Of a DNA stretch of 64,000 nucleotides, positions 1 through 64,000 are shown piece after piece (within the stretch, counting starts at the first letter, position 1; each line of letters starts with the position of its first letter). A program made the translations under genes and the position numbers. The DNA lies in NCBI RefSeq assembly GCF_937123705.1, contig NZ_CAKZKO010000037.1:124001-188000 (forward strand). The letters run 5' to 3'. The notes under the pieces are model-generated. The model had not been told where the DNA came from and did no database searches. It worked only from the letters and a program-made list of their open reading frames with translations. This DNA comes from an uncultured Paraglaciecola sp. GTDB taxonomy: Bacteria > Pseudomonadota > Gammaproteobacteria > Enterobacterales > Alteromonadaceae.

Positions 1-649
1 TAATATCCCAGTGCTCTGGCTGGTTGTCGGGCGACAAGGACTCCACCGCGCCAGAGATAAAGTCTGACACCACACAATCAATTGCCACCCCGCCGCCACT
101 GATTAAAATGCCGCATTGGCCTGTTGCTCGAAACGTACTGGCTACGCCACGATTATCCATGGCCTTTTTCAGGCTAAGAGAGGTATACATTTTACCCACA
201 GAGCAATCTGTGCCTACCGTTAAGATGCGCTTACCTGTTCTTTTGGTACCTGTACCTGTGCGGAATTTATCCTTGGGATGGCGAAGGTCAATCAATTGTC
301 TGTTTAGTAACTGGGCTTTGGTTTTGATAACTTCGATATCAGACAACTTATCATGCAAACCACTGACAATATCCAGCCCAGCATCGAGCGCTTCAAGAAT
401 AGCCGGTACCCAAGCCGAGTCTAAGGTGCCACCGCTATTGGCAAAGCCTAAGACAAAACTTTTAGCCCCTAATTGCGCCGCGTGTGCAATGCTCATATCA
501 GGTAAACCCGTGGTCACCGAGCAGCCAGGCAGAGTAAATTCCCCGACGCAGTGTTCAGGACACCAATCGGCAGCACTTCGCGCCATTTTAATACTTAATG
601 GGTCAACAGCATCGCCGATAAAAAGAAGGTAAGGAGACTTAATATTCAT
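1..649 (-). CDS. dgcN: DUF1611 family protein, DgcN-like (D-glutamate N-acetyltransferase candidate); 3' end outside window
   Basis: Own translation of the minus strand from ATG at 649..647: MNIKSPYLLFIGDAVDPLSIKMARSAADWCPEHCVGEFTLPGCSVTTGLPDMSIAHAAQLGAKSFVLGFANSGG...ILTVGTDCSVGKMYTSLSLKKAMDNRG...; open to the window edge. Resembles DUF1611 proteins with a P-loop-like GTDCSVGKM motif; adjacent LysR gene. Confidence 0.75.
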   Translation of the reverse strand, partial: MNIKSPYLLFIGDAVDPLSIKMARSAADWCPEHCVGEFTLPGCSVTTGLPDMSIAHAAQLGAKSFVLGFANSGGTLDSAWVPAILEALDAGLDIVSGLHDKLSDIEVIKTKAQLLNRQLIDLRHPKDKFRTGTGTKRTGKRILTVGTDCSVGKMYTSLSLKKAMDNRGVASTFRATGQCGILISGGGVAIDCVVSDFISGAVESLSPDNQPEHWDI

Positions 650-726
650 GGTTAGGCTCATTTATTGGAATAAATTAATTGCTATGATAGGCGGATTGAT
701 TGTAATAAAAAGTACCATCCGTTTCA

Positions 727-1644
727 CTATTCATAACCCTGGGTTATGGCGGTTAAAGCCTGTACTTGTTGCACTTCAGTTTTAACAAATTCGGTAAATT
801 CTTCACACACTCTGGGTAAAGGCTGACTGTCAAGATATAACCCTTTAAGTTGAATCGGTAATGAAGGCTCAAAGGAAGCCATACTGGTGTTATCAGATAA
901 ATTACCTAGGGCGGTGTATTTGTCTATGGTGCAGCAACCTAGCCCCTGTGATACCAACTTAGCGGCAATAAAATAGGTATCCACTTGCAGTGAACTTTTT
1001 ATCTGAATATTACTTCTGGCTAAGTGGTTCCATACTAAATCACCGAGTGGGCCGCTGCCCCAAATGCCAATTAATTCAGTATCAGCCAAATCCTCAATAG
1101 CTAATTTTTCAGGCTTATGGGGGAAAACCTCATCTGGATATAAGACAACCATCTCACTTTCGCCTAAATCAAGTTCTTTAACACCGGGCATAGATGGCGA
1201 CGAATACAACAGGGCCAGATCACATTTGTGCTCTATCAGTGCTTGCAGGGCTTCTTCGTTGTGAAGGGTTTGCAACTTAAAACGCACCTTAGGATGGCGT
1301 TGCCGAAATTTAGCAATGGCCTTAGGCAAAAGGTCAAATCCCAATGCCGGCGACAGTGCAATATTGACTAATCCGTCGGCACTGTGCTGAATGTTTTCTG
1401 ACATTTTTCGAATAGAATGAATTTGTTTATAGATTTTATCCACATCAGAAAACAGCATGTTGGCTTCGGCCGTGGGGATAAGTTTGCCTTTGGCTCTTTT
1501 AAATAATTGAAAGCCCAATTGTTGCTCTGCATGGGCCAATACCTTGCTTACCGATGGCTGCGACACATACAACAACTTGGCAGCATTAGTGATTGAGCCC
1601 GTGGTATAAATCGCATGGAATATTTCAATATGCCTAAGGCGCAT
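727..1644 (-). CDS. LysR family transcriptional regulator (candidate DgcR)
   Basis: N-terminal HTH MRLRHIEIFHAIYTTGSITNAAKLLYVSQPSVSKVLAHAEQQLGFQLFKR; 305 aa; directly upstream of and co-directional with dgcN-like gene. Confidence 0.9.
   Translation of the reverse strand: MRLRHIEIFHAIYTTGSITNAAKLLYVSQPSVSKVLAHAEQQLGFQLFKRAKGKLIPTAEANMLFSDVDKIYKQIHSIRKMSENIQHSADGLVNIALSPALGFDLLPKAIAKFRQRHPKVRFKLQTLHNEEALQALIEHKCDLALLYSSPSMPGVKELDLGESEMVVLYPDEVFPHKPEKLAIEDLADTELIGIWGSGPLGDLVWNHLARSNIQIKSSLQVDTYFIAAKLVSQGLGCCTIDKYTALGNLSDNTSMASFEPSLPIQLKGLYLDSQPLPRVCEEFTEFVKTEVQQVQALTAITQGYE
732..748. promoter_or_regulatory. Palindrome CATAACC-ctg-GGTTATG upstream of dgcN-like gene
   Basis: Perfect 7-bp arms, 3-bp spacer; same arms at 3487-3503; lies in the last codons of the LysR ORF. 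Confidence 0.6.
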
Positions 1645-1655
1645 AATTTATCTCA

Positions 1656-3392
1656 CTAAGCCCAAATAAGCGTACAAAGTGTCCACAATATTGCGGCAAT
1701 GAAAGCGGCAATAGATGCGGGGACAATTTGCGATTTAACGTGATCCATCAAGTCACAGCCTGTGGTCATGGCACTTAAAATAGTGGTATCAGATATAGGT
1801 GAACATTGATCGCCATATACACTGCCATTTAGCACTGTGGCAAAACAAATCGCCATATAAATTTCTGGATTAGCCAACATCTGCGAATCGGCAATCCCCC
1901 AAGCAAGAGGCATTGCCAAAGGAAAGGCTATGGCATAGGTACCCCAACTGGTGCCTGTAGAAAAGGCAATAATCATGGTTAACACTTGCAGCAATACCGG
2001 CAATAACCAAAAGGGGATTTGATTACCTAGCAGATCGATTAAATACAAGCCGCCACCAATTTCTTTACTGATCCCACCTATGGTTATGGCTAAAATAAGT
2101 ACCACAGAGGCCACCACTACCCCTTTAAAACCATTGCCCATACCGTCTAAAAGGTCGTGTAAGCTCATGCCTTTATACAAAGCAATAGCACTCGATAATA
2201 ATAACGCACTGCCAAAAGCCCAGTTAACTTTAGGGGTACCGAAGGCAACAAAAGTGCCTATTGCGAGTGTCATTAATAATGCAAGTGGAAGAATAAATTC
2301 CAAAACATGGGGTTGGTACTTTTCAGGTACTTGGGGAACAGATAATTCTTTGGCACTCATGGGGTGGGCATCTGGGGCGTCCAACTCACCGGTTTGCTCG
2401 GCACGTTTTTTGGCATTGCGGATCCTCGCACCAGAAAACGTGGTGATATTAAGGCTTAACAATAACGTGCCCACTACTGCGAATATGCCGTAAAAGCTAA
2501 AGGGAATACTCGAAAAGAAAAACTTGATGCGGTCGGCTTCGGTAGCCAGAAACGCCACGCCCGGCACAAAAATTAACGCTTGAATATAAGCAGGCCACGC
2601 ATTAAAAGCCAATACTGATGCAATGGGCGAAGCCGTTGAGTCCACGATATAACTCATTTCTTCATGACTAATATTGGCTTTATCGGCCAAAGGTTTAACC
2701 GTAGTGCCCACTAAAACGGTGCTGACGGTACCCCCTTGGAAAAAAATCACCCCTAATCCCCACGTCACTAACTTTGCCGAGCGCGGGCCGCTAACAAAAT
2801 GTTTCGTCATAAAGTCGGCAAAGGCTTGGGCCGCGCCCGTTTTTGACCACACCCCCATCAAACCGCCTAATAGCCATAAGTACAGCAGCAAAATAAGTGC
2901 GGCGCTATCACTGGCCATGCTGGGTTGTAGCACTTTGTCGGTAATATCGTAACGCCCCAACATCACCGCACCTATGACAGTGCCTCCTAACAAAGCAGTA
3001 ATGGGCTCCTTGGTGAGCAGGCATAACCCAATGGCCACAATAGCCGGTAAAATCGACCATAACCCATAATGAAAGCCCGGCTTTAACAATACCGGTTGCT
3101 GATTTTCGTCAAACACCCATTGTTGTGAGATGGCAGGTTTGTCGGTTAACTGGTTTAGTGCCGCCTGACGAAGGGGTGATTGCTGATAGTCGATTATGTG
3201 GGGAATAATCACTTCGGTGTCTTTAAATTTATAGGCGGTTTGGCCCGATTGATTGGTATAAGTATCGTACAGATAGCTTTGTTCTTTCCAGGTAGGATGG
3301 GTAAATTGATCCACGTAAATCGCAGAAAAAAGCGCGATAATAAACAGTATTAGTCCAGCTTTATTAGCAGTCAAACGTCTCACTCCAGTCAA
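1656..3392 (-). CDS. Na+/H+ antiporter NhaC family protein
   Basis: Multi-[107 protein letters not shown] motifs. Confidence 0.85.
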
Positions 3393-3486
3393 AAAAATGA
3401 TTTATTTTAGTTATTTATCATGTGAAATGGTCACCTTAAGCTATCACGACAATCACCTATTGTGGTGTGACATTACAGCCGCAAGG

Positions 3487-3503
3487 CATAACCCAAGGTT
3501 ATG
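3487..3503. promoter_or_regulatory. Palindrome CATAACC-caa-GGTTATG in divergent nhaC-like/TonB receptor promoter region
   Basis: Perfect 7-bp arms identical to those at 732-748; contains a LysR-like T-N11-A pattern. Confidence 0.6.
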
Positions 3504-3616
3504 ACCCCATCATAAACCGTTAATTGATTTTTAAACACTATTTACACATGGTTAACATCGAAAATCACTCAAACACACGCGCAATAACAACACATAATAA
3601 ATAGTCGGGATCAGCA

Positions 3617-6457
3617 ATGAAAATAACGAAACAATTTAAAACCACCCGTTCGCTACTCACCTTAAGTATATTCGCTGCCTTGTCGGGCTTAAGTGTCACA
3701 GCCAACGCCCAAACAACAAATGAACAAGAACAATCAGTAGAAAAAATTCAAGTATTGGGATCAAATATAAAAGCCAATAGAGACATAGGTGCGCTGCCCG
3801 TTACCATTATGACTGCAGCCGATATTGAAGACACCGCGGCTATGTCGGGTGACGAGTTAATCCGCTCAATACCGCAAATGGGCGAAGTCAGTTTTGGCGC
3901 TTCGACCGGAAATGGCGGAGTAAACGATGCCCGTGGTGACGTGTCATCGATTAATTTACGAGGTGTGGGCACAGGCAATACCTTAACGCTGCTAAATGGC
4001 AGACGGCTAGTGACCCACCCAGGCACACAATCTGAAAACTTTGTGCCGGTATCTACTGTTAATGCCAACGCCTTACCCGTTTCTGGATTACGTTCGCTAC
4101 AAATTTTACGTGATGGTGCTGCCGCTATTTATGGCTCTGACGCCGTGGCGGGTGTGATTAACTATCAATTAAATGACGATTACACTGGCAATAAAGTGAG
4201 CTTGTCGTATGGGGGATCAGAAGGTACAGATTTAAATGAACTGACCTTTAATTATTTAACCGGATTCGATTTTAATGACGGTAAGTCACATTTAACCGCG
4301 TCGCTTAGTTATTATGATAGATCCGGCATGATGGCCTCAGAACGCTCTTATTCTGCCAGTCATGATTTGCGCGACTACCCTACTCTTCCAGAAGACTTTA
4401 TCGGTGATACCCAGTTAGATAATCGCACCACTGCAACACCTTGGGGTGATTTCACCTCTGATAGCCTAGGTCGTTTTCATTTACAGCCCGACACAAACTC
4501 AGGGTGTGTAACCGATTTAGGCAATGGCATTTGTGCCGATAGTGGCAGTTTTCCAAGAGATTTAAGATTTGACCGAGGCACGACTCGTTCTCTTGTTTCT
4601 GACGTCGACCGCCTCAACCTTTACACCTATTTAGTGCATGAACTCGATAATAATATGGATCTGTTCTCAGAAGTCACTTATTACAGCGCCACCGCCAAAA
4701 GAACCAGAGAACAAACTCACAATTTAACGGCGCAGCGTTTTTCGATTTCTGAGAACGCCGCGTTTAACCCCTTTGGTGAAGATGTCACCCTGAGAAGTTA
4801 CAGAGCAGTCGATACCGGCCCGCGAAATGTTGAAGTAGATGATACTAGCTTTAGAATTTTAGCAGGAATAAAAGGTGACTTTGGCGACTGGGATTGGGAA
4901 AGCGCCGCATTTTATACCAAAGCAAAAACAGAAGACGTGGCCAATAGGATCCAAGCCAGCGCATTTCAGGCCGCCGTTAATAACACCGACCCAGCACTGG
5001 CATACAATATATTCACAGGCGGCGATATCAATAACCCGAACGCTGGTGACAGTACACTTAACCCTCAAAGTGTCATCGATCAATTTATGGTTAACGTATC
5101 TAGGGATGCAGAAACCAGCCTAGCCTCGGTGGATTTTAAAGTCAGCAATAGCGGAATATGGAGCGCACCGGCGGGAGATGTCGGAGTGGCTATGGGTCTG
5201 GAGTTTCGCCGCGAGACATACGAAGACGATAGAGATGACTTATTAGACGGTAGTGTTCCTTTTGTTGATCAAAATACCGGCGTAACCTTAACTAACAGTG
5301 ATGTGTTAGGCAGTAGCCCCACACCCGACTCAAAAGCCAGCCGCAACATTAGCTCCGCATTTGTAGAATTTATTGTACCGATTCTAGACACTGGCTCACA
5401 ATACGCCGAAGTGCAACTTGCTGCCCGTTATGAAAACTTCTCTGATGTAGGAGATGCATTAAAGCCTAAAATAGCCGCGTTTTGGGAGCCTGCAGATTGG
5501 TTAAGTCTTAGGGCATCGTATGCCGGTGGTTTTCGTGCACCGGGTCTTCCTCAAGTATCTGCCGAAGGTGTGCCTCGCTCAAATAGCTTGTATGATCCTG
5601 TACTAGACACCAGCTACGGCATTGTTGATATTCGTAGTGGTACCACAGATCTCAAACCAGAAAATGATGAGAACACCTCATTTGGCATAGTGTTAGAGCC
5701 CTTAGATGGATTAACTGTGACTGTTGATTCTTGGAAAATAGAACAAGACGAATTAGTGGGTATTTTACCTGGTGCATCGCATTTGCTGTACGACTCATTA
5801 CTAAGAAGCCAAGGTTCAAATAACAGCGCAGTGATCAGAGACGCCGTTACAAACGAAGTGGTACACATCAACAACGACTACCTTAACCTTGGAGTCAGAA
5901 CCATTGAAGGCATCGATTTTAGTGTCAATTATGATTGGGCGACAGATATAGGAAAATGGTCTTTTGCCTTTAATGCTGCCAACTTACAGAAGTTTGAACA
6001 AAATGCCGATGCCATATCTGCACAACTGATTGCCGCACAAGAAGCGGGAGACCCTTCAGTTCCAGCCGATAGAACCGTGGCCGGTGCGGGCGACTTGATA
6101 AAAGAAAACGGCCGCCCTGAATGGCGTGCCAGAGCCTCATTAACTTGGCGTCACAAGCAATGGGGCGCGGGTATTAATGGCAATTATGTGAGCGAGATCA
6201 TAGACACCAGTACCACAGCGACCATTAATGGCGTGGTCACCACCTTACCCATTGATAGTTTTGCTCGGGTTAATGTGTATCTAGATTACCGCTTCCAAGA
6301 AGAGGGTTACTTAGAAGACAGTAAAGTACGCTTTGGAATACGCAACATCGCCGATAAAGAGCCACCTTTGGCCGACGAGTTAGCACATGGTTATTTTGGT
6401 TCTTTGCATTCAAATAGAGGCCGTTACCTGTATATGAATTTCAGCAAAGATTTCTAA
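3617..6457 (+). CDS. TonB-dependent receptor
   Basis: Signal peptide, plug domain (EKIQVLGSNIKANRDIGALPVTIMTAADIED...INLRGVGTGNTLTLLNGRRL), large beta-barrel ending ...YLYMNFSKDF. Confidence 0.92.
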   Translation: MKITKQFKTTRSLLTLSIFAALSGLSVTANAQTTNEQEQSVEKIQVLGSNIKANRDIGALPVTIMTAADIEDTAAMSGDELIRSIPQMGEVSFGASTGNGGVNDARGDVSSINLRGVGTGNTLTLLNGRRLVTHPGTQSENFVPVSTVNANALPVSGLRSLQILRDGAAAIYGSDAVAGVINYQLNDDYTGNKVSLSYGGSEGTDLNELTFNYLTGFDFNDGKSHLTASLSYYDRSGMMASERSYSASHDLRDYPTLPEDFIGDTQLDNRTTATPWGDFTSDSLGRFHLQPDTNSGCVTDLGNGICADSGSFPRDLRFDRGTTRSLVSDVDRLNLYTYLVHELDNNMDLFSEVTYYSATAKRTREQTHNLTAQRFSISENAAFNPFGEDVTLRSYRAVDTGPRNVEVDDTSFRILAGIKGDFGDWDWESAAFYTKAKTEDVANRIQASAFQAAVNNTDPALAYNIFTGGDINNPNAGDSTLNPQSVIDQFMVNVSRDAETSLASVDFKVSNSGIWSAPAGDVGVAMGLEFRRETYEDDRDDLLDGSVPFVDQNTGVTLTNSDVLGSSPTPDSKASRNISSAFVEFIVPILDTGSQYAEVQLAARYENFSDVGDALKPKIAAFWEPADWLSLRASYAGGFRAPGLPQVSAEGVPRSNSLYDPVLDTSYGIVDIRSGTTDLKPENDENTSFGIVLEPLDGLTVTVDSWKIEQDELVGILPGASHLLYDSLLRSQGSNNSAVIRDAVTNEVVHINNDYLNLGVRTIEGIDFSVNYDWATDIGKWSFAFNAANLQKFEQNADAISAQLIAAQEAGDPSVPADRTVAGAGDLIKENGRPEWRARASLTWRHKQWGAGINGNYVSEIIDTSTTATINGVVTTLPIDSFARVNVYLDYRFQEEGYLEDSKVRFGIRNIADKEPPLADELAHGYFGSLHSNRGRYLYMNFSKDF

Positions 6458-6505
6458 AACCTCTTTGTTTTGGCCTGTTACTATGGTGGCAGAGATCACT
6501 TACTT

Positions 6506-6526
6506 GACCCATCTTAGATGGGTCAT
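6506..6526 (+). terminator. Hairpin TGACCCATC-tta-GATGGGTCA between TonB receptor and M14 genes
   Basis: Perfect 9-bp arms with 3-nt loop; no long T tract, so may be an attenuator or processing hairpin. Confidence 0.45.
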
Positions 6527-6556
6527 CTTCGTTTAAAAATACTTGGAGTTAAAGCC

Positions 6557-7720
6557 ATGAGAGCGTTACTTTTAATTGGGTTGTTATTGTTAGGCAATGG
6601 CCTAGCACAGGCTTGCGAGTTTTCCGATGTTAGCTTTAAATCAGACTTTGAAATGGCCAAATTGGATACCTGTAGCCAATTGTCTGATGGCGCATTTATG
6701 TTAGAAACCACGCCCGAAAACCGCCCCATCAATCATAGTCCTTGGTACGCCTTTAAAGTGTTGGCTAAAAAGCCAAAAGACCTTGAAATTAATCTGCGCT
6801 TTGATGGCGAGCGCCCTAGATATCTGCCAAAAATAAGCCACAATGGCCGCGACTGGAGCAATATAGATTTTGACCTACATGACGGTGTGATGACATTTTA
6901 TGTCAAAGCCACCACAACGCCACTATGGATAGCGGGACAAGAGTTGTTTGGCAATCAAAAATATAGCGATTGGTTAGACGAGTTAGGTCAAAATAAAGCT
7001 TATCAACGCTTTCAACTTGGAAAATCAACCCAAGGGAGACCGATTGGCGCACTGTTAAGCACCCAAGCTGATAACAAAGAATGGCTGATTTTACTTGGCC
7101 GTCAACACCCACCTGAAGTCACCGGTGCTTTGGCGATGTTACCTTTTACCGAAATGGTGTTGTCAGACAGCCCATTAGCGCAAAAATTTAGGGCGCGTTT
7201 TAATATTTTTATGGTGCCTAATCTTAATCCTGATGGCGTAACCAATGGCCATTGGCGTCATAATGTTAATGGCATCGACTTAAACCGCGACTGGAAAAAT
7301 TTTAATCAAATTGAAACCAGAATCGTGCGGGACAAGCTCAATGAAATTGTCGCCAGTGGCGGCAAAATGGTGATGGGTGTGGACTTTCACTCTACCCAGC
7401 AAGATGTGTTTTATACCATTCCCACTGACTACACTGTTGCCCCTAGTAATTTAGTAGAAGATTGGTTGGCTAAAGTGAAGAAAAACACCGCGTCTTCTTT
7501 TGTGGTGCGTAACAAACCCGGTGTGAGTCCTGGTCGAGGCGTATTTAAACAATATTTTACCGATACCTACAAAGTGCACGCTATCACCTATGAAATGGGC
7601 GATAACACCAATCGTAAAATGATTACACATGTGGCAAAACAAGCCGCAAATACTTTGATGGAAACCATGTTGGCCACCCCATCCAGCGCTTTTTACTTTA
7701 AAGATAAGACATCTCAATAA
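6557..7720 (+). CDS. M14 family zinc carboxypeptidase, secreted
   Basis: Start moved to 6557 because the listed 6518 ATG lies in the 6506-6526 hairpin and MRALLLIGLLLLGNGLAQA is a signal peptide. Zn motifs GRQHPPEVTGA (H..E) and GVDFHSTQQD (H); Glu in TYEMGDNTNR. Confidence 0.85.
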   Translation: MRALLLIGLLLLGNGLAQACEFSDVSFKSDFEMAKLDTCSQLSDGAFMLETTPENRPINHSPWYAFKVLAKKPKDLEINLRFDGERPRYLPKISHNGRDWSNIDFDLHDGVMTFYVKATTTPLWIAGQELFGNQKYSDWLDELGQNKAYQRFQLGKSTQGRPIGALLSTQADNKEWLILLGRQHPPEVTGALAMLPFTEMVLSDSPLAQKFRARFNIFMVPNLNPDGVTNGHWRHNVNGIDLNRDWKNFNQIETRIVRDKLNEIVASGGKMVMGVDFHSTQQDVFYTIPTDYTVAPSNLVEDWLAKVKKNTASSFVVRNKPGVSPGRGVFKQYFTDTYKVHAITYEMGDNTNRKMITHVAKQAANTLMETMLATPSSAFYFKDKTSQ

Positions 7721-9300
7721 TGAAAAACCTTGCCGTTGTTTGTTTATGCTTAGCATTATTAGTCGCTTGTTCAAATCAAGCTAATACCCAAAGCCAACAA
7801 GTTGATCTGTTGATCCATTCAGGCACAGTATTCGACGGCACAGACAGCCCCGCCAAACAAATAGACATTGCCATCTGCGGCGAAATAATTTGTGGATTAA
7901 GCGCATCCGGTGAACAGCACTATCAGGCCAGCCAGCAAATAGATGCTACAGGACTAATCGTCAGTCCGGGGTTTATCGATCCGCACACTCATTCTTATCA
8001 AGAATTAAAAAGCACAGATAAACACCAAAATCTGAATTATTTGTTTCAAGGTGTCACTACAGTTATCAACGGCAATGATGGCGATGGACCGGTAGATATC
8101 TCTGCAAGCCTTCAGAAATTAAATCCTAATGGTATAGGCACAAACACCGCGTTTTACGTGGGTCACGGCAGTTTACGCAAACAAGTGATGGGCAAAGCCA
8201 AGCGCCATGCCACAGTCGCTGAAATAGAAAAAATGAAAGCCTTACTAGACACCGCCATGCAACAAGGCGCATTAGGTTTGTCTTCTGGTTTGTATTACGT
8301 ACCGGGAAGTTTTGCATCTAAAGAAGAAGTGGTAGAACTCGCTAAAGTCGCAGCTAAATACCATGGCATTTACGACACCCACTTAAGAGACGAAAGCACC
8401 TTCAACATTGGCTTTTTGGCGGCACTAGACGAAGCCATCGACATTGCTAAGCAGGCTAATATTCATTTACATGTTGCCCATATTAAAGCGCTTGGTGTCG
8501 ATGTTTGGGGGCAGAGCAAAGCGGCTATCGAAAAAATCAACCAAGCTAGGCGAGCTGGCGTCAGTATTTCTGCCGACCAATACCCATGGCAAGCTTCAGG
8601 TACCAATGTTAGAAGTGCCGTGGTGCCCAAGTGGGCCATGGCCGACTCTGAAACAGCCTTTCTAAAGCGCCTTGACGATCCTACATTAGGCCAGCAAATC
8701 AAAACCGAAATTAAAGAAAACATTCGACGCCGAGGCGGGCCTGATGCCTTGCTCATCACCGCATCAAAAAACACCGAGCTTTTAGGGCTCACCCTTGAAC
8801 AACTCGCTCAAAAACTGCAAAAATCCGCGGTAGACACCGTTATCTACTTAGTTAGAAACGGTCGAACTCGGGTCGCATCTTTCAATATGAATAAAGACGA
8901 TATTATTGCCTTTATGCAGCAACCTTGGGTGGTCACCTCTTCCGATGGCACCAACGGTCACCCCAGAAAATACGCCAGCTTCCCGCAGAAATACCAAGAG
9001 TTTGTAGTCAAATCTAACACCCTATCCCTACAACGATTTATCTACAGCAGCACCGGTCAAACCGCTGGCATATTGGGTATCAGTGATAGAGGCATACTCA
9101 AAACAGGCAAACAAGCCGATATTGTGGTGTTTGCTCCCAAACAATTTACCGCAGCAGCAGATTTTAAAACATGGAACCGCTTATCAAAAGGTGTGCAACA
9201 TTTGCTGGTTAACGGCCAGCAGGTTATTACACATGGGAAATACACAGGTAAACGAGCTGGGCAATTTGTTAAATTAAAACGCGAGGCAATTAAGAAATAA
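7720..9300 (+). CDS. N-acyl-D-amino-acid deacylase family protein (D-aminoacylase), lipoprotein
   Basis: Lipobox (LLVACSN), amidohydrolase motif VSPGFIDPHTHSY, SSGLYYVPGSFASKEEVVELAKVAAKYHGIYDTHLRDES, VTSSDGTNGHPR; TAATG overlap with M14 gene. Confidence 0.88.
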   Translation: MKNLAVVCLCLALLVACSNQANTQSQQVDLLIHSGTVFDGTDSPAKQIDIAICGEIICGLSASGEQHYQASQQIDATGLIVSPGFIDPHTHSYQELKSTDKHQNLNYLFQGVTTVINGNDGDGPVDISASLQKLNPNGIGTNTAFYVGHGSLRKQVMGKAKRHATVAEIEKMKALLDTAMQQGALGLSSGLYYVPGSFASKEEVVELAKVAAKYHGIYDTHLRDESTFNIGFLAALDEAIDIAKQANIHLHVAHIKALGVDVWGQSKAAIEKINQARRAGVSISADQYPWQASGTNVRSAVVPKWAMADSETAFLKRLDDPTLGQQIKTEIKENIRRRGGPDALLITASKNTELLGLTLEQLAQKLQKSAVDTVIYLVRNGRTRVASFNMNKDDIIAFMQQPWVVTSSDGTNGHPRKYASFPQKYQEFVVKSNTLSLQRFIYSSTGQTAGILGISDRGILKTGKQADIVVFAPKQFTAAADFKTWNRLSKGVQHLLVNGQQVITHGKYTGKRAGQFVKLKREAIKK

Positions 9301-9422
9301 AAAGTCTATCCAGAGTTGTGACTCTCTATGTTAAGAGGCGGATTAATCCTTAAAGTAAGCAGGTGTACAAAATTTTCCCTTTGCTCTCAATATCTTCAAA
9401 GAAACATTTATTTTTACTGATA

Positions 9423-10769
9423 TTAAGTTGCACTATCTTGATAGATTTTGTCGTTGTTACTATTCAAATCATTAACCTGATTTGAATTAATTTTACCTAA
9501 TTTTCGCAACAAACCAATGCAAGTAATACTTCCCACCAAAGAAAACAATAATATCGTGAGAAACACATCATTGATTGTTGACTCAACTAATTTTGAGTCC
9601 GCCACATAGTCATTAAATTGTAACACCCACCCAACAAAAGCTAATGACAACCCATGACAAATTTTATTCGTTAAGGTGTAGAATCCAAAAATACTCAAAT
9701 CGTACCTTCGTAGGTTTTCTCTAGGAGAATGATCGATTGACATTGGCAATAAAACCCAATTGAACATATATATTCCCCCTAATGCCGCTCCTGCCAAAAA
9801 ACAAAAGGCATACAATTGCAGATGATTTGATATACCAACTACAGCAATCAGAAGTGAAAATATTAGAAAAACGTTTGCTAAGATTGATGTCTTCCAAACA
9901 TCTAACAAATTGTTCGCACAATACATCCACATGAAAAGAAATACAGCTTGAGAAAAAGACAAAACGGTTAGTGCAACACCTCCTTTTGATTCATCAAACA
10001 GTCCATATTTTGCAAAATATATAATTCCACTTCCTAAGGCATGAGTTGTAATTGAAGTCACAGCGGTAACGGAAAATACGATAAGCACTGCCTTGTTGAA
10101 CCAAAGTAATTTTAGTAATTCGAAAAACTTAAACTCAGTCAGGGATTCTTTTAGGTGAATAATAGATACTCGCTTAACTGCGTTAAGACAAATTGCCATA
10201 ATCAACAAGAAAAAAATGGAGAACAATAAGGAAGCGTGTGAGAAGTTTCCCTGAATCGATTGCACATTATCATTAACTAAGAAATCTACTGAAAAAGCAG
10301 TCACCAACAATCGCCCAAGAGAACTAAAGAATATTCTCATGGCAACAATATTCGTTCTTTGACGGGCATCAGTAGCAATAAAAGAAAGCAAACTATTGTG
10401 AGGAACATCAACTATGGTGTATGCGGTTCGATAAAAGAGAAGTACTAAAGTTGTATACAACAACATGAACTCTTCAGGTATATGATGAGCATTAAAAAAG
10501 CTAAAAACAGCGATGGCAGTACAGGGAGAGCCGACTAAAAAATACAATTTAACGGTTGAAAAATGCTTTCTTAGTTTGTCAATTAGTATGGCTATCCATG
10601 GATCAGTTACACCATCCCAGACCAAGGATATAAGTATCAAATTGCCTGCAATTAGTGCAGGTATTCCTAACACATCTGTTAAATAGAATAATGCAAAATA
10701 GTCAAATAATGTGGCAATTGAGGATTTGCCCATATTTCCCAGTGCATACTGCCCATGCTGAAACCGCAA
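9423..10769 (-). CDS. MFS transporter, GPH (glycoside-pentoside-hexuronide):cation symporter type
   Basis: FDYFALFYLTDVLGIPALIAGNLILISLVWDGVTDPWIAILIDK and YTIVDVPHNSLLSFIATDARQRTNIVAMR motifs; TTG start preceded by AGGAG. Confidence 0.85.
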   Translation of the reverse strand: MRFQHGQYALGNMGKSSIATLFDYFALFYLTDVLGIPALIAGNLILISLVWDGVTDPWIAILIDKLRKHFSTVKLYFLVGSPCTAIAVFSFFNAHHIPEEFMLLYTTLVLLFYRTAYTIVDVPHNSLLSFIATDARQRTNIVAMRIFFSSLGRLLVTAFSVDFLVNDNVQSIQGNFSHASLLFSIFFLLIMAICLNAVKRVSIIHLKESLTEFKFFELLKLLWFNKAVLIVFSVTAVTSITTHALGSGIIYFAKYGLFDESKGGVALTVLSFSQAVFLFMWMYCANNLLDVWKTSILANVFLIFSLLIAVVGISNHLQLYAFCFLAGAALGGIYMFNWVLLPMSIDHSPRENLRRYDLSIFGFYTLTNKICHGLSLAFVGWVLQFNDYVADSKLVESTINDVFLTILLFSLVGSITCIGLLRKLGKINSNQVNDLNSNNDKIYQDSAT

Positions 10770-10779
10770 AACAACTCCT

Positions 10780-10800
10780 ATATCGAAACACTTTCGATAT
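10780..10800. promoter_or_regulatory. Palindrome ATATCGAAA-cac-TTTCGATAT upstream of the GPH-family gene
   Basis: Perfect 9-bp arms directly 5' of the ribosome-binding site. Confidence 0.5.
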
Positions 10801-10832
10801 TTAATGACTCAAAATAAATTAATCTTATCGGT

Positions 10833-11999
10833 TTACGAATAATAAAACTTGTTAATAAATGGCAAAAAGGATGCACCAATAGCAGCAGCATCTCCTTTAA
10901 CTTCGGAAGCGACCACTTCAGCTGTTTTCCTTCGAATACCTCGACGATTAATATCAAAAAATTGTAATTGCGTAATCATTCTTGTTTTTAGCTTGCCAGG
11001 CACGACACCACCAAACACCAGCAATTCCGTATCAAGTACAGCGGCTGTAGCCGATACCATAAGAGAGAGGGAAGGCAGTACTTCCTTAATCCAGCTGCCA
11101 ACACCTTCTAAATGATCATCGTAGTTATCGACTAACGCTTCAACACTATTGAAGTGACTTCCCAAGCTATTTAAATGTAACCTGAGATTTTCCATAGTTG
11201 GGGGGGGCATGTCATCGATAGGCAGAATTGCCCTAAATTCTCCTGCATTACCGTTTACCCCTCTAAATAATTTGCCATTTGCTACTACCCCCCCTCCAAG
11301 ACCTGTTGCAAAATAAAAATATGCAAAGCTTTGCACTTGGTTACCTACTCCACAATAGTTTTCGGCTATTGTAGCGGCATTACCATCATTTTCTGACCAA
11401 ACAGGTAATCCGAGTTCTTTACCAAATAATTCTTCAAGATTAATTAATGCAAAATCTTGTAAAGATTCAGGCGTATTATAACTAGCCTCATTAATGCCAG
11501 TGTGAAATCCAGAAGTACTTAAGCCCACACCGAATAGATTAGTTTTGTCGACACCATTATTAGCAAGAAGAATATCAATCGATTCTTTCACCGACGTTAC
11601 TATTTTGTTTCGTCCCATATCCGACACTATTGGAACCAACGTATCTAAGGTTTCGCCGGAAAAATCAGACAAAACTAGGCATAACCCATCAGCTTTTAAT
11701 GAGATACCTACAGAATAGGCATAGTGTGAATTTAGTGAAAAGGTAGCACTGGGTTGACCTCTGGCCCCTGTGTTTTTAAGAGACGATTTTTTAATCATTC
11801 CTTTATTATCTAAGGCAGAAAGCATTCTGGACACGGACTGCTGAGAAAAAGTCAGAGCATTGGTTAAGTCGGCTTGTGTTGCGGACTTATCTCTTAGCAA
11901 AATCCCTAATATTCCGGCCTCTCCAGCACTCACAAGCGCTTTATCTTTTAGATCCCAGTACTTAGCCGTGATGAGACTATCTCGAAAAAACGACGACAC
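10833..11999 (-). CDS. ROK family transcriptional regulator
   Basis: N-terminal winged HTH plus ROK kinase-like domain: ...GVGLSTSGFHTG..., LPVWSENDGNAATIAENYCGVG, YFATGLGGGVVANGKLFRGVNGNAGEF. Confidence 0.88.
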   Translation of the reverse strand: MSSFFRDSLITAKYWDLKDKALVSAGEAGILGILLRDKSATQADLTNALTFSQQSVSRMLSALDNKGMIKKSSLKNTGARGQPSATFSLNSHYAYSVGISLKADGLCLVLSDFSGETLDTLVPIVSDMGRNKIVTSVKESIDILLANNGVDKTNLFGVGLSTSGFHTGINEASYNTPESLQDFALINLEELFGKELGLPVWSENDGNAATIAENYCGVGNQVQSFAYFYFATGLGGGVVANGKLFRGVNGNAGEFRAILPIDDMPPPTMENLRLHLNSLGSHFNSVEALVDNYDDHLEGVGSWIKEVLPSLSLMVSATAAVLDTELLVFGGVVPGKLKTRMITQLQFFDINRRGIRRKTAEVVASEVKGDAAAIGASFLPFINKFYYS

Positions 12000-12304
12000 A
12001 TGAACCTCCGTGATGACCTATTTTCCATTACGCTACCAAATTCTATGAAACATTCAATATAAATTCACTTACAATGCGTGAGATTTAAAGATCTCCTTCC
12101 TTAAAAATTCACTTAAATGTGTCTCCATTATTAACAGCGCACAAAGAACAACTTGACTAGTTTTGTTTCTTTAAAATCAAATAGCACAAAAAAAACAATT
12201 TAATAACAATAACTTAACACATAAAAACCTATTTAAACTAGCGTTTCCAAGCTGTATCAAAAATTAAATAGAGAAGCCGTATTGCAAGTTACTAATAACA
12301 ATGC

Positions 12305-12333
12305 AATTATACTTACTCATGGTGAGTATAATT
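12305..12333. promoter_or_regulatory. Inverted repeat AATTATACT-N11-AGTATAATT upstream of TonB receptor gene
   Basis: Perfect 9-bp arms, 30 bp before the ATG at 12363. Confidence 0.45.
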
Positions 12334-12362
12334 AAATAATTTGTTTCACACGAGGACAACAC

Positions 12363-15047
12363 ATGTACCCTAAAACTAAAATAGCCATCGTTATTGCATT
12401 AACGATTGCTGTGACGACCACTAGTTTTGCGCAACAAACTAATACTGTAGTGATTTCTGCTACAGAAAGCGCCCCAAAAACAGTGACAGCTGAATCTGAC
12501 GTGGAAATCATAGTCGTCACTGGTACCAGGAGCCAATTGCGAAGTGCTATAGACGAAAAGCGTGAGCTGCAACGAATTGCAGATTTAGTAACAGAAGATG
12601 ATTTAGGCAGCCTGCCAGACTTTAATGCAGCGGAAGCTTTAGGGCGAATTCCAGGTATTACCGTTGCAAATGATCAGGCTGAAGGGCGATTTGTCACTAT
12701 TCGTGGGTTGAATGCAAACTTTAATAATACCACTGTTGATGGTGCTTCTCTTTCTTCCACCGATATTGATGGGCGGAAAATTGAGATGGATGTTGTTCCT
12801 GCTTCAATGGCTGGCACTATACAGGTTATTAAATCACTAACCCCAGACATGGACGCCAATGCTGTGGGTGGTACGATTAATTTTGTTTCTCGCAGTCCTT
12901 TTGATTATGAAGATGGTTTTATGTCTTTTTCAGGCTCTGTTGGTAAATATCAAAATGACAACGGTTATAAGGGCAGCGGCCCAAGTGGCAATGGCGATTT
13001 AGTTTGGTCAAATATATTGGGTGATAATGAACAGTTTGGTCTAGTTGTATCTGCAAATTATTATCTCCGTCAATCTTATTTAGGCAGGATTGAACAAGGT
13101 GACGAGATATTATTTCATGGCGAAACAGGAACTGAATTAAGCGCTCGAAGCGACCGTGTTGATCCTTATGAAAGTGACATATATATCCCAGAAGAATGGA
13201 AAGCTTTAGACTATTACAATAGTCGAAAAAGATATGGGGGCAGCTTTAGATTTGAACATCGTCCGTCCGATGATGCCAAGACCTGGATCCGTGGTTTCTT
13301 CAATCAAGCGAACGATCAAGAAGCCCGGATGGAAACAAAAATGTGGAACCGTGAAAAAAATGCACGTATTACCTATGCAGATGCAAGCTCTGGCACCCTT
13401 GAAAATACTGAATGGTCCACTCAGCTTGGTGAGTTTGACTTTAAGCGCCAAACCTACGGTTTAAAAGCCTATGGTAAATATTCCCTTAAAGAAAAGTATA
13501 CTTTTGAGCCAGCAATAAATTATTCAGGTTCAAGTTACGAACAACCACAAGTTTGGGATAGGTTTGTTCAAAAATCAGCTGACTTCAAATTTGACACCCG
13601 TTCAAGGATCACTCAATGGACACCCACATCTGAAGACGCATTTAACGGTGATTTATTCGATTATCAAAAAAGAGAAATAAACATCGATGGATTAGATGAA
13701 GATATCATTTCTGTTTCGGCAGATTTAGGCTGGAATAACCAATCTTATGATATCGGATGGGGCTATAAAGTCGGGTTCAAGTACAGACAAAAAGATAAAG
13801 TTTATGATTATGAGCGCACTGAATATCGGTTTGCAGATGACTTAAACTTAAACAGCATAAACTGGTCTAGAAGTTGCCCCGATGAAATGCCAAGTTGTAA
13901 TAATGATTTATTTATTACCATGGATAGCAACTCAATCCATGACTTAGTTTCTGAGTACCTCTCTTCCGATGAAACAGATCTTCGTGAAAATGAAGATGAC
14001 GATAATAACCGAGACTATGATGCTTCGGAAAAAGTGACGTCCTTATATGGTTTAGTTGTTCATACCGGAGAAAAACATTTTTTTACCGCTGGCCTACGAT
14101 ATGAAGATACAGACTTCTCATCTACCGGAAAACGGGAAGACAAAGACCTAGGTGAATTTATCGTAAGCAGCAATGAAAACACTTATGACAACTTACTGGC
14201 GTCCGCTAATCTCAAATACGACATCAGTGACGAACTCGTATTTAGAACAGCCTTCTCTCAGTCAATATCTCGCCCTAGAATTTCATATCAAGCAGCAAGA
14301 GGAGAGAGACAGGATTTTAACGGCACCGAACTCACGCTTACACGGGGTAATCCAAACCTAAAACCAAGAGAAGCAAACAATTTTGATATAGGTTTAGAGT
14401 GGTATTTTGAAGAAGGGGGCTTACTCTCTAGTGCTCTTTTTTACAAAAATATTGATAACCAAATCTATCGTACCACGCGAGACGATGAGACCTTATATGA
14501 CCAAGATGGGGATGGAAACTTAGAACTTACCCCGACCAGCATACGTGAATATGTTAACGGTGAAGATGCCGATCTATATGGCCTTGAACTTGGTTATACC
14601 AAAGAGCTAGACAAAATCCTCCCAGGTCTTGGTTTTAATCTAAATGCCACGTTTTTAGGTAGTGATTATGAAGTTGAACTTGAAGATAGAGAATATAGAG
14701 AACCCGAAACATTTATTCAACAAGCCAACTTCACCGCCAATGCAGTGATTTATTATCAAAGGGGCCCCTTTGAGGCTCGTGTGGCGGCGAATCGAACGGG
14801 GTTAAAGTTGAATAATCTATACACCAGCAAAATCATAGACGCCTACCGAGATCAGTACGACGATGCACGTACACAAGTCGATGTGCAATTTCGTTATGAC
14901 GTAAATGATAGTGTTGGTTTATATGCCAATATCACCAATCTATTTGATAAAGAACAGTATGAATTGTTAGGTAGAGACCAAGAATTCACACGTTGGGAAT
15001 CAGATTTTGGCCGCGCTATCTTTATTGGTTTCTCCATCAAAAATTAG
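12363..15047 (+). CDS. TonB-dependent receptor (TonB-Xanth-Caul-like)
   Basis: VTGTRSQLRSAIDEKRELQRIADLVTEDDLGSLPDFNAAEALGRIPGITVANDQAEGRFVTIRGLNANFNNTTVDG; barrel terminating ...RAIFIGFSIKN. Confidence 0.92.
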   Translation: MYPKTKIAIVIALTIAVTTTSFAQQTNTVVISATESAPKTVTAESDVEIIVVTGTRSQLRSAIDEKRELQRIADLVTEDDLGSLPDFNAAEALGRIPGITVANDQAEGRFVTIRGLNANFNNTTVDGASLSSTDIDGRKIEMDVVPASMAGTIQVIKSLTPDMDANAVGGTINFVSRSPFDYEDGFMSFSGSVGKYQNDNGYKGSGPSGNGDLVWSNILGDNEQFGLVVSANYYLRQSYLGRIEQGDEILFHGETGTELSARSDRVDPYESDIYIPEEWKALDYYNSRKRYGGSFRFEHRPSDDAKTWIRGFFNQANDQEARMETKMWNREKNARITYADASSGTLENTEWSTQLGEFDFKRQTYGLKAYGKYSLKEKYTFEPAINYSGSSYEQPQVWDRFVQKSADFKFDTRSRITQWTPTSEDAFNGDLFDYQKREINIDGLDEDIISVSADLGWNNQSYDIGWGYKVGFKYRQKDKVYDYERTEYRFADDLNLNSINWSRSCPDEMPSCNNDLFITMDSNSIHDLVSEYLSSDETDLRENEDDDNNRDYDASEKVTSLYGLVVHTGEKHFFTAGLRYEDTDFSSTGKREDKDLGEFIVSSNENTYDNLLASANLKYDISDELVFRTAFSQSISRPRISYQAARGERQDFNGTELTLTRGNPNLKPREANNFDIGLEWYFEEGGLLSSALFYKNIDNQIYRTTRDDETLYDQDGDGNLELTPTSIREYVNGEDADLYGLELGYTKELDKILPGLGFNLNATFLGSDYEVELEDREYREPETFIQQANFTANAVIYYQRGPFEARVAANRTGLKLNNLYTSKIIDAYRDQYDDARTQVDVQFRYDVNDSVGLYANITNLFDKEQYELLGRDQEFTRWESDFGRAIFIGFSIKN

Positions 15048-15100
15048 TCAATTATAGGTCCAGGGATTAGAAGTAACTCCAATATTTATGGTAATTAAAA

Positions 15101-16057
15101 ATGAAAATACGTTTACTAGTAACCTTGATAGTCCTCTCGTTGAGTATTTGTAAGTCGATGGCTATCGCGTCAACAGAGCGTTTAAAAACAAAAAACAAAT
15201 CGTCGCAACACATAGTTTGCCGCAGTGATTTAGTAATGAATTCGATTAAAAGTAAAGGGACAAATCGTATTCTCGTGGCCGCTCATAGGGGAGCACACAA
15301 CACACAACCAGAAAATTCATTACCCTCAATTGATAAGGCAATAGATTTAGGGGTAGACATAATTGAGCTTGATGTAAGACTCAGCGCTGACGGCATACCG
15401 GTGCTAATGCATGATAAAAGTGTGAATAGAACAACCAATGGCACAGGCCTTATTTCCAATAAGTCCCTTGCAGAAATTAGGAAGTTAAGACTATTGTTTG
15501 ACGGAAAACCCACAGCACATCACGTCCCCACCCTAGCTGAAGTACTGGTTCAAGCGAAGGATAGAATAATTGTCAATATTGACATAAAAGCAGAAGACAT
15601 ATTAGCCATTTCAAAAGTGGTGGAAGAAGCGCAAGCTTTTAGCTACACCATGTTTTTTAATGATGACCTTGCGCTTCTATCAAAGCTAAGAACGATTCGA
15701 CCTGACACGGTTATTATGCCATTGGCCTCAAACGATAAAGAAGCACGGTTTATCGCTTCAAAGTTTGACATTGAAATCGTTCACCTTAAGGAGAATTATA
15801 TAAGCAGTGGCCTTTCAATATTTCTAGATGATAACAATAGTGCTGGCTGGGTAAATGCACTTGGAAAAATAGATTCATTTTTGAAAGATGGGAGTCTCAC
15901 TGCCAGCGATCATTTTATTGACGCTAGAGTGGATGTTATCCAAACAGATAGACCAGAAGAGCTTTTAGCGATTCTATCAAACAAGAGTTTACGCCCTAAT
16001 TATGCTGGTCTTAACAGAACTCAACCATGCGGGTTAGTTATTGCAAAAGAACCATAA
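15101..16057 (+). CDS. Glycerophosphodiester phosphodiesterase family protein, predicted secreted
   Basis: Signal peptide, then AAHRGAHNTQPENSLPSIDKAIDLGVDIIELDVRLSADGIPVLMHDKSVNRTTNGTG (GDPD signature). Confidence 0.88.
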   Translation: MKIRLLVTLIVLSLSICKSMAIASTERLKTKNKSSQHIVCRSDLVMNSIKSKGTNRILVAAHRGAHNTQPENSLPSIDKAIDLGVDIIELDVRLSADGIPVLMHDKSVNRTTNGTGLISNKSLAEIRKLRLLFDGKPTAHHVPTLAEVLVQAKDRIIVNIDIKAEDILAISKVVEEAQAFSYTMFFNDDLALLSKLRTIRPDTVIMPLASNDKEARFIASKFDIEIVHLKENYISSGLSIFLDDNNSAGWVNALGKIDSFLKDGSLTASDHFIDARVDVIQTDRPEELLAILSNKSLRPNYAGLNRTQPCGLVIAKEP

Positions 16058-16194
16058 AACGCCAGCCAAACTAGCAGTTAGCAAATTAATCAATCGACCT
16101 TAAACACGGCAATGCTCATTGAACACACCCACTTGATATGGGTTAAAGAATCAATGAATGCGCTTTATTTAAGGTTTGCACAGCGAACTCAGAT

Positions 16195-17523
16195 ATGTTT
16201 ACAACAATTTCAAATTTTTATAAAAGAAGTTCACCAAGTGCACATTCTTCTACTAATGTTCATCAAGACAACGAATTAAAAAGAAAAAAACTATCGATAT
16301 TTCTCGCCATCACAGTGGGTTATGGTTTTTATTACGTTTGTCGTCTTAGTTTCAACGTGGCTAAAAAATCCCTGGCTGATGAAGGAATATTTACGGTAAC
16401 AGAAATTGGTCTGATTGGATCGGCACTGTTTTTTGCTTATGCATTTGGGAAGCTTGCCAATGGCTTACTCGCTGATAGGGTCAATGTGCGTAAATTTATG
16501 ACCACTGGATTGTTAGTATCTGCTGTTGTAAACATAATTTTAGGTTCCACTACTGAATTTTGGTTCTTTGCAATATTGTGGGGGATAAATGGTTGGTTTC
16601 AATCATTTGGGGCACCTTCTAGTGTGGTATCTATTGTGCAATGGTTTGGGGGTAAGGAAAGAGGATCTATATGGGGAATGTGGGGGACAAGTCACAACAT
16701 AGGTGAAGCGATTACATTTATTTTAACGGCTTTTGTTGTTGGAAGTTTTGGTTGGATGTGGGGCTTTAGAACTGCGGGCATTTCTTGCCTAATTATATGC
16801 TTTTTTATGTGGAAATGTTTATATGAAAGACCAGAAGTTTATGGCTTACCTAAACCTGAAGAAAGCGCTTCCCCTAAGCAAAATATATCCATGGGAGCAA
16901 AACAATGGCAAGTATTCAAATCTCCAGCCATTTGGATTTTAGCGTTTTCCAGTTCCTTTTTCTATGTAACACGTTATGCAGTTAATAGTTGGGGGTTGTT
17001 CTTTTTAGAAGCAGAAAAAGGCTATAGCACGTTGGAGGCTGGGTCGATAATTTCTGTGAATGCCATTGCCGGTATTTTGGGTACGTTTTTTTCTGGGATC
17101 CTTTCTGATAAGTACTTTAAAGGGCGACGTAATTTTCCGGCGCTGATTTTTGGTTTTATCTATTTCCTTTCTATTAGCCTTTTTGTTTTAGGACCTGCTA
17201 ACTCAGTGATAGACACTTTTAGTATGGTTATGTTTGGCCTTTCTCTTGGTGTGCTCATCATTTATTTAGGAGGATTAATGGCGGTAGATGTTGCATCAAA
17301 AGAAACATCAGGAACCGCGCTTGGTATTGTAGGTGTAGCCAGTTATGTTGGAGCAGGGATCCAAGACATAGTTAGCGGTATCCTCATTGATGACAGCGTA
17401 ACCATGATTAAAGGCGAAGTTGTGTATAACTTTGAAACAGTTGGCTATTTTTGGATTGGTGCATCGTTGTTTTCGATGCTTCTTGCAACCTTAGTGTGGA
17501 ATGTTAAACCTCACCACAACTAA
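16195..17523 (+). CDS. MFS transporter, organophosphate:Pi antiporter type (GlpT/UhpT-like)
   Basis: GYGFYYVCRLSFNVAKKSLADEG..., NGWFQSFGAPSSVVSIVQWFGGKERGSIWGMWGTSHNIGEA; follows GDPD gene. Confidence 0.85.
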   Translation: MFTTISNFYKRSSPSAHSSTNVHQDNELKRKKLSIFLAITVGYGFYYVCRLSFNVAKKSLADEGIFTVTEIGLIGSALFFAYAFGKLANGLLADRVNVRKFMTTGLLVSAVVNIILGSTTEFWFFAILWGINGWFQSFGAPSSVVSIVQWFGGKERGSIWGMWGTSHNIGEAITFILTAFVVGSFGWMWGFRTAGISCLIICFFMWKCLYERPEVYGLPKPEESASPKQNISMGAKQWQVFKSPAIWILAFSSSFFYVTRYAVNSWGLFFLEAEKGYSTLEAGSIISVNAIAGILGTFFSGILSDKYFKGRRNFPALIFGFIYFLSISLFVLGPANSVIDTFSMVMFGLSLGVLIIYLGGLMAVDVASKETSGTALGIVGVASYVGAGIQDIVSGILIDDSVTMIKGEVVYNFETVGYFWIGASLFSMLLATLVWNVKPHHN

Positions 17524-17718
17524 CAAAGAGAGTCGTTACTAAATAGTAAGACTCATCAATGTTAGAACTTCGAAAACGTGAATGGCATGGCAATGCTATG
17601 AAAAATGTGACACAGCATATCGGGTTACTATCAACATAGTGACGTTGAACAAGACGTTTGCCAGAGTCACTTATCTCACATTTTATTTATTTTGAATTTA
17701 GGTGTTAACCTAAACCCA

Positions 17719-18480
17719 CTACCCCAACTCCACCAAATAATGATAATGATCGCTGCGGCAACGGCTCACCCTATATTCGATCGCTTTATTATCCAATGAG
17801 TGTGTGACGCGGGTCACCTCTAGTAGTGGTTGTCCTGCTTGAATGGCCAACAATTGCGCATCATCTTTTGTTGCCAGCACAGCTTTAATACTGTCGCGGG
17901 TATCTCGCACTGTTAGGTTAAATTGAGTTTGATAAAAGTGGTACAGGGTGTGCGGTACTTCAGGTTGCTCTTCTAATTTTGCAAAGTATTTGTAAGGTAA
18001 AAAGATGGTTTCTGCCATACAAAACTCATTGTTCAAAATGCGCCTTCTACTGAGCACTATTACCTTTGATTTAGGTGTTAACTCTAAAGCCTTTGCCACT
18101 TGTTTGCTTGCCACTTGAGTGTTTACCGACATCAATTCGGCTTTGGGTAATTCGGGGGTTTTGCCATCGGCGATCAAAGGGAAAAAACGATACAAGCTGT
18201 GGTGACCTGTATGCTCAGAGACAAAGGTGCCTATTCCTTGCTTTCGATTTAGAATATTGGCATCGGTTAAGCTATTTAAGGCTTTACGCACCGTGCCTTG
18301 ACTCACATCCAGTTCGCTAGCTAATTGAAATTCACTTGGCAACATTTCACCTGGCTTCCAACGCTGCTCTACTATTAGTTGCGTAACATGCTCTTCAACT
18401 TGTTTATATAGCGGTTGTAGCGCAAGCCCTGGGCGGCTCAGTTTATTATCAAAACGGCTTTTATTCATAAATGTTAACAA
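17719..18480 (-). CDS. GntR family transcriptional regulator (UTRA/HutC subfamily)
   Basis: LYKQVEEHVTQLIVEQRWKPGEMLPSEFQLASELDVSQGTVRKALNSLTDANILNRKQGIGTFV plus UTRA domain. Confidence 0.9.
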   Translation of the reverse strand: MLTFMNKSRFDNKLSRPGLALQPLYKQVEEHVTQLIVEQRWKPGEMLPSEFQLASELDVSQGTVRKALNSLTDANILNRKQGIGTFVSEHTGHHSLYRFFPLIADGKTPELPKAELMSVNTQVASKQVAKALELTPKSKVIVLSRRRILNNEFCMAETIFLPYKYFAKLEEQPEVPHTLYHFYQTQFNLTVRDTRDSIKAVLATKDDAQLLAIQAGQPLLEVTRVTHSLDNKAIEYRVSRCRSDHYHYLVELG

Positions 18481-18516
18481 TAAGTCAATTGACCTCTAGA
18501 GTAATATCAACCCTTG

Positions 18517-18551
18517 CTCTTATACAAGAGGTTAATGTATATAACCTCTTG
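18517..18551. promoter_or_regulatory. Nested inverted repeats in the gntR/GH31 divergent region
   Basis: CTCTTATACAAGAG (18517-18530, one mismatch) overlapping CAAGAGGTTA-N7-TAACCTCTTG (18525-18551, perfect arms). Confidence 0.5.
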
Positions 18552-18596
18552 GCAATTTTCATGGATTGACAATAAATTCACTCTGCTATAACTTAG

Positions 18597-18610
18597 GTCT
18601 TATATAAGAA
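18597..18610. promoter_or_regulatory. Candidate GntR operator (g)TCTTATATAAGA(a)
   Basis: 12-bp perfect palindrome TCTTATATAAGA (18598-18609), also the core of the sites at 23821 and 30894. Confidence 0.65.
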
Positions 18611-18714
18611 TTTATTGCGCTATGTTTTATTTGTCTTTATTGATGGTATAAAAATTCATCAAAATCAATAGGATGAATAAAATATAGGCGCTACTCAACA
18701 ACCCGAGGTCACCT

Positions 18715-20841
18715 TTGTCAGTGCAATCCCCTTCGTTTGCTTCCACTGTTAATTTATCAGCGCCCGATTGGAATACAGTACCTCAAGTTACTGTGACGGG
18801 TGAGGGCTATAGCGCAGGGAAAACATCGGTCATATTGCCAACATCGGCGGGTTTGTTACAACTCAGTTTTCATAAAAGTGGACTGCGTATGCAAATAGCC
18901 GCTGATGCTTGCAGCGATTATGACATACTCACCCATCAGCCTGAGTCGCTGCCTTGCCAGTTAACCTCTTCAGAGCAAAGCAGCACTATTGTGTGTGGTG
19001 ACTATGCGTTAATCATCCAACATCAACCTTTTTCATTTAGCCTAAATTGTGCAGGCAAAACCATACAGCAAACCCCTAACGATGGGCACTTTGTTCGCCA
19101 ATACCGTATGCCCCCGCTGACTAAAACGGCGCAAGGTTGGTTATTTAGTTTACATTTAGGCGCCGAAGAGCCGGTATATGGACTAGGAGAAAAATGGTCG
19201 AGTTTAAATAAACGCGGCCAATTTATTCGCTCTTATAATCATGATGCCCTTGGGGTCAATGCCGAGATTTCCTATAAAAATACGCCTTTTGCATGGAGCC
19301 CATCGGGTTGGGGTGTTTTTGTGCATACGCCCGCCCCCGTCAGTCACGGCGTAGGGTATGCTCCTTGGTCACAGCGTGCTTATGGCTTATTGGTTGAAGA
19401 CGATGCCTTAGATATATTTATATTGCATGGTAAAAATGGCGGCGAAATCATCAATCAATATACCCAACTTACGGGCAAGGCACCGGTGCCACCAGTGTGG
19501 AGCTTAGGGGTCATTTTATCTAAAGCCTACTATCAAGATGTGCCCGAATTAATGGCTACCGCCAAAGCGGTGCGCGAACATGCTATGCCCTGTGATGTGA
19601 TCACCTTAGATGGCCGCGCATGGCAAGATACCGATACCCGTTTTGCCTTTGAGTGGGATCCTAAGCGTTTTGCGCATTTTCCGCCCAACCAAGTCATTGC
19701 CGATTTAAAAGCCATGAACTTTAAGGTGTGTATTTGGGAATACCCTTTAGTGTCGGTGCAAAATCCGCTGTTTGCCCAGATGGCTAAAAAAGGCTGGTTG
19801 CTAAAAGATAAACGTAGCGGCGAAGCTTACCGTTATCAATGGGATATGAGTGCCTTTGCCGAAGTGCTGACTCCTTTACCTGAGTCTGGCATAGTAGACT
19901 TTACCCACCCCGATGCCTTTAATTTTTGGCTCGAATCACACAAACCACTGTTTGATTTAGGGGTAGATATGATCAAGGCCGACTTTGGCGAGCAAGTAGA
20001 AGATGACAATATGCTGGCCCACAATGGTGACTCTGGCCATAGGTTGCACAATGTGTATAGCCTTTTATACAACCGCTGCGTGTATCAGGCCGCCGAAAAA
20101 TACAGTCAAAATGGCCCATTTTTATTTAGCCGCAGTGCATGGAGTGGCTCGCAGCGCTACCCCAGTCAGTGGGGCGGCGATCCTCAAGCCGATTGGGGAG
20201 GGTTAATTGGCAGCATTCGCGGTGCTTTGTCTTGGGGCATGTCTGGCGCTCCCTATTTTGCAACTGACGTAGGCGGGTTTTACAAAGACACCCGTGATTC
20301 AGAATTATTTGTGCGTTGGTCGCAAATGGCAGTTTTCTCAGCCCATATACGTTTGCATGGCATAGGTCAGCGCGAGCCGTGGAGCTATAGCCATGATGCC
20401 GAACAAGCGGTCAACCAAGCATTAAAACTGCGCTACCAGCTTATTCCTTATATTCAAACGGCTATGGAGCAAGCAAGCGAGACAGGCATGCCATTAATGC
20501 GGGCAATGGCCTTGGCCTTTCCTAATGACAGGCTGGCGCGAGGCTTTGAGATGCAATTTATGTTTGGTGACAATTTATTGGTAGTGCCTTGTACCCAACC
20601 AGGCGGTGAGGTGGAATTTTATTTGCCTGATGGCCAGTGGTTAAGATTTCCAGATCAGCAAATATTTAGCGGTGGCAAAGTGCATACCCTCACCTTAGCT
20701 TTAGAGGAAATGGCGGTATTTGTGCCTGCTGGGCAAAACATACCTATAGGCCCAGATGTGTTACATACCGAGCAATTAACACCCCCGGCCAGCGGCAAAC
20801 AAATCAAGCATTATTGGCCCGCACAAGATGTGGTTGTTTGA
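18715..20841 (+). CDS. Glycoside hydrolase family 31 (alpha-glucosidase/alpha-xylosidase/sulfoquinovosidase superfamily), no signal peptide
   Basis: CDVITLDGRAWQDTDTRFAFEWDPKRF, DMIKADFGEQVEDD (nucleophile Asp), FSRSAWSGSQRYPSQWGGDPQADW, GGFYKDTRDSELFVRW, RLHGIGQREPW. TTG start (GTG at 18721 also possible). Confidence 0.9.
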   Translation: MSVQSPSFASTVNLSAPDWNTVPQVTVTGEGYSAGKTSVILPTSAGLLQLSFHKSGLRMQIAADACSDYDILTHQPESLPCQLTSSEQSSTIVCGDYALIIQHQPFSFSLNCAGKTIQQTPNDGHFVRQYRMPPLTKTAQGWLFSLHLGAEEPVYGLGEKWSSLNKRGQFIRSYNHDALGVNAEISYKNTPFAWSPSGWGVFVHTPAPVSHGVGYAPWSQRAYGLLVEDDALDIFILHGKNGGEIINQYTQLTGKAPVPPVWSLGVILSKAYYQDVPELMATAKAVREHAMPCDVITLDGRAWQDTDTRFAFEWDPKRFAHFPPNQVIADLKAMNFKVCIWEYPLVSVQNPLFAQMAKKGWLLKDKRSGEAYRYQWDMSAFAEVLTPLPESGIVDFTHPDAFNFWLESHKPLFDLGVDMIKADFGEQVEDDNMLAHNGDSGHRLHNVYSLLYNRCVYQAAEKYSQNGPFLFSRSAWSGSQRYPSQWGGDPQADWGGLIGSIRGALSWGMSGAPYFATDVGGFYKDTRDSELFVRWSQMAVFSAHIRLHGIGQREPWSYSHDAEQAVNQALKLRYQLIPYIQTAMEQASETGMPLMRAMALAFPNDRLARGFEMQFMFGDNLLVVPCTQPGGEVEFYLPDGQWLRFPDQQIFSGGKVHTLTLALEEMAVFVPAGQNIPIGPDVLHTEQLTPPASGKQIKHYWPAQDVVV

Positions 20842-21383
20842 TGACTAAGTTGCAACAAACGCTATTTGCCCTTAACAAGCCCCTTGGCAAACTTAACTTT
20901 GCCGTTGCCAATACCGCTAAAAACTTCGCCGGAGGCTTACTCGCGGTGATGTTAATGATGATTCTGGCCCAAGTATTTTTTCGCTATGTACTCAACGACT
21001 CTTTGGCTTGGACCGAAGAACTTGCAAAATTTGCTATGGTTTGGATAGCGTGTTTAGTGGCCCCTTGGGCATACCGCGCGCACCTAAATGTGTCGATACA
21101 AATGTTTGCCGATGCCTTACCAGCACTGTTACGCAGAGCCACCGAAATTGTCATTACGCTCTTGGTGATACTTATTTGCGGCATATTTTTTATGCAAAGT
21201 CTGGCATTTTGGCAATCGGGATGGAGCATTAACGCGTCTTCTGTGCCTATCAAACTGGCGTACTTTTATAGTTGCGCCCCTTTCGCTTTTGGGTCGCTAT
21301 GTTTGGTGGGCTTTGAACGGCTAATCGAACAACTCTGTTTGCCCTTAGCCCATTGTGTTATTCCACCTCAGGACGCCCGTTAA
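20841..21383 (+). CDS. TRAP transporter small permease (DctQ-like)
   Basis: 4-TM protein, QVFFRYVLNDSLAWTEELAKFAMVWIACLVAPWAYRAHLNVSI; start moved to ATG 20841 (TGATG overlap with GH31 stop). Confidence 0.9.
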   Translation: MTKLQQTLFALNKPLGKLNFAVANTAKNFAGGLLAVMLMMILAQVFFRYVLNDSLAWTEELAKFAMVWIACLVAPWAYRAHLNVSIQMFADALPALLRRATEIVITLLVILICGIFFMQSLAFWQSGWSINASSVPIKLAYFYSCAPFAFGSLCLVGFERLIEQLCLPLAHCVIPPQDAR

Positions 21384-21384
21384 T

Positions 21385-22671
21385 ATGTCGTTAAGTTATT
21401 TCTGGGTCTTTATCTTATTATTAACCGCCGGTGCACCGGTAATTTTCGCCCTGTTAATTGGCCCAGGGGTTAGTTTGATTTTAGACGGCAAAGAAGTGTT
21501 TTTTTCGGCGCTGTTAAATAGATTGTACTCGGGCATGAACTCTTTTCCGCTGATGGCCGTGCCGTTTTTTATTTTGGCGGGTGAGTTGATGAATCAAGGG
21601 GGAATTACCCAATCTATCGTGCGATTTAGTCAAAGTTTAATAGGCCATTACCGCGGCGGATTAGCCCAAGTAAATATATTATCTTCGGTGTTATTTGCCG
21701 GTTTGTCTGGCTCGGCTGTGGCCGATACTTCAGCGCTGGGTAAAATGCTTATTCCGGCAATGGAGCAAAACGGTTACAGCAGACGCTTTGCTGCTGCGGT
21801 CACGGCTGCATCCTCAGTAATAGGCCCGATAATCCCTCCTTCTGGCATTATGATTTTATATGCCTTTATTATGAACGTGTCTGTGGCGGGCATGTTTTTA
21901 GCGGGCATTGTGCCGGGCATATTGATTTGTGCAGGTTTGATGTTAATGACCAGCCGCATCGCTAAAAAACGCAATTATCCTGTAGCCAATGCTAAAGCCT
22001 CCTGGCATGAACGCGGCAGCGCTCTGAAAAGTTCATTTTTACCGCTGCTTACGCCCGTCATATTATTAGGTGGTATAGTGTTAGGGGTATTTACGCCCAC
22101 CGAAGCAGCTGCCGTTGCGGCAGGTTATGCGCTGATTATTACCCTGTTTGTTACTCACACCCTTACATTGAATAAATTGCCTAACATATTAGTGAATGCA
22201 GCGGTGCAATCGGGCACTATTTTATTATTAGTTGGCTCGGCGGTCACCTTCGCTTGGATCATCACAGTCTCGGGCATGGCCGATACCCTCGCCTCAGAAA
22301 TCACCGGGATCACCGATAATGTGTTGTTGCTACTGCTGATCATCAACTTGTTTTTATTTGCTATCGGCATGTTTTTAGATGCGGGACCCGCTATCTTAAT
22401 TTTGGGCCCAGTGCTTGCGCCGATTTTTATCGCACTCGGTATCGACCCCTTACATTTTGCCGTGATCATGTGTGTTAACTTAACCGTTGGGCTTGCCACG
22501 CCACCTATGGGGTTAGTGTTATTTGTTGCGGCTGCGGTATCAGGTGAAAAAACCGAAAATATCGCCTTTGAAATGTTGCCTTTTTTAGCAGTAGAAGCCT
22601 TGGTGATATTTTTGATCACCTACTTCCCTGCCCTAACCATGACTTTGCCTAGATATTTTGGGTTCGCTTAA
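21385..22671 (+). CDS. TRAP transporter large permease (DctM-like)
   Basis: NRLYSGMNSFPLMAVPFFILAGELMNQGGI, SVLFAGLSGSAVADTSALGKMLIPAMEQNGYSRRFAAAVTAASSVIGPIIPPS; start moved to 21385. Confidence 0.93.
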   Translation: MSLSYFWVFILLLTAGAPVIFALLIGPGVSLILDGKEVFFSALLNRLYSGMNSFPLMAVPFFILAGELMNQGGITQSIVRFSQSLIGHYRGGLAQVNILSSVLFAGLSGSAVADTSALGKMLIPAMEQNGYSRRFAAAVTAASSVIGPIIPPSGIMILYAFIMNVSVAGMFLAGIVPGILICAGLMLMTSRIAKKRNYPVANAKASWHERGSALKSSFLPLLTPVILLGGIVLGVFTPTEAAAVAAGYALIITLFVTHTLTLNKLPNILVNAAVQSGTILLLVGSAVTFAWIITVSGMADTLASEITGITDNVLLLLLIINLFLFAIGMFLDAGPAILILGPVLAPIFIALGIDPLHFAVIMCVNLTVGLATPPMGLVLFVAAAVSGEKTENIAFEMLPFLAVEALVIFLITYFPALTMTLPRYFGFA

Positions 22672-22672
22672 T

Positions 22673-23716
22673 ATGACCATAAAACGCCTCATTTTACTGA
22701 TTATTTATGGACTGATTGCCGTGGGCTGCTTAGTGGGCATTTTTCGCGCCAGCGTGACCCAAGCAGAATTTACTATTAAGGCTGCAATTCAAGCCTCGAC
22801 TCAAGACGAAGATTACGTAGGATTATTGGCTTTTAAAGAATATGTCGAAAAACACAGCAACGGCCGGGTACAAGTGCAGTTGTATGCGTCGGGGCAATTT
22901 TGCGGCAGCGTACCCGAGTGTATCGGCAGTTTACAGTCAGGGGTGTTAGAAATGTTTCCCAGCACCGCAGGCGGCACCGGTAACTTTTTCGCTCCTGCTC
23001 AAGTGTTGGATTTACCTTACGTATTTACCAGTGACGCCCAAGCCGAGTGTGTATTAGATGGGCCAATTTTAACAAAAATGCGCGACACTGTGCTGGGCAA
23101 TGGCTTAAATATACGTTTAATTGGCGTATCCAACACAGGTGGTTGGCGTAACTTTGCCACCACCCAAAAAGCAATCCACAGCCCTGAAGACTTAATAGGT
23201 CAAAAAATTCGCACCACCCCTGCCGAAATTCAACAAGAATTAGTCAAACAACTCGGTGCCAACGCCACGCCTATTTCTTGGGCAGAACTCTACACAGCAT
23301 TAGCAACAGGTGTGGTTGAGGGCAGCAAAAACGGCATTCAAGATATCATTGGCGCCAAACTTCAAGAGCACTTAAAATACATTATTCTCGATGGTCACTC
23401 TTATATGGCCACCCTCTGGTGGTTTTCTGAGCCAGTATGGAAAACCTTACCGGCAGATATTCAACAAATTGTACTTAAAGGCTTTGAAAAACAAAAAGCC
23501 GCCGCCAGTCATTTAGTGGCCACCCAAGAAAGTCATTCCTACACACTATTTGAACAAGCTGGCGGCACCATTTATCGCCCTTCTATGGCAGAAAAACAAG
23601 CCTTTAAAGATGCATCGGTTAATATGCGCCAGTGGTTTATCAATAATTTTGGCGAAGATTGGCTAGATTTATTGGAGTCGTCGGTTGAACAATGTAATAC
23701 CCATCTCCCATCATAA
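22673..23716 (+). CDS. TRAP transporter periplasmic substrate-binding protein (DctP-like)
   Basis: FTIKAAIQASTQDEDYVGLLAFKEYVEKHSNGRVQVQLYASGQF..., GVSNTGGWRNFATTQKAIHSPEDLIGQKIRTTPAEI; start moved to 22673. Confidence 0.92.
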   Translation: MTIKRLILLIIYGLIAVGCLVGIFRASVTQAEFTIKAAIQASTQDEDYVGLLAFKEYVEKHSNGRVQVQLYASGQFCGSVPECIGSLQSGVLEMFPSTAGGTGNFFAPAQVLDLPYVFTSDAQAECVLDGPILTKMRDTVLGNGLNIRLIGVSNTGGWRNFATTQKAIHSPEDLIGQKIRTTPAEIQQELVKQLGANATPISWAELYTALATGVVEGSKNGIQDIIGAKLQEHLKYIILDGHSYMATLWWFSEPVWKTLPADIQQIVLKGFEKQKAAASHLVATQESHSYTLFEQAGGTIYRPSMAEKQAFKDASVNMRQWFINNFGEDWLDLLESSVEQCNTHLPS

Positions 23717-23720
23717 ATGC

Positions 23721-23748
23721 CGCTTATACCATTCTAGAATGGTATAAG
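23721..23748. terminator. 28-bp perfect palindrome GCTTATACCATTCTAGAATGGTATAAGC after the TRAP operon
   Basis: Read directly; 5 nt after the DctP stop codon; no strong T tract. Confidence 0.5.
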
Positions 23749-23820
23749 CCCTAACCGTTAACAATTTAGCAACAAAATGATTGCATATTACTGAATGAGA
23801 GGGTAAATTTTCACCGTCTT

Positions 23821-23838
23821 CTGTCTTATATAAGACAG
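23821..23838. promoter_or_regulatory. Candidate GntR operator CTGTCTTATATAAGACAG upstream of TonB receptor gene
   Basis: 18-bp perfect palindrome; shares TCTTATATAAGA core with sites at 18598 and 30896. Confidence 0.7.
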
Positions 23839-23978
23839 GGAAAGTCAATCTTATAATAAAATTAGAATAATGATGGGTGTCAACATCCAATAACACACAA
23901 GCCATGGCCCTAGTCAGTTTATACATTCTTTCACGGGCTAAAAATAACCAGATCAAGAACACATCTTGGGAGAACACC

Positions 23979-26357
23979 ATGCAACTAAAACCCAGTCACT
24001 TACACACTAGCATTGCTCAGGCACTGGCCTTGTCGGCTTGTTTAACAATGGGCGCAACGGCTCATGGACAAGAAGCCCAAAGTGACGAGCAACAAGGTTT
24101 GATGGAAAAAATCACGGTCACCGCGCAAAAGCGTGTTGAAAACCTAAATGAAGTACCTGTTGCCGTATCGGTATTGCGAGAAGATCAAATCAACTCGGCT
24201 TTTTCAGCCAATATAGAAGGCCTGCAAGCATTAGTGCCTTCTGTTAGTTTTAGAAAAGGTAATACAAACCGTAACTCAGCCATCACCATTCGTGGTGTAG
24301 GGACTATTTCATTCAGTGTTGCTGCTGAACCTAGTGTATCAACTGTTGTTGATGGCGTGGTGTTAGGCCGTTCTGGTCAAGCTTTCGTAGACTTATACGA
24401 CCTAGAGCGGGTTGAAGTGTTGCGTGGCCCACAAGGGACACTTTTTGGTAAAAATGCCTCGGCTGGTGTGGTGAATATCACCACTAAACGCCCTTCTGAT
24501 GAGTTTGAAGGAAGCTTTGAAGCTACCTTATTTCAAGACAACGAATACCGCTTAAAAACCAGTGTTTCTGGCCCGCTAAACGATAACGTCAGTGGTGGCT
24601 TAACCGTATTGAAATCTCAATTTGATGGTTACATCAATAATGTTTATAACAATGAAACCGTTAGTGGCTACGATAAAGAAGGCGTTCGCGCTATGCTGGA
24701 TATCGAAGCGTCAGACGATACCGATATCTTGTTTATTTTCGAGAACATGGACTCAAATGACAGTTGTTGTGCTGATTTAGAATTAACACCGAGTGGTCGC
24801 CATGATTCCGAATCATCACCCAATAGCAGCGGCATAGGTGATTTAGATCTTAGCCAAAGACAAATTGATCATGACTTTGAAACCCGCACCTTAGATGAAA
24901 CCACAGCGTTTTCGATACAAGTAGATAAAGAGCTAGGGGATCATCAATTAACATCCATTACCGCCTACCGCAGTTGGAAAAACACTGAGTTCCGTGAAGG
25001 AGACTTTACTTCCACAGCCGGTGATTTACCTATGCCGGTTTTTGGTGTGCCATTTCAGTTGCATGACATAGGTAATCAGGAGTGGGATCAAATATCTCAA
25101 GAACTTAGGATCGCTTCTCCAACTGGTGAAGCCTTTGACTACCAAGCCGGTTTTTTCTGGTGGAATCAAAGCTCAGAGCGTAACTTCACTCGTGATGCCA
25201 GTTGCCAAAATAACGGCGAGCAACTCAATGCAGCCATTGGCAACTATATGACAGACGTACTGGGTGTAGCCGATCCATCCGATGCTGACATACAACAATA
25301 TATTAGCGACGAAGGCATAAGATGTAATTCAAATGATATTGTCAGCGCCACAGCGTACATGGAAACCGAATTTGATAACTGGGCATTATTTGCCGATGGT
25401 AAATACCATATTAGTGACGACTTTAGACTATTGTTTGGCCTGCGTTACACCAACGATGAAGTGAGTTATTCTCACAATCGCATCAACAACGATCAATACA
25501 GCCGTACTGGGGTGGGAGTTCGAGGATTTAACACTGATTACAGTGGCTCAACAGATGAGTCCAATACCTCGGCTAAGTTTGGCGCGCAGTTTGATATCAA
25601 CGACGACAGTATGGTGTACGCGACTTACTCACAAGGCTACAAAGGCCCAGCATTCAACGTATTTTACAATATGGCAGATAACGATACTTTGCCCATTGGT
25701 GCCGAAACCTCTGATGCCTATGAGCTGGGTTATAAGTATGCCAGCCGTGATTTGATATTTAACGCTGCAGTATTTCGCACCGAAATTGATGGTTTTCAAG
25801 CCAACAACCCTGAATTGTTAGACGGCGTATTTATTACTCGATTAACCAACGCTGGTTCAATTATCACCCAAGGCGCAGAGCTTGACTTTATGTGGCAAGC
25901 CACAGAAGATTTCACGCTGACAGGCGGTTTATCTACAGTCACAGCGGAAGTTGATCAGTTTCTTTGCCCAGTAGGTTTAGATACCTGTGACGGCAGCTCG
26001 GGAGACGACCTACCCTTTTCACCTGACTTAAAATACTCAGTAACAGGTGAATATGTGTGGGATGTAGATGATATGCAAATTTATCTAAACGGCGCCTATG
26101 TGTACACAGCTGAAATATTTGCTGGGGCACCAGGCGCAACCGAAGCCACCAACCCAGAAGCACTATTGCCAGAATATGGCATATTTAACGCAAGCCTTGC
26201 CTTCTCATTCAGCGATGACGATTACCGTGTGTCACTTATTGGTAAAAATTTAACCGATGAGAAGTTTGTGACCACTTACAGCGGTGATAATTTCCGTTAT
26301 CAAATCCCTAGAGACGCAAGCCGCTACTTTGGTGTGCAATTACGGGCTAAGTTTTAA
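23979..26357 (+). CDS. TonB-dependent receptor
   Basis: Start moved to 23979 (MQLKPSHLHTSIAQALALSACLTMGATAHGQ signal peptide); plug MEKITVTAQKRVENLNEVPVAVSVLREDQI, ERVEVLRGPQGTLFGKNASAGVVNITTKRPSDEF; barrel end SRYFGVQLRAKF. Confidence 0.92.
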   Translation: MQLKPSHLHTSIAQALALSACLTMGATAHGQEAQSDEQQGLMEKITVTAQKRVENLNEVPVAVSVLREDQINSAFSANIEGLQALVPSVSFRKGNTNRNSAITIRGVGTISFSVAAEPSVSTVVDGVVLGRSGQAFVDLYDLERVEVLRGPQGTLFGKNASAGVVNITTKRPSDEFEGSFEATLFQDNEYRLKTSVSGPLNDNVSGGLTVLKSQFDGYINNVYNNETVSGYDKEGVRAMLDIEASDDTDILFIFENMDSNDSCCADLELTPSGRHDSESSPNSSGIGDLDLSQRQIDHDFETRTLDETTAFSIQVDKELGDHQLTSITAYRSWKNTEFREGDFTSTAGDLPMPVFGVPFQLHDIGNQEWDQISQELRIASPTGEAFDYQAGFFWWNQSSERNFTRDASCQNNGEQLNAAIGNYMTDVLGVADPSDADIQQYISDEGIRCNSNDIVSATAYMETEFDNWALFADGKYHISDDFRLLFGLRYTNDEVSYSHNRINNDQYSRTGVGVRGFNTDYSGSTDESNTSAKFGAQFDINDDSMVYATYSQGYKGPAFNVFYNMADNDTLPIGAETSDAYELGYKYASRDLIFNAAVFRTEIDGFQANNPELLDGVFITRLTNAGSIITQGAELDFMWQATEDFTLTGGLSTVTAEVDQFLCPVGLDTCDGSSGDDLPFSPDLKYSVTGEYVWDVDDMQIYLNGAYVYTAEIFAGAPGATEATNPEALLPEYGIFNASLAFSFSDDDYRVSLIGKNLTDEKFVTTYSGDNFRYQIPRDASRYFGVQLRAKF

Positions 26358-26374
26358 GACTTAACGTAAAAAGT

Positions 26375-26412
26375 AGCCCTCAACTTTTGATCAAGTTGGG
26401 GGCTTTTTTTTA
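26375..26412 (+). terminator. Rho-independent terminator
   Basis: AGCCCTCAACTT-ttgatc-AAGTTGGGGGCT followed by TTTTTTTTA. Confidence 0.85.
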
Positions 26413-26489
26413 CCTAAATATCGCCCCTCTGCTCTGGTTATACCAAACAACATAAACGAAGTACCCACTTGGTAAAACTTAACTATGAG

Positions 26490-27740
26490 TTAAACGCTTT
26501 TAAAATGCCGTTTATGCCAACTAATTGTGATAGGTACCGATAAATTCAACATAAAGGCCACCAACATCAAAGTATAAAATGCTTCAACAGACATGATGTG
26601 ATGCTGCACATAAGCAATGTCCAAAACCACAAAGGCCAGCTCTGCCCTACCCAACATACCAAAACCAATCATCCAACTGGATGCCCAGTCGAAATGTCCA
26701 GTGTAACGGGCCGCAATAGCAGCAGAAAGCACTTGGCCTATAAACAATCCAACAAATAACATCAAGGCCTCGGGTAACACCGACAAAAAGGTATCTAAAT
26801 CAAACAAAAGTTTACTGCCTAACGCCACAAAGAAGACCGGCCCCACCCATGAAAATGCTACATTATCGATAATTTCTCGGGCTTGCTGATAATAGTCCTT
26901 GTCCTGCTCTTTATGGAAATCAAAATACTCTCGGTGAATAATCAACCCCGCCATGTAGGCCCCAACAGCTGGATGAAAACCAAATTCATGGGCCAAGAGT
27001 CCAACTAGTACAGCAATCAATAACAAGGCTAGAACGGTATATTCGCCTTTGCCCATGGCTAATACTTACCGTAAATTGAGTTTGCCTAGCACAGGGATTT
27101 TTTGAGCCATGCCTTGGCTTGCCGGAAACAGCCAGCCCCCCATAAGTGTCACAATGGCAAAAAATGCCACTGCTTTTCCTAAAATGAGTAAAATGCCATC
27201 CATAGAAAGCTGTGCTTCACCTGTTGCAATAGGCACTAAAATAGCCACCAAAGCCAAAGACGCAATATCATCCAATACGGCTGAGGTCATGATACCCGTT
27301 GCAGCCGGCGTATTGCTTAGTCCTTCGCTTTTAAGAGAAACCATAGTGAGCGACACCGCTGTGGCAGTCATGGCCAAAGCACAAAATAGCGAGGTATTAG
27401 GATCGTCCCAAAAAATGCTCGCCATGCTGTAACCAATTACAAAGGGTGTAATAGCACCAAATAAAGCTATCCCCCAACTACGCTTGATCCCTTGCAAAAA
27501 ATTCGAAGTATCTTCTTCGAATCCAAGAGCAAACATGATGACAATAATCCCAAGCTCTGCGAAATCAATGATAAATATCGGCAAAACCTCTGGTAAAAAA
27601 CCTAGGTTAACAAACAAAGTGCCACAAAATAGATACCAAAGAACCGGTGTTAAACGGGTTTTGTGTGCCAAGTAGGAGGCAAGAAAGACAGTGGTCCAAA
27701 TCAAGGCCAAAACGGCAATATCATGCATGTTGATCTCCAT
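26490..27740 (-). pseudogene. CPA2 family cation/proton antiporter (Kef-like membrane domain) interrupted by an in-frame TAA
   Basis: ORFs 27740..27066 and 27056..26490 are in the same frame: ...VLGKLNLR-TAA-VLA-MGKGEYTVLALLL...; together they form one full-length antiporter. Confidence 0.75.
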
Positions 27741-27870
27741 AGACTAGAGATTAAGCATAACGCCGTAGCCAAGTATTGCATTGATTCTGATCAGCCCTAA
27801 GGCTATTAGGCTTGCTGTGAGTGAAAGCATTTAAAAATAAACACAGCAAACAGTGGCTAAGCCTTGATAA

Positions 27871-28848
27871 TTAAATGTACGGCAAACTCAGCAATATTAA
27901 GCCCGCTATCCACAGTGTTTCTAATACTAGTAATAAAACGGGTTTTAGCCCCACTTCTAGCAGTTTACCTAAGTTCGATTTCATACCAATAGCAGCGATA
28001 GAAATCACTAAAGCAAAACGGGATATATCGGTGGCACCTTGAGTTAATACGTCGGGCAAATCTACTAAGCTGTTAATGGTCATTAACACTACAAAGGCAA
28101 TTAAAAATGCCGGAATGCCAGGCGGTTTCGCATCAGAGTTTTTGTCAAAGTTCATCCTCAGTACTAATAAGATACACACTACTACTGGCATTAAAAAGGC
28201 GACTCTGACTAATTTTGTGACTGTGGCTAAATCGCCGGTTTGTTCTGATACCGAATACCCAGCGCCAACTACTTGGGCTACATCGTGGATAGTGCCGCCC
28301 AAGAAAATACTGGTGTGAGTGGGACTAAGATTGAGGAGTTCTGCTGCTATTGGGTAAAGCACCATAGCCACAGTAGATAACCCAGTAACACCCACTATTG
28401 TCAGTAATGTGTCTCGGTCCTTTTCTTTACTCTCGGGTAATACTGCGGCAATGGCCATAGCAGCAGATGCCCCGCAAATACCTACCGCACCACCTGTTAA
28501 TATGCCAAAGCGTTTTTGTAGACCAAAGGCTTTAGCTAACACTATACCTAGGCCGATTGTGCTGGCAATCGCCACCACCAACAACAGCGCAGTTTGCCAA
28601 CCTAGCGCGGCTAAGTCACCAAACGCAATACGTAAACCTAACAACCCCACACCTATGCGTAATATATGCTTGGCGGTAAACTCAATGCCTTCTTGGCAAG
28701 TTGTTCCTTCATATAAAAATGATAGGGCGATGCCTAACAATAAGGCAAATAACATGGCAGGTGCGCCATAATGTTCGCTTAAAAACAGGGCCGCTAAGCC
28801 CACAATAACTGACACTGAAATACCTGGGAGCTTAGTTTTTATTTGCAA
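27871..28848 (-). CDS. YeiH/UPF0324 family putative sulfate/sulfite exporter
   Basis: EHYGAPAMLFALLLGIALSFLYE, LRIGVGLLGLRIAFGDLAALGW, GGAVGICGASAAMAIAAVLP, LGGTIHDVAQVVGAGYSVS motifs. Confidence 0.88.
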   Translation of the reverse strand: MQIKTKLPGISVSVIVGLAALFLSEHYGAPAMLFALLLGIALSFLYEGTTCQEGIEFTAKHILRIGVGLLGLRIAFGDLAALGWQTALLLVVAIASTIGLGIVLAKAFGLQKRFGILTGGAVGICGASAAMAIAAVLPESKEKDRDTLLTIVGVTGLSTVAMVLYPIAAELLNLSPTHTSIFLGGTIHDVAQVVGAGYSVSEQTGDLATVTKLVRVAFLMPVVVCILLVLRMNFDKNSDAKPPGIPAFLIAFVVLMTINSLVDLPDVLTQGATDISRFALVISIAAIGMKSNLGKLLEVGLKPVLLLVLETLWIAGLILLSLPYI

Positions 28849-28899
28849 AGTTTGTGCTCGCGTGATCTATTGTTTGCCATAAAAGAGGTTACCCTAGGC

Positions 28900-29883
28900 T
28901 TAGTCTATAGCTAATGCAACCAAGACTTGCCGTTTACGCTCACCTGAATAAGGGCGCCTGCCATGCATAGCCATATAATTGTCTACTAAGGCTACATCGC
29001 CGTCTTGCCAAGGTAAATCAAAGGTGTACTTTTCTGACAATCTAACGATTAGCTCTAAGCCGTCAATTGGAATAGCACAACCATCGCCAAAGGTAATGGC
29101 ACTAGAAGGGTTTTCCCGTACCCCTTTCCATCCCATAAATGCAGCAATGAGTTGGTTATAAAAGACTTTTTTATCATTTCCTAAGTCAATCACTGCCGGC
29201 AGTACTGGCGTAGTGGCTCGTAGACTACCATCAGACAGCCATTCCCAGCCGTAGCCAAGGTCAGCCAGTTTTTGTTCTGCTTGAGTTCCGTCTTCGACGC
29301 TGAGGGTACTTTTCCAGCTGCGCCCTTGACCTGAATCAGGGTTATCTTCGGCAGGCATCTGAGTGGTATATTTAAGCCCTTTAGTCACAAAATCTGCGGC
29401 AAGTGCCGGCATTTCTTTGGCTAAATCCTCAAATAACCAATCAGAACGACATAATGGTGTGGCCCCGCCTTGATCGGCGGCTCGTTTGCAAAAGAAAAAC
29501 AACTTGCTTGGCGAAATCGGAGTTTGTGCCATCTCATGATGCAGAAATATTTCCACCTCTTTAGGCGCTTCGTTAGCGGTAAACACCCTTTCGGTGAAAT
29601 TGATCCTCACCGCGTTAGACAAAGACTCTTTGTAAGTAAAGTTGGGATAGTCGAATGCATTTGAAAAGGCATCAAAGGTTTCGGCCGAATCCACAGGAAA
29701 ACCTCTAAATAAAATCGCCCCAGACTCGGCCAACTTCACTTCTAGTTCACTCAAGTTGGCTTTGATCCATGCTTTACTTTGTTGCAGCGTTACAAGCAAA
29801 CCGTCGTTTACCACAACAGTAGGAAAAACTGATCCTCCACAGTCCAACTGATGGGGCACATCTACATAGTTAATTGCTGACAT
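28900..29883 (-). CDS. TauD/TfdA family Fe(II)/2-oxoglutarate-dependent dioxygenase
   Basis: ILFRGFPVDSAETFDAF, HxE-type metal motif in FLHHEMAQTPISPSKLFFFC, distal NYMAMHGRRPYSGERKRQVLVAL; start moved to 29883 (MSAINYV). Confidence 0.87.
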   Translation of the reverse strand: MSAINYVDVPHQLDCGGSVFPTVVVNDGLLVTLQQSKAWIKANLSELEVKLAESGAILFRGFPVDSAETFDAFSNAFDYPNFTYKESLSNAVRINFTERVFTANEAPKEVEIFLHHEMAQTPISPSKLFFFCKRAADQGGATPLCRSDWLFEDLAKEMPALAADFVTKGLKYTTQMPAEDNPDSGQGRSWKSTLSVEDGTQAEQKLADLGYGWEWLSDGSLRATTPVLPAVIDLGNDKKVFYNQLIAAFMGWKGVRENPSSAITFGDGCAIPIDGLELIVRLSEKYTFDLPWQDGDVALVDNYMAMHGRRPYSGERKRQVLVALAID

Positions 29884-29896
29884 TGACTCATTTCCG

Positions 29897-30856
29897 TTAA
29901 TCGTAAATGGGATAGAAAGTATTAAAGGCCGCTTCGCAGAAATGACCAGGATCATTAAAACGCCTATTGCTATTTAGCGCAGCAATGCTCTGCATTTCTT
30001 CTTCTGTGAGTTCAAAATCGAAAATACTTAAATTCTCCACTAAACGCTCAGGGCGAGAGGTTTTAGGGATAATTGCATTGCCCCGCTGTACTCCCCAACG
30101 TAATACAACTTGTGCGGCAGTTTTACCTAGTCTTAACGCGGCTTGCTTAACCACAGCTTGTTGTAACACAGACTCTGCGGCGCCAGCCATATCCAGTTCC
30201 AAGTAGGATAAAGCCCCAAGAGGTGAGAAAGCAGTAACCTGTAAATTGTACTGTTTGGCTACACGCATTAAACGTTCTTGGGTTAAATAAGGGTGAGACT
30301 CCACTTGCAAAACAGAGGGTTTTACCCGAGCGTAAGCCATTAAATCATGCAATAAACCCGTGTTGTAATTACAAACGCCAATTTGTTTTGCCAGACCTTT
30401 ATCGTATTGAACTTCCATTGCCTGCCACGTTTCATATAAAGGTACAGGCGCTAATTCCATTTTACCGACAGCGGGATCGGTGATCCACTCGGGCGGGTAA
30501 CGATCGTCAAAATCCACAAAAGGTTGGGCGATAGGAAAATGAATCAAATACAAATCAAGATAATCTAGTTGCAAATCGGCCAAGGTTTTTTCTAATGCCA
30601 ACCCTACGTGCTCTTTAGCATGATAGGTATTCCACAACTTAGAGGTTATCCATAAATCTTCACGGCTACACAGGCCATCTGCGATAGCTCGCTTAATGCC
30701 TTCGCCTACTTGCACTTCGTTACCGTAATCACAAGCGCTGTCTAAGTGACGATACCCTGCCTTAATAGCGTTATACACTGCATCGGCACAGATATCCTGA
30801 GGTATTTTCCACAGACCAAAGCCGACTTTTGGCATTTCTTTATGATTATTAGGCAT
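29897..30856 (-). CDS. Aldo/keto reductase (resembles D-xylose reductase AKR2-type)
   Basis: MPKVGFGLWKIPQDICADAVYNAIKAGYRHLDSACDYGNEVQVGEGIKRAI, LQLDYLDLYLIHFPIA, QVVLRWGVQRGNAIIPKTSRPERLVENLSIFDFELTEEEM. Confidence 0.9.
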   Translation of the reverse strand: MPNNHKEMPKVGFGLWKIPQDICADAVYNAIKAGYRHLDSACDYGNEVQVGEGIKRAIADGLCSREDLWITSKLWNTYHAKEHVGLALEKTLADLQLDYLDLYLIHFPIAQPFVDFDDRYPPEWITDPAVGKMELAPVPLYETWQAMEVQYDKGLAKQIGVCNYNTGLLHDLMAYARVKPSVLQVESHPYLTQERLMRVAKQYNLQVTAFSPLGALSYLELDMAGAAESVLQQAVVKQAALRLGKTAAQVVLRWGVQRGNAIIPKTSRPERLVENLSIFDFELTEEEMQSIAALNSNRRFNDPGHFCEAAFNTFYPIYD

Positions 30857-30893
30857 CTCTTATTTCCACTTAAAATAGTATTTATTAACATTA

Positions 30894-30911
30894 ATGTCTT
30901 ATATAAGACAT
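30894..30911. promoter_or_regulatory. Candidate GntR operator ATGTCTTATATAAGACAT upstream of aldo/keto reductase operon
   Basis: 18-bp perfect palindrome; degenerate second copy TGTCAAATAAGACA at 30935-30948. Confidence 0.7.
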
Positions 30912-31014
30912 AAGTTAAGGGAATGCTCAAACTTTGTCAAATAAGACAGAGCAGTAAGGATATATTTCGAATCACTGTATTGTGATAGGCATCAAAAGTG
31001 TATGACAAGGATGA

Positions 31015-31032
31015 TATGCCCAAAAGGGCATA
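31015..31032. terminator. Hairpin TATGCCC-aaaa-GGGCATA
   Basis: Perfect 7-bp arms in the intergenic region; weak T tract. Confidence 0.35.
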
Positions 31033-31102
31033 CTTGAAATTCTTCAAATAACAATATAAGCCGCGGCAGTAGCGACTTAATAACCGCTTAATTACGGCCC
31101 TG

Positions 31103-31567
31103 TTATGACTCGGGGCGAAGCTTAATCTGTAACCCCTTCAAAAAATTACGCATAACTTGGTCGTTACAGGCACGATACTGGCGATTTTCAGGTTTCCTAA
31201 AAAATGCGCTCAATTCGTGTTTACTGATTTTAAAACCACTGAGATCCATGGCTTCTAATACCGCTTCAGCTTGCATATTCAAGGCTATTTTTAGCTTCAT
31301 AAAAATTATGTTGTTAGTAAGGCGGCGCTCAACTGGGGCTTCTACGCCTTCACGCTTGCCGCGGTTTAAGTTAATTAAACCGTTTAAAAACAATGAAAAC
31401 TGCAAGTCGGTAATCGCCACAAAAGCGGGATCATCATCTTTACGTAACCAGCTATGTAACTGCTCAACCGTTGCGGGGTAGTCGGCTTGTGCAAAAATTT
31501 CAATCATTTTTGCATCGTTAAAATCAAAAATATAGCGCACGCGGCGCATAATATCGTTATTAATCAT
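31103..31567 (-). CDS. DUF1456 family protein (YehS-like)
   Basis: MINNDIMRRVRYIFDFNDAKMIEIFAQADYPATVEQLHSWLRKDDDPAF...; upstream start (31615) also open. Confidence 0.85.
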   Translation of the reverse strand: MINNDIMRRVRYIFDFNDAKMIEIFAQADYPATVEQLHSWLRKDDDPAFVAITDLQFSLFLNGLINLNRGKREGVEAPVERRLTNNIIFMKLKIALNMQAEAVLEAMDLSGFKISKHELSAFFRKPENRQYRACNDQVMRNFLKGLQIKLRPES

Positions 31568-31643
31568 AATATTCCTAGAAACGAGGTTAGCGTATCTAAC
31601 CTTAAAAAATACCACTAGTTTAAAGCTTTTTAAGATGAATGCG

Positions 31644-32129
31644 TTATTTTATTGGCAGATAAATATCAATGATCACTTCATGCTCGGGTACTTCTTGATA
31701 AACCGTTACCCTTTTTATAAAACATGGAAAATCCCTGAGGCTTTCTTGATATTGTGGTAACCACTGTGAATACAAATATTGAATACTCTTACCCAGTAAC
31801 CCTTCAGCGCCACTATGTCTAAGTACCGCGCAGCGCCCCGCTGGAATATTTTTTTCAACCACCGAATAATGATTAGCTTTAACGGGCGCTTGAATGGTCG
31901 CGCATACGTCAAATCGGTAATCTTCAGGGGCAACGGCTGTGGGATCGTCATATAAAATATTAAAAGTGTCGCTGATTTTAGGTGATGGGCCGTTTTCTTT
32001 ACGCCATTGGACAAATTGCCCCACAGTTTCCATAACCTTACTAGGTGCACCTCTATGCTCTAATGCAGCAACTCTGGTCTCTGGAAAATCAATTACAATA
32101 ACGGGTGCAATAGAATGTTTAACTGGCAA
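31644..32129 (-). CDS. GyrI-like / AraC effector-binding domain protein
   Basis: VIDFPETRVAALEHRGAPSKVMETVGQFVQWRKENGPSP...YDDPTAVAPEDYRFDVCATI...IPAGRCAVLRHSG. Confidence 0.8.
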   Translation of the reverse strand: MPVKHSIAPVIVIDFPETRVAALEHRGAPSKVMETVGQFVQWRKENGPSPKISDTFNILYDDPTAVAPEDYRFDVCATIQAPVKANHYSVVEKNIPAGRCAVLRHSGAEGLLGKSIQYLYSQWLPQYQESLRDFPCFIKRVTVYQEVPEHEVIIDIYLPIK

Positions 32130-32206
32130 TTTTTGATCCTTTAGTATGCGGAAATTCTGGGCTGTTCATGTAAAGCAACGCGCCCAGTGTGATTAAATTA
32201 CGGGTA

Positions 32207-32461
32207 TTACATAAAACAAAAACTACGTTGCCGTTTTTGTGGCTGTACAGCTTTAGCTTGTTGTTCCTTAGCAAAAATCCTCAGCTTATTCATTCGACTA
32301 AGAATGTTGTCTGAATCTTCAAACATTTGCGCCTGACTGCATAAGTCCATAGTCGTATAATGTTCAGCAGCTAGGCCAGTGTTATGGTTACCGCTGCTTA
32401 GATCATAATCTACACTCGAATTACAATTCATGTTGCCTCCAACAAACAACTGGTTATACAT
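32207..32461 (-). CDS. Hypothetical small protein
   Basis: 84-aa ORF in an otherwise empty intergenic region; no recognised domain. Confidence 0.4.
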   Translation of the reverse strand: MYNQLFVGGNMNCNSSVDYDLSSGNHNTGLAAEHYTTMDLCSQAQMFEDSDNILSRMNKLRIFAKEQQAKAVQPQKRQRSFCFM

Positions 32462-32516
32462 ACAGTATATTATTGTTTGTTAATTGTGCAACTATAATTT
32501 TTAAGTTATCTCTGAT

Positions 32517-34307
32517 TTACATTATGTTTAAGGCTAATAACAAGGTTTGTCGAGTATCAGCAGGGTCAATCACCGCGTCAATTTCTAAAACACTTGCCAC
32601 TTCCTGAGCTTGCCCCTTTTGATATTGTTCTGCTAGTAACCGCTGATACAAGGCTTCTCGCGCTTTTTCATCTTGTACTGCTGCTAGTTCTTTCTTAAAT
32701 CCTAGCTTAACTGCGCCTTCTAGTCCCATGGCACCAAACTCCCCTGTAGGCCAAGCTATGGTGTAACTAGGTTGACTAGTGTTGCCACCCAATAATGCCT
32801 GTGCACCTAAGCCATAGCATTTTCGAAGTACCACAGCCACTAAGGGCACGGTTAGTTGACTGCCTGCCACAAACAACTGGGAAAGTCTGCGCACCGCTCC
32901 TTGATCTTCATGTTCTGGCCCTACCATAAACCCTGGGGTGTCACACAGCACCACAATAGGAATAGAAAATTGCTGACAAAGCTGCATAAATTCACTGGCT
33001 TTTTGCCCTGCATCCACATCAATAGCACCGCCTAATACTTTGCAGTTGCTGGCAATTATCCCAACTGGATGCCCATGCAAATGCATAAATCCGGTGATAA
33101 GTGCGGCGCCAAACTCAGATTTAATCTCGGTGAATGAATCAGTATCGGCTAGCACCTGAATAATAGCTTTCACGTCGTAAACAAATCGTCGGTCTTGAGG
33201 CAAAATATCATTGATCATCTGCTGTTCTGCGCATTTGATTGGATTTGTTTGCAACAAAGGTCCTTGAAAATACGACAAACATTTTTTCGCCACATCCGCG
33301 GCTTGCTGCTCGTTTTCCACTAAGATATCGATCACACCATTTTTGAATTGTTTGGTACTGGGGCCAATGTCTGTGGGTTTCACTACTCCTAAACCGCCCC
33401 CTTCAATCATGGCAGGTCCGGCCATACCTATCCAAGAAGACTGGGTGGCAATAGTAATATCGGCAGCCCCAAATAGCGCGGCGTTACCAGCAAAACAATA
33501 TCCGTTCGCCACCGATATGCGGGGAACTTTCCCTTGTAAACTTGCCCAAGTGGCAAAAGATAAACATTGCAGCCCCGAATTGACTGTTGTGATATCGGTA
33601 TCACCTGGGCGCCCCCCGCCGCCTTCGGTATACATGATCACAGGGAGTTTTTTAGCGGCAGCTATTTCTAAGATACGATCTAATTTTAAGTGATGAAAAT
33701 ATCCCTGAGTACCCGCTAACACGCTGTAATCATTTATCACTATAGCGGTCTGTGTATTGGCCTGTGCCACAACACCTTGATTCACTTGCCCCACGCCTGT
33801 AATAACGCCATCGGCAGCGGTGGCCGTTTTCAAATCCTCATATTTACGGCGCAACCGCTGCGCGGCCACCGCCATCTGTCCATACTCCATAAACTGCTGT
33901 GCTGGGCATAGATTGTGTAAGTTTTCTCGAGCCGTTAAATAGCCTTTTTGATGACGTTTTTGTTGCTGCTCCATTCTTTTTTCGTCAAGAGTAAGGGCCG
34001 TTCTATTACGCAGTTCATTTAATAATGTTTGATTGGCATGCCACGCAGTGGGTTGGACTGCGGCTGTAGCGGTATTTTCACCATCACTCGCAATCTCGAC
34101 TAAAGCCTTACCCGCAACACATTCGTCACCCACAGACACAAAAACTTGCTCAACTTGACCCGATTGCTCCGCACATAAAGTGCTTTGCATTTTCATGGCT
34201 TCGATGATGACTAAGGGTTGCTGCTTAGTCACCTGTTGATTGGGGCTAACTAAAACAGCCACAACAGTACCAATACTTGGCGCACTATAAGTGTGAGTTG
34301 CAGCCAT
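32517..34307 (-). CDS. Biotin-dependent acyl-CoA carboxyltransferase with N-terminal biotinyl domain
   Basis: N-terminal biotinyl site IIEAMKMQ; carboxyltransferase motifs GGGGRPGDTD, GGGLGVVKPTDIGPSTKQ, CDTPGFMVGPEHEDQGAVRR, ALLGGNTSQPSYTIAWPTGEFGAMGLEGAVKLG. Confidence 0.85.
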   Translation of the reverse strand: MAATHTYSAPSIGTVVAVLVSPNQQVTKQQPLVIIEAMKMQSTLCAEQSGQVEQVFVSVGDECVAGKALVEIASDGENTATAAVQPTAWHANQTLLNELRNRTALTLDEKRMEQQQKRHQKGYLTARENLHNLCPAQQFMEYGQMAVAAQRLRRKYEDLKTATAADGVITGVGQVNQGVVAQANTQTAIVINDYSVLAGTQGYFHHLKLDRILEIAAAKKLPVIMYTEGGGGRPGDTDITTVNSGLQCLSFATWASLQGKVPRISVANGYCFAGNAALFGAADITIATQSSWIGMAGPAMIEGGGLGVVKPTDIGPSTKQFKNGVIDILVENEQQAADVAKKCLSYFQGPLLQTNPIKCAEQQMINDILPQDRRFVYDVKAIIQVLADTDSFTEIKSEFGAALITGFMHLHGHPVGIIASNCKVLGGAIDVDAGQKASEFMQLCQQFSIPIVVLCDTPGFMVGPEHEDQGAVRRLSQLFVAGSQLTVPLVAVVLRKCYGLGAQALLGGNTSQPSYTIAWPTGEFGAMGLEGAVKLGFKKELAAVQDEKAREALYQRLLAEQYQKGQAQEVASVLEIDAVIDPADTRQTLLLALNIM

Positions 34308-34310
34308 ATT

Positions 34311-36284
34311 TTAATCTCCTTCTAATAAAAAACGTTCGGCTCGCTCCACTTTGCGAGGTTTTGCGGCAATCACTATGACATCACCTACTTCTAACAACAT
34401 ATTCTGATCTGGCTCCTCTAGCTCATGGTTGTTTCTTCTTAGCCCTTTAATTTTAATTTTCCATTGCTGTAAATTAAGTTGTTGCAATGATTTACCTACT
34501 GCGAAGGCATCTTGAGTCAATACAACCGCATGCATAAACTCTAATTTGTCTTGTTTGGCATAATCGAGCTCTGTGGTTTCACCCGGGAAAAAGCCGTGCA
34601 TATTAGCATAATCCCCTTTGCGCTCCATTCGCACTCGTTTAAGTATGCGCGACATAGGCACACCCGACATCTGTAACACTTGTGTCACTAACATCAAACT
34701 TCCTTCGAGAATTTCTGGCACAACTTGCGAGGCACCTGCGGTTAGCAATTCTTGCGTACGATGATCTTTTCTGGTTCGAACTACTACTGGCAGGTTGGGA
34801 TATAGGCTCTTAATTAAATGGATGACTCTCATTGCGTTTTCGTGTTGATCAAAAGTAATCAACACCATTTTAGCTCGCTCAATTCCTACCGAGCGCCAGA
34901 TATCTTTTTGTTTCACGTCACCAAAATACACGGGTTCGCCGGCACTTTGACTTTCTTGCACTCTCACTGGATCGGCGTCTATCACCAAATAAGGGATAGC
35001 CTCAATTTTTAATAGTCGGCTAACTGACTGCCCCACTCGTCCAAAACCAAAAATTAATACGTGATCGCTAAGTTGTTGATCTTTTTTGGAAAGTTGTTCA
35101 AGGCCAATAACGTCGGGCGGGGTATCAGGACTGATAGACTTTGCAATGACTGGACTATGATCCACCAACCAAGGTGTAATAGCCATACTCAACACACCTA
35201 TAGTAAGTATCAAAGAGCCTTGCTCTGAACTTAATAGCGCCTGATCTACCGCCAATGCTGCCAGCACAAAGCTGAACTCTCCCATTTGACACAGCTTAAG
35301 GCCTGCAGCCCAAGCATCTTGCTTACCTAACTTGAATATTTCCGCAGAAACTCGAATAAGCACAACCTTAAGTACCACTATGACAACTAAACCTAAGAAT
35401 GCCCAATGAATTTGGCTAGGTAAATTATGCAGTTCAAGGCGCATTCCTATGGTGATAAAAAACAGACCCATCAAGATATCTCTAAAGGGTCTAATATCGG
35501 CCTCGAGTTGATGTTTATATTGACTCTCACCTAACATCATACCCGCTAAAAAAGCGCCCAAGGCCATAGATAAACCAAAAGAAAACGCTAAACCAGCAGC
35601 CATTAGAGTCACCATTATGGTGGTCAACACAAAGAGTTCATCGGTGCGGGTACGAGCAACTTCACTAAACACTTTAGGCAATACCCATTTTCCAATGGAT
35701 AACAAAATGCCCACCACAAACACCCCTTTAACAAAAGCCAATAAAATAGCAATGCCTAAACTTTGCTCAGAATCAGCAGCAAGCAAGGGCACCAAAATTA
35801 GCAAAGGCACCACGGCAAGATCTTGTAGTAATAAAATACTTACGGCAATTTGTGCTCGAGGAGTATTTAAAATTCCCAAATCACTGGTTTGTTTAATCAC
35901 GATGGCGGTGGAAGACAGCGCAATAAGGCCACCTATCACAAAGGCCGCTTTGCCATCAAACCCCAGTAATAAGGCAAGGCCCATAAAAACTAATGTAGTA
36001 AGAAGCATTTGTGCCAATCCCACACCAAATACTAAGTGGCGCATGGCTAACATTTTGGGAAGGGAAAACTCTAATCCCAAAGAAAACAGCAAAAAGACTA
36101 TGCCGAGCTCGGCAAAATTTTGCATATCTTCCGGATGTTCAAACAGTGCGAGTAAATCTGGGCCGGCCAAAATACCACAGAATAGGTAGGCCAAAATAGG
36201 CGGTAAATTTATGCGTTTAAATAGCCATACCGTCATCACAGCTACGGCCATTAATATTACTATATTGCCTAAATTGCCATGCAT
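34311..36284 (-). CDS. Monovalent cation:proton antiporter-2 (KefB/KefC-type) with TrkA-N and TrkA-C domains
   Basis: AYLFCGILAGPDLLALFEHPEDMQNFAELGIVFLLFSLGLEFSLPKM; HVLIFGFGRVGQSVSRLL Rossmann motif; C-terminal TrkA-C. Confidence 0.92.
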   Translation of the reverse strand: MHGNLGNIVILMAVAVMTVWLFKRINLPPILAYLFCGILAGPDLLALFEHPEDMQNFAELGIVFLLFSLGLEFSLPKMLAMRHLVFGVGLAQMLLTTLVFMGLALLLGFDGKAAFVIGGLIALSSTAIVIKQTSDLGILNTPRAQIAVSILLLQDLAVVPLLILVPLLAADSEQSLGIAILLAFVKGVFVVGILLSIGKWVLPKVFSEVARTRTDELFVLTTIMVTLMAAGLAFSFGLSMALGAFLAGMMLGESQYKHQLEADIRPFRDILMGLFFITIGMRLELHNLPSQIHWAFLGLVVIVVLKVVLIRVSAEIFKLGKQDAWAAGLKLCQMGEFSFVLAALAVDQALLSSEQGSLILTIGVLSMAITPWLVDHSPVIAKSISPDTPPDVIGLEQLSKKDQQLSDHVLIFGFGRVGQSVSRLLKIEAIPYLVIDADPVRVQESQSAGEPVYFGDVKQKDIWRSVGIERAKMVLITFDQHENAMRVIHLIKSLYPNLPVVVRTRKDHRTQELLTAGASQVVPEILEGSLMLVTQVLQMSGVPMSRILKRVRMERKGDYANMHGFFPGETTELDYAKQDKLEFMHAVVLTQDAFAVGKSLQQLNLQQWKIKIKGLRRNNHELEEPDQNMLLEVGDVIVIAAKPRKVERAERFLLEGD

Positions 36285-36393
36285 AAGCTGCTACTTTCCT
36301 ATGTTTAATATCTGTTAGGCACAATATTTGCTTTGAACTAACAATGAATCGTTTTTGTATCGCAATTAGCCAATTTTTTGGCAGGAGAGCCCG

Positions 36394-37320
36394 TTGGAAC
36401 AACTTAACCAGTTATACGACGCAAACGTCGCTGAGTCTTTCTTTAGTATTGAAGAGACCAGCCAAGATATTGGACATGGGATCAAACTTGGGCATAAGCA
36501 AATTATGACACACAGCGAACTGCATAAATTCATTTTAAAATTGCTTACAACCATAGACCTGCCAAAACTGGCTAAACTGTATTTTCAACAATTACAAAGC
36601 AGCCTACCGTTGTCTGAACTAAAAATCCAGTTTGAAGATAACTGTATTACAGAAGGCAAAGGGGTAGAAAATGCTCACATGAAATCCCTAAACTGTGAAC
36701 ACTTTGATAGCTCAGTAGCTGTTGTTGATTATGCATTTACCCACCCTTTATCTTTAACAGATTGGCAAATTTTGCAACAAATGCATGTTAATTTTTGCTA
36801 CCCCTTAAAGAATGCGCTAGAGCATCACAAAATTAAACAATGCGCCATGAAAGACGTGTTAACGTCTTTAGGAAACAGAGCCAGCTACAATGAAACCATG
36901 GGTCGTTTGGAAAGCCAATCACAAAGACATTATCAGCCTTTTGGTTTATTGGTGCTAGACATGGATAACTTTAAACAGGTGAACGATACACACGGTCATC
37001 TTGAAGGCGATGAAGTATTAGTGGCTTGTGGGCAAACTATCATACAAAGCTTGCGGGAATCGGACTTTTCTTTCAGGTTGGGGGGTGATGAATTCTGTTG
37101 TCTGTTACCTGAAGCAGATGAACAAACCAGCAACTTAATTGCAGAGCGCATCCGCGGCGCAATACAATCAAATTTGCTGCTGCAAAGCCACAATATATCT
37201 TGCAGTATAGGTAGCGCTACCTTTCAAAAACAAGACTCACAAATAGGTATTTTTTCGCGAGCGGATCAAGCCCTATACGCAGCCAAAGAAGCGGGAAAAA
37301 ACTGTATTAGAGCCGCTTAG
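36394..37320 (+). CDS. GGDEF domain diguanylate cyclase
   Basis: LDMDNFKQVNDTHGHLEGDEVL, intact FRLGGDEF, RESD (RxxD I-site-like) 5 residues upstream. Confidence 0.92.
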   Translation: MEQLNQLYDANVAESFFSIEETSQDIGHGIKLGHKQIMTHSELHKFILKLLTTIDLPKLAKLYFQQLQSSLPLSELKIQFEDNCITEGKGVENAHMKSLNCEHFDSSVAVVDYAFTHPLSLTDWQILQQMHVNFCYPLKNALEHHKIKQCAMKDVLTSLGNRASYNETMGRLESQSQRHYQPFGLLVLDMDNFKQVNDTHGHLEGDEVLVACGQTIIQSLRESDFSFRLGGDEFCCLLPEADEQTSNLIAERIRGAIQSNLLLQSHNISCSIGSATFQKQDSQIGIFSRADQALYAAKEAGKNCIRAA

Positions 37321-37418
37321 GCAAAAACCGGCAGCGGCCTATTAACGGCAAAATATTGCCGTATAAACCATAAAGCCATGCTACTCAGCACGGCTTTAGA
37401 TTTACATAAACGACAATT

Positions 37419-38612
37419 TTATCTAAATAATACTTTCTCTTGATTAAACCAATACACACAAAAAGCAAACAAGGCGCCAGCGATGATCGCCGTTGAGCCA
37501 AAGATGGCAAATAATTGATAGTAGTCCATAGTCCCTTTTACCAATTCTTTCATTGCTAATGACACATTCGTAATAGGCACCCAAGCCCAACCACCTTTTA
37601 ATTCTACGCCGGGTAAAAGCGCCAACATAATAGGTACAATCGCCAAAATGGTCATGGGTCCCATGTAACTTTGTGCCTCTTTAAAGCTTTTCGCATAGAT
37701 GGAAACACTCAATAATACCGCAGCAAAAATAGCCACCACAGGCACCAACATTAGAAAGATCAGTAAAAAATCAAGCAGCGCAATTTGCGCCATAAAATCA
37801 GCCACAAATTTTATGGCTAAACCTTGGCTGAGTACTAAGCCCCAAATACCCATACTAGCAACAGTAATTAATGCGGTCATGGTACCGGCGAACGCAATAG
37901 TTAAAAATTTTCCCATGACAATTTTGTTTCGTTCAATGGGCGAAATCAATAAAGTTTCCAGTGTGCCACGCTCTTTTTCGCCCGCACCAATATCGGTAGC
38001 AGGCGCCATAGCGCCCGTTAAACAAATGATAAACAACAGATAAGGCAACATGCCCCCTATTTTTTCGCCCCAGTTTTCGCGATCATCTGCGGTATTCACT
38101 TTTTCCAACACTATAGGCTCAATCAAAGCGTTTTGTTCCGCTTCATTCAATCCCAAACGAGTAAATGCACTTTGTTGAAACAACTCAGATTGACTATTAA
38201 CAATTTCATTTACCCGCCTGTAAACGAGGTTCAAACCCGCATCGTTAAAATGTAACTTAATCTTAGCTTGACCATTTTTTAGTACATCACTGGAATAGTT
38301 TTGAGGGATTTCTAAAACAAAATCGACCGTATCGTCACGAATTATCAAGGTGTAATCGGCGTTTTTGTCTATTTCGACAAGATTAAACTTGTCGGGTTGT
38401 TGCAACTCTTTAATAATATCAGGCGCATATTGACCGCCTACCAAAGCATAATTGAGCACTTGAGTTTCAGCTTTATCAATTGCTTGTTTACCCACAAAAC
38501 CCACAATGCCAAAAATCAGCGGAAAAATGAGTAATGGCAAAGCAATCATAAAAAACAATGTTTTACGGTCGCGAAGTAATTCTTTTATCTCTTTTTTAAA
38601 TACTAACCACAT
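37419..38612 (-). CDS. ABC transporter permease, NatB-like
   Basis: KEIKELLRDRKTLFFMIALPLLIFPLIFG..., DIGAGEKERGTLETLLISPIERNKIVMGKFL. Confidence 0.88.
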   Translation of the reverse strand: MWLVFKKEIKELLRDRKTLFFMIALPLLIFPLIFGIVGFVGKQAIDKAETQVLNYALVGGQYAPDIIKELQQPDKFNLVEIDKNADYTLIIRDDTVDFVLEIPQNYSSDVLKNGQAKIKLHFNDAGLNLVYRRVNEIVNSQSELFQQSAFTRLGLNEAEQNALIEPIVLEKVNTADDRENWGEKIGGMLPYLLFIICLTGAMAPATDIGAGEKERGTLETLLISPIERNKIVMGKFLTIAFAGTMTALITVASMGIWGLVLSQGLAIKFVADFMAQIALLDFLLIFLMLVPVVAIFAAVLLSVSIYAKSFKEAQSYMGPMTILAIVPIMLALLPGVELKGGWAWVPITNVSLAMKELVKGTMDYYQLFAIFGSTAIIAGALFAFCVYWFNQEKVLFR

Positions 38613-38624
38613 GGTTTAGTCTCC

Positions 38625-39410
38625 TTATTCGCTAGTCGTTGATTGAATGGCAGCCATAAACGACTGATGCAAGGAACCTTCGGCAAGGGCTTTAAAGGTG
38701 GCGATATCACCATCAAACATAGTTCGGCCTTGATCGATAACGGTCACTTTGTCACATAACTCTTGTACTTCATCCAAATGATGGGTAGAAAAAATGACCG
38801 GTGTTCCTTGCTGTTTTAAACCACGAATAAATTCTAAAACCGTTTGGGTGGCCATAATATCTAGGCCTGTAGTAGGTTCGTCCAAAATAACCAATTCGGG
38901 AGAATGCACTACCGCACGTGCAATCGCTGTTTTTTGCTTCATACCTGTAGAGAAATTTTCTGAACGTCTGTCTAAAAAGTTGTGCATATCCAATAAATCA
39001 GCCAACTGGGTGATACGCGCGGCAATCGAAGCTTCACTCATGCCATGCAACTGACCAAAATAATGAATATTTTCACGTCCACTTAATCGTCCGTATAAGC
39101 CAGTTGAGCCTGATAGAAAACCTATCTTGTTGCGTGCAATAACAGGGTTGGCCAACACATTGTCACCACTAATTTCTACGCTGCCGTGGTCGGGTTTTAG
39201 AGCCGTTGATAACATACGTAAAGTAGTAGTTTTACCGGCTCCATTGGGCCCAAGCAAGCCAAGTACCTCGCCTTTTTGGCAAGTGAAAGAGACATCTTGC
39301 ACCGAATGAAAAAAGCGGCCTTTAAGTCGAGGATCTTTCTTTTCTTGTTCACTGAGTTTTTTAGGGTTTTCCACTGCAAATTTTTTCGCCAGTTGCTTTA
39401 TTTCTATCAT
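38625..39410 (-). CDS. ABC transporter ATP-binding protein, NatA-like
   Basis: Walker A GPNGAGKTT, signature FSTGMKQK, Walker B LVILDEPTTGLD. Confidence 0.92.
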   Translation of the reverse strand: MIEIKQLAKKFAVENPKKLSEQEKKDPRLKGRFFHSVQDVSFTCQKGEVLGLLGPNGAGKTTTLRMLSTALKPDHGSVEISGDNVLANPVIARNKIGFLSGSTGLYGRLSGRENIHYFGQLHGMSEASIAARITQLADLLDMHNFLDRRSENFSTGMKQKTAIARAVVHSPELVILDEPTTGLDIMATQTVLEFIRGLKQQGTPVIFSTHHLDEVQELCDKVTVIDQGRTMFDGDIATFKALAEGSLHQSFMAAIQSTTSE

Positions 39411-39569
39411 TGAGTATTCCTAATTTATAACGGCTAGGAGTCTATAGAGCTTCTAATTAAAAATCTATTGGATGCGCTTAAGAAATAAAATATGTCATAA
39501 TATTCAATTCGTTATGCGCTGCGCTAGGTTAGCTGCACAACACTTTGTAAAATTATTTGGGAGAGTTAC

Positions 39570-40277
39570 GTGTCACAAGTCAGTCATCCTTTTCAAGCTA
39601 TGAAACAGATTTTTATTCGGCCTAACCGAGTGTTTGCCACTATTAAAGATACCCACAATTGGTCTTGGATCCCGTTTATTTGTATTGGGGTATTGGGGGC
39701 GCTTCCTGTTTATATGTATTTTGATTTTGTTGATTTTGCCTGGTATAGCGAGCTAATGGTGCAATCGGTGGCAGGGGATCTAAGTCCAGCCGAACAAAAT
39801 ATCGTGCGCACTAGTCTCTCCAATCAAGAGCAAAGTTTATGGATGACTTTGGTTAGTTCAGTATTTGTGGTGATAATAAGTAACGCTGTATTAGCTCTCT
39901 ATCTAAATGTGGTCACTAAGGCAGATGAAGAATGTGTCCAAGGCTATACCGACTGGTACGGCTTTAGTTGGTGGGTCAGTGTACCAGCTATTATTGGCAG
40001 TCTTGTTGCCATGACTGTGGTGTTATTGGCAACAGATAACCAATTGTCACCTGTTAGTTTATCGCCTACTTCAATGGCGTTTATTTTTGATGTAGATATG
40101 GCATCAACTTGGTCGTCATTTGCCCAGAGTATTCGTTTGGAATCCTTTTGGGTGATGTACTTAGTGGCGGTTGGATTAAGTCAATGGACCCAATTACCTG
40201 CTAGAAAAACCTATATAATTGCTGTTGCACCTTACATTTTAATTTGGCTGGTGTGGGCATTGTTTATCTTACTTTAG
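39570..40277 (+). CDS. Yip1-family membrane protein
   Basis: HPFQAMKQIFIRPNRVFATIKDTHNWSWIPFICIG; multiple TM helices. Confidence 0.75.
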   Translation: MSQVSHPFQAMKQIFIRPNRVFATIKDTHNWSWIPFICIGVLGALPVYMYFDFVDFAWYSELMVQSVAGDLSPAEQNIVRTSLSNQEQSLWMTLVSSVFVVIISNAVLALYLNVVTKADEECVQGYTDWYGFSWWVSVPAIIGSLVAMTVVLLATDNQLSPVSLSPTSMAFIFDVDMASTWSSFAQSIRLESFWVMYLVAVGLSQWTQLPARKTYIIAVAPYILIWLVWALFILL

Positions 40278-41096
40278 TAAGAGCTTGCTTAACGGCTTAG
40301 GCCTAAAATAGTCGGTATTGGCATAAAACGCGGGATCTTGATTGGCGCTGCACACATTAGGGATCCCCAATAACGGCAAAGGACTCAAGGGCTTATTAAT
40401 AGAAAATAAATCTCTACTCTGAATGGAATCAAACAAAATTTTATCAAGCAAAGTCAGCTGTTCAGCATAAGGCATAGTAGCAAAGTGGCTGTCGACCTCT
40501 AAAGCCAAGAACTTTCCGGTTAATCCAATAAAGGGCTGCAGTAACATTTCTAAATTGGCATGGCCGAACATAAAACAATTAAGCTCATTGCCCCAATACT
40601 GTCTATTTTCAACCAATACCTTATGCCACTGATGTTGCTGTAATCCGGCTATGAGCTTGGCAAACGTATCCTCGCTTCGATAGGTAATTATCACCCCGCA
40701 TTCATCAAAATGGGTCAAGTTATTTCGTCTATGCGTTCTAGGTGATAACCCAAACTGCTGGATGTCTTCCACATGCTGTTGATTTAACAAGCGCTTAGTT
40801 TGTGGAAACTGTAGCCAAATTAGACCATTAAACAAATCATGCCAGCTGTTAGGACGGGTGGGAATAATATTATGTTGCTGAATGACTTGTTCGTAGTACA
40901 ACGCCGATTCAGCAATATCAGATTGGCAGACAAACTCGGGAATGGATGAATTTGCGATGGGTAAGCTATTTTTCAACGCATTTAGCCCCATAGCATTAGG
41001 CCAAGTAGGCATAGTGCTTAACCCGAAATGAAGATCGAGTTGCCCCATTGGCAAGCTAGAAAGTTGCTGAATAAAGTCGTGATTCCAAGCGGTCAC
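40269..41096 (-). CDS. DUF3025 family protein
   Basis: SWHDLFNGLIWLQFPQTKRLLNQQHVEDI...RTHRRNNLTHFDECGVIITY. Confidence 0.75.
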   Translation of the reverse strand: MTAWNHDFIQQLSSLPMGQLDLHFGLSTMPTWPNAMGLNALKNSLPIANSSIPEFVCQSDIAESALYYEQVIQQHNIIPTRPNSWHDLFNGLIWLQFPQTKRLLNQQHVEDIQQFGLSPRTHRRNNLTHFDECGVIITYRSEDTFAKLIAGLQQHQWHKVLVENRQYWGNELNCFMFGHANLEMLLQPFIGLTGKFLALEVDSHFATMPYAEQLTLLDKILFDSIQSRDLFSINKPLSPLPLLGIPNVCSANQDPAFYANTDYFRPKPLSKLLLK

Positions 41097-41163
41097 AATT
41101 GCCCTTATGATTGATCTAATGTAAAAATAGGATTTTATAATATTTCACTACAAGAGCAACACT

Positions 41164-42813
41164 ATGAAAACTTGCTACAAGCTAATGATGCTTTGCCTGC
41201 CTCTTACCTTAGCCCTTTCTGCCTGTCAGAACCAAACAGTCAAGACAACACAACCAGTTGCTGATAATTTTGAAGAGGTTTATCAAGGTATTAACGCTGC
41301 TGATCTAAAGAGACACATCAAAACCCTAGCATCAGATGAATTTGAAGGTCGCCTACCCACCACAATTGGCGAACAAAAAACCTTGGATTACTTAGTTAAT
41401 GAGTTCAAACAACTCGGCTACCAACCCGGCAATGGCGATAGTTTCCTACAGCCAGTTGAACTAATAGAAATGACCGCCGATGCGGATATGACCATGACCA
41501 TAGGCGATAATCATTTTGCCTACAAAAAAGGCATGATGGCCTCTACTAAAAGAGAACAAACAAAAGTTACACTTAAAGACTCAGAGCTCGTGTTTGTGGG
41601 TTATGGTATCAACGCACCCGAGTACAATTGGAACGATTACCAAGGCTTAGATGTAAAAGGCAAAACCGTGGTGATCTTAGTGAACGATCCTGGATTTGAA
41701 AATCCTCAAGGAGGTAAGTTTCAAGGTAAAACGATGACCTATTACGGGCGCTGGACTTACAAATACGAAGAAGCCAGCCGCCAAGGAGCCAAAGCCGCGT
41801 TAATCGTGCATGAGACCAAGCCCGCCTCTTATGGCTGGTCGGTTGTGGCCAATAGCTGGAGTGGCCCGCAATATGGGCTGGTCAGTAAAAATGGCAATGC
41901 CGATCGTGTGGCAGTGGAAGGCTGGTTAACCCGCGAAGCCGCACAAAAAGTGTTTGCCGATGCAGGTCTCAAGTTTGCAAATGAAAAAGCCAAAGCCATA
42001 GCATCCCCTTACAACAAGGGTTTAGGGTTACGCGCCTCGGTAACCGTTAACAACAGTTTCAAAAAGTCCACTAGTTATAATGTGATTGCTACTTTGCCAG
42101 GCGCTGCAACACCTGACGAGCATATTATCTATACCGCCCACTGGGATCATTTAGGTAAAGATGAAACCAAAGATGGCGACCAAATCTATAACGGTGCCCA
42201 TGATAACGCCACAGGCACAGCGGCGGCGATAGTGATGGCTAAGGCGTATTCACAATTAAGTAACCGCCCTAAACGTTCGACTACTTTTTTAATCGTCACG
42301 GCCGAAGAGCAAGGCTTACTAGGCTCAAAATATTACTCTGAACATCCCATTATTCCACTAGGTAAAACAGTCGCTAATCTCAATATGGATGCCATGAATG
42401 TACTAGGAAAAACCAAAGATGTAGCTGTGGTTGGTATGGGTAAATCAGAACTAGAAACTTATCTTGAAAAAGCAGCCAAGCGTCAAGGTCGTTACTTGGT
42501 GCAAGAAGGTCGTCCTGAAGCAGGGTATTATTACCGTTCTGATCATTTCAGTTTTGCAAAACAAGGAGTGCCCGCTCTCTATGCTGAAGGCGGCGATATA
42601 CCGATTGACGAAGCCACAGCTCAATATCGAAAGCGCACTAATGTAATAATCACAGGTTGTTATCATCAAGTTTGTGATAAATACCGTGAAAACTGGGATT
42701 TATCCGGCATAGTGCAAGATACCCAATTGCTATTTGAAGTGGGCCATGACCTTGTAACTTCTAATGCATGGCCTAAATGGGCACCAAGCAGTGAGTTTCA
42801 ACGCAAAGAGTAA
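41164..42813 (+). CDS. M28 family metallopeptidase, lipoprotein
   Basis: Lipobox ALSACQ; YTAHWDHLG, NGAHDNATGTAAAIVMAKAY, VTAEEQGLLGSKYY, YYRSDHFSFAKQGVPAL. Confidence 0.92.
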   Translation: MKTCYKLMMLCLPLTLALSACQNQTVKTTQPVADNFEEVYQGINAADLKRHIKTLASDEFEGRLPTTIGEQKTLDYLVNEFKQLGYQPGNGDSFLQPVELIEMTADADMTMTIGDNHFAYKKGMMASTKREQTKVTLKDSELVFVGYGINAPEYNWNDYQGLDVKGKTVVILVNDPGFENPQGGKFQGKTMTYYGRWTYKYEEASRQGAKAALIVHETKPASYGWSVVANSWSGPQYGLVSKNGNADRVAVEGWLTREAAQKVFADAGLKFANEKAKAIASPYNKGLGLRASVTVNNSFKKSTSYNVIATLPGAATPDEHIIYTAHWDHLGKDETKDGDQIYNGAHDNATGTAAAIVMAKAYSQLSNRPKRSTTFLIVTAEEQGLLGSKYYSEHPIIPLGKTVANLNMDAMNVLGKTKDVAVVGMGKSELETYLEKAAKRQGRYLVQEGRPEAGYYYRSDHFSFAKQGVPALYAEGGDIPIDEATAQYRKRTNVIITGCYHQVCDKYRENWDLSGIVQDTQLLFEVGHDLVTSNAWPKWAPSSEFQRKE

Positions 42814-43057
42814 AATAGCTTTCTTTAGTACTCCAAGCAGGGTGACTGCTTGGAGTAAACCCCATAAAACACCCTTTGATCTTACTAATAGCCAACAAGT
42901 GTAAGAAAATAACACTTTCCTCTTGCTTTTTTCGCTCATACTGGCAAATTCAAGGTCGCGATTCAGCCCTTTGTAATATTAATACACTTCGCGAGAACAG
43001 GTTTGGTGATACAAGATCACCAACTCCCCATAACCAGCAATTAAGAGAAACATTTTT

Positions 43058-44725
43058 ATGTGTGGTATTTTCGGTATTCTGGGCATCAAAAGTGATGCAG
43101 CAGAACTTAGAACGCAAGCCTTAGAGCTTTCCAAATTACTCCGCCATCGCGGTCCTGACTGGTCAGGTATTTGGAATAATGATAATGCTATTTTATGTCA
43201 CGAACGTTTGGCTATAGTCGACGTAGACACAGGCGCTCAACCGCTAATAAGCCGCGATAATAATCAAGTGTTAGCCGTCAATGGCGAAATTTATAACCAC
43301 AAGGCTTTAGAAGAGAGCCTTGCTACACCATACGATTTTAGAACCAAGTCTGACTGCGAAGTGATTCTGCCTTTGTATCAGCAAAAAGGGCTAAGTTTTA
43401 TTGATGAACTACAAGGCATGTTTGCCTTTGTTTTATATGATGAAGTAAAAGATGCCTACCTTATTGCCCGCGACCATATGGGTATTATCCCGCTGTACAC
43501 GGGTTACGACGAACACGGCAACTTGTACGTGGCCTCAGAAATGAAAGCCTTAGTACCGGTTTGTAAAACCGTGCAAGAATTCCCTCCTGGACATTATATG
43601 TGGAGCCAAACTGGGGAGCTGACCAAATACTATCAGCGCGACTGGATGGACTTCGATAATGTTAAGGATAACTCAACCAATTTAGACGATTTAAAAGCTG
43701 CATTTGAAAAAGCCGTTAAATCCCATCTTATGTCTGATGTGCCTTATGCAGTATTGTTGTCAGGCGGGTTAGACTCATCTTTAGTCTCTGCCATTGCCGC
43801 AAAATACGTGGCTAAGCGAATTGAAGATAACGACCAGTCTGATGCTTGGTGGCCGCGCCTGCATTCATTTGCCGTGGGCCTTGAAGGGGCACCTGATCTC
43901 ATCGCCGCGCAAAAAGTGGCCGATATGATAGGCACAGTGCATCATGAAATTCACTTCACCATTCAAGAAGGCTTAGATGCTATTCGTGATGTAATTTATC
44001 ACCTTGAAACTTACGACACTACCACCATACGCGCCGCTACGCCTATGTATTTGATGACTCGAAAAATCAAAGCCATGGGCATAAAAATGGTGTTGTCGGG
44101 GGAAGGCGCCGATGAAATATTTGGTGGTTATTTGTATTTCCACAAAGCGCCAAACGCACAAGAGTTTCATGAGGAAACCGTACGTAAATTAGAGCGTTTG
44201 CATATGTTTGATTGTGCTCGTGCTAATAAATCCACCTCTGCTTGGGGCGTCGAAGCCCGCGTACCATTCTTAGATAAAGAGTTCTTAGATGTGGCGATGC
44301 GTCTTAATCCTCAAGATAAAATGTGTCTTGACGGCAAAATGGAAAAATGGATTTTACGTAAAGCCTTCGACAATAATGAATATCTACCAGCAGAAGTATT
44401 ATGGCGTCAAAAAGAACAATTTGGTGACGGCGTTGGGTATTCGTGGATTGATTCTATTAAAGACTATGTAGAAACACAGGTAAATGACGAGCAACTCGCT
44501 TCTGCCGAGTTTAGATTCCCTACTAACACTCCAGATACTAAAGAAGGCTATGTGTATCGCACTATCTTTGAGGGATATTTCCCCCAAGAAACTGCGGCCA
44601 AATGTGTACCAGGAGGCAAGTCAATCGCTTGTAGTACAGTGGAAGCATTAGAGTGGGATGAAAGCTTTAAAAATAATGCCGATCCCTCGGGTCGCTCGAT
44701 GAAGAGCATTCACGGAAAAGTGTAA
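43058..44725 (+). CDS. asnB: Asparagine synthase B (glutamine-hydrolysing)
   Basis: MCGIFGILGIK N-terminal class II glutaminase, LLSGGLDSSLVSAIAAKY, GEGADEIFGGYLYFHKAP. Confidence 0.95.
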   Translation: MCGIFGILGIKSDAAELRTQALELSKLLRHRGPDWSGIWNNDNAILCHERLAIVDVDTGAQPLISRDNNQVLAVNGEIYNHKALEESLATPYDFRTKSDCEVILPLYQQKGLSFIDELQGMFAFVLYDEVKDAYLIARDHMGIIPLYTGYDEHGNLYVASEMKALVPVCKTVQEFPPGHYMWSQTGELTKYYQRDWMDFDNVKDNSTNLDDLKAAFEKAVKSHLMSDVPYAVLLSGGLDSSLVSAIAAKYVAKRIEDNDQSDAWWPRLHSFAVGLEGAPDLIAAQKVADMIGTVHHEIHFTIQEGLDAIRDVIYHLETYDTTTIRAATPMYLMTRKIKAMGIKMVLSGEGADEIFGGYLYFHKAPNAQEFHEETVRKLERLHMFDCARANKSTSAWGVEARVPFLDKEFLDVAMRLNPQDKMCLDGKMEKWILRKAFDNNEYLPAEVLWRQKEQFGDGVGYSWIDSIKDYVETQVNDEQLASAEFRFPTNTPDTKEGYVYRTIFEGYFPQETAAKCVPGGKSIACSTVEALEWDESFKNNADPSGRSMKSIHGKV

Positions 44726-44750
44726 ATATTTGGTTAACATTCAAGAATAA

Positions 44751-44776
44751 AAAAACGGTCCTTAAGGACCGTTTTT
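44751..44776. terminator. Bidirectional terminator AAAAACGGTCCTTAAGGACCGTTTTT
   Basis: 26-bp perfect palindrome between convergent asnB and PEP-CTERM genes. Confidence 0.85.
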
Positions 44777-44811
44777 ATTGTTCGAATAAAGTAATAAGAA
44801 ATCTTATAAGT

Positions 44812-45495
44812 TTACTTTTTTGTTTGCTTTCTTGATAAAGCTAAACCAGCAATCCCTAGACCAAAGATTAAGAAAGCAGAAGGCTCTGGCACTTCTCCAA
44901 CTATAACTTGCTCAGCAACACCAATAACTAAATCATCAAAGCCAAAGTAGTCAGAACTATCGGTATTACCAAATGTCACACTAGTAAAAGGGTTAGCAGT
45001 ATCGATGATGCCCCAAAAAAGTAAGGCGCCATCAGGTGCTGAAGTAGTATTGTTAACCATCAAGGAAGTAGCGTTTCCATCTTCAAAACCTAATGTAATT
45101 TGACCACCAAAATCACCGATGTCCGTGCCAAAAAAACCAAAAGCGGAGATGGCATTTGAAAAAGTGATCATGAAGTTTTCATTGGTTTCCCAGAATTGAG
45201 TGCCTGACGTAGCAAATCGGCCAAATCCATCGTCTCCAACAATCTCTCCAGAACCACTAAGAGTAGCCGTTCCAGCCACACCAAAATCAGCAACTAGTGG
45301 GCCACTTTGATTGTTTGAAAAAGACTCAAAATCTTCTGTTCCCACACCTACAAGCTGAGACAAAAAACTGGCGTTTGCAGCAATACTGTTTGCGTTACTT
45401 GAAGAAGGATCTAAATCTTCTCCAAAAATCACAGTAGAGTGAGATGCCATAGAGGCACAAAGTAATAAAGCGGCGGCACATAATTTAGATAACAT
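44812..45495 (-). CDS. PEP-CTERM sorting domain-containing protein
   Basis: Signal peptide and C-terminal VPEPSAFLIFGLGIAGLALSRKQTKK. Confidence 0.88.
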   Translation of the reverse strand: MLSKLCAAALLLCASMASHSTVIFGEDLDPSSSNANSIAANASFLSQLVGVGTEDFESFSNNQSGPLVADFGVAGTATLSGSGEIVGDDGFGRFATSGTQFWETNENFMITFSNAISAFGFFGTDIGDFGGQITLGFEDGNATSLMVNNTTSAPDGALLFWGIIDTANPFTSVTFGNTDSSDYFGFDDLVIGVAEQVIVGEVPEPSAFLIFGLGIAGLALSRKQTKK

Positions 45496-45689
45496 TTTAT
45501 AAAATTCCTTATTTCAAACTATTAGAAAACACATTAATTAAAACAACTCTCACAAACTAATGCACTTAACATGCCAACTCTTAACTTGTTGTTATTAAAA
45601 TAATTTTTTAGATTATTTGATTTGGTGAAGTTAGAAATGTAAATTTATCCGACAAACTTGAATGAAAAAAGCGACACAATCTGAATTGA

Positions 45690-46477
45690 TTATTCTGTTT
45701 TTTTAGCCGTTTTAATCTCCCCATCAAACCATAACTCCTTTCTATCTAACGGTGTTTTTTCTGGTAAGAAATTATTTTCCAGCTGATAAAATGTCCTATT
45801 TTCAAGCTGCGCTTTGTCGATATAAGCCTGATAATTCTCTTTAAATAGTGCGTCAAACTTGGCATTTTTAATGGCTTTTTCTAGCCCACTTTCAATGATA
45901 TTTGCTACAGGCACACTTTTTTTATTCACAAAATAGTAAATAGCGGCGGGATAACGTATGCCAAGAGAAGGTTGGATCTGAATTTGATTTACCACAGGGC
46001 TTTTATCCAACTCACCCCATACTTCTATGATAGAGCGTGGGGAAAAATCCCCTTGGGCATTGCCAAGCATTTTCATCAGGGCAGTTTGAGTTCGCTCAGT
46101 GTTCACGTTGAAACCGTTGGACTGCAATATTTTAGTATCTGGCCAATCTCGCCCTTGTAATGGCGAGAGCTTAATTAAATGGTCGAGTTGCTGAATGTAT
46201 GTAAAACGCTCAGCCATATCTTTGCGAATTAACAATAAACGCCATCCAATCAGGCCTTTAAAAATAAGAATGCGTATAGGCAAGAGATCTTTTTCACGCT
46301 GTGGGCTAGTCATACCCCAAACAATATTTACCTCTCTATTATCCTGCAGTCGACCTAAAGCCTTCCTCTTGGTCAGAACATTTTCTGAGGGCTTAAGCTG
46401 ATAATTCACCCCAGTTTGATCTAAAGCCAATGACAATAATTGTATAGGGTACTATTCAATGGTTGACACAGCTTCAA
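45690..46477 (-). pseudogene. 5'-truncated copy of periplasmic solute-binding-like gene 46779-47639
   Basis: High identity to the downstream copy; lacks signal peptide; upstream in-frame reading EAVSTIE-TAG-YPIQLLSLALDQTG matches EATSTIEEYPLQLLALALDQTG of the full copy; then joins asnB 3' sequence. Confidence 0.85.
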
Positions 46478-46550
46478 GTGGGATGAAAGTTTTAAAAACA
46501 ACGCCGATCCGTCGGGTCGTTCAATGAAGAGTATTCACGGAAAAGTGTAG
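46477..46550 (+). pseudogene. Duplicated 3' end of asnB
   Basis: agtgggatgaaagttttaaaaacaacgccgatccgtcgggtcgttcaatgaagagtattcacggaaaagtgtag closely matches the asnB terminus at about 44652-44725. Confidence 0.88.
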
Positions 46551-46575
46551 AGTATTAGGAAATTGAGCAAAAAAA

Positions 46576-46596
46576 AACGGTCCTTAATGGACCGTT
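46576..46596. terminator. Duplicated asnB-type terminator AACGGTCC-ttaat-GGACCGTT
   Basis: Same stem as 44751-44776 with a one-base change in the loop. Confidence 0.7.
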
Positions 46597-46778
46597 GCTA
46601 TGGATAATAAAAACACATAGGTTAAATACGACTCACACCAAATAAAGCAGTTATTGTGCCAACATATAACACACTGTTTTAACAAAATATATTTTAAATA
46701 CTAAAATTAACCACCCCAAAAGTGTAAATTTATTCGACACCCTTTATATGTTAATAAATGCACCCAAACTCGGGGGGG

Positions 46779-47639
46779 TTATTCATCCTTAACTTTTCCG
46801 TCAAACCATAATTCCTTTCTTTCTAAAGGGGTTTCTTCGGGTAAAAATGCGTTATCTAACTGATAAAAGGTTCTGCCACCAAGCTGCGCTTTGTCAATAT
46901 AGCCTTGATAATGCTCCTTAAATAAGGCTTCAAACTTACCATTTTTAATGGCTTTTTCTAGGCCGCTGGCGATGATGTTAGCTAATGGCACACTTTTTTT
47001 ATTGACAAAAAAGTAAATGGCAGCGGGATAACGAATGCCAATAGTAGGTTGGATCTGGATCTGATTCTCCAGTTCATTATTGGCCAATTCATCCCATATC
47101 TCTATGATAGAACGAGGGAAGAAGTCCCCCTGTGCATTGCCCAGCATCTTCATCATGGCACTATGGGTACGCTCGGTCAGTACATCAAAGCCATTAGATT
47201 GCAAAATCTTGGTATCTGCCCAATCTCGTCCTTGCAAGGGTGAAAGTTTAAGTAAATGTTCCAGTTGCTGAATGTAGGTAAATCGTTCCGCCATATCTTT
47301 GCGAATAAGCAACAAACGCCAGCCAATCAACCCTTTAAATATGGGGATACGAATAGCTAGTAGGTCTTTTTCGCGCTGAGGATTAGTCATACCCCAAACA
47401 ATATTAATCTCCCTATTATCCTGTAATCGGCTTAATGCCTTACCTTTAGGAAGAAGATTTTCAGATGGATTTAACTGATAATTCACCCCAGTTTGATCGA
47501 GTGCTAGCGCCAATAATTGTAGGGGGTACTCTTCAATTGTTGACGTTGCTTCAACAGGGCGTGGGTAAGTAATCTGCCATGATGCACATTGAGCATTCAC
47601 ACTAAACAACAGAGCCAGTCCCATCAGTAATTTATTCAT
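46779..47639 (-). CDS. Periplasmic solute-binding-like protein (family 3-like)
   Basis: Signal peptide MNKLLMGLALLFSVNAQCAS; ~286 aa two-lobe-like sequence; paralogue of the pseudogene 45690-46477. Confidence 0.7.
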   Translation of the reverse strand: MNKLLMGLALLFSVNAQCASWQITYPRPVEATSTIEEYPLQLLALALDQTGVNYQLNPSENLLPKGKALSRLQDNREINIVWGMTNPQREKDLLAIRIPIFKGLIGWRLLLIRKDMAERFTYIQQLEHLLKLSPLQGRDWADTKILQSNGFDVLTERTHSAMMKMLGNAQGDFFPRSIIEIWDELANNELENQIQIQPTIGIRYPAAIYFFVNKKSVPLANIIASGLEKAIKNGKFEALFKEHYQGYIDKAQLGGRTFYQLDNAFLPEETPLERKELWFDGKVKDE

Positions 47640-47736
47640 AATTGCTCCTCATGCAAATAAGCAATGCCATTTTTCTCATCAATGACTACCCCAGTTTTCT
47701 TAGCTGCTTAATGATGCCTAGATATATGCGAGACAG

Positions 47737-48411
47737 TTATTCGATCCCGATAAATTTATGAGTTTGCAGCGACAAACGCCAATTACGCGCTATACAGGTT
47801 TTAATTGCAAGTTCAGTGGCACGTTTTTGTTGGCTAATAGGCTGTAAATAAATATTCGGTGGCGCTTGTTCACCCAACAAGGTCAACACCTCGTCTAGCT
47901 CTTCAATATGCTTTTGCATAGCTATTGGATGTTTGATTTCATTTGCGCGGCGCATGGCGCTACTGAGTACTGGCCTGCCACCTGGCATATTCACTTTGGG
48001 CGACACTGTGATCCAAGTACTCGGGTGGGCAATGATTTCATAAGTACCGCTGGTTTCAACCTGCACTGAATAACCTTTTGCAATCAAGCTGCTGGTGATC
48101 TCTGTTAAATCATACAAACACGGCTCACCACCCGTTAGGACGATATGTTTAGCCACATATCCATGGTGATTAAAAAGGCTTAATAGTTGCTCTGTGGTGT
48201 GTTCAAACCAACTGTCGGACTCGGCGGTTTCGGCCATCACCTTATCACTACTGTTTTTTAATTCAGGCGACACCACCCAAGTATGTTTTGTATCACACCA
48301 TGGACAACCTACAGGGCAGCCTTGCAAGCGCACAAAAATGGATGGCAATCCTGTATAACTGCCCTCACCTTGCAACGACTCAAACACTTCATTTATTTTA
48401 TAGATACTCAA
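47737..48411 (-). CDS. queE: 7-carboxy-7-deazaguanine synthase
   Basis: INEVFESLQGEGSYTGLPSIFVRLQGCPVGCPWCDTKHTW radical SAM motif; divergent from queC. Confidence 0.93.
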   Translation of the reverse strand: MSIYKINEVFESLQGEGSYTGLPSIFVRLQGCPVGCPWCDTKHTWVVSPELKNSSDKVMAETAESDSWFEHTTEQLLSLFNHHGYVAKHIVLTGGEPCLYDLTEITSSLIAKGYSVQVETSGTYEIIAHPSTWITVSPKVNMPGGRPVLSSAMRRANEIKHPIAMQKHIEELDEVLTLLGEQAPPNIYLQPISQQKRATELAIKTCIARNWRLSLQTHKFIGIE

Positions 48412-48509
48412 TCACTTTTCCTTTCGAGTCAACGCACCCTGTGGTGGGAATTTACCGTCAAATCACTTAAAATCACTGCTAATTAATTGATTATAAAGAA
48501 GCAAAGCCC

Positions 48510-49166
48510 ATGTCACAAAAGGTAGTGGTAATTTTTTCCGGAGGAATGGACTCGTTTACAGTCTTAAACCTAGCAGTCAAACAAGGTTTAGAGGTGTTTG
48601 CCTTATCTTTTGATTATGGACAAAGGCACAAAAAGGAACTGGATTATGCCGCACGGGCCTGCCAATTGTTAGGTGTGCAGCATAAAATTGTGGATATATC
48701 AGCCATCAATCAACTCATTGGTGGCTCGTCTCTCACCTCAGATATTGAGGTGGCAGAAGGGCATTACGAAGAAGAAAGTATGAAAAGCACAGTGGTGCCT
48801 AATCGGAATATGATCTTATTATCGATGGCGGTGGGTTATGCAGTGTCGATAGATGCCAATAAAGTCTACTACGGTGCCCATTCTGGCGACCACGCTATAT
48901 ATCCCGATTGTCGTCCTGAATTTGTTCACAAGATGAATGACGTATGTGCCATAGCTAACTATGAAGCCGTTGAAATAGTTACCCCTTATCTTGAGGAAAG
49001 CAAGATAGCCATTTTAACCGCAGGATTAGAGATGGGGTTAGATTACAACCAAACTTGGACCTGCTATAACGGCCGCGATAAAGCCTGCGGTAAATGTGGC
49101 GCCTGTCAAGAACGCCTAGAAGCCTTTGCCAAAAATGGCGTGAATGATCCTTTGGAGTATGAATAG
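48510..49166 (+). CDS. queC: 7-cyano-7-deazaguanine synthase
   Basis: [30 protein letters not shown]-terminal [14 protein letters not shown]. Confidence 0.95.
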
Positions 49167-49226
49167 CGCAGATAAGGTTAGTTGTTAGTCGTTGTTGTTT
49201 TACGTAACGACTACCTACCTCTTGAG

Positions 49227-49706
49227 CTAGTTTGCCAACAATTGGCGAACTAGACGCTCTAATTTTTCGGCATCAGTGTCTTTAAAACCTAAGTGTCGAT
49301 AGACTATCTGCCCTCGCCTATTAATAATAAATGAAACAGGCAATACCGAGGCTTGATACATTTTTGCAACGCTTAAGTCTTTGTCGTAGGCAATAGGAAA
49401 ATCAAGCTGTAGCTGCTGTGCCATTAATATTCCTTCGGCCTTTACTTCATCAACATTCACAGAAACAACAGCAAAGTCATCGCCGAAAGTACGGGCCCAG
49501 TTTTTATATAACGGCAAGGCTTTGGCACAACTGCTGCACCAAGATGCCCAAAAATCGAGGTAGACAACTTTACCTTGATAGTCGCTTAAAGTAACTTGTT
49601 GGTTGTTTCTAATATCAGGTAAAGAAAAATTTTGAAGGGATATTTCTGCGGTGTGCCCAACCAAGCAATAGAACAAAAAAATAATAGGTAATCGCTTAAA
49701 ACCCAT
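49227..49706 (-). CDS. TlpA/ResA-like thioredoxin family protein
   Basis: GKVVYLDFWASWCSSCAKALPLYKNW; signal peptide. Confidence 0.88.
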   Translation of the reverse strand: MGFKRLPIIFLFYCLVGHTAEISLQNFSLPDIRNNQQVTLSDYQGKVVYLDFWASWCSSCAKALPLYKNWARTFGDDFAVVSVNVDEVKAEGILMAQQLQLDFPIAYDKDLSVAKMYQASVLPVSFIINRRGQIVYRHLGFKDTDAEKLERLVRQLLAN

Positions 49707-50619
49707 AGCTAAAACCTAATGTTGCGGCGCTAGAGGTAGTAAATTGTAAGGCGCCTTGCAAATTTCGGTGGACAGGAATTCGTACTCCAAAATTAACCGC
49801 TGACTTATCATTTATGCGATATTGCACACTTGGAATAAAGTCCACCCAGGAGCCGCCTGTATTGGCTATATCATCTCCATTTCGTTCATCTGCTTGTGTG
49901 GTGCGGTATCTCAACTGAGCAGCAAAACCCCATTTTTCCATCATGGAATAACTGGCGCCTAACACAAGGTTAAATTCATTGCCGTTAGTATAGTTTCTGC
50001 GGTTTTCTTGATTGAAGCTGTAATGACTAGAAATGAAAATTTGGGTTTGCCCAGATTGCTCAAACGCATAACCCAGATATGCCCAAGTTAACGCACTGTA
50101 GCTGCCACTGCTAGGTTGTAGATCTTCGGAAACCGTGACACCATTTTCTTTGGCATCATCTTCACCCAAAGGGATCTTCACCCCCGCGCCTAGAGAATAT
50201 TGCCATTTTGAAAATAGATCGATTTTCTTTGGGGTATATTTGAATAAAAGTAATCCATCACCTAAACCAGAGGCAGAAGAAAAGCTATTAGTGCTACTGC
50301 CAATCTCACGTTGATGATCGACATAACTAACCATAGTTGAAACCGACCAAAATTCGTTTATACCGTAGTCGGTTTGCACAATCATTGAATCGGTACTTCT
50401 ATTGCGATTAGTTTCATCCTTAACTTCATCACTACCTGAATAAAGTCGGTTCATTTCATGTTGTTCATAGGAAACATTAACGAACCACTGCCGTTGTTCC
50501 ACCGATGAAGAACTCATACTATTTAACAATGGAACACCAGCACAACTACAAGTTGCGCCAAAAGTATTGACACTATAGGTAGCCAAGCCAATAGCAGAAA
50601 ACAATTGAGTTATTTTCAT
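49696..50619 (-). CDS. Predicted outer-membrane beta-barrel protein
   Basis: Signal peptide, CSC motif at mature N terminus, alternating beta-strand pattern, terminal aromatic residue (GFSYGF); overlaps the TlpA gene by 11 nt. Confidence 0.65.
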   Translation of the reverse strand: MKITQLFSAIGLATYSVNTFGATCSCAGVPLLNSMSSSSVEQRQWFVNVSYEQHEMNRLYSGSDEVKDETNRNRSTDSMIVQTDYGINEFWSVSTMVSYVDHQREIGSSTNSFSSASGLGDGLLLFKYTPKKIDLFSKWQYSLGAGVKIPLGEDDAKENGVTVSEDLQPSSGSYSALTWAYLGYAFEQSGQTQIFISSHYSFNQENRRNYTNGNEFNLVLGASYSMMEKWGFAAQLRYRTTQADERNGDDIANTGGSWVDFIPSVQYRINDKSAVNFGVRIPVHRNLQGALQFTTSSAATLGFSYGF

Positions 50620-50634
50620 AATCTCTTTACTACT

Positions 50635-51714
50635 TCACTGGTAAATTGGGGCATCGGTAAAAAAAGCGGCCCATGCAAACCAAAAAGAAATATAACTAAA
50701 AGGAACCACAAGTTGCTCACCTTCACGAGGCCCAGTAACGGCCTTGCCATAAATATCCCATAGGTTGCCTTCGTTATCCGCCATAACAATAGGCAATTGG
50801 TTATATTCAGGGCTAAACTCTAGAACAGTACCATCACTAAGTTGCCTCTCAAACGCTACCGCATATTTATCATCCTGACTGCCTACAATAACAACCTTTT
50901 TACTGGAAACTGAATCGTTAATCACTTCGAGATCAATGGAAAATTCCGAAATATTATAGGCTTTTGTGGCACTACCCACTCTAATTCCTAAAATACGCGC
51001 TTTTTTATGTAATCTCTCATCTTCAACATTTTTTACAACAAAGAGTAATCTTGGATTTGTTAGATAATTTCCATAGGGGTATTCGTCATAATTTCGACTA
51101 AACCCGGTATCTTCACTTAGGACTTCAGCTTGGGGAAACATCATTTTAAATTTTTCCCAAGTCGTTTCGACAATAGGTTTTGGCGTAGCAGAATTACCTG
51201 ACAAGGCGCCATTTGCGCTCTTCATTAACATTTGAGGCCAATGACTATCGGTTGCTCGGTCGTATAAGATCAAATTTGAGTTATATAAAAGTCCCGAAAC
51301 GCCAAACTCTGTATTGCCTGTTTGGTTATCAATATTCCAAGCCATAGCCGATCCTGTTAATGGACAATAACTTAAAACAAAGTGCTCATCAGCAATACTG
51401 TCATTGACCACTTCGTGCCAATTAAGAATTTTATGTGGATACCCCTTTACTTGGTCACCTATTTTAAGGGCCACAATTAGATCAGAGGCAAACATGAAAT
51501 TGGTTTCTTCGATACTTTGAAAACTAGGTTGGTCTAAAGAGGGAATGCCATCTTTTCCTGGGCCCCCATCTTGAATGAAATCCGTATCTATGGTCCAACG
51601 ACTGCTCGAATTATCATTACTTGAAATAGTACTGCCTTCATTTGAATCTCCAGAGCCACCACAAGACAGAAGCAAAACGGTTAAACAGCCCATAATAGAT
51701 ATTTTGTTCTTCAA
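50635..51714 (-). CDS. DUF3179 domain-containing lipoprotein
   Basis: Lipobox LLLSCGGS; IPSLDQPSFQSIEE, GYPHKILNWHEVVND, LSYCPLTGSAMAW. Confidence 0.85.
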   Translation of the reverse strand: MKNKISIMGCLTVLLLSCGGSGDSNEGSTISSNDNSSSRWTIDTDFIQDGGPGKDGIPSLDQPSFQSIEETNFMFASDLIVALKIGDQVKGYPHKILNWHEVVNDSIADEHFVLSYCPLTGSAMAWNIDNQTGNTEFGVSGLLYNSNLILYDRATDSHWPQMLMKSANGALSGNSATPKPIVETTWEKFKMMFPQAEVLSEDTGFSRNYDEYPYGNYLTNPRLLFVVKNVEDERLHKKARILGIRVGSATKAYNISEFSIDLEVINDSVSSKKVVIVGSQDDKYAVAFERQLSDGTVLEFSPEYNQLPIVMADNEGNLWDIYGKAVTGPREGEQLVVPFSYISFWFAWAAFFTDAPIYQ

Positions 51715-51858
51715 CTTTATGCACCTGCTATTTGTTGTATAGGATGAGACCGAAGCAAATAAATTTAACTTTCATTGCAATAAAAGCAAACCAAAGAATA
51801 TTAAAAAGCCGCGACAAGGCGGCTATATTGCAAAACTTTATATTTAGTGAAATTGGTT

Positions 51859-52779
51859 TTATTTATCTACTTGCTGAATAAAGTAGCTAATTTCCTTAAT
51901 TAAATGCCGTAACACAGGATTTAAGCGGGTATTTTTACCGTTCATTACAAATAAGTCGTGGTTAAATTCGAACAAGCCTTTACCTACAGGAACCAGGCCA
52001 AGGCCCGCCGCTTGATTGGTTAGTACATAGTCGGGCAATAAGCCAACATACTCTCCCGTCATAATGGCAGACAGACAACCATCATATGAATCAGAAAAGG
52101 TTTGAATGGCCATACGTGTGTCGTCAGATATGTAATTGGCAGAGGAAAGACCAGAAATGCCGATGGCAGGATAGTCTTCAATTTTAATATTATTTGGAAG
52201 GCCATCACGATACTTAGCAAGCACATGAGACGGAGCACAATATAAACGCCCTTTGCACGTTACATCCACAGGGTGAAAAGTGACTGACTCTGGCTTCATC
52301 ATATCGTAAGTGGATAGCACTAAATGACACTCACCAGATAAGGCCACATGCTCCACTTCGTTATACAAACGAGTTTGAATATTCACATGAATATCATTGA
52401 ACTTTTTCATGGTGCTTTTAACGGCCTTACTCACAGATAAATGGTAAGAAAGTGGCAATCCCGCCATCATCACAAGCGTAATATGGCCAGAATAATCGTC
52501 ATGTAAACTTTTTAGATTAAAAACAAAATTATCGAAAGAATTAAAGATCCGTTTGGTCTCTTGAAAAACCACCTCACCTTCTTTGGTCATCTGAAAGCCA
52601 CCTCGACCACGATGACATAGCACTAAGTCTAGTCGTTCTTCGAGCTTTTTAATGGCGGCGCTAATGTTGGGACGTTGCATTCTAAGGACTGGCTCAGCGG
52701 CGGTGAAGCCATTGCATGAAGCCACCGCATAAAAAACGCGTAATAACTTTATATCGGATTCTTGTAGGCGATTTAACAT
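51859..52779 (-). CDS. LysR family transcriptional regulator
   Basis: LLRVFYAVASCNGFTAAEPVLRMQRPNISAAIKKLEERLDLVLCHRG. Confidence 0.9.
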   Translation of the reverse strand: MLNRLQESDIKLLRVFYAVASCNGFTAAEPVLRMQRPNISAAIKKLEERLDLVLCHRGRGGFQMTKEGEVVFQETKRIFNSFDNFVFNLKSLHDDYSGHITLVMMAGLPLSYHLSVSKAVKSTMKKFNDIHVNIQTRLYNEVEHVALSGECHLVLSTYDMMKPESVTFHPVDVTCKGRLYCAPSHVLAKYRDGLPNNIKIEDYPAIGISGLSSANYISDDTRMAIQTFSDSYDGCLSAIMTGEYVGLLPDYVLTNQAAGLGLVPVGKGLFEFNHDLFVMNGKNTRLNPVLRHLIKEISYFIQQVDK

Positions 52780-52924
52780 TTCAGCACCACTTATAGGTAT
52801 AGTTCTTTATACTAATGTACATAGTAGAAAACACCAAAGGGGATTACAATGTAAATTTTACCGAAAAATAAAATTGCCCTAAATTAATGCCATTGCATCT
52901 AAAAAGGTGTTGTAGGTACTTTCG

Positions 52925-53689
52925 TTATTTATGCTTCTTTTTTTCAATCAATGACAGTATTTTATCGGATGAAGTAATCAAATTGTTGTAAAAATTTTCT
53001 AAAGCAACAGTTTGGTAATATCGAGAGACTAATAGAGCTTCTAACATTTTGTCGTTAAGAAACTGCTCATTATTTATTATTGAAGTAGGTCTTGGATCAT
53101 TTTTATAGAATGTAGCAATGAACTCCCATTCATTATTTTTTTGAAACATCGATGGATAATTTTTATTTATATACGGCTCGTATTTCGATTGTATTTGAGT
53201 GTTAGAAATATGTTCTCTTTCTTTGGTTTTTTCAATCAACGAATAATAGTCAAGAATAGCGGTTCTCAATTTGTTGTTTAAAGCAGGTATTTCATTTGAC
53301 TGATTAATTATTTCAATTGCGTTAGTATTTGGGCTAAATTTGAATTCTAGTTGCAACATAGACAAATATTTCTTTAGCTGGATATCTATCATTGGCTTTA
53401 TTGTCATCATTTGAGACATCGCAGAATCTGCTGCTAATTTGCTTTCAATGATTTTCTTCTTTAAATCTTTTAGCTGTATTTGGTCTTCAGTTAAATTCTG
53501 ATTCAGTATTTCAAGATGATCATCTATCGATTTATCCTGCTTGACTTGCTCATTCCAATTATTGATTTGCAGAGCAATCAAAATTCCGAAAACAACAAGA
53601 ACAATTTCTCCAAACGCATATTTGAGATACTTTCCAGTTTTGCTTTCCAAAAGCAAATTTTGTCTAATTTTTCTAAAAAATCTGATCAT
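52925..53689 (-). CDS. DUF6090-like membrane protein
   Basis: MIRFFRKIRQNLLLESKTGKYLKYAFGEIVLVVFGILIALQINNWNE N terminus typical of a Bacteroidetes-rich family; AT-rich ORF. Confidence 0.75.
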   Translation of the reverse strand: MIRFFRKIRQNLLLESKTGKYLKYAFGEIVLVVFGILIALQINNWNEQVKQDKSIDDHLEILNQNLTEDQIQLKDLKKKIIESKLAADSAMSQMMTIKPMIDIQLKKYLSMLQLEFKFSPNTNAIEIINQSNEIPALNNKLRTAILDYYSLIEKTKEREHISNTQIQSKYEPYINKNYPSMFQKNNEWEFIATFYKNDPRPTSIINNEQFLNDKMLEALLVSRYYQTVALENFYNNLITSSDKILSLIEKKKHK

Positions 53690-53721
53690 TGGTTACAGGT
53701 TCCTGATAATGAAAAAGCTTG

Positions 53722-53750
53722 TTGGCTAAGCAGCGCGAAGCGCCAGCCAA
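53722..53750. repeat. Strong hairpin TTGGCTaagcAGCGCGaagCGCcAGCCAA
   Basis: Inverted repeat immediately upstream of the DUF6090-like gene. Confidence 0.5.
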
Positions 53751-53989
53751 TGAGTAATGGTTCCAGCGAGCTTGCAAGCCAAATTATGTTTTTTGTTAGC
53801 TGTGCTCGCTCAATTAACTCTATGAGAATCGTGTAAGAAGATATAATGTCAAATAAATTAGTATTAGCTGAGATAATTCAACAGAAACTTTAAACAAATT
53901 GCTAATACCAATCTCCATAAACTCTGGCTTCTAGATTAATATAATATTTTCAGGCATTTTTCACCCAAGATTTAAGGCAAAAGATATTC

Positions 53990-55999
53990 CTAAGAGTTTT
54001 TCACTATTTGTGCGCGATATGCTTCTATTTCATCCCGTAGGCTTGCGGCTTTTTCAAACTCTAAATCTTTTGCCGCTTTAAACATGACTTTTTCTAACTC
54101 GGTGATTTTTTGCAAAATTTGCGGAGTGCTTAATGACTGATATTTTTTACTGTTCTCGGCCACCAGTCTTAGTTTCACTTTGCTGTCAGAGCTGCCATCG
54201 CCTACATCCATAATATCGGTAATAGGCTTGATTAATTGCGTTGGGGTTATGCCATGTTCCAGATTATAGGCTCGTTGAATATCTCGTCTTCTGTCAATCT
54301 CATCCATAGCACGTTGCATCGAGCCAGTTATTCTATCGCCATACATAATAGCACGGCCATTAATGTGTCTAGCGGCTCGGCCCATGGTTTGAATTAAGGA
54401 TTTATCTGAGCGTAAAAAGCCTTCCTTGTCGGCATCGAGAATAGCTACCAGCGATACCTCTGGCATGTCTAGCCCTTCTCTGAGTAGATTGATCCCCACC
54501 AGCACATCAAATTTCCCAATCCGTAAATCGCGGATAATTTCAATGCGCTCAACTGTGTCGATATCGGAATGTAAATACCGCGCTTTTATGCCGTGCTCGT
54601 CTAGGTAATCACTTAAGTCTTCGGACATACGTTTAGTTAATGTGGTCACTAGCACCCGTTCATTTAGGCCAATACATTTATTGATTTCAGACAATAAATC
54701 ATCCACTTGAGTGGCCACTGGGCGAATTTCAATTTCTGGATCGAGCAAACCTGTGGGGCGCACCAGTTGCTCAACTATGTCGTCGGGCGCTGCTTCTAGT
54801 TCAAATTTACCCGGTGTTGCCGATACATAAATCGTTTGCGGGGTGATTTGTTCAAATTCTTCAAACTTTAAAGGTCGGTTGTCTAGTGCCGATGGCAATC
54901 TAAACCCATATTCAACTAAGGTTTCTTTGCGAGAGCGATCACCTTTATACATAGCGCCAATTTGCGATACGGTAACGTGAGACTCATCGATAAACATCAG
55001 GCCGTCGGCTGGAAAATAATCGATTAGAGTAGGAGGTGGATCCCCAGGATTACGACCCGACAAATAGCGGGAGTAGTTTTCAATGCCTGAGCAATAGCCC
55101 AACTCTTGCATCATTTCTATATCAAATTGGCAACGCTGAGACACACGTTGCTCTTCGACTAATTTATTAACAGATTTAAGTTGTTCGCGCCTTTCTTTTA
55201 GTTCAACCTTGATATGCTCAATCGCTCCCAAGATTTTTTCTCTGGGTGTGACATAATGGGTTTTCGGAAAAACCGTTGCACGGGTTACTGTTTTTTCAAC
55301 GGCTCCGGTAAGTGGGTCGAAAATACTAATACGCTCCACTTCTTCATCGAACAATTCGACTCTAATGCCGTGACGTTCTGAATCGGCGGGAAATACATCT
55401 ATTACATCGCCGCGCACCCTAAAAGTACCCCGCTCGAAAGCCACATCATTTCGAGTATATTGGATCTCTGCTAAACGCCTTAAGATATCCCGTTGATTCA
55501 TAATGTCGCCTTGGCGAAAATGCACCAACATTTTCATATAAGACTCAGGATCGCCCAATCCATAGATAGCCGACACACTGGACACTATAATTACGTCGCG
55601 CCTTTCCATCAGTGATTTAGTGGCGGATAATCGCATTTGCTCGATATGCTCGTTGATCGAGGCATCCTTCTCTATAAAGGTATCGCTGGAAGGGACATAG
55701 GCTTCGGGCTGGTAATAATCATAATAAGAAACAAAATATTCCACTGCATTATTGGGGAAAAACTCTTTCATCTCACCATAAAGCTGGGCGGCTAGGGTTT
55801 TATTATGCGCCAATATCAGCGTTGGCCGTTGCACTTTTTCAATGACATTGGCCATAGTAAAAGTCTTACCCGAACCAGTGACACCTAATAGTATTTGTCG
55901 CGCAAGACCATCGTCTAAGCCTTCAACTAAGGCATCAATTGCTTTAGGTTGATCACCTGCCGGTGAATAATTTGAAGATATTTCAAAGGCTCTACTCAT
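53990..55999 (-). CDS. uvrB: Excinuclease ABC subunit B
   Basis: [59 protein letters not shown]-terminal UVR motif. Confidence 0.97.
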
Positions 56000-57374
56000 A
56001 TTTACTCAATACACCCTGTTCAAATCGAGAAGTAATGATGCGCTTACACCATACATAAGCAATACACCCAACCACCAAGTTGGCCACAACACCGGCCCAA
56101 AATAGCCCAAGCAAATCAAACCAATAGCTGCCAATCAAAGAAAAAGGCACAAAAAACAAAAATAAGCGCACAACACTTAAAGAGACTGCAGACATAGGCA
56201 TGTGCATGGCGTTAAAGGATGAGTTGGTCAAAATGGTGACTCCTTGAAACCCATATCCCAGAGGTACAATGATTAGAAATAGAACTATGGTTGAAGCCAC
56301 CTCTGGCTCGTTGGTAAATATGTTAGCGAGCACTCCTGATAACAGTGCAATCACCACGAAAACAATCAGTTGCCATACAATCACAAACTTGACACATAAA
56401 CTATAGGCTTGCCCTGCACGAGCTAGTTGGTTAGCTCCAAAATTTTGACTGATAAAAGGCGGCAATGACATAGACAAAGACAGCACCACTATGCTGGCAA
56501 TAGACTCTAATCGGCCCCCTACGCCCCATGCAGCTACCGCCTCAGGTCCATATCCTGCGACTATAGCAGTGACAACACCTGCAGCAATGGGGGTGAGCAT
56601 ATTAGCAGCAGAAGCAGGCAGTCCAATCTTCAAAATACCGCCTGTACTACGTTTAAACTGGTGCCAATTAAGCAATTTGGTTTCGATCATATTGCGCTCG
56701 ACAGCCAATATATACAAAATATAAAATAACCCCACTGCCCAAGCGACAAGAGTCGATATTGCCGCACCTTGGATACCGAAAGCGGGTACTGGCCCCCAGC
56801 CAAATATCAATAACGGGTCCAGTACAACATTAATAAGGCCACCTAACGCCATCACTAAGCTAGGTGTTTTAGTATCGCCAGATGCGCGCAGCACACTATT
56901 TCCTACCATAGGCATAGCTAAAAACACACCAGCTGCATACCACACCAACATGTATTCCTTGATTAAAACCAACAAAGGTTCTTCAGCGCCCATCAAACGA
57001 AAAATAGGCTCAATCGTGTAGACGCCTATAATGGCCAAAACAATCGCCAACACCATAGTTAACATCAATGCGCCCGTTGCGGTTTCTTTAGCCTGCTGGT
57101 ACTTCTTCTGTCCTAGTAATTTGGCAATAATGGCAGAAGTACCTATTCCTAAGCCAATATTTAAACTTATTACGGTGAAAGTAACGGGGAAGGTAAAACT
57201 AATAGCTGCCAGCTCTTGTGTACCCAACATACCAATAAAAAACGTATCAACTAGCCCAAAGGTCATCAATACGACCATACCCACTATCATAGGCAAGGTC
57301 ATTTTTCGCAATGTGCTTGCTATATCATTATTCAGCAAATCTGCAGGAGGCGCTTTTTTAGTGCTTGAGGTCAA
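55992..57374 (-). CDS. MATE family efflux transporter
   Basis: 12-[38 protein letters not shown]; overlaps uvrB start by 8 nt. Confidence 0.9.
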
Positions 57375-57929
57375 CCTTGTGCTCTCTCTTAAATGAAGGT
57401 ATTGGTGGGTAAGCTACTTTACAAGCTCAAAATCACATAATGACGTTTTTTATCTTAAAATTTTGACTCACCCTACTGACATCATCACTAGGATTTAGCT
57501 TGGTCTATAATACGCGATTTTCAGCTCAGTATTATTATATTTTCTGAAATTTATGTTGCAGAATTGTTAATACATGTAACATCCTAACCTGTACCTTTTT
57601 AAATACACTTATCTGTCTATTTATTGACGCCTTAGGGCTTAGTGAAGCTATTTATAGAAAAGTAATCTAGAGTGATTTGAAAATAATCAATTTTAAACTT
57701 CGAATTAATTTGGCTGCTTTTAACATATTTTTGCTTTTCTCTTTAAAAACAACACACAAGCATAATTCCACACTTTTTATTATTTTTTTTCACTTTTCTT
57801 ATAACCACTAAAAATTTCGTATCATCTTGTTTTTAAATGTTTTTTTAAACAATTAAAATATTTTTCGTATCACGTCTTGACATTGAATCAATGCTTGTTC
57901 TTTTTCTACCAACAGTTTAATCCACAAAC

Positions 57930-57952
57930 TTATCCACAAGTTTCGTGGATAA
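57930..57952. promoter_or_regulatory. DnaA-box-like inverted repeat TTATCCAC-aagtttc-GTGGATAA
   Basis: Contains TTATCCACA; imperfect third copy TTAATCCACA at 57917-57926. Confidence 0.4.
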
Positions 57953-58372
57953 CTGCCTTTATCCTTTAGATGGCGTACTATCGCAACATCTAATCTTTTT
58001 TTTTAGTTGGTAGTCACTAACCTTTTGCATCGCCAAGCAAGGTGACACTTTTATTAAACACTGGCATTTTATACAGCATTCAATAAATCATTAATAACAA
58101 TTAGCTATAAAGAAATCAAAAAATGGTCTTTGGTTTAAGATGCCATTAACAATTCCAAATAGTTAGATTTGAGGGCAGTTACACAGTACCAAACTTAATA
58201 AATGGCCAATACTTGTCGATTCTATAACCGTTTAGAAATTTTTAGCGAAAAACCTTACTTTGAGTGTTGACAGAGAGCGGTATGCTCATTAAGATTCGCC
58301 CCCGTTGAAAAGCAGCTTGGTTTAGACAAAATGTTTACTACTAAGTTATATTTTTAACTATAAGTATAGTGT

Positions 58373-58449
58373 TCCCCCTTAGCTCAGCTGGTTAGAGCGA
58401 CGGACTGTTAATCCGCAGGTCCCCTGTTCGAGTCGGGGAGGGGGAGCCA
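58373..58449 (+). tRNA. tRNA-Asn (anticodon GTT), CCA encoded
   Basis: TCCCCCT...AGGGGGA acceptor pairing, AGCTCAGCTGGTTAGAGC D arm, CGGACTGTTAATCCG anticodon arm, GTTCGAGTC T loop, GCCA 3' end. Confidence 0.97.
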
Positions 58450-58621
58450 ATTCAGATCTCTATATTCCAAGTAAACTCCTCTGTTATTATTGATAGTTAT
58501 CGACTTTTATTTCGATAATAAACACCTTTTCTCATTAAACTTTTAAATATCAAGTTGTTAATGACCTCTTAAAGAAAGATAATAGCAAGGTATTTTTAAC
58601 TCCTGGCAACGAACCATTTTC

Positions 58622-59203
58622 ATGACCGAATTTTTACTCTTATTAATTGGCACAGTACTGGTGAACAATTTCGTGTTGGTTCAATTTCTAGGTCTATGCC
58701 CTTTTATGGGGGTATCAGGAAAACTAGAAACAGCTATAGGCATGTCTATGGCGACGACTTTTGTGCTAACCCTAGCGTCGCTTTCTAGTTATTTGGTTGA
58801 ACATTATATATTGTTACCTCTTGGCATTGGCTATCTACGTACCTTAAGCTTTATTCTTGTTATCGCCGTAGTGGTGCAATTTACTGAGATGGTGGTTCAT
58901 AAAACCAGCCCCACCTTATATCGATTGCTCGGGATATTTTTACCCCTTATTACGACTAATTGTGCGGTGTTAGGAGTCGCATTGCTCAATATCAACCAAC
59001 AACATAATTTTGTTGAGTCGGTTATCTATGGATTTGGTGCCGCTGTGGGCTTTTCTTTAGTATTGATATTATTTTCTGCCATGCGTGAACGTCTAGCTGT
59101 AGCCGATGTACCTAAGCCTTTTAAAGGTGCTTCTATAGGTATGATTACTGCTGGACTCATGTCTCTTGCCTTTATGGGCTTCACTGGTTTGGTTAAGTTT
59201 TAA
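58622..59203 (+). CDS. rsxA: Electron transport complex subunit RsxA
   Basis: [41 protein letters not shown]; first gene of rsxABCDGE. Confidence 0.95.
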
Positions 59204-59769
59204 TGTCTCTTGGTTTTGCTATTTTAACGGCTTTATTAGCCATAGGCCTGTTGGCTCTTGTTTTCGGAGGAGTGCTAGGTTTTGCCTCTATAAAATTTAA
59301 AGTAGAGAGTGATCCTTTGGTCGATCAAATCGACCAAGTATTACCACAAACTCAATGTGGCCAATGTGGCTATCCCGGTTGTAAACCTTATGCCCAAGCC
59401 ATAGCCGACGGCGATGAAATCAACAAATGCCCGCCCGGTGGTGATGTAACCATAAAAAAACTAGCCGATTTAATGGGCGTTGAGCCTATATCTTTAGATG
59501 CCGCACATGGTGAAGAAGATATTAAGAAAGTCGCTTTTATACGTGAAGACGAGTGTATTGGCTGCACAAAATGCATTCAAGCTTGCCCAGTTGACGCCAT
59601 ATTAGGCGCGGCCAAACAAATGCACACTATTATAGTTGATGAGTGCACCGGTTGTGATTTATGTGTCGATCCCTGCCCCGTTGATTGCATCGACATGGTA
59701 CCTGTACCCACTCATTCAACTTCTTGGCGTTGGGATCTCAAGCACATTCCTATCAAGCAGATAGGTTAG
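59203..59769 (+). CDS. rsxB: Electron transport complex subunit RsxB
   Basis: [32 protein letters not shown] and two CxxCxxCxxxCP ferredoxin clusters. Confidence 0.95.
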
Positions 59770-59778
59770 ATTAATACC

Positions 59779-61941
59779 ATGCATAATAGCTACGACAACA
59801 TTATTGAAAAACTAAACAATCATGAGCTATGGGATTTTCCTGGTGGCGTGTTTCCTGCAGAGCGTAAAACCCTGTCGAATCAAATACCCATTGCAAAGCT
59901 CCCCATTCCTGAGCAGCTATATGTCACAGTTAAACAGCATATTGGCGTTGAAGGTCATGTAATAGTTGAGTTAGGGCAAAAGGTACTTAAAGGCCAAGCC
60001 TTGACCAAAAGTATGAATCCATTTGCGGTGCCCGTACATGCCCCTACGTCTGGTGAAGTCACTGCTATTCATAACCATGTCTCCGCACATCCGTCAGGTT
60101 TGCCCGAGCTAACAGTGCAAATAACCAGTGATCAACAGGATACCTGGACCGAATTGAGCCCACTCATTGATTATCAAAATCAGCCTAAAATGCAATTACT
60201 CACGGCTATATGTGAAGCCGGCATTAGTGGCATGGGCGGCGCGGGTTTCCCAACTCATATAAAGTCATCACCCAAGAAAAACGTCGAATTTTTAATTATC
60301 AATGGCATTGAGTGCGAGCCCTACATTACCTCTGATGATCGTTTAATGCGCGAACATGCTTGGCAAGTTCGACAGGGAATAGACGTTTTGTGCCATCTAC
60401 TGGAGCCCAAGCACGTCATAATTGGTATTGAAGCTAACAAACCCGAAGCCATAGAAGCGATGCAAGTCGCCTGTCGCGAAAACCCCAACTATAGAGTGTG
60501 TGATCTGCCAACTAAATACCCTACTGGTGGAGAAAAACAACTTATTCAGGTGCTAACGGGCAGAGAAGTACCAGCTAACGGTTTGCCTATAGATGTGGGC
60601 GTAATCATGCACAATGTGGGGACTTGCTTTGCTATTGCAGACGCAGTGTTTGCAGGCAAACCATTAGTTGAACGAGTGGTTACTGTCACAGGAGAAGCCA
60701 TAACAAAGCCCGGTAATTTTTGGGCCATGATTGGTAGCCCTATTGCACACCTTTTAAACCATACTGAATTCAAACCAGAGCGCCAGAAACAAGCCAATAT
60801 TATTATGGGCGGCCCTATGATGGGCTTTAGCCTCACCAGTGACTTAGTACCTGTGGTAAAAACCACAAACTGTATTTTGGCGCCAAACGACAACGAAATC
60901 TCTCATAACAACGAACAACCCTGTATTCGCTGTGGAGCTTGTGCCGATGCCTGCCCTGCCAGCTTGTTGCCACAACAGTTATTTTGGCATGCCAAAGCAA
61001 AAGAATTAGATAAGGCCCAAGAATACAATCTATTTGATTGTATTGAATGTGGTGCCTGCGCTTACGTTTGTCCTAGCGAAATTCCTCTGGTTCACTATTA
61101 TCGCATTGCCAAGTCTGACATTAAATTAGAGCAGGACGAAAAACAAAAATCTGATAAAGCAAGAGTGCGATTTGAAAAACGTGAAGCTCGGTTGATCGCC
61201 GAACAGCAAGCCAGAGACGAAAAGCACCGTTTAGCAGCAGAGGCTAGAAAACAAGCCATGGCAACTAATGGCAGCAACGCCAAAGACAAAATTGCAGCGG
61301 CTTTAGCCAGAGCAAAAGCTAAGAAACAATCAACCGACTCGCCGAACGAGCAGTCAGTAGCGCCATCTGAGGTCGTCACAAACACTTCATCAGAGCATAA
61401 ACAAAGTACAGATACACCTTCAAAGGCGGCGAGTTCAAATCAGCGGGTGCAAGCAGCCATTGCCCGCGCAAAAGCCAAAAAGGCAGCGGCAGAAACCAGT
61501 AAAATTGATTCAGACTTAGCCTCTCAAGGTTCAAACGACACAACTAGCCCTGTCGCAAGCAAAGGTAAAGTTCAGCTTGAAGATAAGGCAACCCAAGAAA
61601 AAAGCACGCAACCCGCATCTATCCCAAAAAGCACCACTAAAAAAGTGTTGGCGAAAACCAGCAAACAACCAGAAGCAACTGACAACAAACAAGCTAAGAT
61701 AGCGGCGGCTGTAGCAAAAGCGAAAGCAAAACGAGAAGCACAAAAAGCGGCCAACTCGAAAGACACCTCGACTCCCAAGCCCATTTCAAAAGGGCAAGAC
61801 TCGCAGCCTGATATATCTGAAGAGCCAACACAAGCACAACAAATAGAAGCAAAAAAACGCAAAATAGCCGCGGCAGTAGCGAAAGCCAAAGCCAAAAAAG
61901 CGGCTGAAAAAGCCGCAATGAATAAGGCAGATAAATCCTGA
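59779..61941 (+). CDS. rsxC: Electron transport complex subunit RsxC
   Basis: [38 protein letters not shown] and [22 protein letters not shown] clusters; long Ala/Lys C-terminal extension. Confidence 0.95.
61261..61935 (+). repeat. Degenerate Ala/Lys-rich repeats in RsxC C terminus
   Basis: [67 protein letters not shown] separated by Ser/Thr/Gln-rich linkers. Confidence 0.85.
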
Positions 61942-63035
61942 TGACATTTCGATTAGCCAGCTCTCCTCATCAACATATTCGCCGCAGTACCGGCCAAGTG
62001 ATGCGATTAGTTATGTTTGCGTTGATACCTGGCATTTTATTGCAAACTTGGTTCTTTGGATGGGGCACTATCATTCAGATAGTTTTAGCCGTTATGACAG
62101 CTGTGGTTACAGAAGCGGCCATTTTAGAAATACGAAAACGTGATTTCGAGCGCGCTATAAAAGATAATAGTGCCATCTTAACGGCCATATTACTGGCCAT
62201 TAGCATTCCTCCTTTCGCACCTTGGTGGATAGTGGTGATAGGGACTTTTTTCGCGATCGCCATAGTCAAACAATTGTATGGCGGTCTGGGTTTTAATGTA
62301 TTTAACCCTGCCATGGCGGCTTATGTGATGCTCTTGGTCTCATTTCCAGTGCAAATGACTCAATGGTTACCCCCTATGGACTTGGCGCAGTACAGCCATA
62401 ATTTTATGGATGACGTAAATGCTATATTTACAGAATTCAGTGTCGAAGGCTTTAGCCTGACGCAGCTAAATACCGGGTTTGATGGCGTAACTATGGCGAC
62501 TGGGCTCGATACCGTTAAAACCGGATTGGCTCAAGGATTCACATATTCAGAAACAATTGAGTTTCCCATATTTGATAGTGTCATAATAGGGCTTGGAGTG
62601 GCATCCAGTTGGATTGCAGCAGGTTATTTACTTGGCGGGCTTTTTTTACTGAAACAAAAAGTCATTAACTGGCATATTCCCCTCAGCATGATTGCCGGAT
62701 TATGTATTTGCGCGCTATTGATGTCTTTGGTTGATGCCGACTTACATCCTTCGAGTCTTTTTCACTTATTCAACGGTAGCATTATTATTGGTGCGTTCTT
62801 TATTGCCACCGACCCGGTATCGGCATCGACAACCAATAAAGGTAGAATAATTTTTGGCGCAGCTATTGGTATATGGGTGTACTTGATAAGAACCTGGGGC
62901 GGTTACCCTGATGCCGTAGCCTTCGCAGTATTGATCATGAATATGGCGGTACCTTTGATTGACTATTATACCCGCCCACGTACCTATGGCCATGCCAGCA
63001 ACAAGGCAAAATCAGCAAACAAGGTCCAGCCATGA
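61941..63035 (+). CDS. rsxD: Electron transport complex subunit RsxD
   Basis: [54 protein letters not shown] flavinylation-type motif. Confidence 0.95.
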
Positions 63036-63733
63036 CAACAAACATCCAGCAAACTATGATTAGAAATGGACTCATTTTAGCCTTGTTTGCCATAGTCACA
63101 ACTGGACTAATTGCGTTGACCTACTTTGGTACCAAAGATCAAATAGCTCGCCAGCAACAACAAAAATTGTTATCCATTCTAAATGCCGTTATTGATAAAA
63201 ACAGTTATGACAATGCTATTCACCTAGATTGCGCCTTATTCACATCAAATCAGCTATTAGGCTCAGATACGCCACAGCACATATACCGTGCCAGCAAAGC
63301 AGGAAAAAGCGTCGCCGCTGCCATAGAAACCACTGCAACTGATGGCTACAACGGTAAAATTCACTTGGTTGTTGGGCTAACTAAAACACCAGAGAACACA
63401 GTCGTCATTTCAGGTGTCAGGGTGCTGGAGCACAAAGAAACACCGGGCTTAGGTGACAAAATAGATTTGAGGATCAACGACTGGGTACTGGACTTCAACC
63501 AACAAGTTTATCATCAAGACAATGAATCCATTTGGGCGGTTAAAAAAGACGGCGGACAGTTTGACCAATTTACTGGCGCCACCATTACGCCAAGAGCAGT
63601 AGTCAAAGCAGTCAAGCATAGTGCAGAGTATTATCTCGCCAACCAGGCCGCTATATTTGAAGCAGACAACGCATGCTCTAACAGTGCGGTTATCAATGCT
63701 TCTGTTGTTCAAGAGGTAGAAGCTAGTGAATGA
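63032..63733 (+). CDS. rsxG: Electron transport complex subunit RsxG
   Basis: [62 protein letters not shown] flavinylation motif. Confidence 0.94.
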
Positions 63734-64000
63734 ATTTAAAGAATTAAGTTGGCAAGGGCTATGGAAGAACAACCCCGCCTTAGTACAATTATTAGGTCTG
63801 TGTCCCTTACTTGCGGTAACCGCCACTATCACCAATGGCTTAGGCCTAGGGCTGGCTACTACGCTGGTGCTGATAGGCTCCAATACGACTGTTTCAATCA
63901 TACGTAATTGGGTGCCAAGTGAGATCCGTATCCCCATTTTTGTGATGATCATCGCCGCCTTTGTGACCATAGTGCAGCTGTTGATGAATGCTTATACTTT
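63726..64000 (+). CDS. rsxE: Electron transport complex subunit RsxE, truncated by window end
   Basis: Own translation from GTG 63726: [91 protein letters not shown]; open to edge, absent from ORF track. Confidence 0.92.

Follow-up and report, generated by a model that had tools for sequence, protein, structure and literature searches.

A GH31 clade probably separate from YihQ as the proposed sulfoquinovosidase of sulfo-SDO gene clusters in marine Gammaproteobacteria

Introduction

Sulfoquinovose (SQ), a sulfosugar of plants and algae, is produced at gigaton scale, and surveys identify the organisms that degrade it through YihQ or GH188. GH31 sulfoquinovosidases have been treated as one class, and the YihQ and GH188 classes have been proposed as a bioinformatic signature of SQ degradation (PMC10755693). 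In the sulfo-ASDO pathway of Marinobacterium aestuarii, SQ is broken down by the enzyme pair SqoD and SquF (Ye et al., 2023, per PMC12890257). The sulfo-dioxygenase (sulfo-SDO) pathway is characteristic of Oceanospirillaceae and Alteromonadaceae, and Vibrio splendidus and V. ulleungensis are listed as carriers on BLAST evidence (PMC13372026); both the pathway and its occurrence in Alteromonadaceae are already known.

Here we describe a GH31 gene in a 64,000-nucleotide stretch of Paraglaciecola DNA (the window, meaning the whole stretch analyzed). A sequence-only reading of the window had left the substrate open between an unrecognised sulfoquinovosidase subgroup and another acidic alpha-glycoside. 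From sequence comparison and gene neighborhoods, we propose that the protein is a cytoplasmic retaining alpha-sulfoquinovosidase of a sulfo-SDO cluster, in a clade separate from YihQ (probability roughly 0.87).

Results

The GH31 reading frame runs uninterrupted for 708 amino acids, the opposite strand has no open frame there, and the TTG start codon follows a Shine-Dalgarno-like GAGGT about 5 nt upstream. All three Pfam domains (PF13802, PF01055 with E=6.6e-83, and PF21365), with a nucleophile (D423) and an acid/base (D489) that are invariant in 52 orthologues, place the protein in Glycoside hydrolase family 31; a signal peptide is not apparent. The 3' end of the gene overlaps dctQ, and the cluster comprises the following genes:

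17719..18480, minus strand: GntR/HutC-family regulator, probable cluster repressor (NCBIfam GntR/HutC models)
18715..20841, plus strand: GH31 hydrolase from a new clade, proposed to be a sulfoquinovosidase (D423 nucleophile, D489 acid/base; clade-specific K270, R301, R309)
20814..21383, plus strand: TRAP small permease DctQ (Pfam DctQ)
21355..22671, plus strand: TRAP large permease DctM (TIGR00786, 410 bits)
22658..23716, plus strand: TRAP solute-binding protein DctP (Pfam DctP)
23877..26357, plus strand: TonB-dependent receptor, probable outer-membrane SQ glycoside uptake (Pfam)
27871..28848, minus strand: YeiH-family membrane protein, probable sulfite/sulfate exporter (PF03601, 224 bits; TIGR00698, 150 bits, below cut-off)
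28900..29883, minus strand: TauD-family Fe(II)/2-oxoglutarate dioxygenase, proposed SQ dioxygenase in the SqoD role (Pfam TauD)
29897..30856, minus strand: aldo-keto reductase (AKR), proposed 6-dehydroglucose reductase in the SquF role (Pfam, PDB)

The regulator gene is divergent from the GH31 gene, and its homologues, 58-75% identical, adjoin the GH31 or AKR gene in most Alteromonadaceae clusters. The dioxygenase, whose start was set at an internal ATG in line with its relatives, conserves the HxE...H iron ligands, and its gene is adjacent to that of the AKR (28900-30856), so that an Fe/2-oxoglutarate dioxygenase and an oxidoreductase are co-located as in sulfo-SDO clusters. In the PDB the AKR is closest to yeast-type xylose/aldose reductases (E ~1e-92 to 1e-87), which agrees with the likeness to D-xylose reductases seen in the sequence-only reading.

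Several other features of the region were observed. The cluster (18715-30856) has a G+C content of 44-47% vs 41-42% in both flanks, which is consistent with recent acquisition. Within it, the gene for a KefB-like cation/H+ antiporter (26490-27740, minus strand) is broken by a single in-frame stop after residue ~224, a site at which the frame is open in the Paraglaciecola relatives L024 and L025; the interruption is either a pseudogene or an assembly error. Just upstream (12363-17523) are a TonB receptor, a glycerophosphodiester phosphodiesterase-like protein, and a GlpT/UhpC-like transporter, which might use glycerophosphodiesters; conservation of the cluster does not extend to these genes, which were excluded from it.

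Gene neighborhoods were surveyed by a dioxygenase profile search, from which we kept the best 80 named loci (56 with full flanks); the closest named relatives were Paraglaciecola species. The AKR accompanies the dioxygenase in 73 of these best 80 loci, and 55 of the 80 have a homologue of the window's GH31 as their sugar hydrolase. These co-occurrences span Alteromonadaceae, Pseudoalteromonas, Colwellia, Cellvibrionales, Arenicella, and one Acidobacteriota MAG (L077), and some apparent absences of GH31 reflect the limits of the flanks (in G430, for example, it shares a contig with the AKR at a distance of about 19 kb). Among 395 sampled genomes of the order, GH31 is found in 7 (at 1e-150), all of them among the 11 with the dioxygenase, a co-occurrence with a hypergeometric chance of ~1e-12 by a hand calculation that ignores relatedness. 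Homologues of the TonB receptor (54-85% identical) are present in 35 of the 56 full-flank loci. An SSF symporter takes the place of the TRAP transporter in 46 loci and the two never occur together, so a transporter is always retained; the DctM proteins of Vibrio sulfo-SDO clusters are 50-51% identical to that of the window. For sulfite handling, relatives carry TauE (17 loci), a SorA-like sulfite dehydrogenase, a molybdoprotein (26 loci), or YeiH, the gene for which is immediately 3' of the dioxygenase gene in 35 of the 56 full-flank loci. The search found no SorA in the genome that the window comes from, where YeiH alone may handle sulfite.

Canonical YihQ, searched at E<=1e-90 with G083 as a positive control, was found in none of 60 Alteromonadaceae genomes. 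The source assembly (5.57 Mb, 228 contigs, estimated contamination 8.6%) also includes a 3.8 kb contig (G000:C93, locus L153) that opens, at 1-642, with the C-terminal portion of another GH31, this one YihQ-like, which is 42% identical to YihQ and keeps the equivalent of Y508. This fragment is followed by genes for an aldehyde dehydrogenase, an enolase-superfamily dehydratase, and the start of a flavin/NAD-binding oxidoreductase, and the contig may be contamination or part of another sugar pathway. Elsewhere, a 51% identical GH31 relative (L144, genome G439) adjoins TRAP and TonB genes.

At the active site, D423, E426, D489, and H548 are invariant across the 52 GH31 orthologues. The motif at residues 300-316, GRAWQDTDTRFAFEWDP, is invariant or nearly so in the same set and is therefore not a chance feature of one sequence. 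We take the SQ-binding residues of YihQ to be Q262, Q288, R301, W304, and Y508, all confirmed in the E. coli sequence; they align to K270, Q304, D307, F310, and F522 of the window protein, so that four of the five differ, although YihQ is longer near 301-310, which leaves the alignment uncertain there and makes the glutamine match at Q288 alignment-dependent. The C6-side residues of YicI, presumably F277, C307, and F308, are likewise replaced (Y272, G300, and A302), a YicI threonine has become K270, and R301 has been added. The C6-side invariants specific to the clade are K270, Y272, R301, T308, and R309; in the AF2 model, K270 is the final residue of strand E266-270 and R301 lies just after strand E295-298. 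L144, the most distant member, has arginine at 270 along with R301 and R309, so a basic residue at 270 is conserved even there. These observations make K270, R301, and R309 the best candidates for sulfonate binding.

By PDB search, NCBIfam models, best tree, and fold search, the protein is nearer to YicI than to YihQ, as the sequence-only reading had supposed. In a phmmer search of the PDB, which holds no member of the clade, YicI matched at E=6e-96 and YihQ at 8e-37; the NCBIfam models gave 425 bits for YicI (PRK10658, cut-off 606) and 203 for YihQ (PRK10426, cut-off 553), both below cut-off; and a profile from 44 orthologues scored YicI at 411 bits, 5F7C at 409, and YihQ at 177. The AF2 model (mean pLDDT 86, pTM 0.89) has YicI as its best fold match (TM ~0.8), and the top 50 matches include no YihQ chain. 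A tree of 50 GH31 sequences, which has long branches, recovers the clade with full support and groups it with YicI (SH-aLRT 99.9), giving no clear placement in a characterised subfamily; as judged by sequence, the protein belongs to a clade of its own. The sequence-only reading had also compared motifs around the -1 subsite: its YihQ motif was exact to the letter, and its YicI motif was right except for one letter (the E. coli sequence is CFWMKAFQWCDFEWDP). The likeness to YicI at this subsite more likely reflects ancestry than substrate.

This placement bears on how the clade arose. It could be a sulfoquinovosidase of common origin with YihQ that has diverged quickly, without separate evolution of SQ specificity; such a history would alter the evolutionary part of our interpretation and leave the function as proposed. 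An AU test retains the tree that unites the clade with YihQ (p=0.31), and Q304-D305, D493-W494, and R527 are shared only with YihQ, but the grouping of the clade with YicI in the best tree, the far lower sequence score of YihQ, and its absence from the top fold matches make this history unlikely. We lean instead, a little beyond even odds, towards a second origin of sulfoquinovosidase activity in GH31, from a YicI-like ancestor, in which K270, R301, and R309 came to form a new Lys/Arg pocket for the sulfonate, with this clade rather than YihQ as the usual gateway to the dioxygenase pathway in marine Gammaproteobacteria.

The substrate is indicated mainly by loci without this GH31, in which recognised SQ genes replace it or adjoin the dioxygenase/AKR pair. 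For example, in L022 orthologues of the pair adjoin a true YihQ (54% identical to that of E. coli; 981 bits vs the cut-off of 553), in V. splendidus (L103) they are beside YihS (69%, SQ isomerase), YihU (65%), aldose epimerase, TauE, and a class II aldolase, and in L020 and L021 YihV (51-52%) is also nearby. In L079 and L080, which have only the dioxygenase of the pair, its gene overlaps that of a homologue of the GH188 enzyme SqgA (E=2.5e-99 to 8QC3/8QC2). Across these loci the dioxygenase is 54-61% and the AKR 65-71% identical to that of the window, and L103 and L087 derive from the V. splendidus and V. ulleungensis listed as carriers (PMC13372026). The neighboring YihQ, SqgA, and YihS/YihU genes tie the pair to SQ, which does not support the view in the sequence-only reading that the substrate is unsettled and lends good support to the first of its two alternatives, an unrecognised sulfoquinovosidase subgroup.

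Two further observations concern these neighborhoods. In L079 (2100-5261) and L080, the genes for a luciferase-like monooxygenase, the SqgA homologue, and the SQ dioxygenase homologue overlap, bringing an SMO-like and an SDO-like enzyme together in one operon. In the Planctomycetota loci L099 and L100, the neighbor of the dioxygenase (56%) and AKR (55%) homologues is a Gfo/Idh/MocA protein that carries a Tat-like leader; considered as a GH188 candidate, this protein proved not to be SqgA-like, its best PDB matches being other dehydrogenases, and it possibly represents a different route for sulfosugar glycosides.

The second alternative of the sequence-only reading, another 6-sulfonated or acidic alpha-glycoside (a sulfofucoside, 6-sulfo-mannoside, or glucuronide) with the dioxygenase acting on that sugar, fares poorly. 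It would suit a pocket unlike that of YihQ, and genome G439 (96% complete) has its GH31 relative and no dioxygenase or AKR; but YihQ, SqgA, YihS, and YihU adjoin orthologous dioxygenases, and TauE and SorA point to sulfite release, which is not expected from a uronide, and we give this possibility very little weight. That the protein is a YicI-like alpha-xylosidase or an alpha-glucosidase placed in the cluster incidentally is hardly credible: YicI is its closest solved relative and shares D299, W341, K421, and F522 with it, and the AKR resembles xylose reductases, but the (near-)invariant C6 side departs from that of YicI, the score is below the YicI equivalog cut-off, the gene is co-inherited with the dioxygenase, and searches of the related clusters with E. 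coli XylA, XylB, XylF, XylR, and YicJ found no homologue of XylA, XylF, XylR, or YicJ. The lone XylB match there is 26% identical (L083), and the window's YicJ match (22%) is a GPH transporter (9423-10769) not conserved with the cluster, in keeping with the earlier view that a simple xyloside pathway does not fit.

Discussion

We infer the SQ activity of the GH31 protein entirely from gene context, and likewise the enzymatic steps, the sulfonate pocket, the direction of transport, and the regulation. In the proposed pathway, whose chemistry follows the description of sulfo-ASDO (PMC12890257), SQ glycosides such as sulfoquinovosyl glycerol would enter through the TonB receptor and then the TRAP transporter, and the GH31 enzyme would release SQ in the cytoplasm with D423 as nucleophile and D489 as acid/base. 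The sulfonate would be held by K270, which ends barrel strand 1, and by R301 and R309 in the strand-2 loop, in place of R301, W304, and Y508 of YihQ. The TauD-like enzyme would then cleave the C-S bond of SQ with Fe and 2-oxoglutarate, yielding sulfite and 6-dehydroglucose, which the AKR would reduce to glucose, while YeiH would export the sulfite and the GntR regulator would control the cluster. The four changed YihQ positions, the G439 genome, and the xylose-reductase-like AKR count against a sulfoquinovosidase.

Ma et al. 2025 may have described this GH31 clade; a review mentions that work in connection with GH188. If confirmed, the proposed pocket would be a second mode of sulfonate recognition within GH31. 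With a widespread clade whose nearest current model is that of alpha-xylosidase, many marine degraders of SQ glycosides would go unseen or be misnamed.

The window enzyme resembles YicI (E. coli, PDB 1WE5/1XSI) most closely in both fold and sequence (29% identity), and differs from it in the C6-side pocket (K270, Y272, G300-R301-A302, and R309) and in having no xylose genes nearby. With YihQ (E. coli, PDB 5AED/5OHT; Agrobacterium, 5OHS) it has in common the GH31 fold, the catalytic aspartate pair, the lack of a signal peptide, and the proposed release of SQ; unlike YihQ, to which it is 25% identical, it lies on a different branch of the best tree with most of the SQ-binding residues replaced. 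In L079 and L080, the place of the GH31 next to orthologous dioxygenases is taken by the NAD+-dependent GH188 sulfoquinovosidase SqgA (Gfo/Idh/MocA fold), whose fold and mechanism are unrelated to those of the window protein, which is a GH31 and not a GH188 enzyme. The proposed pathway as a whole is most like the sulfo-SDO (sulfo-ASDO) pathway of the gammaproteobacterium M. aestuarii, likened here by its description, with an Fe/2-oxoglutarate dioxygenase, an NAD(P)H reductase, and sulfite as output; the link to SqoD and SquF runs through V. splendidus and V. ulleungensis, carriers by BLAST (PMC13372026).
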